Source: a virus. Taken from it: a stretch of DNA of 25,630 bases. The stretch lies in IMG/VR virus record IMGVR_UViG_3300025917_000057, positions 1 through 25,630 of that record; one strand, given 5' to 3'. The number at the start of each line of letters is the position of its first letter. Within the stretch, counting starts at the first letter, position 1. Under the pieces are notes generated by a model. It worked only from the letters and a program-made list of their open reading frames with translations. It was not told where the DNA came from and ran no database searches. A program made the position numbers and the translations under genes. Below, in pieces: positions 1-25,630 of this stretch.

Positions 1-324
1 GATTTCGACCACGAGATGGCCCGGCCAGCCGCGGACGTGGGGCTGGCGGTTCTCGTGGTCGATCACGATGATCCAGGCGCCGCAGGCCTGGTAGCCCTCG
101 ACGCCGCCCGGCTGGCCCGCCGTGATCCAGTCGACGGCGGCCTTGTTGTAGATCTCCACCGCGACCGAGAGCGGCGCGGCGGCGATCCCGAAGTGGCGGC
201 AGACTTCGCAGCCGACCGCGGCAGCCAGCAGGCACCGGCCCCGCGCCTCGGGCTTGGAATGCAGCGCGATGATCGGCGGGGCGATCTCCACCAGCATGTC
301 GAGGATCTCAGCCTCGGAGTTCAT
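1..324 (-). CDS. Conserved-looking phage protein, 3' end outside window
   Basis: The gene starts with ATG at 324 and stays open to base 1, so 108 residues are visible and the C-terminus is missing. The start overlaps the stop of the gene before it by ATGA, the rule in this operon. Visible features are Cys31, the cluster C39-E-V-C42-R-H44-F-G-I, a hydrophobic LSVAVEIYN strand (52-60), AWIIVID (83-89) and WPGHLV (100-105). The spacing of an early Cys and a late GHLV His loosely recalls papain/transglutaminase-like folds, but that is a guess from pattern only. It is the last visible gene of the unit driven by the promoter at 2213-2240. Function unknown. Confidence 0.75.
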   Translation of the reverse strand, partial: MNSEAEILDMLVEIAPPIIALHSKPEARGRCLLAAAVGCEVCRHFGIAAAPLSVAVEIYNKAAVDWITAGQPGGVEGYQACGAWIIVIDHENRQPHVRGWPGHLVVEI

Positions 325-635
325 CCGACGCCCTCGCCGCCCGTGCAGTCGGGGCAGTAGCTCGCGGCCTTGTAGCGATGCTCCCCGTGCGGGAACCCGG
401 CCGTCTCGATGGTGACCAGGCCGCAGATCTGACAGCAGCCCGGCTGGCCGACGGGCGTGACCTGGAGCACGTCGACCGTCATCGCGGCGGCGTGTTCCTG
501 CTCGAACCACTCGTCCATCGTGAGCCCATCGCGGCCCGGCGGAGCCTGCAGCGCACTCACCGGCACCAGCATCCGCACCGTGTACTCCATCCAGCGGTAC
601 TCGCCCGATTCCAGGTCCTCGTTGTGGAGACTCAT
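321..635 (-). CDS. Small protein with C-terminal zinc ribbon
   Basis: 104 residues, ATG start overlapping the preceding stop (ATGA at 632-635) and stop overlapping the next start. The first 60 residues form a mixed region with MDEWFEQEH (40-48). The C-terminal part carries C67-C68-Q-I-C71 and C94-P-D-C97, a CxxC/CxxC pair about 22 residues apart, as in zinc ribbons. I do not recognise the family. A small metal-stabilised protein, possibly nucleic-acid or protein binding, is the most that can be inferred. Expression is probably by translational coupling from the promoter at 2213-2240. Confidence 0.75.
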   Translation of the reverse strand: MSLHNEDLESGEYRWMEYTVRMLVPVSALQAPPGRDGLTMDEWFEQEHAAAMTVDVLQVTPVGQPGCCQICGLVTIETAGFPHGEHRYKAASYCPDCTGGEGVG

Positions 636-940
636 GGCACGGGCTCCGGGGCTGGCGGAAGCTCAGCGGATTCACTCGGCTTGAGTTGCTGGCCGCGGCC
701 CGAGAGGTAGCCCTTGCGATAGGCCGCCGTCATCCAGGACTCCTGCACCCGGCGCCGCTTCGCGGCCTTGTCGGCCCGGCCCGCGCGCCGTCCCGCCGCG
801 TAGTCGATCGCCGCGGGGCAGACCGGCTCCGGCGCCTCGGAGATGAAGGCCCGGCCACAGCTACAGGCGTAGGCCACGGCGACGCCCCCGTAGGGGCTCG
901 GGCGGGCCTGGCCCCGCACGCTCAGGACGTGGTCGATCAT
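632..940 (-). CDS. Small basic protein with CxCG motif
   Basis: 102 residues starting at ATG 940 within an ATGA overlap. The protein has a C26-S-C28-G turn and Cys41, a strongly basic helical stretch (GRRAGRADKAAKRRRV, 50-65) and a Pro/Glu-rich tail ending PPAPEPVP. The CxCG turn recurs in several other small proteins of this window (3403-3588, 9514-9786, 9783-10091). The basic stretch suggests nucleic-acid contact, which is inference only. Family not recognised. Confidence 0.72.
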   Translation of the reverse strand: MIDHVLSVRGQARPSPYGGVAVAYACSCGRAFISEAPEPVCPAAIDYAAGRRAGRADKAAKRRRVQESWMTAAYRKGYLSGRGQQLKPSESAELPPAPEPVP

Positions 941-1104
941 GGCGCGGCCCCATCCAGATGGTCGGCGTCGTGCACGGTGAAGTGGCGCGGGTCCGAGCAG
1001 TTGTCACGCTCGCAGACCGCACCCCCGCACTCGCAGTATTGGCACTCGCCATCGACCACCGAGTTTTGCGCGTGGCAGACGTTGCAATACCAGATGCCAG
1101 TCAT
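937..1104 (-). CDS. 55-residue cysteine-rich zinc-ribbon protein
   Basis: The ATG at 1104 was chosen because it overlaps the stop of the gene before it (ATGA) and is followed at once by the first zinc knuckle; the frame is open further upstream but those codons lie inside the neighbour. Ligand candidates are C7-N-V-C10, C21-Q-Y-C24, C26, C31, C36, H41 and H45, enough for two metal sites in 55 residues. The CxxC-x10-CxxC start resembles RanBP2-type or rubredoxin-like knuckles. Function unknown. Confidence 0.75.
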   Translation of the reverse strand: MTGIWYCNVCHAQNSVVDGECQYCECGGAVCERDNCSDPRHFTVHDADHLDGAAP

Positions 1105-1232
1105 CGCTTGGCCTCCTCCTGGGCGGCGCACTCGTCGCAGATCATGCGCAGCCGCCCGTGCCACTCACGGGGCTTCATCGGGCGCTTCGCGCTCTCGACG
1201 CGGTTGCAGCAGTAGCAGCGCTCCTACTTCAT
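1101..1232 (-). pseudogene. Zinc-ribbon mini-gene interrupted by an early amber codon
   Basis: Reading from the ATG at 1232, which overlaps the stop at 1229-1231 in the usual ATGA way, the frame is Met-Lys-TAG-Glu-Arg-Cys-Tyr-Cys-Cys, then open to a TGA at 1101-1103 that overlaps the next start. With the amber at 1224-1226 read through it would be 43 residues with C6xxC9 and C32xxC35, a typical small zinc ribbon. The nearest in-frame ATG after the stop (codon 19) would lose the first CxxC. The intact overlaps at both ends argue that this was, or still is, a gene. It may be a nonsense allele, a sequence error or a suppressed codon. Confidence 0.6.
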
Positions 1233-1684
1233 CGGTTCCAGTGGAAGTCGACCGGCGCGGGCTCCAGGGCGCCGAGCTTCGCGTAGTCCTCGATCGTCGC
1301 GGGGGTCCGGAGCGGGATCGCATCGTAGGTCGCGTGGCTCATGTACCGTCCCTCGCGCGAGCCGTCCCGCCGCTTGAAGAGCACGTGGACACGGCCATCT
1401 CGACCACCGAGCGCCGAGCAGCGGACCGCCGCCCCGCTGGCCAGCAGGGCGGCTTCCCGCTCGCGCTCCGCCTTGTAGCTGGCCGACGCCGCCTCGCAGG
1501 TCGGATGGTACTTGGCCACGTTCGCGGGCTTCCGGCTGCCGTAGGGCACGACCTTTCGACAGTCCGGGCAAAGGGCCGCGGCGGGGCAGTAATTCCAGGG
1601 GCAGCGCACCCGGCGCACGCCCGTGTAGTTGGGGCAGTTGTCGCAGCAGAGGCGCCCGGTCAGCGCGTCGATCGAGTAGCCCAT
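1229..1684 (-). CDS. Zinc-binding phage protein, 151 residues
   Basis: Start at ATG 1684, two bases after the stop of the gene upstream; the longer open frame to 1867 lies inside that neighbour. The N-terminal half is a Cys/His-rich domain: C13, C14, C17, C28, C33, C39, C42, H60 and C63. A charged helix follows (SYKAEREREAALLASG, 69-84), then a strand-rich C-terminal part (VHVLFKRRDGS onward). The opening MGYSIDALTGRL-CC and the late YHPTCEAAS resemble a recurrent family of uncharacterised phage zinc proteins, recalled from memory. Function unknown. Confidence 0.8.
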   Translation of the reverse strand: MGYSIDALTGRLCCDNCPNYTGVRRVRCPWNYCPAAALCPDCRKVVPYGSRKPANVAKYHPTCEAASASYKAEREREAALLASGAAVRCSALGGRDGRVHVLFKRRDGSREGRYMSHATYDAIPLRTPATIEDYAKLGALEPAPVDFHWNR

Positions 1685-1686
1685 GG

Positions 1687-2010
1687 TCAGCCTCCGTAGT
1701 GTCGCGCGATGCCCACGGGGGTCACGCCGAGCGCCGCGCTCACGCGCTCCACCGCGGGGGTTCCCTCGTAGCCGCCGATGTGCCAGGACGTCGTGGTCTC
1801 GACCGGCGGGCCCATCTTGTAGTCGTAGACCGTGGCCAGCGTGCCGTCCGCAAACTCGATCACCCACTCGGCCTCCACCTTGTCGCCGTAGCGGAAGGTC
1901 GGCTCGCCGAAGGCCGCGATCAGGCGCGCGTAGGGCATCGGAGGCAGGAACCCCCGGAGGCTCGTGCCGTGCCGGGAGGCCTCGTCACTCGTCAGGGTCC
2001 GGTAGGTCAT
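1687..2010 (-). CDS. Conserved phage protein with WHIGG motif, 107 residues
   Basis: ATG at 2010 is preceded by GGGAGG, a good ribosome site; the reading frame continues upstream but overlaps the 56-residue gene. The core runs LIAAFGEPTFRYGDKV (30-45), then AEWVIEFADGTLATVYDYKMG (47-67) and TSWHIGG (74-80). This order of strand, DGT turn, YDYK and WHIGG is a pattern I associate with widespread phage proteins of unknown function. A small alpha/beta fold is likely. No catalytic residues are evident. Confidence 0.82.
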   Translation of the reverse strand: MTYRTLTSDEASRHGTSLRGFLPPMPYARLIAAFGEPTFRYGDKVEAEWVIEFADGTLATVYDYKMGPPVETTTSWHIGGYEGTPAVERVSAALGVTPVGIARHYGG

Positions 2011-2021
2011 GGCGCCCTCCC

Positions 2022-2192
2022 TCACAGGTAGTTCCCGATCCGGTGCCCCGCGGAGTCCACGAGGTCCTCGGTCGGCTTCCCCGCTGTTGCGACCGCTGCT
2101 GCCACCACCGCCGCCTCCAGGGCCGTGAAGTCCGGGTCCGGGAGGGCCTCGGCCACCACCACGCCGTCGCGCACCGCGTATCGGGTTTTCAT
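2022..2192 (-). CDS. 56-residue protein, first gene behind promoter at 2213
   Basis: ATG at 2192 lies 20 bases after the -10 box of the 2213-2240 promoter and behind GGAAGGAG, the standard short leader of this window. The frame ends with TGA at 2022-2024. The protein has a short N-terminal strand (TRYAVRDGVVVAEAL), an Ala/Val-rich helix (TALEAAVVAAAVATAG, 23-38) and a polar C-terminus. No family is recognised. Its leader position suggests it is well expressed. Confidence 0.7.
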   Translation of the reverse strand: MKTRYAVRDGVVVAEALPDPDFTALEAAVVAAAVATAGKPTEDLVDSAGHRIGNYL

Positions 2193-2212
2193 CGCTCGCT
2201 CCTTCCACCCTC

Positions 2213-2240
2213 AGTGTAGCACAGTCTATGTCCAGGTCAA
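2213..2240 (-). promoter_or_regulatory. Repeated promoter element, copy 1
   Basis: On the minus strand: -35 TTGACC (2240-2235), 16-bp spacer, extended -10 TGC plus TACACT (2218-2213). The spacer carries GGACATAGAC. GAC triplets recur at 6-bp steps. The leader to the ATG at 2192 is 20 bases with GGGTGGAAGGAG. The TGA inside the -35 box is the stop codon of the 19-residue frame at 2237-2296. Drives the unit running to base 1. Confidence 0.8.
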
Positions 2241-2296
2241 CTCAGTGGCTTGTCCAGGGCACGCGCCCGGGCGCCGACGTCGTAGGCGTAGCTCAT
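2237..2296 (-). CDS. Possible 19-residue peptide ending in the promoter -35 box
   Basis: ATG at 2296 overlaps the stop of the 93-residue gene (ATGA) and opens a frame MSYAYDVGARARALDKPLS with its TGA at 2237-2239, inside the TTGACC box of promoter copy 1. The frame is too short to judge by composition. It may be a real coupled peptide, the remnant of a longer gene cut off when the promoter cassette arrived, or chance. Confidence 0.35.
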   Translation of the reverse strand: MSYAYDVGARARALDKPLS

Positions 2297-2574
2297 CCCA
2301 CGATCAGGCCAGCGTCCATGGCCCCCTCCAGGATCGGCAGCACGTAGCGGGGCTCGACCAGCCGGGCCCCGAGGCCGAAGGGCTGGTAGCCCTCGCCGGA
2401 GACATGCTCCTCGATCCAGGCGTAGCCCGCGTCGGTCATGCCGCGCAGGATGGCGAGGCTGCCGTGGTGCTCCACGATGATGTCGGGCCGGGCGGGGTCG
2501 GCCCCCGCGGCCTCGGCCATCGCGGCGTCGATGCGGCGCTCCTCGTCGTGGTCGGCCTGCATGCTGTAGGTCAT
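2293..2574 (-). CDS. Acidic 93-residue protein, unknown
   Basis: The ATG at 2574 overlaps the previous stop (ATGA at 2571-2574), which decides the start over the longer open frame. The protein is acidic (HDEERRIDAAMAEAAGADPA, 9-28), followed by IIVEHHGSLAILRGM, AGYAWIEEHV and the C-terminal VEPRYVLPILEGAMDAGLIVG. The alternation of predicted helix and strand suggests a compact globular domain. No motif I recognise. It belongs to the six-gene unit driven from 3379-3406. Confidence 0.75.
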   Translation of the reverse strand: MTYSMQADHDEERRIDAAMAEAAGADPARPDIIVEHHGSLAILRGMTDAGYAWIEEHVSGEGYQPFGLGARLVEPRYVLPILEGAMDAGLIVG

Positions 2575-2759
2575 GTGACCCTCCCGCTGTTGAAGACTCC
2601 GTACCGCCGGTTCGCGACGTTGCTGCGCCGCAGTCCGCGCCGTCGCAGGCGCCGCTCGACTGCCGCGAGCGCGGCCCACCCGCGCACCACCGTGGTCCGC
2701 CAGAGCGAAGAGCCGTGCTCCAGGTAGGTCACGCTGAAGAGCGCTGGCTTGGCCATCAT
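2571..2759 (-). CDS. Small arginine-rich protein, 62 residues
   Basis: Start ATG at 2759 overlaps the stop of the preceding gene (ATGA at 2756-2759); a second Met follows directly. The N-terminal half (FSVTYLEHGSSLWRTTVVRG, 8-27) looks like two strands; the middle is highly basic (AAVERRLRRRGLRRSNVANRR, 32-52), suggesting nucleic-acid or polyanion contact. Family unknown. It is kept because of the strict coupling at both ends. Confidence 0.7.
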   Translation of the reverse strand: MMAKPALFSVTYLEHGSSLWRTTVVRGWAALAAVERRLRRRGLRRSNVANRRYGVFNSGRVT

Positions 2760-2980
2760 GCGGGCTCCTTCGAGTAGAGATGATTGAAGTCGCCGAAGCG
2801 GCTCGACATCTGGTTGAACCGCTTCACGAGCGCGGCGGCGTCCTTGAAGGTCAGCCGGTGCGCCTCGTCGCGCCCTGGCATCCAGCGGGACCCGCCGTGG
2901 AGATGTGGGCCCGCGTACCAGAACACCTCAGTGCGCTGCGCGAGGACGATGCGCTTCTGGATCACGTAGGTCTTCTTCAC
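2756..2980 (-). CDS. 74-residue protein, unknown
   Basis: ATG at 2980 with ATGA overlaps on both sides. Sequence order: MKKTYVIQKRIVL strand, FWYAGPHLHGGSRWMPGRDEAHRL loop, then helix FKDAAALVKRFNQMSSRFG. The layout of a short YVI strand, an aromatic Gly loop and a helix with DAAAL is common among small phage proteins that describe themselves only as hypothetical. Cytoplasmic. No function can be assigned. Confidence 0.75.
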   Translation of the reverse strand: MKKTYVIQKRIVLAQRTEVFWYAGPHLHGGSRWMPGRDEAHRLTFKDAAALVKRFNQMSSRFGDFNHLYSKEPA

Positions 2981-3210
2981 CGGACCCTCCGCGCCAGCGG
3001 GACCCCGGCCTTGTAGTAGGCCCGGTTCCGATCGCTGTTGTAGCCCGTCTTGCCGTAGATCCGGCCCTCGTACTCCAGACCCGCGGGCAGCCGCTTGAAG
3101 CTGCCGTAGGGGTCGTCGGGGTCGATGTCGACCACCAGGAAGTGATCGCCGTCGCAGGTATGGGGCTCGACCAGGAACGCATCCGCAATCGGCTTGGCGG
3201 GGGCCTTCAT
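2977..3210 (-). CDS. 77-residue protein, unknown
   Basis: ATG at 3210 was chosen by the ATGA overlap with the zinc-ribbon gene upstream and a nearby GGAAG. Features are HTCDGDHFLVVDIDPDDPYGSFK (17-39) and GLEYEGRIYGKTGYNSDRNRAYYKAG (44-69). The DIDPDDPYG stretch is acidic and could bind a metal ion, but no fold is recognised. The aromatic C-terminal half suggests a beta-rich domain. Confidence 0.75.
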   Translation of the reverse strand: MKAPAKPIADAFLVEPHTCDGDHFLVVDIDPDDPYGSFKRLPAGLEYEGRIYGKTGYNSDRNRAYYKAGVPLARRVR

Positions 3211-3359
3211 GTCTTCCTCCCGAAGTTCTTGGCCGCGCCCTTGAGGCAACGCGGGCACGTGATTTCCGAGGGGTTGATCGAGAACCGCAGCGCGCCGGTC
3301 GCCCCGCAGGGCGCCTTGCCGGGAGCCGAGAACCAGTGGACCTTCTTGGGGCCGCTCAT
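3207..3359 (-). CDS. 50-residue zinc-ribbon protein, lead gene
   Basis: ATG at 3359 stands 19 bases after the -10 box of promoter copy 2 with a GGAGGA site; an in-frame ATG further upstream would start inside the promoter and is not used. The protein has H8-W-F, C18, and C35-P-R-C38, the order KVHWF...CG...CPRC that I recall from many small phage zinc proteins. The basic tail (GAAKNFGRKT) may contact nucleic acid. Function unknown. Confidence 0.8.
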   Translation of the reverse strand: MSGPKKVHWFSAPGKAPCGATGALRFSINPSEITCPRCLKGAAKNFGRKT

Positions 3360-3378
3360 CGCTCTGTCCTCCATCCCA

Positions 3379-3406
3379 AGTCTAGCACAGTCCATGTCCA
3401 GGTCAA
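3379..3406 (-). promoter_or_regulatory. Repeated promoter element, copy 2
   Basis: Minus strand: -35 TTGACC (3406-3401), 16-bp spacer containing GGACATGGAC, extended -10 TGC plus TAGACT (3384-3379). The leader to the ATG at 3359 is 19 bases. The TGA in the -35 box is the stop codon of the 3403-3588 gene. Drives the unit 3359 to 2237. Confidence 0.8.
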
Positions 3407-3588
3407 GCCGCCCGGGGCAGGTTCCCGATGGCGTAGCGGTGGTCGCCCGCGGGCGCGCACGCCGTGTGGTCGGCGTGGGCCTCGTTGGCCAGGATCAGGG
3501 TCCGGTAGACGCCCGACCAGCCGCAGGCGCACACGATGACCCGGACGGGCTCGGTGGCATCGGACCGGCGGAGGCCCCGGGTCGCCAT
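3403..3588 (-). CDS. 61-residue CxCGW zinc-finger-like protein
   Basis: ATG at 3588, four bases after the previous stop. It carries V-C20-A-C22-G-W, then H38-A-D-H41 and C44, a CxCG ... HxxH pattern like a minimal zinc finger; a similar one is seen at 9783-10091. Its stop codon TGA (3403-3405) lies inside the -35 box of promoter copy 2, so the end of the protein is set by the promoter element. Function unknown; zinc binding is inferred from the ligand spacing. Confidence 0.75.
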   Translation of the reverse strand: MATRGLRRSDATEPVRVIVCACGWSGVYRTLILANEAHADHTACAPAGDHRYAIGNLPRAA

Positions 3589-3592
3589 GGTG

Positions 3593-3820
3593 TCAGCCCA
3601 CCTTCACCGCGTGCCGCTTGATCTCGGCCACGTAGGTGTCGCCGTACTCGCCGTCCGGCACGAACGGGCTCGTCACGAAGCAGAACCAGCGCGCGTAGGG
3701 CTTGTCGTCGTCGGCGCTGTACTTCTTGAGCACCTTCCAGGTCCAGGTGCCGTCGGCCGACTTCCAGGTCTCGTAGGGGTTGTCGGGCTTCCGAGTCTTG
3801 CCGCAGAGGTTCTTGGCCAT
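3593..3820 (-). CDS. Conserved phage protein, 75 residues
   Basis: ATG at 3820, 29 bases after the -10 box of promoter copy 3. The protein reads AKNLCGKTRKPDNPYETWKS (2-21) then GTWTWKVLKKY (24-34), PYARWFCFVTSPF (41-53) and GEYGDTYVAEIK (57-68). I recall this NPYE-W-S-DG-WTWKVLKKY ... GDTYV pattern from many phages of unrelated hosts, always without a function. Likely a small beta-rich cytoplasmic protein. Leader hairpin: GGAGG pairs with CCTCC just before the start. Confidence 0.82.
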   Translation of the reverse strand: MAKNLCGKTRKPDNPYETWKSADGTWTWKVLKKYSADDDKPYARWFCFVTSPFVPDGEYGDTYVAEIKRHAVKVG

Positions 3821-3849
3821 ATCCAGGAGGCCTCCCTACCTCCACCCTC

Positions 3850-3877
3850 AGTGTAGCACAGTCTATGTCCAAGTCAA
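3850..3877 (-). promoter_or_regulatory. Repeated promoter element, copy 3
   Basis: Minus strand: -35 TTGACT (3877-3872), 16-bp spacer containing GGACATAGAC, extended -10 TGC plus TACACT (3855-3850). The leader is 29 bases and can fold GGAGG (3841-3837) onto CCTCC (3832-3828). Unlike other copies the DNA upstream is a non-coding gap, not a gene. Drives 3820 to 3403. Confidence 0.78.
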
Positions 3878-4014
3878 GGAGGGGCGGGAACGACCCGCGC
3901 CGCGGTGATCCGGGACCCCCGGGGTGTCGCCTCGGGAACCACCCGAAGTCGTCACCTGGGAGCCTCCGGCGCGCCGACACGTCCCGAGATGGTGAGTCCC
4001 GGTGTCGGCCCTCC
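3878..4014. other. 137-bp non-coding gap with hairpins
   Basis: No convincing gene lies between the stop at 4015 and promoter copy 3. The plus strand holds an 8-bp inverted repeat GCCGACAC ... GTGTCGGC (about 3975-4011) and a shorter TCGGG/CCCGA stem (about 3931-3946). They may terminate the single-gene transcript of 4015-4209 or form a small structured RNA. No T-run follows the stems. Confidence 0.5.
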
Positions 4015-4209
4015 TCAGATCAGGCCCAGCCGCAGGAGCCAACTGGGCTTGCCGTGCGGGCACCGCCCGTCGGGCTCGACCCGGCAACCGTCGGTGGCCT
4101 TGGCCACGCCGTCCTCCATCCACTTCGCCAGGGTCTTCGGGCTGGGTACCTTGGGAGCCCGCGGGGTCTCCGACTCGATCAGCGTCCCGTCCGACCAGGA
4201 GTTCCTCAT
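4015..4209 (-). CDS. 64-residue protein with GCxVEPDGxCPHGxPSWLL motif
   Basis: ATG at 4209, 20 bases after the -10 of promoter copy 4 with GGAAGGAG. The helical N-terminal half (SPKTLAKWMEDGVAKATD, 23-40) is followed by C42, VEPDG, C50-P-H52-G and PSWLLRLGLI at the very end. I recall this C-terminal signature as a frequent ending of short proteins in phages and bacterial genomes. C42/C50/H52 may hold a metal. It is the only gene of its unit, facing the divergent switch region. Confidence 0.82.
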   Translation of the reverse strand: MRNSWSDGTLIESETPRAPKVPSPKTLAKWMEDGVAKATDGCRVEPDGRCPHGKPSWLLRLGLI

Positions 4210-4229
4210 CGCTCTCTCCTTCCACTCTC

Positions 4230-4257
4230 AGTCTAGCACAGTCTAAGTCCAAGTCAA
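4230..4257 (-). promoter_or_regulatory. Repeated promoter element, copy 4
   Basis: Minus strand: -35 TTGACT (4257-4252), 16-bp spacer with GGACTTAGAC, extended -10 TGC plus TAGACT (4235-4230). Leader 20 bases. It forms one half of a divergent pair with copy 5, the two -35 boxes being about 90 bp apart. Confidence 0.8.
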
Positions 4258-4326
4258 GGGCCCCCAGGTGAATTGACGCGCCGCGGTAGCCCAGGAGGCC
4301 CGAGGAGCCGGGCCGCAACCTGCTGA

Positions 4327-4339
4327 TTCGCCAGGCGAA
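4327..4339. promoter_or_regulatory. Inverted repeat in the divergent region, possible operator
   Basis: TTCGCC-A-GGCGAA is a perfect 6+6 bp dyad centred at 4333. It ends 8 bp before the -35 box of promoter copy 5, a typical place for a repressor or activator. It is absent from the other eight copies, so it would act on the central switch only. Functional role is inferred from position. Confidence 0.45.
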
Positions 4340-4347
4340 AATAGCGT

Positions 4348-4375
4348 TTGACACGGACATAGACTGTGCTACCCT
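4348..4375 (+). promoter_or_regulatory. Repeated promoter element, copy 5
   Basis: -35 TTGACA (4348-4353, full consensus), 16-bp spacer with GGACATAGAC, extended -10 TGC plus TACCCT (4370-4375). The 42-base leader contains the hairpin block shared with copy 9. Head of the rightward early region. Confidence 0.8.
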
Positions 4376-4407
4376 TGGGGTGGAGGCGGAGAGAGCCTCC
4401 GGAAAGG
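4374..4407 (+). repeat. 34-nt leader block with hairpin, copy A
   Basis: Identical over 34 bases to 10538-10571. It contains GGAGGC (4382-4387), a 7-base loop GGAGAGA, and GCCTCC (4395-4400), followed by GGAAAGG. In RNA the stem would hide one GGAGG sequence and leave AAAGG as ribosome site about 10 bases before the ATG at 4418. Confidence 0.7.
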
Positions 4408-4417
4408 TGGACCCCCG

Positions 4418-4669
4418 ATGAAACGGCCCCTGAAGACCTGGCGGGATGGGCGGCTGTACGAGTCCCCGGAGGCGGCGGCCCTGGCCGGTGAGGCGGTGAC
4501 GCTCTTCGGTCTGCTCCCGGCCCCGGTGGTGGAGGAGCCCGAGGTGCTGGGCGCGGAGTACGAGGCCTGGCTGGATGCCCTGGAGGCGACGGCCGGTCCC
4601 GCGGCGGCGACCCGGGCGAAGGCGCTCCGGGCGGCGGGCCGGGCCAAGAAGCTCGCGGAGGCTGCCTAG
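4418..4669 (+). CDS. 83-residue Ala/Glu-rich protein, lead rightward gene
   Basis: ATG at 4418 follows promoter copy 5 and its hairpin leader. The protein begins MKRPLKTWRDGRLYESPEAA and continues as an acidic, alanine-rich helical region ending in a basic helix (AAATRAKALRAAGRAKKLAEAA, 62-83). No family recognised. It is one of the few genes here ending in TAG (4667-4669); two codons later a TGA overlaps the next ATG exactly as ATGA. Confidence 0.75.
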   Translation: MKRPLKTWRDGRLYESPEAAALAGEAVTLFGLLPAPVVEEPEVLGAEYEAWLDALEATAGPAAATRAKALRAAGRAKKLAEAA

Positions 4670-4671
4670 CC

Positions 4672-4896
4672 ATGAAGCTCAACAAGTACGAGGTCTACGC
4701 CTCCGTCGCTGGCGGTGCCACGCTCCACGTGACTCTGGTGGCTTCCAGCGAGCGGGCGGTGCGGGCGCGGCTGTTCCCCTGGCTCGCGGCGGCCGGGTTC
4801 GACCGGACCTACGTGCGGGTGCTGAAGACCGCGCGGACCCATCGGACCGAGGGCCTGTTCCGGAAGCTCTACCCGGTGCTGGAGGGCACGTCATGA
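4672..4896 (+). CDS. 74-residue protein, unknown
   Basis: ATG at 4672, two bases after the preceding TAG; the stop overlaps the next start (ATGA at 4893-4896). N-terminal strands (KYEVYASV, ATLHVTLVA) are followed by a helix ERAVRARLFPWLAAAG and a strand YVRVLKTA, then a basic tail, consistent with a small alpha/beta domain. No motif is recognised. Part of the seven-gene unit 4418-6162. Confidence 0.75.
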   Translation: MKLNKYEVYASVAGGATLHVTLVASSERAVRARLFPWLAAAGFDRTYVRVLKTARTHRTEGLFRKLYPVLEGTS

Positions 4897-5090
4897 AGAT
4901 CACGCCGGATCGGAAGTTCGTGGTGGTGACGTTCGACCCCGCGCATCCCGAGTTGAAGGTGCCGGTGGGCAAGGGCGGCACGATCGAGGCCGCGCGGAAG
5001 GTGCTGAAGGGCCTAGCGGCGCGGGCCAACGGCTGGGCCCTGGAGATCCTGGCGGCGCCCGACTGGACGCCGGTCCCGGTGGAGGGCTGA
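4893..5090 (+). CDS. 65-residue protein, unknown
   Basis: ATG at 4893 in an ATGA overlap with the gene upstream. Layout: KFVVVTFDPAHPELKVPVG strand region (8-26), helix TIEAARKVLKGLAARA (30-45), strand WALEILAAP (48-56). The strand-helix-strand order and small size suggest a compact cytoplasmic domain. Nothing catalytic is visible. Function unknown. Confidence 0.72.
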   Translation: MKITPDRKFVVVTFDPAHPELKVPVGKGGTIEAARKVLKGLAARANGWALEILAAPDWTPVPVEG

Positions 5091-5093
5091 GCG

Positions 5094-5315
5094 ATGCTCC
5101 TCTACCCCCGGAAGCCGAAGGGCAAGCCGAGCGAGTTCCCGCCCGTGCGCCGTTGCCACGTCTGCCGCGTCGAGCTTTCGCTGCACCCCGACGCGGGCCA
5201 TCTGGCGCTGTCCTACTGCGGGGACTGCGGCAAGCCGACCTGCGGCGATCATCGGGACGAGACCAGTGCGGCGCGCTGCTCGACGTGCCGGGCCCGCAAG
5301 GGCGAGGAGGACTGA
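5094..5315 (+). CDS. 73-residue double zinc-ribbon protein
   Basis: ATG at 5094, three bases after the previous TGA. Cys/His pairs are C21-H-V-C24, C42-G-D-C45, C50-G-D-H53 and C62-S-T-C65, i.e. four pairs that could bind two metals in a cross-brace arrangement as in small RING or B-box-like folds (inference from spacing only). The ends are basic and highly charged. Likely a protein- or nucleic-acid-binding adaptor; no family assigned. Confidence 0.78.
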   Translation: MLLYPRKPKGKPSEFPPVRRCHVCRVELSLHPDAGHLALSYCGDCGKPTCGDHRDETSAARCSTCRARKGEED

Positions 5316-5318
5316 GCG

Positions 5319-5459
5319 ATGGCGGGCGTGAGCCGCAAGTGTGACGAGTGCGGCCAGATCAAACGCTGCCACCTGCACGTGGTCGGCGAAGCTCGCACGC
5401 TGACTTACGTCTGCAAGCCCTGCGAGCGGAAGCTGGGCTACCGAAAGGCGACGCGATGA
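5319..5459 (+). CDS. 46-residue zinc-ribbon protein
   Basis: ATG at 5319 three bases after the preceding TGA; TGA at 5457-5459 overlaps the next ATG. The protein has C8-D-E-C11, C17-H-L-H20 and C32-K-P-C35 with basic ends. It resembles a single zinc ribbon with an extra CH/H cluster between the knuckles. It follows directly on another zinc-ribbon gene, so the two may be functionally linked or old duplicates. Function unknown. Confidence 0.75.
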   Translation: MAGVSRKCDECGQIKRCHLHVVGEARTLTYVCKPCERKLGYRKATR

Positions 5460-5644
5460 AGAACCCCGGCACCCTGGCCAACAAACTCGGCACGCTCGAC
5501 ACGGCCCGGCTGTGGCTGGTCCGTGCCGATACAGCGCTCCGCGAGCCCCCACCCGATACGGCCACCGCGATCCGCGCCCTGGAACTGGCCGAGAAAGAGA
5601 TCGGCCACCTCCTCGCGGCCCTGAAGAAAGGCGGCGCGCGATGA
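5456..5644 (+). CDS. 62-residue helical protein, unknown
   Basis: The ATG at 5456 overlaps the preceding stop (ATGA), deciding the start. Almost entirely helical by composition: TLANKLGTLDTARLWLVRADTAL (6-28), then TATAIRALELAEKEIGHLLAALKKGG (35-60). The heptad-like leucines could support a helical hairpin or dimer. The stop overlaps the next ATG. No family recognised. Confidence 0.72.
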   Translation: MKNPGTLANKLGTLDTARLWLVRADTALREPPPDTATAIRALELAEKEIGHLLAALKKGGAR

Positions 5645-6162
5645 ACGTCTACGACTCCGTCAACAAGGTCTGGCCCGCCAGCATCCCGCCGATCACGCGC
5701 GTCGAAGCGGAGCGCGCGGCGAAGCGCCTGGGGAAGGCCTTCAACACGCCCTGGCGGGCCCGGCGCGTGCGCCGCTGCTGGATCGACCCGACCGGCAAGC
5801 GCCCGCTGACCCGCGGCTGGTGGCGGCTGGTCCACGACATCTCCCACTACACCTGGGACGAGCGGCGGCTCCGGCTGCCGATCGGCGGCACCCGCCCCCA
5901 CGGCGGCTTCCACGCCGCCCTGGAGCGCGAGATGGCCGAGTACGTGGTCCGCCACGGTTGGCTCGACGGCAAGCTGAAGTCGAAGCCCCCGAAGCCCAAG
6001 GCCCCGCCCGACCCGGTCGCGGTTCGCGCCGACCGGCTGGCCGCCGCGCGCGCCACCCTGGCCGCCTGGGAGCGCAAGCTGAAGCTGGCCACGACCAAGG
6101 TCAAGCGGTGGCGCCGGATCGTCGGCGCCAGGGAGCGGGCCCGGGCCGTGGCCGCCCCTTGA
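5641..6162 (+). CDS. Conserved phage protein with His-rich core, 173 residues
   Basis: ATG at 5641 in an ATGA overlap. The opening (NVYDSVNKVWPASIPPITR) and the core WWRLVHDISHYTW ... PHGGFHAALEREMAEYVVRHGWL (about 60-115) form a pattern I recall from unannotated phage proteins. The H-x-x-S-H and H-A-x-x-E spacing could bind a metal, as in a hydrolase, but no known protease signature is present. The C-terminal third is a basic coiled-coil-like helix. The TGA stop (6160-6162) lies within the -35 box of promoter copy 6. Confidence 0.8.
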   Translation: MNVYDSVNKVWPASIPPITRVEAERAAKRLGKAFNTPWRARRVRRCWIDPTGKRPLTRGWWRLVHDISHYTWDERRLRLPIGGTRPHGGFHAALEREMAEYVVRHGWLDGKLKSKPPKPKAPPDPVAVRADRLAAARATLAAWERKLKLATTKVKRWRRIVGARERARAVAAP

Positions 6163-6186
6163 CTTGGACTTGGACTGTGCTACACT
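6159..6186 (+). promoter_or_regulatory. Repeated promoter element, copy 6
   Basis: -35 TTGACT (6159-6164), spacer of 16 with the triple TTGGAC-type repeat, extended -10 TGC plus TACACT (6181-6186). Leader 20 bases with GGAAGGAG. The -35 TGA terminates the 5641-6162 gene. Drives 6207-6719. Confidence 0.82.
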
Positions 6187-6206
6187 TGGGGTGGAAGGAG
6201 AGAGCG

Positions 6207-6719
6207 ATGAAGAAGCTGACCGTGACCTTCCCGGATGGGACCAAGGGCAGCCGCCGCACCCCGCGGCCCTACACCTTCGTGATCGCCAGCCGCCTGGACA
6301 AGGCGCGGCCGAGTCGCGATCGGGTGAAGCACCGCTACGAGCCCTGCCCCGAGGCGCGGGCCCTGGAGGCGGACTTCGACGCCAAGCTGAAGGCGGCGCG
6401 GGCGGGCATGAGCTTCACAGCCAGCACCGTCAAGGCCTGGCACGATGCCTTCGACGCAACCTGGCGCGCCCACGAGCCGCTCCGCGGCGCCCACCGCGCC
6501 ACGTGCGCCCTGGCCGCGAAGCTGGGCGGGCGCTGCGATGGCTCGGGCAACGTGAGCATCGAGGTGAGCCGCTCGCCCGAGCCCACGGGCTGGCTGCCGG
6601 TCTCCTGGCACCACTCCCGGACCCTGGCCGACAAGGCCCTGGCCACCAGCTACACCGACTGGAAGACCCGGGGCTACGACGAGGTCCGGATCTTCCCGGT
6701 GGACGGAAACGGGGGTTGA
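6207..6719 (+). CDS. 170-residue protein, unknown
   Basis: ATG at 6207, 20 bases after the -10 of copy 6. The N-terminus KLTVTFPDGTKGSRRTPRPYTFVIA (3-27) looks like a beta hairpin; a helical middle (about 49-95, ALEADFDAKLKAARAG) leads to GNVSIEVSR and WLPVSWHHSRTLADKALA, then DEVRIFPVDG. It is the only gene between promoter copies 6 and 7, so it can be expressed alone. No recognised motif. Confidence 0.78.
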   Translation: MKKLTVTFPDGTKGSRRTPRPYTFVIASRLDKARPSRDRVKHRYEPCPEARALEADFDAKLKAARAGMSFTASTVKAWHDAFDATWRAHEPLRGAHRATCALAAKLGGRCDGSGNVSIEVSRSPEPTGWLPVSWHHSRTLADKALATSYTDWKTRGYDEVRIFPVDGNGG

Positions 6720-6723
6720 TGGC

Positions 6724-6751
6724 AGCGTTCGGACATAGACTGTGCTACATT
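6724..6751 (+). promoter_or_regulatory. Repeated promoter element, copy 7, without -35 box
   Basis: The core GGACATAGACTGTGC and extended -10 TGC plus TACATT (6746-6751) are fully kept, and the leader to ATG 6772 is 20 bases. At the -35 position the sequence is AGCGTT instead of TTGACN. A TTGA occurs 8 bp further upstream (6716-6719), as though bases had been inserted there. An extended -10 can allow function without a -35 box. Confidence 0.65.
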
Positions 6752-6771
6752 GAGGGTGGAGGGACCAAGCG

Positions 6772-7314
6772 ATGACGACGACGGAGCGGGCGGCGGCGAT
6801 CCGAAAGACCCTGAAGGCCCGGTACGGCTGGACCGGCCGGGATGTCTCGGTGGTCTCGGACCTGTACTCGATGGGCTCCAGCATCCGCATCCGGATCAAG
6901 AACCCGGCGGTGCCGCTGGCCGCGGTCAAGGCGGTGGCGGACGGGCACGAGTCGGTCCGCTACGACGAATACAGCCACGAGATCCTCTCCGGCGGCAACC
7001 GCTTCGTGTTCGTGGACTACGCGCACGAGGCGGTGGCAGCCTTCCGGGCGAAGTACCTGGAGCCGGTGACGGCCGCGGTGGCGGCGGCGAGCGGCAGCAG
7101 TCTGATCCCGGTGGCGGGCACCCCGTTCTTCGTGGGGCGGCGCGACGAGGGCCACCGCTACTCGCTCTGGAGCGAGACGAGCCACCTGTCCGAGCACTAC
7201 GGGCCCGAGGGACTGGCCGAGGCCATCGGGGCGCGCATGGTGCCCCCGCCGCGGGAGTCTTTCTCGAAGGGAACCGCTTGGGAGCAAAACGACCGAAGCT
7301 CCAAGGAGGGTTGA
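6772..7314 (+). CDS. LPD29-like protein, 180 residues
   Basis: ATG at 6772 behind promoter copy 7. Residues 3-78 read TERAAAIRKTLKARYG ... VSVVSDLYSMGSSIRIRI ... VRYDEYSHEILSGGNRFVF, an order of helix, strand, SMGSSI turn and strand that I associate with the LPD29 domain of phage and conjugative-element proteins; I could not search to confirm it. The remaining part (HEAVAAFRAKYLEPV and a C-terminal GHRYSLWSETSHLSEHYG) is of unknown fold. The last codons Lys-Glu-Gly encode the ribosome site of the next gene. Confidence 0.75.
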   Translation: MTTTERAAAIRKTLKARYGWTGRDVSVVSDLYSMGSSIRIRIKNPAVPLAAVKAVADGHESVRYDEYSHEILSGGNRFVFVDYAHEAVAAFRAKYLEPVTAAVAAASGSSLIPVAGTPFFVGRRDEGHRYSLWSETSHLSEHYGPEGLAEAIGARMVPPPRESFSKGTAWEQNDRSSKEG

Positions 7315-7317
7315 GCC

Positions 7318-7530
7318 ATGAGCCGAGTGACCCGAGCCGCTTTGATTCGCGAGGCCGCGCACCTGAAGAGCGAGCACGGAGAGAACCCGGAGTACGACCG
7401 GGCCTTGGTCGAGTTGGTCACGTTTGTGACGGGTGGCACCGCGGCCGACCTGCCCGCCACGGCGCGAGAGATCGGCATCGTGGAGCACCCCGACGGGCTC
7501 TGGTACGCGCGCGCCAACAAGGAGGGCTGA
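7318..7530 (+). CDS. 70-residue protein, unknown
   Basis: ATG at 7318, preceded by AAGGAGGG that overlaps the end of the gene before. The protein starts MSRVTRAALIREAAHLKSEHGENPEYDRALVELV (helical) and ends WYARANKEG, again encoding AAGGAGGG for the next gene. Its first codons and the upstream junction are nearly identical to those of 7534-7893 (MSRVTR against MSRETR). No family assigned. Confidence 0.75.
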   Translation: MSRVTRAALIREAAHLKSEHGENPEYDRALVELVTFVTGGTAADLPATAREIGIVEHPDGLWYARANKEG

Positions 7531-7533
7531 GCC

Positions 7534-7893
7534 ATGAGCCGAGAGACGCGGAAGCTGGGGGAGCGGGCCTTCGCGGGCGCCGCCGAGGGCGAGGCACTCA
7601 CCATCGAGGTGGCCTACGAGCGGGGCGGCATGAACTTCCTGACCGGGACGTCGGGCGGGCGCGGCTACTACCTCCGCGTGCGCCCCGAGACCGTGAAGGA
7701 CGGCATGCGGAGCTTCACGCTCTTCGAGGGGATCAAGGCCCTGGTCGAGCCCGCGGCCCGGTTCAGCGAGAAGAAGCTCGCGACCGTGGCGCCGGACCCG
7801 GCCCTGGTCGACAAGCTGGTGGCCAAGGTCCTGGCCGATCGAGCCGAGCGGAACGCGCGCGAGGCGCGGCGACGCGGAGAGGTCCCGGCATGA
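7534..7893 (+). CDS. 119-residue protein, unknown
   Basis: ATG at 7534 behind AAGGAGGG. The core LTIEVAYERGGMNFLTGTSGGRGYYLRVRPETV (22-54), then FTLFEGIKALVEPAARFSEKKLATVA (61-86), has a TGxxxxRGYYLxVxP pattern that I recall from unannotated phage and plasmid proteins. The C-terminus is a charged helix (LADRAERNAREARRRGEVPA). Probably cytoplasmic and alpha/beta. Its stop overlaps the next ATG. Confidence 0.77.
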   Translation: MSRETRKLGERAFAGAAEGEALTIEVAYERGGMNFLTGTSGGRGYYLRVRPETVKDGMRSFTLFEGIKALVEPAARFSEKKLATVAPDPALVDKLVAKVLADRAERNAREARRRGEVPA

Positions 7894-8321
7894 AAACGGA
7901 GACGGACTACGAGCGGGCGGCGCGGGCGGTCGCGGATCGGATGGGTCTGGTCGTGCAGGCGGTGCGGCCCGCGGCGGCGCGGTGCCCGGCCTGGCGGTCG
8001 CCCTGCGATCACGTCCACGGGGATCACTACCGCGTGCGGCTGCACTTCACGGGAAAGGTGGCCGACCACCCGAGCCGCGGGGCGCTGAGCTTCGACTTCT
8101 GGAACAGCCAAGCCGCGAGAGAGAAGGGCGAGGCGCCGGGCTACTACGACATCCTCTCCTGTGTGGGGAGCGATGCGAGCCTGCCCACTGATCCCGACGA
8201 ACTGATGGAGGAGTTGGGGCCGATGAAGGTGCGCCAGGCCCTGGCTTCCTGCCGGTTCACGAGACGCCTGCAGGCCTTCTTCACGGAGGCCGAAATCGAG
8301 CAGATCGGAGAGATTCGATGA
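7890..8321 (+). CDS. Conserved phage protein, 143 residues
   Basis: ATG at 7890 in an ATGA overlap. A helical N-terminus (TDYERAARAVADRMGLVVQAV) is followed by C32 and C39-D-H41-V-H43-G-D-H, then HYRVRLHFTGK and LSFDFWNSQAA ... YYDILSCVGSDASLPTDPDELMEELG. The order HYRVxL, FxFWNSxA and DILSCxxSDA with a following acidic helix is a pattern I recall from phage hypothetical proteins. The Cys/His group may hold a metal. Function unknown. Confidence 0.8.
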   Translation: MKTETDYERAARAVADRMGLVVQAVRPAAARCPAWRSPCDHVHGDHYRVRLHFTGKVADHPSRGALSFDFWNSQAAREKGEAPGYYDILSCVGSDASLPTDPDELMEELGPMKVRQALASCRFTRRLQAFFTEAEIEQIGEIR

Positions 8322-8506
8322 CCGCCCGCGGCTTCTACAAGAACCCAAAGAAACCCGAGCAGAAGCGCCGCGAGTTGGTGCGCGCCTTCCTGGAAGACTT
8401 CGCGCGCCTGGAGCGGAAGAATACCGACGAGGTCGGCTGGATCGCGCTGAAGTTCTCGACCACGCGCGACCAGGCGGCGCGGCTCATCGAGGAGGCCCGG
8501 CGGTGA
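8318..8506 (+). CDS. 62-residue basic helical protein
   Basis: ATG at 8318 overlapping the preceding stop. The N-terminus is basic (GFYKNPKKPEQKRRELVRAF), followed by LEDFARLERKNTDEVGWIALKFSTTRDQAARLIEEARR, which alternates helices with a short turn and could be a helix-turn-helix-like fold (WIALKFSTTRDQAARLIEEA, 42-61). That would suit a small DNA-binding protein, but it is not demonstrated. The stop overlaps a GTG start. Confidence 0.68.
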   Translation: MTARGFYKNPKKPEQKRRELVRAFLEDFARLERKNTDEVGWIALKFSTTRDQAARLIEEARR

Positions 8507-9057
8507 CCCAGATCTACGTCGACATGGACGGCGTCCTGGCGGACTTCGACGGTGGGGCCCTGGAACACCTGGGCCTGCGCGATCCGCGCAAGGCCGAGTC
8601 CGAGATCGGCGCCACCGAGTTCTGGCGCCGGATCGGCGCGATCCCGCACTACTACCGCAGCCTGCCGCTGATGCCGGACGCCCGCGTGCTGTGGGCCGGA
8701 GTCCTGGCCGCGCGCCCGCGGCCCCCGATCATCCTGACCGGCGTGCCCTGGTCGATCGCGACCGCGGTCGCGGACAAGCGGGCCTGGGCGGCGGAGCACT
8801 TCCCGGGCGCCGCGGTCATCACCTGCGCGGCGAAGGACAAGGCACGCTACTGCCGCCCGGGCGACATCCTGATCGATGACTGGCCGAAGTACCGGGCCCT
8901 GTGGGAAGCCGCGGGCGGGACCTTCATCGTCCACACCTCCGCGGCCACCTCGCTGGAGGTCCTGGCCCAGGCCACGTGCCCGGGCTGCTCGCTCTGCTGC
9001 TCGGGGTGCGCGGCGGACACGTACGGCCTGGAGCCGGAGCCGCACACCTGCCGATGA
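8503..9057 (+). CDS. HAD-family 5'(3')-deoxyribonucleotidase-like protein
   Basis: 184 residues, start GTG at 8503 overlapping the preceding TGA. Motif I is D7-M-D9-G-V-L-A-D-F-D, with D7 the expected nucleophile and D9 the acid/base. Motif II is ILTG (T79), motif III likely K111 or K113 in KDKARYC, motif IV ILIDD (D125, D126). This fits phage NT5C-type HAD phosphatases, which remove phosphate from deoxynucleoside monophosphates in the cytoplasm and help phage nucleotide supply. Odd is an added Cys-rich tail after about residue 156 (C159, C162, C165, C166, C169, C183). It is the only clear enzyme of the early region. Confidence 0.88.
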   Translation: MTQIYVDMDGVLADFDGGALEHLGLRDPRKAESEIGATEFWRRIGAIPHYYRSLPLMPDARVLWAGVLAARPRPPIILTGVPWSIATAVADKRAWAAEHFPGAAVITCAAKDKARYCRPGDILIDDWPKYRALWEAAGGTFIVHTSAATSLEVLAQATCPGCSLCCSGCAADTYGLEPEPHTCR

Positions 9058-9164
9058 AGACGCGCCCCTGCACCTGTAGCAAACCCGCGGAGCCGCACGA
9101 CCGCCGGAGCCATGCTGATTACGGCTCCGGGGGCATCCGCAAGCACCGGGAGCCGCGTACTTGA
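9054..9164 (+). CDS. 36-residue Cys/His mini-protein
   Basis: ATG at 9054 overlaps the stop of the phosphatase gene (ATGA). C6-T-C8 is followed by H15, H20 and H31 in a basic chain, a CxC ... H ... H layout resembling a minimal zinc finger. The stop TGA (9162-9164) falls inside the -35 box of promoter copy 8. It is short, but it has proper coupling and continues the Cys-rich theme of the tail just upstream. Confidence 0.6.
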   Translation: MKTRPCTCSKPAEPHDRRSHADYGSGGIRKHREPRT

Positions 9165-9188
9165 CTTGGACTTGGACTGTGCTACACT
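9161..9188 (+). promoter_or_regulatory. Repeated promoter element, copy 8
   Basis: -35 TTGACT (9161-9166), 16-bp spacer identical to copy 6, extended -10 TGC plus TACACT (9183-9188). Leader 24 bases with GGAAGGAGG. The -35 TGA ends the 9054-9164 gene. Drives 9213-10515. Confidence 0.82.
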
Positions 9189-9212
9189 GAAGGTGGAAGG
9201 AGGGCCAGGGCG

Positions 9213-9386
9213 ATGCTGAAAGGGAGCCGGAAGGTGAAGCTGACCCGGTGGTACGCCGACGACACGGTCGAGGTCACCGAGCACCCGAGCAAGGCTGCCG
9301 CGGAACGGACCCTGGAGAGCTACTACGCGGACGGCATCTTCCCCTATATCCGCCGCGCGGCAATCGAGCGACTGGAGACGACGTGA
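9213..9386 (+). CDS. 57-residue protein, unknown
   Basis: ATG at 9213 behind promoter copy 8 and a strong GGAAGGAGG, though about 16 bases apart; no better start lies in frame. Sequence: KVKLTRWYADDTVEVTEHPS (strands), then helix KAAAERTLESYYADG and FPYIRRAAIERLETT. A strand-strand-helix mini-domain is likely. Its last base is shared with the next ATG (TGATG). Family unknown. Confidence 0.72.
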   Translation: MLKGSRKVKLTRWYADDTVEVTEHPSKAAAERTLESYYADGIFPYIRRAAIERLETT

Positions 9387-9517
9387 TGACGGACAAGGCG
9401 ACGAAAGCGGTCCTGCTGCTGGCCCGCGACCGCCTCAAGGCGCGCGGCCTGCGGGTGAGCCCGCGGACGCTGCGGGCCGAGGTGGCGCGGATGCGCCGGG
9501 AGGGGCTCCTGAAATGA
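9386..9517 (+). CDS. 43-residue basic helical peptide
   Basis: The ATG at 9386 is formed with the last base of the previous stop (TGATG), and the stop at 9515-9517 overlaps the next ATG. The peptide TKAVLLLARDRLKARGLRVSPRTLRAEVARMRREGLLK is strongly basic with two helices around a VSPRT turn, which could be a helix-turn-helix-like DNA-binding unit. Not recognised. Confidence 0.65.
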   Translation: MTDKATKAVLLLARDRLKARGLRVSPRTLRAEVARMRREGLLK

Positions 9518-9786
9518 GCACGTGGCGCAAGGTCTCGAACGGCTGGGTGCGCGAGGGCGACGGCCGCTTCCTGCCGAAGCTCGGCGGGCGGCGGGCGCTC
9601 CGGCGCGACGATGCCCCCGCGGCCACGCTCGGCACGTCCCTGGCCCGGACCGCCACCTGCACCTGCGGCTGGCGGGCGACGGGCAGCACGCTCGGGGTGG
9701 CGAACGAACTGTGGTGGGCGCACGAAGGACTGACGGCCGACGACGGCCGGAGCCACCGGGTGCGCTACGAGGAGGCCTCCGCATGA
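9514..9786 (+). CDS. 90-residue CxCGW-motif protein
   Basis: ATG at 9514, ATGA overlap. The N-terminal part WRKVSNGWVREGDGRFLPKL is a likely hairpin; then C49-T-C51-G-W leads to ELWWAHEGL with H70, the same CxCGW turn as in 3403-3588. It probably holds one metal with His residues. The C-terminus is charged and the stop overlaps the next start. Function unknown. Confidence 0.75.
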   Translation: MSTWRKVSNGWVREGDGRFLPKLGGRRALRRDDAPAATLGTSLARTATCTCGWRATGSTLGVANELWWAHEGLTADDGRSHRVRYEEASA

Positions 9787-10091
9787 TCGAGATCCGCGAG
9801 ATCGATGGCCGCTTCGCCCTGGCTGAACACGGGCTGCTGCTGCCGATGCGCTACGCGGACCGGGCGGTGGCCGAGGCCCACGCCCGCATGCTCGCGGCCT
9901 ACCCGCTGAGCCGGGGCGAGGTCGCGGCGGCGCTCGCGGGGGCGCGGCGGGCGCGCCACGAGACCCGGCTCATCGAGTCCGGCGGCCGGACCGCCTGGGT
10001 CTGTGTCTGCGGCGATGAGAGCGGCGCATTCGAGAGCTACAACGACGCCCACGACAGCGCCATCGACCACGAGGGAGAGGCGACGGGATGA
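9783..10091 (+). CDS. 102-residue protein with C-terminal CxCG-H-H finger
   Basis: ATG at 9783, ATGA overlap. The first half (MIEIREIDGRFALAEHG, then the helix ADRAVAEAHARMLAAY) looks like a small alpha/beta unit. The C-terminal part has WVC74-V-C76-G-D, GAFESYNDAH90 and AIDH96, a CxCG-x13-H-x5-H pattern like that of 3403-3588. Likely zinc-binding. No family assigned. Confidence 0.75.
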   Translation: MIEIREIDGRFALAEHGLLLPMRYADRAVAEAHARMLAAYPLSRGEVAAALAGARRARHETRLIESGGRTAWVCVCGDESGAFESYNDAHDSAIDHEGEATG

Positions 10092-10273
10092 TCACCCTCA
10101 CGCTGACGGAGAAGGAGGCGGACGTCCTCCACGCCATCCTCAGCTACCAGCATCTCGGCGAGTACGACGGTGGGCCGCTGGGGGACAGCGACAAGCGCGC
10201 CGAGAGCCAGAACGTCGCGGCGGCGCTGCGCATCCAGGCGAAGCTAGAGGCCGCCACCACGGGGAACGGATGA
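10088..10273 (+). CDS. 61-residue protein, unknown
   Basis: ATG at 10088, ATGA overlap at both ends. It reads ITLTLTEKEADVLHAILSYQHL (strand then helix), a Gly/Asp loop, and a helix NVAAALRIQAKLEAA. The LTLTEKEADVLHAIL start resembles the first elements of many small regulatory or structural phage proteins, but nothing specific is recognised. Confidence 0.7.
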   Translation: MITLTLTEKEADVLHAILSYQHLGEYDGGPLGDSDKRAESQNVAAALRIQAKLEAATTGNG

Positions 10274-10515
10274 CCGTCCTGCGCGATGCCCAGGGGCGCC
10301 AGCGTCTCGCCGACCCCTGCCCGGGCTGCGGCAGGCCGACCAAGCGCTTGCCCCGGACCGGCAAGGCCCGCTACCGCCACCGTTGCCCGCATGGGGTCTG
10401 GTGCCCCTGGGGCGAGCGGCCCAACAACATGCATATCAACAACTACCCGCTGGCGGGCGGCTGCCCGACCTGCCGCGAAATCGCGCGGGGAATCGCTAGG
10501 TTCCGCTGCACTTGA
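10270..10515 (+). CDS. 81-residue Cys-rich zinc protein
   Basis: ATG at 10270 in an ATGA overlap; the open frame further upstream lies inside the neighbours. Ligand candidates are C17-P-G-C20, C39, H41, C45, C65-P-T-C68 and C80, enough for one or two metals. The middle is basic (KRLPRTGKARYRHR). The stop TGA (10513-10515) lies in the -35 box of promoter copy 9. Function unknown; nucleic-acid binding is plausible from the charge. Confidence 0.77.
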   Translation: MTVLRDAQGRQRLADPCPGCGRPTKRLPRTGKARYRHRCPHGVWCPWGERPNNMHINNYPLAGGCPTCREIARGIARFRCT

Positions 10516-10539
10516 CATAGACTTGGACTGTGCTAGGCT
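10512..10539 (+). promoter_or_regulatory. Repeated promoter element, copy 9
   Basis: -35 TTGACA (10512-10517, consensus), 16-bp spacer with TAGACTTGGAC, extended -10 TGC plus TAGGCT (10534-10539). Leader of 43 bases with the hairpin block. The -35 TGA ends the 10270-10515 gene. It is the last copy; no further one is seen to the right. Confidence 0.8.
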
Positions 10540-10571
10540 TGGGGTGGAGGCGGAGAGAGCCTCCGGAAAGG
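10538..10571 (+). repeat. 34-nt leader block with hairpin, copy B
   Basis: Same 34 bases as 4374-4407. Stem GGAGGC (10546-10551) with GCCTCC (10559-10564), loop GGAGAGA, followed by GGAAAGG. The following bases diverge between the two copies (CAGGTCCCTCA here), so the conserved block ends sharply. Confidence 0.7.
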
Positions 10572-10582
10572 CAGGTCCCTCA

Positions 10583-11173
10583 ATGGCAATCCGGTGGTCC
10601 CCCGAGACCCTCGCCAGTGATGCCCGCTACCGCCCCGACACGGTCCGCCCCGCGGTCGAGTACGCGGGGCTGGTCCTCAAGGCTCGGCTCGACGGCCCGA
10701 GCTTCAACGACGGCTACGACTGCGTGATCAACGCCCTGGTGTGGGACCCCGCGACCGGGGAGCCCCGCCTGGTGAGCTACGGCTCCACGATGGGGATGAG
10801 CGGCACGGCCGAGGTCGACTCGACCCCCGAGGTCCTGGCCGCGTATGCCGCCTACGAGGCCCGCGAGGCCGAGAAGCGGTCGATCAGCGCCGAGATCCGG
10901 GACCGCAAGCGGGTCGACATCCGCGGCCGGACCGTCAAGGTAGTGCGCGGGCGCAAGGTCCCGATCGGGACCGAGGGCGTCATCTTCTGGAGCGGCCCGG
11001 GCTTCGAGCGGCACCGCTACTTCCGGACCGGCGCGGTGCGGGTCGGCCTCCGGACCGCGGGCGGCGAGAAGTTCTTCACCGACGGGGGCAACGTCGAGGT
11101 GATCGACCCCGTGATCGAGACCCTGGAGGCCCGCTACCGGGCGCTCCGGGGCGACGTGGAGGAGGCGGCCTGA
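10583..11173 (+). CDS. 196-residue protein with KOW/SH3-like C-terminal part
   Basis: ATG at 10583 after the hairpin leader. Residues 25-75 contain YAGLVLKARL ... DCVINALVWDPATGEPRLVSYG, a strand-rich unit. A charged helix (about 84-110) leads to RGRTVKVVRGRKVPIGTEGVIFWSG (114-138) and AVRVGLRTAGGEKFFTDGGNVEVID (151-175). That second part, with VVRGRKVPxGxEG and a late NVEV strand, resembles KOW-type SH3 barrels, which bind RNA or proteins. The assignment is from pattern only. Confidence 0.8.
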   Translation: MAIRWSPETLASDARYRPDTVRPAVEYAGLVLKARLDGPSFNDGYDCVINALVWDPATGEPRLVSYGSTMGMSGTAEVDSTPEVLAAYAAYEAREAEKRSISAEIRDRKRVDIRGRTVKVVRGRKVPIGTEGVIFWSGPGFERHRYFRTGAVRVGLRTAGGEKFFTDGGNVEVIDPVIETLEARYRALRGDVEEAA

Positions 11174-11176
11174 GCC

Positions 11177-11377
11177 ATGACGATCACGCATCTCTCAGTC
11201 CCGGCGCCCGGCGGTGGCCGCGGCCCCGCCTGCAGCATGGGCGCCACCTACAAGGAGCGCCGCAAGCCCACCCCGACCGATCCGTCCACGGTCATCGTCC
11301 ACGAGGTGACCTGCGTCCACTGCCTGCGGGACGCTCTCATTAGTGCGCGGAACAAGCTCTACGTGAAGGAGGGCTGA
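11177..11377 (+). CDS. 66-residue protein with CxxC
   Basis: ATG at 11177, three bases after the stop before it. It has C19-S-M-G, then strand VIVHEVTC46-V-H-C49-L and helix RDALISARNKL. C19, C46 and C49 could form part of a metal site. The last three codons (Lys-Glu-Gly) carry AAGGAGGG for the next gene. Function unknown. Confidence 0.72.
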   Translation: MTITHLSVPAPGGGRGPACSMGATYKERRKPTPTDPSTVIVHEVTCVHCLRDALISARNKLYVKEG

Positions 11378-11380
11378 GCC

Positions 11381-11581
11381 ATGGCCCACAAGACCGACGG
11401 GCCGCTGAAGGTCGAAGTGATCGCCGACAACAGCGGCGAGTGGTGCGGCAACGCGCTGCGGTTCGACACGGTGGACGACGCCAAGGCCTACGGAGCCGAT
11501 CTGGCCGGGCGCTGGACCCTGGTGCGGGCGTGGCGCGTGGTCGAGGTGGCGAGCGAGACCGTGCTGCACAAGGAGGGCTGA
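11381..11581 (+). CDS. 66-residue protein, unknown
   Basis: ATG at 11381 behind AAGGAGGG. The sequence LKVEVIADNSGEWCGNALRFDTVDDAKAYGADLAGRW (8-44) has two strands followed by a DAKAYG helix, then WTLVRAWRVVEVA; it looks like a small beta-alpha-beta domain seen in many short phage proteins. It ends LHKEG, again encoding the next ribosome site. No function assigned. Confidence 0.74.
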   Translation: MAHKTDGPLKVEVIADNSGEWCGNALRFDTVDDAKAYGADLAGRWTLVRAWRVVEVASETVLHKEG

Positions 11582-11582
11582 G

Positions 11583-11885
11583 ATGGTCACGATGGAAGTC
11601 GAGATGCACGCCTTCGCGGAGGGGAAGATCCGGACGGTCACGCTGCCGCGGCTGGTCACGCCCGGCCTGGGCGCGGCCTTCGAGTTCGGCCAGAACGACT
11701 TCGCCACCGAGGAGGATCGGGCCCAGGGCCTGCCCTCGGTGAGCGTCGGCGACATCATCCGGTTCGACGGCAAGCGGTTCGTGGTGCTGCCGGTCGGCTT
11801 CAAGGAAGTGCCCGCGGACTTCGCGCCCCCGGCCGACGATCGCGGCGGATTCTACGCCTACTCGCTGATGAAAGGAGGGGGCTGA
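11583..11885 (+). CDS. Conserved GQNDF/SVSVGD-motif protein, 100 residues
   Basis: ATG at 11583, one base after the previous TGA, with AAGGAGGG. Core: VEMHAFAEGKIRTVTLP (6-22), AAFEFGQNDFA (31-41) and PSVSVGDIIRFDGKRFVVLPVGFKEV (51-76). The GQNDF followed by SVSVGDxI and a GF strand is a pattern I recall from widespread proteins of phages and plasmids, without known function. A compact beta-rich fold is likely. Confidence 0.8.
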   Translation: MVTMEVEMHAFAEGKIRTVTLPRLVTPGLGAAFEFGQNDFATEEDRAQGLPSVSVGDIIRFDGKRFVVLPVGFKEVPADFAPPADDRGGFYAYSLMKGGG

Positions 11886-11886
11886 G

Positions 11887-12132
11887 ATGGCCACCTTCCC
11901 CGCCAAGCTGAGCGACAAGGTCGCGACGCTCCTGATCCTGGGCGTCAAGCAGCACGGGTCCTTCGATCCGGATCTCGCCCTGATGAGCGTCGAGGAGAGC
12001 TTCACGGTCCAGGAATGGAAGCAGGCGAGCGCCTTCCTCGGCTGGATTCACGCCCAGGGGCTGGTCTTCGGCCACGGCAATATCCAGAGCCGCTACCGCG
12101 AGTTCCTCGCGGCGCAGCGCGTGGTGAAGTGA
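11887..12132 (+). CDS. 81-residue protein, unknown
   Basis: ATG at 11887, one base after the preceding TGA, with AAAGGAGGGG. Mostly helical: LSDKVATLLILGVKQHG (8-24), LALMSVEESFTVQEWKQASAFLGWIHAQ (30-57) and YREFLAAQRVV. The EESFTVQEWKQASAFLGWIH region could be a winged-helix or other helical bundle. No recognised family. Its last base begins the next ATG (TGATG). Confidence 0.74.
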   Translation: MATFPAKLSDKVATLLILGVKQHGSFDPDLALMSVEESFTVQEWKQASAFLGWIHAQGLVFGHGNIQSRYREFLAAQRVVK

Positions 12133-12374
12133 TGCCCATGCGGTACACCCACGACTGCCCGCGCTGCGTCTACCTGGAGTCGCAGATCTTCCACGACGGG
12201 CGCCGCATGGACTGGTATCGCTGCTCGGGGGACGGGAGCACGATCCTCGCGCGCTTCAGCAGCAAGGGCTCCGACTACTGGAGCATGCCGATCGCCATGG
12301 TGCTCGCGGCGGAGCGGATCACGCCGATGATCGCCAGAGCGCGCACGATTCTCGACAAGCCGGAGGTGACGTGA
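12132..12374 (+). CDS. 80-residue protein with N-terminal CxxC
   Basis: ATG at 12132, formed with the last base of the previous stop. HDC9-P-R-C12 and C31-S-G-D-G-S-T-I-L-A-R-F, with WYRC strand, suggest a small metal-bound sheet showing DxYxC ... ARFSSxGxDYWS, which I recall from phage hypothetical proteins. The C-terminal helix reads MVLAAERITPMIARARTIL. No enzymatic signature. Confidence 0.76.
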   Translation: MPMRYTHDCPRCVYLESQIFHDGRRMDWYRCSGDGSTILARFSSKGSDYWSMPIAMVLAAERITPMIARARTILDKPEVT

Positions 12375-12772
12375 TGAGACTGGCGGGGTCGGGCAAGCTG
12401 GTGACGCAGATCGCGAGCCTGGTGGACGCGCGCCGGACCTGCATCGAGCGGAAAAACACGGAGTGGATCGAGAAGCATACCGACAGCCTGAAGGCCATCG
12501 AGGCCAGGCTGCCGTCCGGTTCGGGCTGGGACAGCGGAACCACGATCGACCTGGTGAAGTCCACGCCCGAGAAGCTCGTGCTCTTCGGCAGCTACCACCA
12601 CATGAACGACGGCGGCATGTACGACGGTTGGACGGATCACGAGATCATCGTGACGCCGAGCCTCCAATTCGGCTTCAACGTGAAGGTGACGGGGCGGGAT
12701 CGCAACGACATCAAGGAGTATCTGGCGGGCCTCTTCCTGGAGGCCCTGGGGCAGGAGGTCCCCGCGGCATGA
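12374..12772 (+). CDS. Conserved phage protein with HHMNDGG-YDGWT motif, 132 residues
   Basis: ATG at 12374 is preferred because it overlaps the stop by one base (TGATG); a GTG one codon upstream is the alternative. The order IASLVDARRTCIERKNTEWIEKH (about 12-34), LPSGSGWDSGTTIDL, KLVLFGSYHHMNDGGMYDGWTDHEIIVTPSL and GRDRNDIKEYLAGLF is a pattern I recall as common in phages of many hosts. The His/Asp-rich HHMND ... DGWTDH could bind a metal. Function unknown despite wide occurrence. Confidence 0.85.
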   Translation: MRLAGSGKLVTQIASLVDARRTCIERKNTEWIEKHTDSLKAIEARLPSGSGWDSGTTIDLVKSTPEKLVLFGSYHHMNDGGMYDGWTDHEIIVTPSLQFGFNVKVTGRDRNDIKEYLAGLFLEALGQEVPAA

Positions 12773-13278
12773 GCGAGAGCGAGCACATCAGCGTCGGCAC
12801 CGTTCAGGTCCGCGGCCGGGATTTCCCGGTGGTGCTGGACCCCCGCAGCTTCCGGTTCGCGACCGCGGTCGGCGCGGTCCGGATCGAGGCGACCAATCGC
12901 GAGGATCTGGAAAAGCGGATCAGCCAGGAGGTCACCCGGCAGAGGGTCGAGCACCGCATCCCGGTCGTACTCCAGACCCCGGGAGGGTACGAGCGCGCGA
13001 TCCTGCGGGGGCGGAACGAACGGACGGGGGAGGCGCTGTTCACGCGCGTCTCCGATGGCGAGAAGTTCGCGGAGAAGCATCCGACGGTCGTCGCGCTGGG
13101 CCAGCAGGTGAGCGACGCGGACCTCGCCGAGATGAATCGCCTGCACGACGCCTTCCTGGCCGCGCGCGCCGCCGAGTACGAGTACCTACGCCAGCGGGTG
13201 CCGAAGGGGCAGTTCCTCTCGGCCTGGAGTCTCCTCAACGAGGCGGAGCAGGCCGCCGTCGCAGCGGCCACGCCATGA
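12769..13278 (+). CDS. 169-residue protein, unknown
   Basis: ATG at 12769 in an ATGA overlap. Strand-rich N-terminal part (VGTVQVRGRDFPVVLDPRSFRFATAVGAVRIEA) with a helix NREDLEKRISQEVTRQ, then IPVVLQTPGGYERAILRGRNERTGEALFTR resembling a small barrel, and a long C-terminal helix pair (ADLAEMNRLHDAFLAARAAEYEYLRQ). No family recognised. Coupled to the next gene by ATGA. Confidence 0.76.
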   Translation: MSESEHISVGTVQVRGRDFPVVLDPRSFRFATAVGAVRIEATNREDLEKRISQEVTRQRVEHRIPVVLQTPGGYERAILRGRNERTGEALFTRVSDGEKFAEKHPTVVALGQQVSDADLAEMNRLHDAFLAARAAEYEYLRQRVPKGQFLSAWSLLNEAEQAAVAAATP

Positions 13279-13532
13279 CCACCGACCTGGGCCGGGCTGG
13301 CGTGAAATCGCCGCCCACGCTGCTCCACCTGGACCAGCCGGAGGTCACCTGGCTGATCGGTGTCGTCGGCGCCAAGCTCCGCAAGCTCCGGCGGCATCAC
13401 GCCTCCGAGCGGGCGGCCCGACGCCGGGAGATGGCGGGGGTCGAACCCTATGGCGCGCGCCGCGACCGGGAGAAGTACGAGATCGAGGGGGCCGAGCGGG
13501 TCCTCGCCAAGCTGAAAGGAGGCCTACCATGA
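13275..13532 (+). CDS. 85-residue basic coiled-coil-like protein
   Basis: ATG at 13275, ATGA overlap both sides. After LLHLDQPEVTWLIGVVGAKLRKLRRHHASERAARRREMAG (17-56) it ends in a charged helix YEIEGAERVLAKLKGG. High Arg/Lys/Glu content suggests a helical hairpin. The gene precedes a membrane protein and a lipoprotein, so it may belong with them, but no function is evident. Confidence 0.72.
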   Translation: MTTDLGRAGVKSPPTLLHLDQPEVTWLIGVVGAKLRKLRRHHASERAARRREMAGVEPYGARRDREKYEIEGAERVLAKLKGGLP

Positions 13533-13651
13533 CGGAGGCGGAGTTCCTCGCCTGGGGGCAGGACATCGAGTGGACCTTGCGGAAGACGAAGTGGGGCTGG
13601 GCGCTGGTGCTGGCGCTGCTGGCGCTGGTGCTCACCGGCGGAGGCGGCTAA
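13529..13651 (+). CDS. 40-residue single-span membrane protein
   Basis: ATG at 13529 overlaps the previous stop; TAA at 13649-13651 shares a base with the next ATG (TAATG). An acidic N-terminus (TEAEFLAWGQDIEWT) and basic RKTK precede one hydrophobic helix WGWALVLALLALVLTG (23-38), so the N-terminus would lie inside. Position next to a lipoprotein gene is reminiscent of small lysis or spanin-associated genes, but the protein is too short for an inner spanin. Confidence 0.68.
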   Translation: MTEAEFLAWGQDIEWTLRKTKWGWALVLALLALVLTGGGG

Positions 13652-14016
13652 TGCGACGCCTCTGGCGGCGGGCCTGGAGCATTCTCAGCGGGCGGGACCG
13701 GCAGATCCGACGGCGCCTCGGCCTGCTCGCGCTCGGCGGACTGGTGCTGACGGCCTGCACCCACTACACCCACGAGCCCCGCGTGAGCCTGGACCAGCAC
13801 CGGGCGGACCTGGAGGCCTGCCGCCTGGAGGCCAAGGGCCTCGTGCTGGTGACGCCCATCATCGGGCAGAGCCCGGTCGTGGTGGCGGCCAACGGGGTCG
13901 GCGTCGCGGTCACGATTGTGGAGGAGTACCAGCAGACGCAGCGCGAGTTCCGGTGCATGGAGGCCAAGGGCTACCGCGTCTCCGGGCTCACGTTCAGCCG
14001 CTGGGGCTACAAGTGA
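13651..14016 (+). CDS. Phage lipoprotein, 121 residues
   Basis: ATG at 13651. A very basic N-region is followed by LGLLALGGLVL (23-33) and a lipobox L33-T-A-C36, so the mature protein should start at Cys36 and be lipid-anchored outside the cytoplasm. The mature part has a charged helix with EACRLEAKG, a Gly/Val-rich hydrophobic segment (QSPVVVAANGVGVAVTIV, about 73-90) and the ending REFRCMEAKGYRVSG. Could be an outer-spanin-like, exclusion or host-modifying lipoprotein; not decided by sequence. Confidence 0.8.
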   Translation: MRRLWRRAWSILSGRDRQIRRRLGLLALGGLVLTACTHYTHEPRVSLDQHRADLEACRLEAKGLVLVTPIIGQSPVVVAANGVGVAVTIVEEYQQTQREFRCMEAKGYRVSGLTFSRWGYK

Positions 14017-14270
14017 TCCGCCAGATCTACTGCTGGCTCCGAGGCTCCAGGCGCCGCGCCGCCGCGGACGTCCATCCTCCGCCACCCGGCTGCGTGACTG
14101 GAGACCATGCCGTGAAGCCCTCTGACTACTGGCCGGACGGGAAGACCGTCTTTCGTTGGGAACGCAGCCGAGGGGCGAGCGCAACGCGGCAGTGTCCGCG
14201 GTGTGGCGAATTTGTCACGATCGACGCGGCGCGGGCGCCGATGATCCCGCCGAATCTGTATCCGCGATGA
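14013..14270 (+). CDS. 85-residue protein with C-terminal CxxC, GTG start
   Basis: GTG at 14013 overlaps the lipoprotein stop (GTGA). The first nine residues MIRQIYCWL equal those of the next gene. A Pro-rich stretch (VHPPPPGC) follows, then SDYWPDGKTVFRWERSR and C61-P-R-C64. Internal GTG starts exist (at Val28 and Val34). The stop overlaps the next ATG. It may be a mosaic in which a new body was joined to a duplicated N-terminus. Confidence 0.68.
   Translation: MIRQIYCWLRGSRRRAAADVHPPPPGCVTGDHAVKPSDYWPDGKTVFRWERSRGASATRQCPRCGEFVTIDAARAPMIPPNLYPR
14014..14038 (+). repeat. 25-bp direct repeat, copy 1 (gene starts)
   Basis: Identical to 14268-14292. It covers codons 1-9 of the 14013-14270 gene (all but the first base) and encodes IRQIYCWL. 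The copies are 254 bp apart, each at the very start of a gene. Confidence 0.85.
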
Positions 14271-14593
14271 TCCGCCAGATCTACTGCTGGCTGCTCCACT
14301 ACCGGTCGTTTGCCAGCCTCACCGCCGAGTTGGACGCCGCCAACCGAGAGATCGCTACGCAGGATGAAGCCCTGCATCAGGCCGACGCCCGCATCCATGC
14401 ACTGGAGGCCGCGCTGCGCTCCACGATCCTCCGCGTCCGGCACTTCTCGTATGTCCGGAAGGCGGCCGTGGTCATCCACGCGCCGCTCAGTAATCACGGG
14501 GTCGCGGAGGCTTGCCGGATCTGCGACACCCTGGCCACGCAGCCCTCGATACCGCCCGAGCAGGCGATGCCGAAGGGGACCCCGAAGGCCTGA
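14267..14593 (+). CDS. 108-residue coiled-coil protein
   Basis: ATG at 14267, ATGA overlap. After the shared MIRQIYCWL it has a clear coiled coil (about residues 17-52, ASLTAELDAANREIATQ and on to EAALR), then a middle part YVRKAAVVIHAP and a C-terminal C83-R-I-C86. The hydrophobic start plus coiled coil recalls inner-membrane spanin shape, but the hydrophobic stretch is too short to span a membrane. Function unknown. Confidence 0.75.
   Translation: MIRQIYCWLLHYRSFASLTAELDAANREIATQDEALHQADARIHALEAALRSTILRVRHFSYVRKAAVVIHAPLSNHGVAEACRICDTLATQPSIPPEQAMPKGTPKA
14268..14292 (+). repeat. 25-bp direct repeat, copy 2 (gene starts)
   Basis: Second copy of the block at 14014-14038, at the start of the 14267-14593 gene. 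Confidence 0.85.
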
Positions 14594-14741
14594 AAATGTG
14601 CGCCTCTTCCGGCCCAAACCGTAGTACCGTCGGCGTGCCTTCCACTGGTCCCTGAGGGGGGCGCACCCGGCGCCGAGACCAGTGGCATCTGGCTCCTGGA
14701 CATCCCCCGCCGCACCCATTTTTTCGGGAGGTCGAGCCCAG
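14594..14741 (+). ncRNA. 148-bp non-coding gap with two interleaved stems
   Basis: No supported gene. A 9-bp perfect inverted repeat CCACTGGTC (14642-14650) / GACCAGTGG (14677-14685) interleaves with a 7-bp one, GTGCGCC (14598-14604) / GGCGCAC (14660-14666). Both stems together would form a pseudoknot; alternatively they compete. The gap ends in TTTTTT (14719-14724 region) and the ribosome site GGGAGG of the next gene. May be a regulatory leader, a terminator or a small RNA. Confidence 0.4.
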
Positions 14742-14996
14742 ATGGACGAGGCCCCCGCCTCCCCTGCCGCGTTGCGTGAGCAGATCCGCTGTCGGATGCA
14801 TCTCGGGACGCTGCCCGCCCGCCAACCCCCGCGGGTGTGGGGCGGGCCCGGCAACGGGGGCGACGCCTGCGGGGGCTGTGGGCGGCAGATCGCGAAGACC
14901 CAGCTAGAGATCGAGTTGGACGCGGAGGGGCGCGTCTACCACGCCCACGTGCAGTGTTTCCTGCTCTGGTCCCGCCTCCTGACGGAGGCCGAGTAA
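14742..14996 (+). CDS. 84-residue zinc protein (CxxC ... HxxC)
   Basis: ATG at 14742 with GGGAGG nine bases upstream; the open frame further up lies in the structured gap. A helix ALREQIRCRMHLGTLP (10-25), W33-GGPGNGG, C43-G-G-C46 and H69-V-Q-C72 give one zinc site. The layout 'RIxxxLxxGxLPxxxPxxxWxGxGxGxxCxxC ... HxxCxxLW' is one I recall from small bacterial and phage proteins of unknown role. Ends in TAA, rare in this window. Confidence 0.8.
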   Translation: MDEAPASPAALREQIRCRMHLGTLPARQPPRVWGGPGNGGDACGGCGRQIAKTQLEIELDAEGRVYHAHVQCFLLWSRLLTEAE

Positions 14997-15018
14997 AAGG
15001 CGTCGCATTTCTTCGTGT

Positions 15019-15032
15019 GCCGGGGGCCCGGC
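15019..15032 (+). promoter_or_regulatory. Short GC hairpin before 15047 gene
   Basis: GCCGGG and CCCGGC face each other around GG, 15 bases before the ATG at 15047. It could slow or block ribosome entry or mark the end of the preceding transcript. No T-run. Confidence 0.3.
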
Positions 15033-15046
15033 AGTACGATGCCGGT

Positions 15047-15496
15047 ATGGGGGTCAGCAACTGCCTGATCTTCGCCCTCTGGCGGTGGGTCACGCGCGGG
15101 GGCTACCTCATCCTCCGGCGCTCGCATCATGGCTGGTGGCCGCACGTGCTCTGGTCCAGCCATCTCCGCAACGCCGAGATCGAGCACTACGTGCCCCGGC
15201 GGTACTCGCAACACTTCGCGCCGTTCCACAAGATCCTGTTCCGCGGCGATGTCTCGCGCGCGGATCGCTTGAAGCCGATGACGCCCGCGGAATTGCTGGG
15301 CCTCAAGCCCGAGGACCTGCCGCCCGATGGCGGCCAGCGGCTGGGTCAGCCCCGGCGCCGTCACCTGACGTGTGTGTTGCGCGCGACCTATGGCACCTGG
15401 AAACCCAGGTGGCGGCCGATCCACGGCGAGGCCATCAGGCCCAGGGCCAACACGATCAGCAGGAGGAAGATCGGCCAGAGTCCCGCGCGGGGGTGA
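15047..15496 (+). CDS. Conserved phage protein, 149 residues, end overlaps antisense gene
   Basis: ATG at 15047 begins MGVSNCLIFALWRWVTRGGYLILRRSHHGWWPHVLWSS and leads to IEHYVPRR ... FHKILFRGDVSRAD (about 46-73). The NCLIFA start, RRSH, PHxLW and LFRGxVxxxD order is a pattern I recall from phage hypothetical proteins of about 80-100 residues. The remaining C-terminal 75 residues are basic and of low complexity, and the last 109 bases overlap the antisense gene 15388-15573, so the tail may be an extension past a lost stop. Function unknown. Confidence 0.72.
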   Translation: MGVSNCLIFALWRWVTRGGYLILRRSHHGWWPHVLWSSHLRNAEIEHYVPRRYSQHFAPFHKILFRGDVSRADRLKPMTPAELLGLKPEDLPPDGGQRLGQPRRRHLTCVLRATYGTWKPRWRPIHGEAIRPRANTISRRKIGQSPARG

Positions 15497-15573
15497 TCGG
15501 CCGCGACGGGCGCGGCCAGCGCCTGGCGCTCCAGGTCCAGGATGTCCGGGGCCTCCGGGCGATCGTCCATCAT
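15388..15573 (-). CDS. 61-residue single-span membrane protein
   Basis: ATG at 15573 overlaps the stop of the lipoprotein gene (ATGA). Acidic N-terminus MMDDRPEAPDILDLERQ, then a hydrophobic helix LWPIFLLLIVLALGLMA (about 36-52) and SPWIGRHLGFQVP. Last visible gene of the minus-strand lysis-type cluster. A role as small holin, antiholin or spanin partner is possible from position and topology only. Its 3' part lies opposite the 15047-15496 gene. Confidence 0.7.
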   Translation of the reverse strand: MMDDRPEAPDILDLERQALAAPVAADHPRAGLWPIFLLLIVLALGLMASPWIGRHLGFQVP

Positions 15574-15800
15574 CACTTCGCCTTCAGCAGCCGCTGGCGG
15601 GCCGCCTCGAAGGCGCGGAGCTTGTCGAGCCACTTGCTAAAGGCCTGCATGTCGTCCTGATCCAGGCAGAAAGCCCCCTGCTCGGTCAGCGTGAACTTGG
15701 TCTTGGGCCAGGCCGGGAAGTCGAGCGCGGGCTCGGCGTGGAAGACCGCCGAGCAGCCGGGGCACACGAGGAGGAGCAGCAGGAGGCCCCAGCGCCTCAC
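15573..15800 (-). CDS. Small lipoprotein, probable outer-spanin-like
   Basis: 75 residues, GTG start at 15800 overlapping the preceding TGA. MRRWGLLLLLLVCPGC16 is a lipoprotein signal with Cys16 as probable lipid site (lipobox C-P-G-C is atypical at -3/-2). The mature part FHAEPALDFPAWPKTKFTLTEQGAFCLDQDDMQAFSKWLDKL ends in a basic helix. Short phage lipoproteins directly behind a one-helix coiled-coil gene commonly form the spanin pair that fuses inner and outer membranes at lysis; this is inference from context, and implies a Gram-negative host. Confidence 0.7.
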   Translation of the reverse strand: MRRWGLLLLLLVCPGCSAVFHAEPALDFPAWPKTKFTLTEQGAFCLDQDDMQAFSKWLDKLRAFEAARQRLLKAK

Positions 15801-16051
15801 TCCTTGCCCTCCAGCTTGTCGTTGACCGAGTCCAGCAGGTCCTGGCCTGTCTTGTCGGGTTCGTGGTCAATCCGCTCGTTGGTGCGCAGCAGGCGCTCGC
15901 GCTCGACCTCCTGCCGGGCCTTCTGGCGCTCCAGCGACAACTGCAGCCGCCGGAGCACGGAGCTATCCCCGAAGTAGGCGGCCAGCCACTTCACCCCCGT
16001 GGCCAACCCCCCGAGGATGGCGATGATCGCGCTCAGCGCGCCGACGGTCAT
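15797..16051 (-). CDS. Membrane-anchored coiled-coil protein, inner-spanin-like
   Basis: 84 residues, ATG at 16051 with AAAAGG just upstream. A hydrophobic helix VGALSAIIAILGGLATGVKW (3-22) is followed by a charged coiled coil (about 32-65: RRLQLSLERQKARQEVERER and on). N-terminal anchor plus coiled coil, followed by a lipoprotein gene in overlap, fits an Rz-type inner spanin, though shorter than usual (84 against about 120-150). It could also be a small structural membrane protein. Confidence 0.68.
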   Translation of the reverse strand: MTVGALSAIIAILGGLATGVKWLAAYFGDSSVLRRLQLSLERQKARQEVERERLLRTNERIDHEPDKTGQDLLDSVNDKLEGKE

Positions 16052-16207
16052 GCGGAACCTTTTACCCGGTTGGTTATTCCGGACATGGACATTCCGGGCT
16101 CGGCCGTGCTGCGAAAAGCCCTGGTAATTCGCGGCCCGGGGCGTCTGGCGTCATCCTTGCCTGTCGGAAACGCGAGGTCAAATTCTGTCTTCCCGGAGAG
16201 ATCCTCT

Positions 16208-16495
16208 ATGGCGCAGACCTGGCAGACGCGGTTGGAGCAGGCCATTCGGCAGCGCGCGGTGGAGCAGCCGTGCCTCGGTGACGAGGTGCGGATCTTGGAC
16301 TCGGGCCTGATGATCCGGAAGCTCCCGCTGAAGGGACGCTGTGGCTGCGTGCCGCTGGTCTTCGAGACCACGCCGGGCGGGCCCTGGCGGACGGCGATTG
16401 AGACGTGCCCCGTGCACCTCAGCATGATCCAGCGGTCGAGCGATCGGGCGATGGCGCGGGCGCGCGAGGAGCAGGACGCGCTGGCCCCCGTCTAG
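16208..16495 (+). CDS. Lone plus-strand gene, 95 residues, Cys/His motif
   Basis: ATG at 16208 with GGAGAG upstream; the open frame further up is not supported by a ribosome site. The protein has a helical start QTRLEQAIRQRAVEQPC, strands DEVRILDSGLMIRKLPLKG, then C45-G-C47 and C67-P-V-H70, and an Arg-rich helix at the end. The CxC ... CxxH set may bind zinc, like many early proteins here. It lies alone between minus-strand lysis genes and ends in TAG just before a strong hairpin, as expected of an independently expressed inserted gene (moron). Confidence 0.7.
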   Translation: MAQTWQTRLEQAIRQRAVEQPCLGDEVRILDSGLMIRKLPLKGRCGCVPLVFETTPGGPWRTAIETCPVHLSMIQRSSDRAMARAREEQDALAPV

Positions 16496-16505
16496 CGCCC
16501 GCTCT

Positions 16506-16543
16506 CGGGGCCCCGGGCCCGTACGGCTGGACCCGGAGCCCCG
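16506..16543. terminator. Bidirectional hairpin between converging genes
   Basis: CGGGGC (16506-16511), one mismatch, CCGGG (16513-16517), 14-base loop, CCCGG (16532-16536), mismatch, GCCCCG (16538-16543): an 11-pair stem. It sits between the ends of a plus-strand gene (16495) and a minus-strand gene (16552). No T-run follows on either strand, so termination would be hairpin-only or factor-assisted. Confidence 0.6.
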
Positions 16544-16551
16544 GACGATGG

Positions 16552-16959
16552 TCACCGCCCGCGCGCGATCCCCGTGGGCCCCTCCTTCTGCTGGGCGTAG
16601 ACCTGATGCGCCGCCACGGCGGTCCCGCCGGTCAGCGCGGCCACGATGAGGCTGAAGTCGAAGCCAGGGTAGCCGAGCTTGGTGGCCAGGAAGCCCTGGA
16701 GGAAGGCCACGACGGGGCCGGAGGCCATGGCGATCAGCGGCATGAGCCAGCCGTACTTGTCCGTGAGGTAGGGCAGATAGAACTTGATGACCTGCACCAC
16801 GCACATGACGCCCGCGGTGTTGATCAAGACCGCCAGCAGTTCCTTCATCGAGGGCGGCGTGACGGTGCCCACCTGCTGCGCGATGCCCGCATCCACCCAG
16901 ACCAGCGAGAGCACGAGCGCGCCGAGCGCACTCAGGAACCACCGCGAGACCTTGTCCAT
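16552..16959 (-). CDS. Holin-like multi-span membrane protein
   Basis: 135 residues, ATG at 16959 with GGAGGAGG just upstream. Hydrophobic stretches lie at about 7-27 (possibly a signal peptide ending near AGIA), 41-61 (LLAVLINTAGVMCVVQVIKF), 71-94 (WLMPLIAMASGPVVAFLQGF) and 102-121, then a short charged tail. Size, number of helices and location beside spanin-like genes and the tail gene fit a phage holin, which makes the hole that triggers lysis. No endolysin is recognised in the window. Could also be another small phage membrane protein. Confidence 0.7.
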   Translation of the reverse strand: MDKVSRWFLSALGALVLSLVWVDAGIAQQVGTVTPPSMKELLAVLINTAGVMCVVQVIKFYLPYLTDKYGWLMPLIAMASGPVVAFLQGFLATKLGYPGFDFSLIVAALTGGTAVAAHQVYAQQKEGPTGIARGR

Positions 16960-17036
16960 GGCTGTCCTCCTCCGTGTCGAGTCGTGATGTGTCCGCACGA
17001 CTAGTGTAGGAGGGGGACCCCCCGCACCCCGCATTC

Positions 17037-20000
17037 CTAGACGGCCAGCGGCGTCAGCAGCCGACTGCCCGCGCTCTGGACGTAGGCCCCGGTGTCCACG
17101 GCCCGGACGGTGGTCGCCCCGCCCCGCGTAAACTCCTGGGAAATCTCGACAATTCGGAGGATCTGGTTGACGTAGGGGTTGCCGTTCTCCCGCGTCGGGC
17201 CGTAGGGCCAGGTGAAGGCGAAGAGGTCGCCCACGGTGGCATGGATGAGTCGGGGCCCCTTGGTGGTGAACTCCACCTGGCCGCCCTCCACCCGCGTCTC
17301 GAAAGCCTGGCGCGCGAACAGGATGGTCGCCCACTGGGCCAACTGGGTGGCGTCCCGGTGGCCGCGAAGGGTGACCTCCTTGCGGACCTCGCCGTAGGCG
17401 TTGCTGCTCTTGGCATCGAGCAGGGTGTCGTCGGCCAACTGGGCGGTGTAGCGCTGCTCTTGCCAGGAATACTGATAGTTCGCCACCAGGCGGTTGACGA
17501 GTTGCTGGCGGTCGGCGATGAAGGTGACGCCGTCGTCGCCGTCCAGGACATCGCGGTTGGCCACGATGGAGTCGACCAGATCGGACTGGGCGAAGCTGCC
17601 GCCCGGGTCGATCATGATCTGCAACTGGGCCCGGCCCGAGACCCGCCAGAAGCCCATCACGTTGAACAGGATCTCGGTGATCCAGGCTTGCATCTGGCTC
17701 GTGTCGTTGATCACGAAGGCGGTCGACCAGCCCGCCGCGGCCGAGAGGGACTTGGCCTCGGCGAGTGTGGTGGCGTCGAAGTCGGTGGTGGCGTAGCCGC
17801 CGCGCGTGAGCAGGAGGTCCTCTAGCTGGAGGATCGGATCGGTGATGAGGGCCCCGGTGACGCTGCTCATCTTGCCCTTGCCCCGCCACGTGACCTCCCC
17901 GATGGGCTGCTCATCGAAGGCGATCAGCGCGACCTGGGGCCCGCCGCCCAGCGCGACCTGGGGGATCGCGGCGAAGCCGCCCGTCTGGAGCACGTCGTTG
18001 ACGTAGACCTGGTCGATGGACTGGACCGGGTGCATCGCGGCGATGAAGATCCAGGGCGCCGACTGCGTGACCAGTACGGTCGGGATCGGGCCGCGCAGGC
18101 CGCCCGCGCTGAAGTCGCCGTAGACCTCGGGCAGGATGGCCGCGGGACTGGCCGCGGTCGTGTAGAGCCCGGCCAGGATCAGATCGAAGGGACTGCAGAG
18201 CTTCTTGGCCGTGACCGTCCCCGCCGCGGGGGCCGGAGGATTGATCGGTGGACCGTTGACCGACGTGCCCCCGATCGGGGTGCCGAGCGCGGTGGTGGTG
18301 ACGTCGGCGAAGGCTTCCTCGCTCGCGATGCCGAAGGGATTGATGGTGCCCACAGGCGGCCTCACAGTCGGGTTGTCCATGTCGAAGCCGGACGGAATCC
18401 CGGTGGGATGGAGAGTCTGCACCTCGGTGAGAGTCGGCGCGCCCATGGCCTCCGCCCCCGCGATGCTGCTGGGCGAGAGCGTACCGTCCGGGCTCGGGTC
18501 CCCGATCAGGTTGGCGCCGTCCGAGACCACCTCGGCGCTGGCGATGCCGTCCGGGTTGAGGTCGCCCGCCAGCAGGCGCGCCGTCCCGAAGGCCTCCGCG
18601 GAGACGATCCCTGCGGGGTCGACGTCGCCGATGTGCGGGGTGCCGTGCACCTCGCGGGTGGCGATGCCGGTGGGATAGAGCGCCAGGCGCGTGAGGTTCG
18701 GCGTGCCGAACGCTTCTTCGCTTGGGATGCCGGTCGGGCTGAGCGTGCCCGGCGTGGTGACGACGAACTTGAGGAGCTTGCGCGCTTTCGTGTTCGCGGG
18801 CGGCTCGTAGATGACATACGGGTTGCGCGCCAACTGGGCCATATTCGCGTCGCTCAGGACCTCGTGCCAGATCCCGGCCCACTCGTAGTCGGCAATGGCC
18901 CCGAAGATCCCGAAGAAGGTGAAGGCGACGTTGTTCAGGCCCCACTGCTGCTGGACGCCCGAGACGACGTGCTCCAGCAGCACCCCGTCTTCGTCGTAGA
19001 TGAACAGTTCCGGGAACGAGTTAATGACGGGCGCGGTCATTCGCCCGAACACGGTGTAGAAGCGCGTCGTGTTATAGGCGTTGACCGAGTCCACCGTGGC
19101 CGACCCGGAATTGAAGCGGATCAAGTGGGTGGCGGGCGTCAACTGCAGGATGGCGCGGTCGAGCGAGGCGGTGGCAATCCCGAACATGTGGGCATTGCCC
19201 TGGCCAGTGCCGTACCCGAACTTCAGGCCCAGCGTGATTGGCGTGACGCTATAGTCCGCCAGCAGGGTGGGCGGCTGGCTCCGCGTCCCGTCGAGCGCGA
19301 GCGTCTCCGAGGAGTTAATCTGGGCTGATGCGTCGCCCGTCATGTGGACAGTCGGCCCAGTGCGGCTCGGGTTCCCCGGGCTCGGCCCCAGACCGAAGTT
19401 GTAGCCGTTCGTGAAGAACCGCCCAGAGATGGCGTCGCGGAACGGACGGCCGCCGATCGGGTCACCGGTTGGGCCGACGATACGGGGCTCTTCGTTGAAC
19501 GGCAGGTAGCAGCGCAGGGTCCGGACCAGCGGGTGGGAGCGATCGAGCAGCCGCCCCGGCTCCGGTTTGGTCCGCGGGCGGAGGGCCTGGGGCGGGGCGG
19601 GTGGCGTGTAGGGGGGAGGCGGTGTGAAGAGCGCAGCCCGGCGCTCCACCGGGTTGTAGAGTATTTCGTAGGGTTCGGCCGCAATGGCCGACATCACCCC
19701 CGGCGGCAGCACGGCATCCCAGACGCCGACCCATTCCACGTCGCCGGTCATCGGCGCGTTGCTGCGCGAGAGCGCCCCGACGGTGATCTGGTTGAGCCCG
19801 CCCAGGATGTCTACCGGCAGCACCCCCCCGGTGGTCGTCGCACGCTCGACCCGATTGCCGTCCTCGTCGTAGACTTCGATGCTTACGGCCCGGCCGTCGT
19901 ACTGGCCGAAGGCCGTGTAGAAGCGCCCATCGGAGAACTCCTGCGTCGTTCGTGCAGTCGCCAGGCCGCGAGCATGGAAGAAGCTGATCGTGCCATCGGT

Positions 20001-22949
20001 GTGAGCGCTCGACGATGCACCGAGCGACCACCCGATGTTTCCCGCCGCACCATTCGTTTGGAAAATTCCCACCGCGTTCGTCTGAGGGATCGGCAGCCGG
20101 AATTTCGCCGCGACGGTGATCCGGCTGAAGCTCCGGTTGAGGAGCGGGGGCATCTCCGTCGGCGTGAGAGAGAGCTTCGAGAGCATGCCGTGGTCGGTAC
20201 CGTGAAATGCCAGTGCCCACCCGGTGCGGGACGGTACCGAGCCAATCGCGGTGTCACCGAGCACGTTTGTGACGGAGCCGGTCTGGATCAACTGCGTCCG
20301 CCCGACGAGATCATAGAATGGCGTCCGCGAGATGCTTTGCCCGAGGTTCGGCGGGTGCTCGTTCAGTGGCATGAAGTAGATCAGGTCCCGTGCATGCCGA
20401 TGGCGTCGATTGAGCGTCGCGCCTCGGGGTGGCTTGCGGAACCGGGCCGCGCCGCCGATGGCGGGCGGGGGCGCGAACTGGGAGGCGCTGCCGAAGATGG
20501 CCGCGCGTCGGGCGAACCGCTCCTGCACCGGGGGCTGGAAGATCTGGTAGGGGTTCTGGGCCAACTGGGCCATGTCGCTCGTGGACATGTACCGCTTCCA
20601 GATGCCCCACCATTCAGTGGTTGAAAAGGCCCCGAGCCCATTGCTACCAGTGCCGAACCCCAAGACCGACGTCGCGCCCACGGCAGGATAGGCCGTGAGG
20701 GCCCCGGGGGCGCGGACCGATTCAAGCAGAACCCCATCTTCATTGAAAACGTACAGTTCGATGAAATCCCCGACACCATTGACGCGGGCGAACACCGTAT
20801 GGAATGTCCGGTTGTCGCCGTACTCGGCCAGGGCTGCCGCCGTTTGCACTGAAAACACAATCGAGTCGGATACGACGAACCGGATGATGTTCCCGCCAAG
20901 AATTTGGAAGCAGAGATCAGCCGTCAGAGTATGACTGAGCCCGACGACTTCCCCGGTCCCTGCAACGTTGAGACTACCTGCGAATTTTGCCGCAAATGTC
21001 AGAGGATCGGTGGATCGCCAGTTGAGGAGCGTGGAGGGTTGGTTCGGGATACCCGCAACCGTATTAATCTTCCCGGCCGTTGATCCATCGAGCTTCAACG
21101 TCTTGCCGGTGCGACTCGGCGGACCGTCGGTCACCCCATTCAAGCTGGTGCCCGTATAGAAGGGGGTGTTGGTGACCTGATCATAGATCGCCGATGGACG
21201 GAGGGTGCCACGCTGGGCCTGGTTCAGCGTGACGTGCATCTTCAGGCCCTGGGTCAACGGGTGGCGCCAGTTGAGGATGGTCCCTGGGACAGGCTGCAGA
21301 GCACGGACCGTCTGTTCGGCCCCAATGCCCTGGCTGTAGGGGGCCGGGACCGGACTCTGGACAATCCGTGTCGCATTCCCGAGTCGACCCTTCTTGAAGA
21401 ACTGCCAGGGGTCGCGGACCCAGGAGCGGACCTTCGCCTGATCCCACTCGGCGTCGAGGAGGGCGAAGAAGATGTAGTTGTTCAGGTCGCCCGTGACCGT
21501 GCCGCCGTTGGCGAGTCGGTTCAGGTAGAAAGCTTCGCCAGGGCCCTCCTGCCGTTCGCCCGCAGTCGGGTGGGTTGACCCGACGTCGATGCCGTTCCGG
21601 TAGATGTGGGCACCTTCGGTCGGCCCGGCCACGAAGGCCCACGCCTCAGGGTCCGTGATCCCGAGCGCGGCATTGATATTGGTCGACATGTTGACGGAAC
21701 CGCCCCAGCGGAAGGTGATGACGTTGGTCCCGGAGCCGGTCTGGGCCGAGAAGGCCGTGTTATCGCCCGCGGTGTTGTTCAGACCGAACAGGGCCGCACT
21801 GCGGACGGTCGTATCCGTCTTCGCCCGGATGAGGAGGACGGTGACGCGCCTGCGCGGAATGATGATGTCGTTACCGTCGGTGCCGAGCGTGAGGAAGTCA
21901 CCTGCGGCGCGGGCGCGCCAGGCCAGGCTCCCCCGGCTGGCATCCCAGACCGGCGTGCCGCTGACCGTGGGCGTGACGTTCCGCGCGTAGTCGACCGGGG
22001 TTCCGTTGCCCTCGAAGAAGGGCACGCAGATGAGCATCCCCTGCGTGAGCGGATGCTGCCGGTCGAGTTCGAGCGTGCGGTCGGTCGGCTTGGTGGGCGG
22101 CAGCCAGGTCTGGCGCCGCCGGGCGATGGCGGGGGTGATGGACTCGGGCTTGGGGGACGGGTTGAGCCAAGCCGCCGGACGCTTGAGCCCCTGCCCCGTG
22201 CTGGGCATGAAGAGGTCGTAGGGCTCGCCGCCCAGGTGGGCGCAGTCCTCTGTGCTCAGGACATCATTCCAGACACCGACCCACTCGACGGAGCCGGTCA
22301 TCGTACTGAAGCCAGCGTTTAGTGATCCAATGTTGAGGAGTTCGGTGACGTTGGTGAGAGGGCCGGTACTCCCGCCAGTCGTCTTGATCTCGCGAATGCC
22401 GCCATTCTCATCGAGGATGACGAGGCGCCCACTCCGCCCATCCCAGCTTCCGAAGATGGTGTACCAGCCTCCGGTGTAGCCGGTCGTGTCGGAGCTAACC
22501 GTTCCATTGGAAGTGGAAAAAATAATTCCCGTCGAACTGAACCGAAAATCGAAATGCGTGCGCAGCAAATTCCCAGCCGACTTCGTCAGGAAGATGTCGT
22601 TGGCTCCTTCGCCCCGCACCTTGATGCCGACCGTCAGGCGATCGGCAACGCTAATCAAAGATGGCGGCAGTCCAACTGGAATCCCACCATTGCTGACCCC
22701 GGCAAATCTGAGCCCGGGTCCGGTCTGACTGGGAAAGTGGCTGGCAAGCGGACTACTGGTGAGGCCGGGCTGGAACTGGAACCCCATCGCCGCATCACGA
22801 AACAGGGCGCGGTTGAGCCCTGTCCCCGCTGGTTTGAGGTGGAGTTCCTGGAAGCAGGTATAGAACCGCAGGGCCCGGACAAGCGGGTGGCTCCGGTCCA
22901 GGAGCACCCCGCGTGCCGGACGCAGCCGCGATGTGACGCCGAGCTTCAT
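17037..22949 (-). CDS. Giant modular tail protein: five lectin-like modules, repeat linker, tail-tip hub-like C-terminus
   Basis: 1970 residues. Five modules of 240-290 residues begin near residues 15, 290, 550, 840 and 1130, each with a header like LDRSHPLV or LNWRHPLTQG and a footer like EWVGVWxxVLS ... PYxIFxP; composition and strand pattern fit LamG/concanavalin-type sugar-binding domains. Residues about 1399-1545 are PxGIxSxEAFG repeats. The C-terminal 390 residues (LQLEDLLLTRGGY, ITEILFNVMGFWRVSG, QLVNRLVANYQYSW) resemble tail-tip hub proteins of the lambda J type. Likely role: receptor recognition at the tail tip. The ATG at 22949 has only a weak, very close GAGG. It lies in frame with the gene upstream, separated by one TAG. 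Confidence 0.85.
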   Translation of the reverse strand: MKLGVTSRLRPARGVLLDRSHPLVRALRFYTCFQELHLKPAGTGLNRALFRDAAMGFQFQPGLTSSPLASHFPSQTGPGLRFAGVSNGGIPVGLPPSLISVADRLTVGIKVRGEGANDIFLTKSAGNLLRTHFDFRFSSTGIIFSTSNGTVSSDTTGYTGGWYTIFGSWDGRSGRLVILDENGGIREIKTTGGSTGPLTNVTELLNIGSLNAGFSTMTGSVEWVGVWNDVLSTEDCAHLGGEPYDLFMPSTGQGLKRPAAWLNPSPKPESITPAIARRRQTWLPPTKPTDRTLELDRQHPLTQGMLICVPFFEGNGTPVDYARNVTPTVSGTPVWDASRGSLAWRARAAGDFLTLGTDGNDIIIPRRRVTVLLIRAKTDTTVRSAALFGLNNTAGDNTAFSAQTGSGTNVITFRWGGSVNMSTNINAALGITDPEAWAFVAGPTEGAHIYRNGIDVGSTHPTAGERQEGPGEAFYLNRLANGGTVTGDLNNYIFFALLDAEWDQAKVRSWVRDPWQFFKKGRLGNATRIVQSPVPAPYSQGIGAEQTVRALQPVPGTILNWRHPLTQGLKMHVTLNQAQRGTLRPSAIYDQVTNTPFYTGTSLNGVTDGPPSRTGKTLKLDGSTAGKINTVAGIPNQPSTLLNWRSTDPLTFAAKFAGSLNVAGTGEVVGLSHTLTADLCFQILGGNIIRFVVSDSIVFSVQTAAALAEYGDNRTFHTVFARVNGVGDFIELYVFNEDGVLLESVRAPGALTAYPAVGATSVLGFGTGSNGLGAFSTTEWWGIWKRYMSTSDMAQLAQNPYQIFQPPVQERFARRAAIFGSASQFAPPPAIGGAARFRKPPRGATLNRRHRHARDLIYFMPLNEHPPNLGQSISRTPFYDLVGRTQLIQTGSVTNVLGDTAIGSVPSRTGWALAFHGTDHGMLSKLSLTPTEMPPLLNRSFSRITVAAKFRLPIPQTNAVGIFQTNGAAGNIGWSLGASSSAHTDGTISFFHARGLATARTTQEFSDGRFYTAFGQYDGRAVSIEVYDEDGNRVERATTTGGVLPVDILGGLNQITVGALSRSNAPMTGDVEWVGVWDAVLPPGVMSAIAAEPYEILYNPVERRAALFTPPPPYTPPAPPQALRPRTKPEPGRLLDRSHPLVRTLRCYLPFNEEPRIVGPTGDPIGGRPFRDAISGRFFTNGYNFGLGPSPGNPSRTGPTVHMTGDASAQINSSETLALDGTRSQPPTLLADYSVTPITLGLKFGYGTGQGNAHMFGIATASLDRAILQLTPATHLIRFNSGSATVDSVNAYNTTRFYTVFGRMTAPVINSFPELFIYDEDGVLLEHVVSGVQQQWGLNNVAFTFFGIFGAIADYEWAGIWHEVLSDANMAQLARNPYVIYEPPANTKARKLLKFVVTTPGTLSPTGIPSEEAFGTPNLTRLALYPTGIATREVHGTPHIGDVDPAGIVSAEAFGTARLLAGDLNPDGIASAEVVSDGANLIGDPSPDGTLSPSSIAGAEAMGAPTLTEVQTLHPTGIPSGFDMDNPTVRPPVGTINPFGIASEEAFADVTTTALGTPIGGTSVNGPPINPPAPAAGTVTAKKLCSPFDLILAGLYTTAASPAAILPEVYGDFSAGGLRGPIPTVLVTQSAPWIFIAAMHPVQSIDQVYVNDVLQTGGFAAIPQVALGGGPQVALIAFDEQPIGEVTWRGKGKMSSVTGALITDPILQLEDLLLTRGGYATTDFDATTLAEAKSLSAAAGWSTAFVINDTSQMQAWITEILFNVMGFWRVSGRAQLQIMIDPGGSFAQSDLVDSIVANRDVLDGDDGVTFIADRQQLVNRLVANYQYSWQEQRYTAQLADDTLLDAKSSNAYGEVRKEVTLRGHRDATQLAQWATILFARQAFETRVEGGQVEFTTKGPRLIHATVGDLFAFTWPYGPTRENGNPYVNQILRIVEISQEFTRGGATTVRAVDTGAYVQSAGSRLLTPLAV
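18310..18753 (-). repeat. PxGIxSxEAFG protein repeat tract
   Basis: Within the tail protein (residues about 1399-1545) the motif recurs at intervals of about 20 residues: SPTGIPSEEAFGTPNL, YPTGIATREVHGTPHI, DPAGIVSAEAFGTARL, NPDGIASAEVV, SPSSIAGAEAMGAPTL, HPTGIPSGFDM and NPFGIASEEAFADV. Such short repeats occur in phage tail proteins as flexible linkers. Seven units with growing divergence can be seen. Confidence 0.8.
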
Positions 22950-22961
22950 CGCCTCGCCGGA

Positions 22962-23336
22962 CTACGCGATGTTGAAGGCGGAGATGACCTCCTGCGTGAG
23001 CACGAAGAACGTGGTGCTGGGCGAGGACGACTGGATCTGAATGGCGTACTGCCCCGTGGTCAGGCGGAGCGAGGCCACCTTGTTCACGCTCGCGGTGGCC
23101 GGGATGCTCGCCGCCGCGATCGGCTCGGTGTCGTAGGTGGCGCCCCCGTCGTTCGACGGGTAGGCGAAGACCGCCGCCGCGAGGGAGACGTTCGAGCCGT
23201 AGCGGACCCCGAGCGGGATCTGGATCTCCCAGCCCGCGGTGAGGTTCACGGTCACGGTGAGCGACTGCCCGTGACTGATGAAGCCGCCCGCATTGAGGGT
23301 GGCGACCCAGGCCTTGATAGCGGTGGCGACGGACAT
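22962..23336 (-). CDS. 124-residue structural-type protein upstream of tail gene
   Basis: ATG at 23336 with AAAGGAGG directly behind the stop of the glycosyltransferase gene. The sequence is rich in Ala, Ser, Thr and strands: SLTVTVNLTAGWEIQIPLGVRYG (25-47), AAVFAYPSNDGGATYD, ASLRLTTGQYAIQIQSSSPSTTFFVLTQEVISAFNIA. A beta-sandwich of the kind found in tail or baseplate decoration proteins is likely. It ends in TAG (22962-22964), followed in the same frame by four codons and the ATG of the 1970-residue gene. Confidence 0.77.
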   Translation of the reverse strand: MSVATAIKAWVATLNAGGFISHGQSLTVTVNLTAGWEIQIPLGVRYGSNVSLAAAVFAYPSNDGGATYDTEPIAAASIPATASVNKVASLRLTTGQYAIQIQSSSPSTTFFVLTQEVISAFNIA

Positions 23337-23349
23337 GGTCCTGCCTCCT

Positions 23350-24042
23350 TTACGCGAAGCCGCCGACTTCCACGCGCCGATCGGCCGGGATGTCGGGGGC
23401 GATGTAGGTGTCGAGCCCGAAGGGGCGAATCTCCAGGTGCCGCGACTCGATATGGGGCGCAGCGTAGACGGGGATGTCGAGCAGCCGACAGCGCTTGAAG
23501 AAGGAGTGGTCCTCGCCGAAGGGGGGCAAGATGTCGAAGGGCCCGCACTTGAGTTCCGCGCGGATGCGCTCGAAGACGTGCCGCCGGACCAGGAGGGCCC
23601 CACCCCCCGCCGAGCCCACCTGGATCAGCTTGGCGTCGCGGTCCCAGTCCCCGATGGGTTCGAGGCCGGTGCCGTCCGCGTTCCACTGGTAGAGCACGGG
23701 CGAGTTGGGCGGGGTGCGGTGGCAGTAGACGCCGCAGATGACCGGGATCTCGGCCTGGCCCATGAGCGTCACCAGGCGCACGGCCAGGTCCGGGTCGGGC
23801 ACGTGGTCGGTATCGAGCATGAGCAGCCAGTCGCCCAACATGCGCTCGACCAGGCTATTGCGGGCGAAGCTGTGGAAGCTCACCGTGGCCTTGTCCAGGT
23901 GCACGTACTCCCCGGGGTTGCAGAGGGCCTCGGCGTTGTACTGGATCATCTGGCCCCAGGCCCACGTGAAGGGCTCCAGCAGGGCGGGCAGGCCGCCGAG
24001 ATAGGCCATCGTGCCGATGGGACGGTTGTGGAACAGGGTCAT
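23350..24042 (-). CDS. GT-A type glycosyltransferase (family 2-like)
   Basis: 230 residues, ATG at 24042 overlapping the preceding stop (ATGA). ARNSLVERMLGDWLLMLDTDHVPDPD has the D77-T-D79 motif that binds the metal and nucleotide sugar, GSAGGGALLVRRHVFE (143-158) fits the acceptor side, and G176-E-D-H-S-F-F is the catalytic-base region typical of GT2-like folds. It would transfer a sugar from a nucleotide-sugar donor in the cytoplasm. Beside tail genes this suggests glycosylation of virion proteins or changes to host surface sugars; the acceptor cannot be read from sequence. Ends in TAA. Confidence 0.85.
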   Translation of the reverse strand: MTLFHNRPIGTMAYLGGLPALLEPFTWAWGQMIQYNAEALCNPGEYVHLDKATVSFHSFARNSLVERMLGDWLLMLDTDHVPDPDLAVRLVTLMGQAEIPVICGVYCHRTPPNSPVLYQWNADGTGLEPIGDWDRDAKLIQVGSAGGGALLVRRHVFERIRAELKCGPFDILPPFGEDHSFFKRCRLLDIPVYAAPHIESRHLEIRPFGLDTYIAPDIPADRRVEVGGFA

Positions 24043-25630
24043 GGCTTCCTCGCGATCACGCCGATGCCGTCGGCGAAGTTGTAATCGAGGACCTCATCGC
24101 GCTCGACGGTGAGCCCCGCCGCCACGCAGCGCGTCCGCAGGCCCTCCAGCGTGACGCGGTCGCCGTGGAAGGCGTGGACGCCGGGGGCATAGAGTTCGGC
24201 GCCCGTGGCGCCCGGCGACTGCTCGGCCGCCTCCCGCGGATCGAAGGGGCAGGTGATCAGCAGGCGCCCGCCCGGCTTGAGCACCTCGGCTGCCGCCGCG
24301 ATGGCCGCCGCCTGGTCCCCGGGCTCCATGTGCTCCAGGATGTCGCCCAGGATCGCGGTGTCGAAGCGCCCGAGGTGGGCCGGGAACGGGGTCCGCGCGT
24401 CCCAGAAGACGTGCGCCGCATTGGGCTCGCCCGTCGTCGGGTTCTCGGCGGTCACGTCCACGTTGACGGCCCCGCGCTTGGCGAAGCCGGTCGGGTCGGA
24501 GGCGCAGCCGATGTTGAGGATGCGGCCCGTCGCATGCTTGTGCTGGAAGCAGAACTGCGCGGGGACCATCGGCCGCCCGAGCAGCGCGCACTCCCACTGA
24601 TCCACCCACCGCTCCCAGTTGTGGACGCTCCGCGCCCAGGCCATCATCGGCCCGCGGATGCGGTCCTGGAGCCCGGGCGTCGTCGTCAACTGGTAGAGGG
24701 CCTTCACGTACCGGGCGCGGGTCAGCGGGTCCATGGCCGGGCTGCCGTCGAGCCGCACCCCGTGGGCCACGTTGTCGGTCAGGGCCCAGAGCGGGCGCGT
24801 GATCGGGATGGCGCCGAGGGCTTGCGCCTCCATGCACGTGATGCAGGAGGTCTCCGTGAAGTCCGTGGGGTAGCACCAGAGCCCGGCCGAGAGCCACTCG
24901 CGGTAGAGATCGACCTGGCTGATCCGCCCCCGCCACTGCACGCCGGGCTGCTGGAGCAGGCGGTCGAGCTTACTCTTGAGCCCGGAGAACTGGAGCTTGG
25001 CCCAGGCGCTGCCCTGCGCCAGGAGCTTCTCGATGTTGTTCATCCCGTAGAAGACGTGCAGTTCCAGATCGGGCACGAGTTCGCGGGCTCGGCCGAAGAT
25101 GTCGAGCAGCGTCACGAGCCCGCGATCCGGCGAAGACGCATAGATGAGCTTCTTCGGGTTCCGGACGGGCGCCCCAGCGGCTTCGATCTCGCGCGCCAGG
25201 TCGACCTTCACCCCGTTCGAGGTGAACCAGAGCTTGCCGTCGAGGTACGGGGCCGAGGCCTGCAGGTGGGCCACGTGGTCCTGACAGAGGGCCAGCACTC
25301 GGTCGAGCTTCGCCGCGCGCGCGGGCGTCATCGTCGGGTACCAGGTGTCTTGGCACATGAGCCAGCGCGGCTGCGCGGGGCGGCGCGGGCCGAACTGGTC
25401 CAGCACGTCGGGCGCGCGGTAGATGATCCAGAGCCCGTCCTGCGAGAAGTCGGCCTCGCTGTAGTGCTTCCAGAACGTGCCGCGCCACTCGCCCGGGCAG
25501 TCCGGCGGGATCGGGGCGTAGGAGAGGACCTCGTGGCCGCGGCGCGCCAGCCGCCAGGCCATCTCGACGTGCGAGGTCTCCGAGCCGCCGATGCCGCGCT
25601 CGACCGACGCCCGCCATCCCAGTCCTCGAA
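24039..25630 (-). CDS. GT-B glycosyltransferase fused to methyltransferase, 5' end outside window
   Basis: The frame stays open beyond the ATG at 25562 to the window edge and there encodes GIGGSETSHVEMAWRLARRGHEV, the normal N-terminal donor loop of GT4-like enzymes, so the true start is outside. The GT part shows YASSPDRGLVTLLDIF (141-156, counted from the Met at 25562) and the E-x7-E motif E237 ... E245 in a CITCMEAQALGAIPI context. After about residue 345 an SAM-methyltransferase domain begins: ILNIGCASDP (motif I, 348-357), FDTAILGDILEHM and LKPGGRLLITCPF. It would add a sugar and methylate it or a neighbouring group. Stop overlaps the next gene. Confidence 0.85.
   Translation of the reverse strand, partial: RGLGWRASVERGIGGSETSHVEMAWRLARRGHEVLSYAPIPPDCPGEWRGTFWKHYSEADFSQDGLWIIYRAPDVLDQFGPRRPAQPRWLMCQDTWYPTMTPARAAKLDRVLALCQDHVAHLQASAPYLDGKLWFTSNGVKVDLAREIEAAGAPVRNPKKLIYASSPDRGLVTLLDIFGRARELVPDLELHVFYGMNNIEKLLAQGSAWAKLQFSGLKSKLDRLLQQPGVQWRGRISQVDLYREWLSAGLWCYPTDFTETSCITCMEAQALGAIPITRPLWALTDNVAHGVRLDGSPAMDPLTRARYVKALYQLTTTPGLQDRIRGPMMAWARSVHNWERWVDQWECALLGRPMVPAQFCFQHKHATGRILNIGCASDPTGFAKRGAVNVDVTAENPTTGEPNAAHVFWDARTPFPAHLGRFDTAILGDILEHMEPGDQAAAIAAAAEVLKPGGRLLITCPFDPREAAEQSPGATGAELYAPGVHAFHGDRVTLEGLRTRCVAAGLTVERDEVLDYNFADGIGVIARKP

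Follow-up and report, generated by a model that had tools for sequence, protein, structure and literature searches.

Nine near-identical copies of a probable promoter-plus-ribosome-binding-site cassette ahead of the small-gene units of an uncultured GC-rich phage

The DNA analysed here (positions 1 to 25,630 of IMGVR_UViG_3300025917_000057, hereafter the window) is a linear fragment of an uncultured phage from IMG/VR, represents an incomplete genome and has a GC content of 68.8% over its 25,630 nt. About 48 small genes crowd positions 321-14593; those left of 4.2 kb are encoded on the minus strand, those right of 4.4 kb on the plus strand, and most of them overlap or stand a few bases apart. 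Between 17 and 25.6 kb, the window encodes a tail-like protein containing laminin-G domains, and two genes of glycosyltransferase type are located there on the minus strand. The protein encoded at 24039-25562 joins a glycosyltransferase-like part to a methyltransferase domain and has relatives with 53% identity in two AT-rich contigs (L131 and L132), and relatives of a nucleotidase occur also in Caulobacter and Sinorhizobium phages. Matches to an Rz-like spanin (14267-14593; E 4e-4) and to a holin (16552-16959; E 0.005) would indicate a Gram-negative host, although both are weak. The adjacent genes at 14013 and 14267 encode nearly the same N-terminal peptide, (V/M)IRQIYCWL, a partial duplication. 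Positions 1107-1231 (minus strand) likely encode a small zinc-ribbon protein (ERCYCCNRVES...CDECAAQEEAKR). An in-frame TAG comes directly after the overlapping ATGAAG at which this gene would start, which points to a broken gene, a sequence error or a different start. Rfam and tRNA searches gave no matches.

Among the small genes, the first-pass annotation had reported nine copies of a 28-bp element on both strands. A motif count and a weight matrix run over the window confirmed all nine coordinates and strands (four minus, five plus) and found no tenth copy. Plus-strand copies are named below by their first coordinate and minus-strand copies by their last.

2213-2240, minus strand: promoter copy TTGACCTGGACATAGACTGTGCTACACT, heading 2022-2192 plus at least five further minus-strand genes
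3379-3406, minus strand: promoter copy TTGACCTGGACATGGACTGTGCTAGACT, heading five genes, 3207-3359 to 2293-2574
3850-3877, minus strand: promoter copy TTGACTTGGACATAGACTGTGCTACACT, heading 3593-3820 and 3403-3588
4230-4257, minus strand: promoter copy TTGACTTGGACTTAGACTGTGCTAGACT, heading 4015-4209; left half of a divergent pair
4258-4347, no strand: divergent intergenic region of 90 bp that separates promoters 4257 and 4348, both of which face outward
4348-4375, plus strand: promoter copy TTGACACGGACATAGACTGTGCTACCCT, heading seven genes, 4418-6162; right half of the divergent pair
6159-6186, plus strand: promoter copy TTGACTTGGACTTGGACTGTGCTACACT, heading 6207-6719
6724-6751, plus strand: divergent copy AGCGTTCGGACATAGACTGTGCTACATT, which lacks the -35 box, heading seven genes, 6772-9164
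9161-9188, plus strand: promoter copy TTGACTTGGACTTGGACTGTGCTACACT, heading six genes, 9213-10515
10512-10539, plus strand: promoter copy TTGACATAGACTTGGACTGTGCTAGGCT, heading the gene run 10583-14593

The description of each copy as standing before a unit of small genes was accurate in that every copy heads at least one gene, but the units behind 4257 and 6159 are single genes.

The element stands well clear of chance. Its ten-base invariant run, GACTGTGCTA, occurs exactly nine times in the window, a count that did not change when one mismatch was allowed, compared with a mean of 0.63 and a maximum of 3 in shuffled sequence. A 28-mer weight matrix scored the nine copies at 34-53 bits, the next-best site in the window at 1.2 bits and the best shuffled site at 8.3 bits; because the matrix was derived from the nine copies themselves, it is their lead over the next-best site that is informative. 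The same scan of the window found no copies among the structural genes at 17-25.6 kb. Searches with the promoter patterns TTGACn-16-TAnnnT and TRTGnTAnnnT returned eight and nine sites in the window (shuffle means of 0.16 and 0.24), every one of them a copy, and all six sites found by an independent general sigma-70 scan of positions 1-17100 were copies as well.

The placement of the copies follows the gene layout closely. Within 321-14016, each of the eight intergenic gaps longer than 11 nt contains the element (two copies in the divergent gap), none of the 38 junctions of 11 nt or less does, and no copy lies inside a gene. The only exception among the listed gaps, 14017-14111, would be eliminated by a start of the following gene at GTG 14013. 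Along each strand the promoter repeats every 0.4-2.4 kb. Four copies (3406, 6159, 9161 and 10512) overlap the upstream gene (3403-3588, 5641-6162, 9054-9164 and 10270-10515, respectively), whose TGA stop lies within TTGAC. Several direct repeats with an internal 6-bp periodicity might also be expected of sequences that serve a purpose other than transcription, for example iterons in replication or sites of recombination; however, the orientation of the copies always matches the downstream gene, there is one copy per gene unit, they are never clustered and the -10 box is always 19-43 nt from a start codon, and we consider such a role very improbable. A scan for terminator-like sites found none at or next to the copies. 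The 137-nt noncoding stretch 3878-4014, between gene 4015-4209 and promoter 3877, was the only tested segment that folded better than shuffled sequence (minus-strand RNA, z -2.4), and it could be a terminator without a T-run.

Aligned in register, the copies read TTGAC n n R GAC W T R GAC TGTGC TA S n Y T, followed by a GGTGGARG leader. A sigma-70-type -35 box (TTGACA-like) and a TAnnnT -10 box at a spacing of 15-19 bp were found in eight of the nine copies, in each case with a spacer of 16 bp (TTGAC-n-16-TAnnnT), as judged against a consensus from which that of the host may differ. The 16-bp spacer had been ascribed to all nine copies, but 6724 has no -35 box: AGCGTT replaces TTGACn, and everything from GGAC onward is kept, so this copy would depend on the extended -10. 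The TGTGC ahead of the -10 box, by contrast, is as universal as had been claimed and constitutes a full extended -10 (TRTGn) in 9 of 9 copies. The -10 boxes themselves (TACACT, TAGACT and TAGGCT) are moderate matches to TATAAT. The -35 box and the second and third hexads (TTGACT, TGGACA and TAGACT) are alike, and together form three tandem T-n-GAC-n hexads at 6-bp steps. This arrangement, previously described for the whole family, is complete in eight copies, while 6724 keeps two of the three GAC triplets; the two spacer GACs are invariant in all nine copies.

Conservation does not end at the -10 box. The nine near-copies of 28 bp are part of a longer unit, conserved through TGGARG of the Shine-Dalgarno leader GGTGGARG and often as far as the ATG, and the repeated units form families of 43-60 nt. 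As to the leader itself, GGTGGA is found in seven copies and GATGGA only in 3406, as two alternatives reported earlier would have it, but 4257 has AGTGGA. The distance from the -10 box to the ATG is 19-20 nt in five copies and 24 nt at 9161, which places their Shine-Dalgarno sequence near the predicted +1; the leaders are longer at 3877 (29 nt), 4348 (42 nt) and 10512 (43 nt). Three of the leaders are as follows:

6187-6206, plus strand: typical short leader TGGGGTGGAAGGAGAGAGCG, with the ATG next and the Shine-Dalgarno sequence approximately at the predicted transcript start
4376-4417, plus strand: leader with the hairpin GGAGGC-GGAGAGA-GCCTCC, its first 32 nt being those of leader 10540-10571
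10540-10582, plus strand: leader with a hairpin as in 4376-4407

A GGAGG/CCTCC hairpin is present in the leaders of 4348, 10512 and 3877 and would cover the first Shine-Dalgarno sequence; in these three copies its stability was no greater than that of shuffled sequence. Over 60 nt that include the leader, promoters 4348 and 10512 are 90% identical, suggesting that the cassette was copied. Because conservation extends into the Shine-Dalgarno leader and TGA stops lie inside TTGAC, we conclude that the element is a promoter-plus-RBS cassette. To judge from the similarity among copies, it probably spread within the genome when the cassette was duplicated or recombined.

In the reading that we favor, and hold to be quite probable from the sequence, host polymerase carrying a primary sigma-70-type factor reads the nine promoter-RBS copies together. 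The polymerase would bind TTGAC, the extended -10 TGTGC and TAnnnT, and transcription would start about 6-8 bases past the -10 box, so that the transcript would begin nearly at the Shine-Dalgarno sequence GGTGGARGGAG, just before the ATG. One copy would serve each gene unit, with firing outward from the divergent pair 4257/4348, and because no terminator-like site accompanies the copies, the downstream promoters probably supplement transcription that reads through from upstream. Sharing this sequence, all units would be expressed with the same timing and at similar strength, most likely early in infection, given the type and position of the genes. The earlier proposal of sigma-70 promoters is well supported by the -35, extended -10 and -10 boxes that stand in register immediately ahead of the ribosome-binding sites and by their confinement to the gaps longer than 11 nt.

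Promoters for a phage-encoded polymerase or sigma factor are an alternative account of the same repeats. Such promoters typically occur in few, well-conserved copies. According to analyses of phages 7-11, phiEco32 and Xp10, a long near-identity that includes the start region is typical of them (PMC4331800), and since the genome is incomplete, the gene for such a protein could lie beyond the window. However, searches of the window turned up no polymerase or sigma family, the genes that the copies head are small accessory ones, on either strand, rather than structural genes, and the copies match the primary-sigma consensus at the -35 box, TRTGn and -10 box, all correctly spaced, a match that is not required of a T7-type promoter. 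Because the element fits that consensus in all three boxes, we regard a phage polymerase or sigma factor as unlikely.

The suggestion that related phages be searched for the motif led to no relative that carries it; the collections covered were IMG/VR, 84,980 genomes, and phage and plasmid records. Searches with GACNTNGACTGTGCTA (107 stretches, one match each) and GACTGTGCTANNNTNNRRRTGGA (7 stretches) gave approximately chance numbers, as did TTGACNTNGACNTNGACTGNNNTANNNT, with none in viral contigs and five matches in low- to medium-GC genomes. The 52-nt cassette had no phage match and one plasmid match at E=3. Protein-based searches found no relatives of the tail protein, the 10583 protein or the 6772 protein, and the motif was absent from the glycosyltransferase/methyltransferase relatives (L130-L132) and the nucleotidase relatives (L136-L138). 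Those with more than 55% GC (L130, L136 and L138) are short pieces, and L130 stops short of the small-gene region, so absence of the motif there says little. In an unrelated GC-rich virus contig (L010, 656-671), a promoter-like sequence, CCCCTTGACATTGACTGTGCTATCCTGGAGG, precedes a small gene and has both GACs, TGTGC and TATCCT in register, no -35 box, and GGAGG and ATG directly after; we note this lone match as a possible lead.

Whether the spacer is conserved beyond what sigma-70 needs, as the first-pass annotation asserted, was examined by parsimony on the nine copies (39 columns, 28-30 changes needed). The number of unchanged columns (20 of 39) was as under uniform change (P=0.35). The ten-base invariant run exceeds the expected length (P=0.005, or 0.03 without 6724), which weakly favors the assertion, but six of its ten bases are the sigma-read TGTG and TA, the TGTG being the extended -10, and the spacer bases outside TRTG gave P=0.05-0.13 by themselves. 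Near-uniform change and this last result make the conservation compatible with recent copying.

These figures bear on the possibility that, in the same promoters, the T-n-GAC-n hexads over the -35 box and spacer are also bound by a phage protein, a repressor or an activator, through which all nine are switched together, a logic comparable to that of cluster A mycobacteriophage operators and one that may coexist with reading by host polymerase. The three tandem hexads in eight copies, the persistence of the spacer GACs even in the -35-less 6724, the length of the invariant run and the matching register of TGTGC, TATCCT and two GACs at the L010 site all point in this direction. However, most of the conservation is explained by recent copying, the L010 site came from a scan whose match count was near the chance expectation, and the motif was found in no relative. 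In addition, neither a DNA-binding regulator nor a cognate immunity repressor was recognised in the window, which covers an incomplete genome, and beyond the nine promoters GGACWTRGAC occurs only once, at 16081 in the intergenic stretch 16075-16100 (TTCCGGACATGGACATTCCGG), where it could be chance. We therefore consider a regulator acting at these promoters possible but doubtful. A more specific version, in which the hexads form an operator of three adjacent 6-bp repeats, the nine promoters constitute one regulon under the phage regulator and the extended -10 sets a basal level, seems rather improbable to us. Coordinated expression, as had been proposed, can be soundly inferred from the shared sequence, whereas the GAC-bound regulator offered with it found no support in the window or among relatives.

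Repeated phage promoters are already known, and by analogy the nine-copy set read by host polymerase would work like T4 early promoters and PeSL cassettes. T4 early promoters are read by host sigma-70, join -35, TGn and -10 elements and have a consensus that extends beyond the sigma-70 contacts (PMC2988021). The present set would resemble them in having many strong promoters for host polymerase in a single phage, and resembles them in the combination of -35, TGn and -10 with extra consensus and in the location of several near-consensus promoters ahead of accessory, not structural, genes. In contrast to the T4 promoters, the copies described here are nearly identical and fused to ribosome-binding sites, and the A/T-rich UP element of T4 has no counterpart, the columns upstream of the -35 box being unconserved and mostly G+C. 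PeSL cassettes, associated with Arbiol (2010) and Comeau (2014), reportedly combine an early promoter with a stem-loop terminator. A passage of PMC4503421, citing earlier work, places such repeated early promoters between small genes of T4-like phages. The likeness lies in repeated promoter cassettes among small orphan genes of a variable region, and here it is one of position and sequence; no stem-loop terminator accompanies the copies, four of which overlap the upstream stop.

Two mycobacteriophage systems fit the idea of repeated sites but fail on defining features. The SAS/ESAS sequences of cluster K phages are short repeats just upstream of many gene starts (PMC3203893), and like the present element they precede gene starts and include the translation start region. 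However, ESAS are 17-bp imperfect inverted repeats, whereas in our alignment the GAC hexads of the -35/-10 promoter are direct repeats, and inverted ones are absent. The operators and stoperators of cluster A are many asymmetric sites oriented with transcription, some of them in promoters (PMC9283540), and share with our set the abundance of oriented asymmetric sites; however, stoperators are 13-mers that also lie outside promoters and have a known repressor, while all nine copies here are promoter-like.

In this uncultured GC-rich phage, the sequence alone delimits a putative regulon: about 48 small genes, most of them unknown, of a kind that often serves host takeover. The element could also be used as a promoter-RBS part in a GC-rich host, and if its spacer repeats bind a regulator, they would represent a new operator design.
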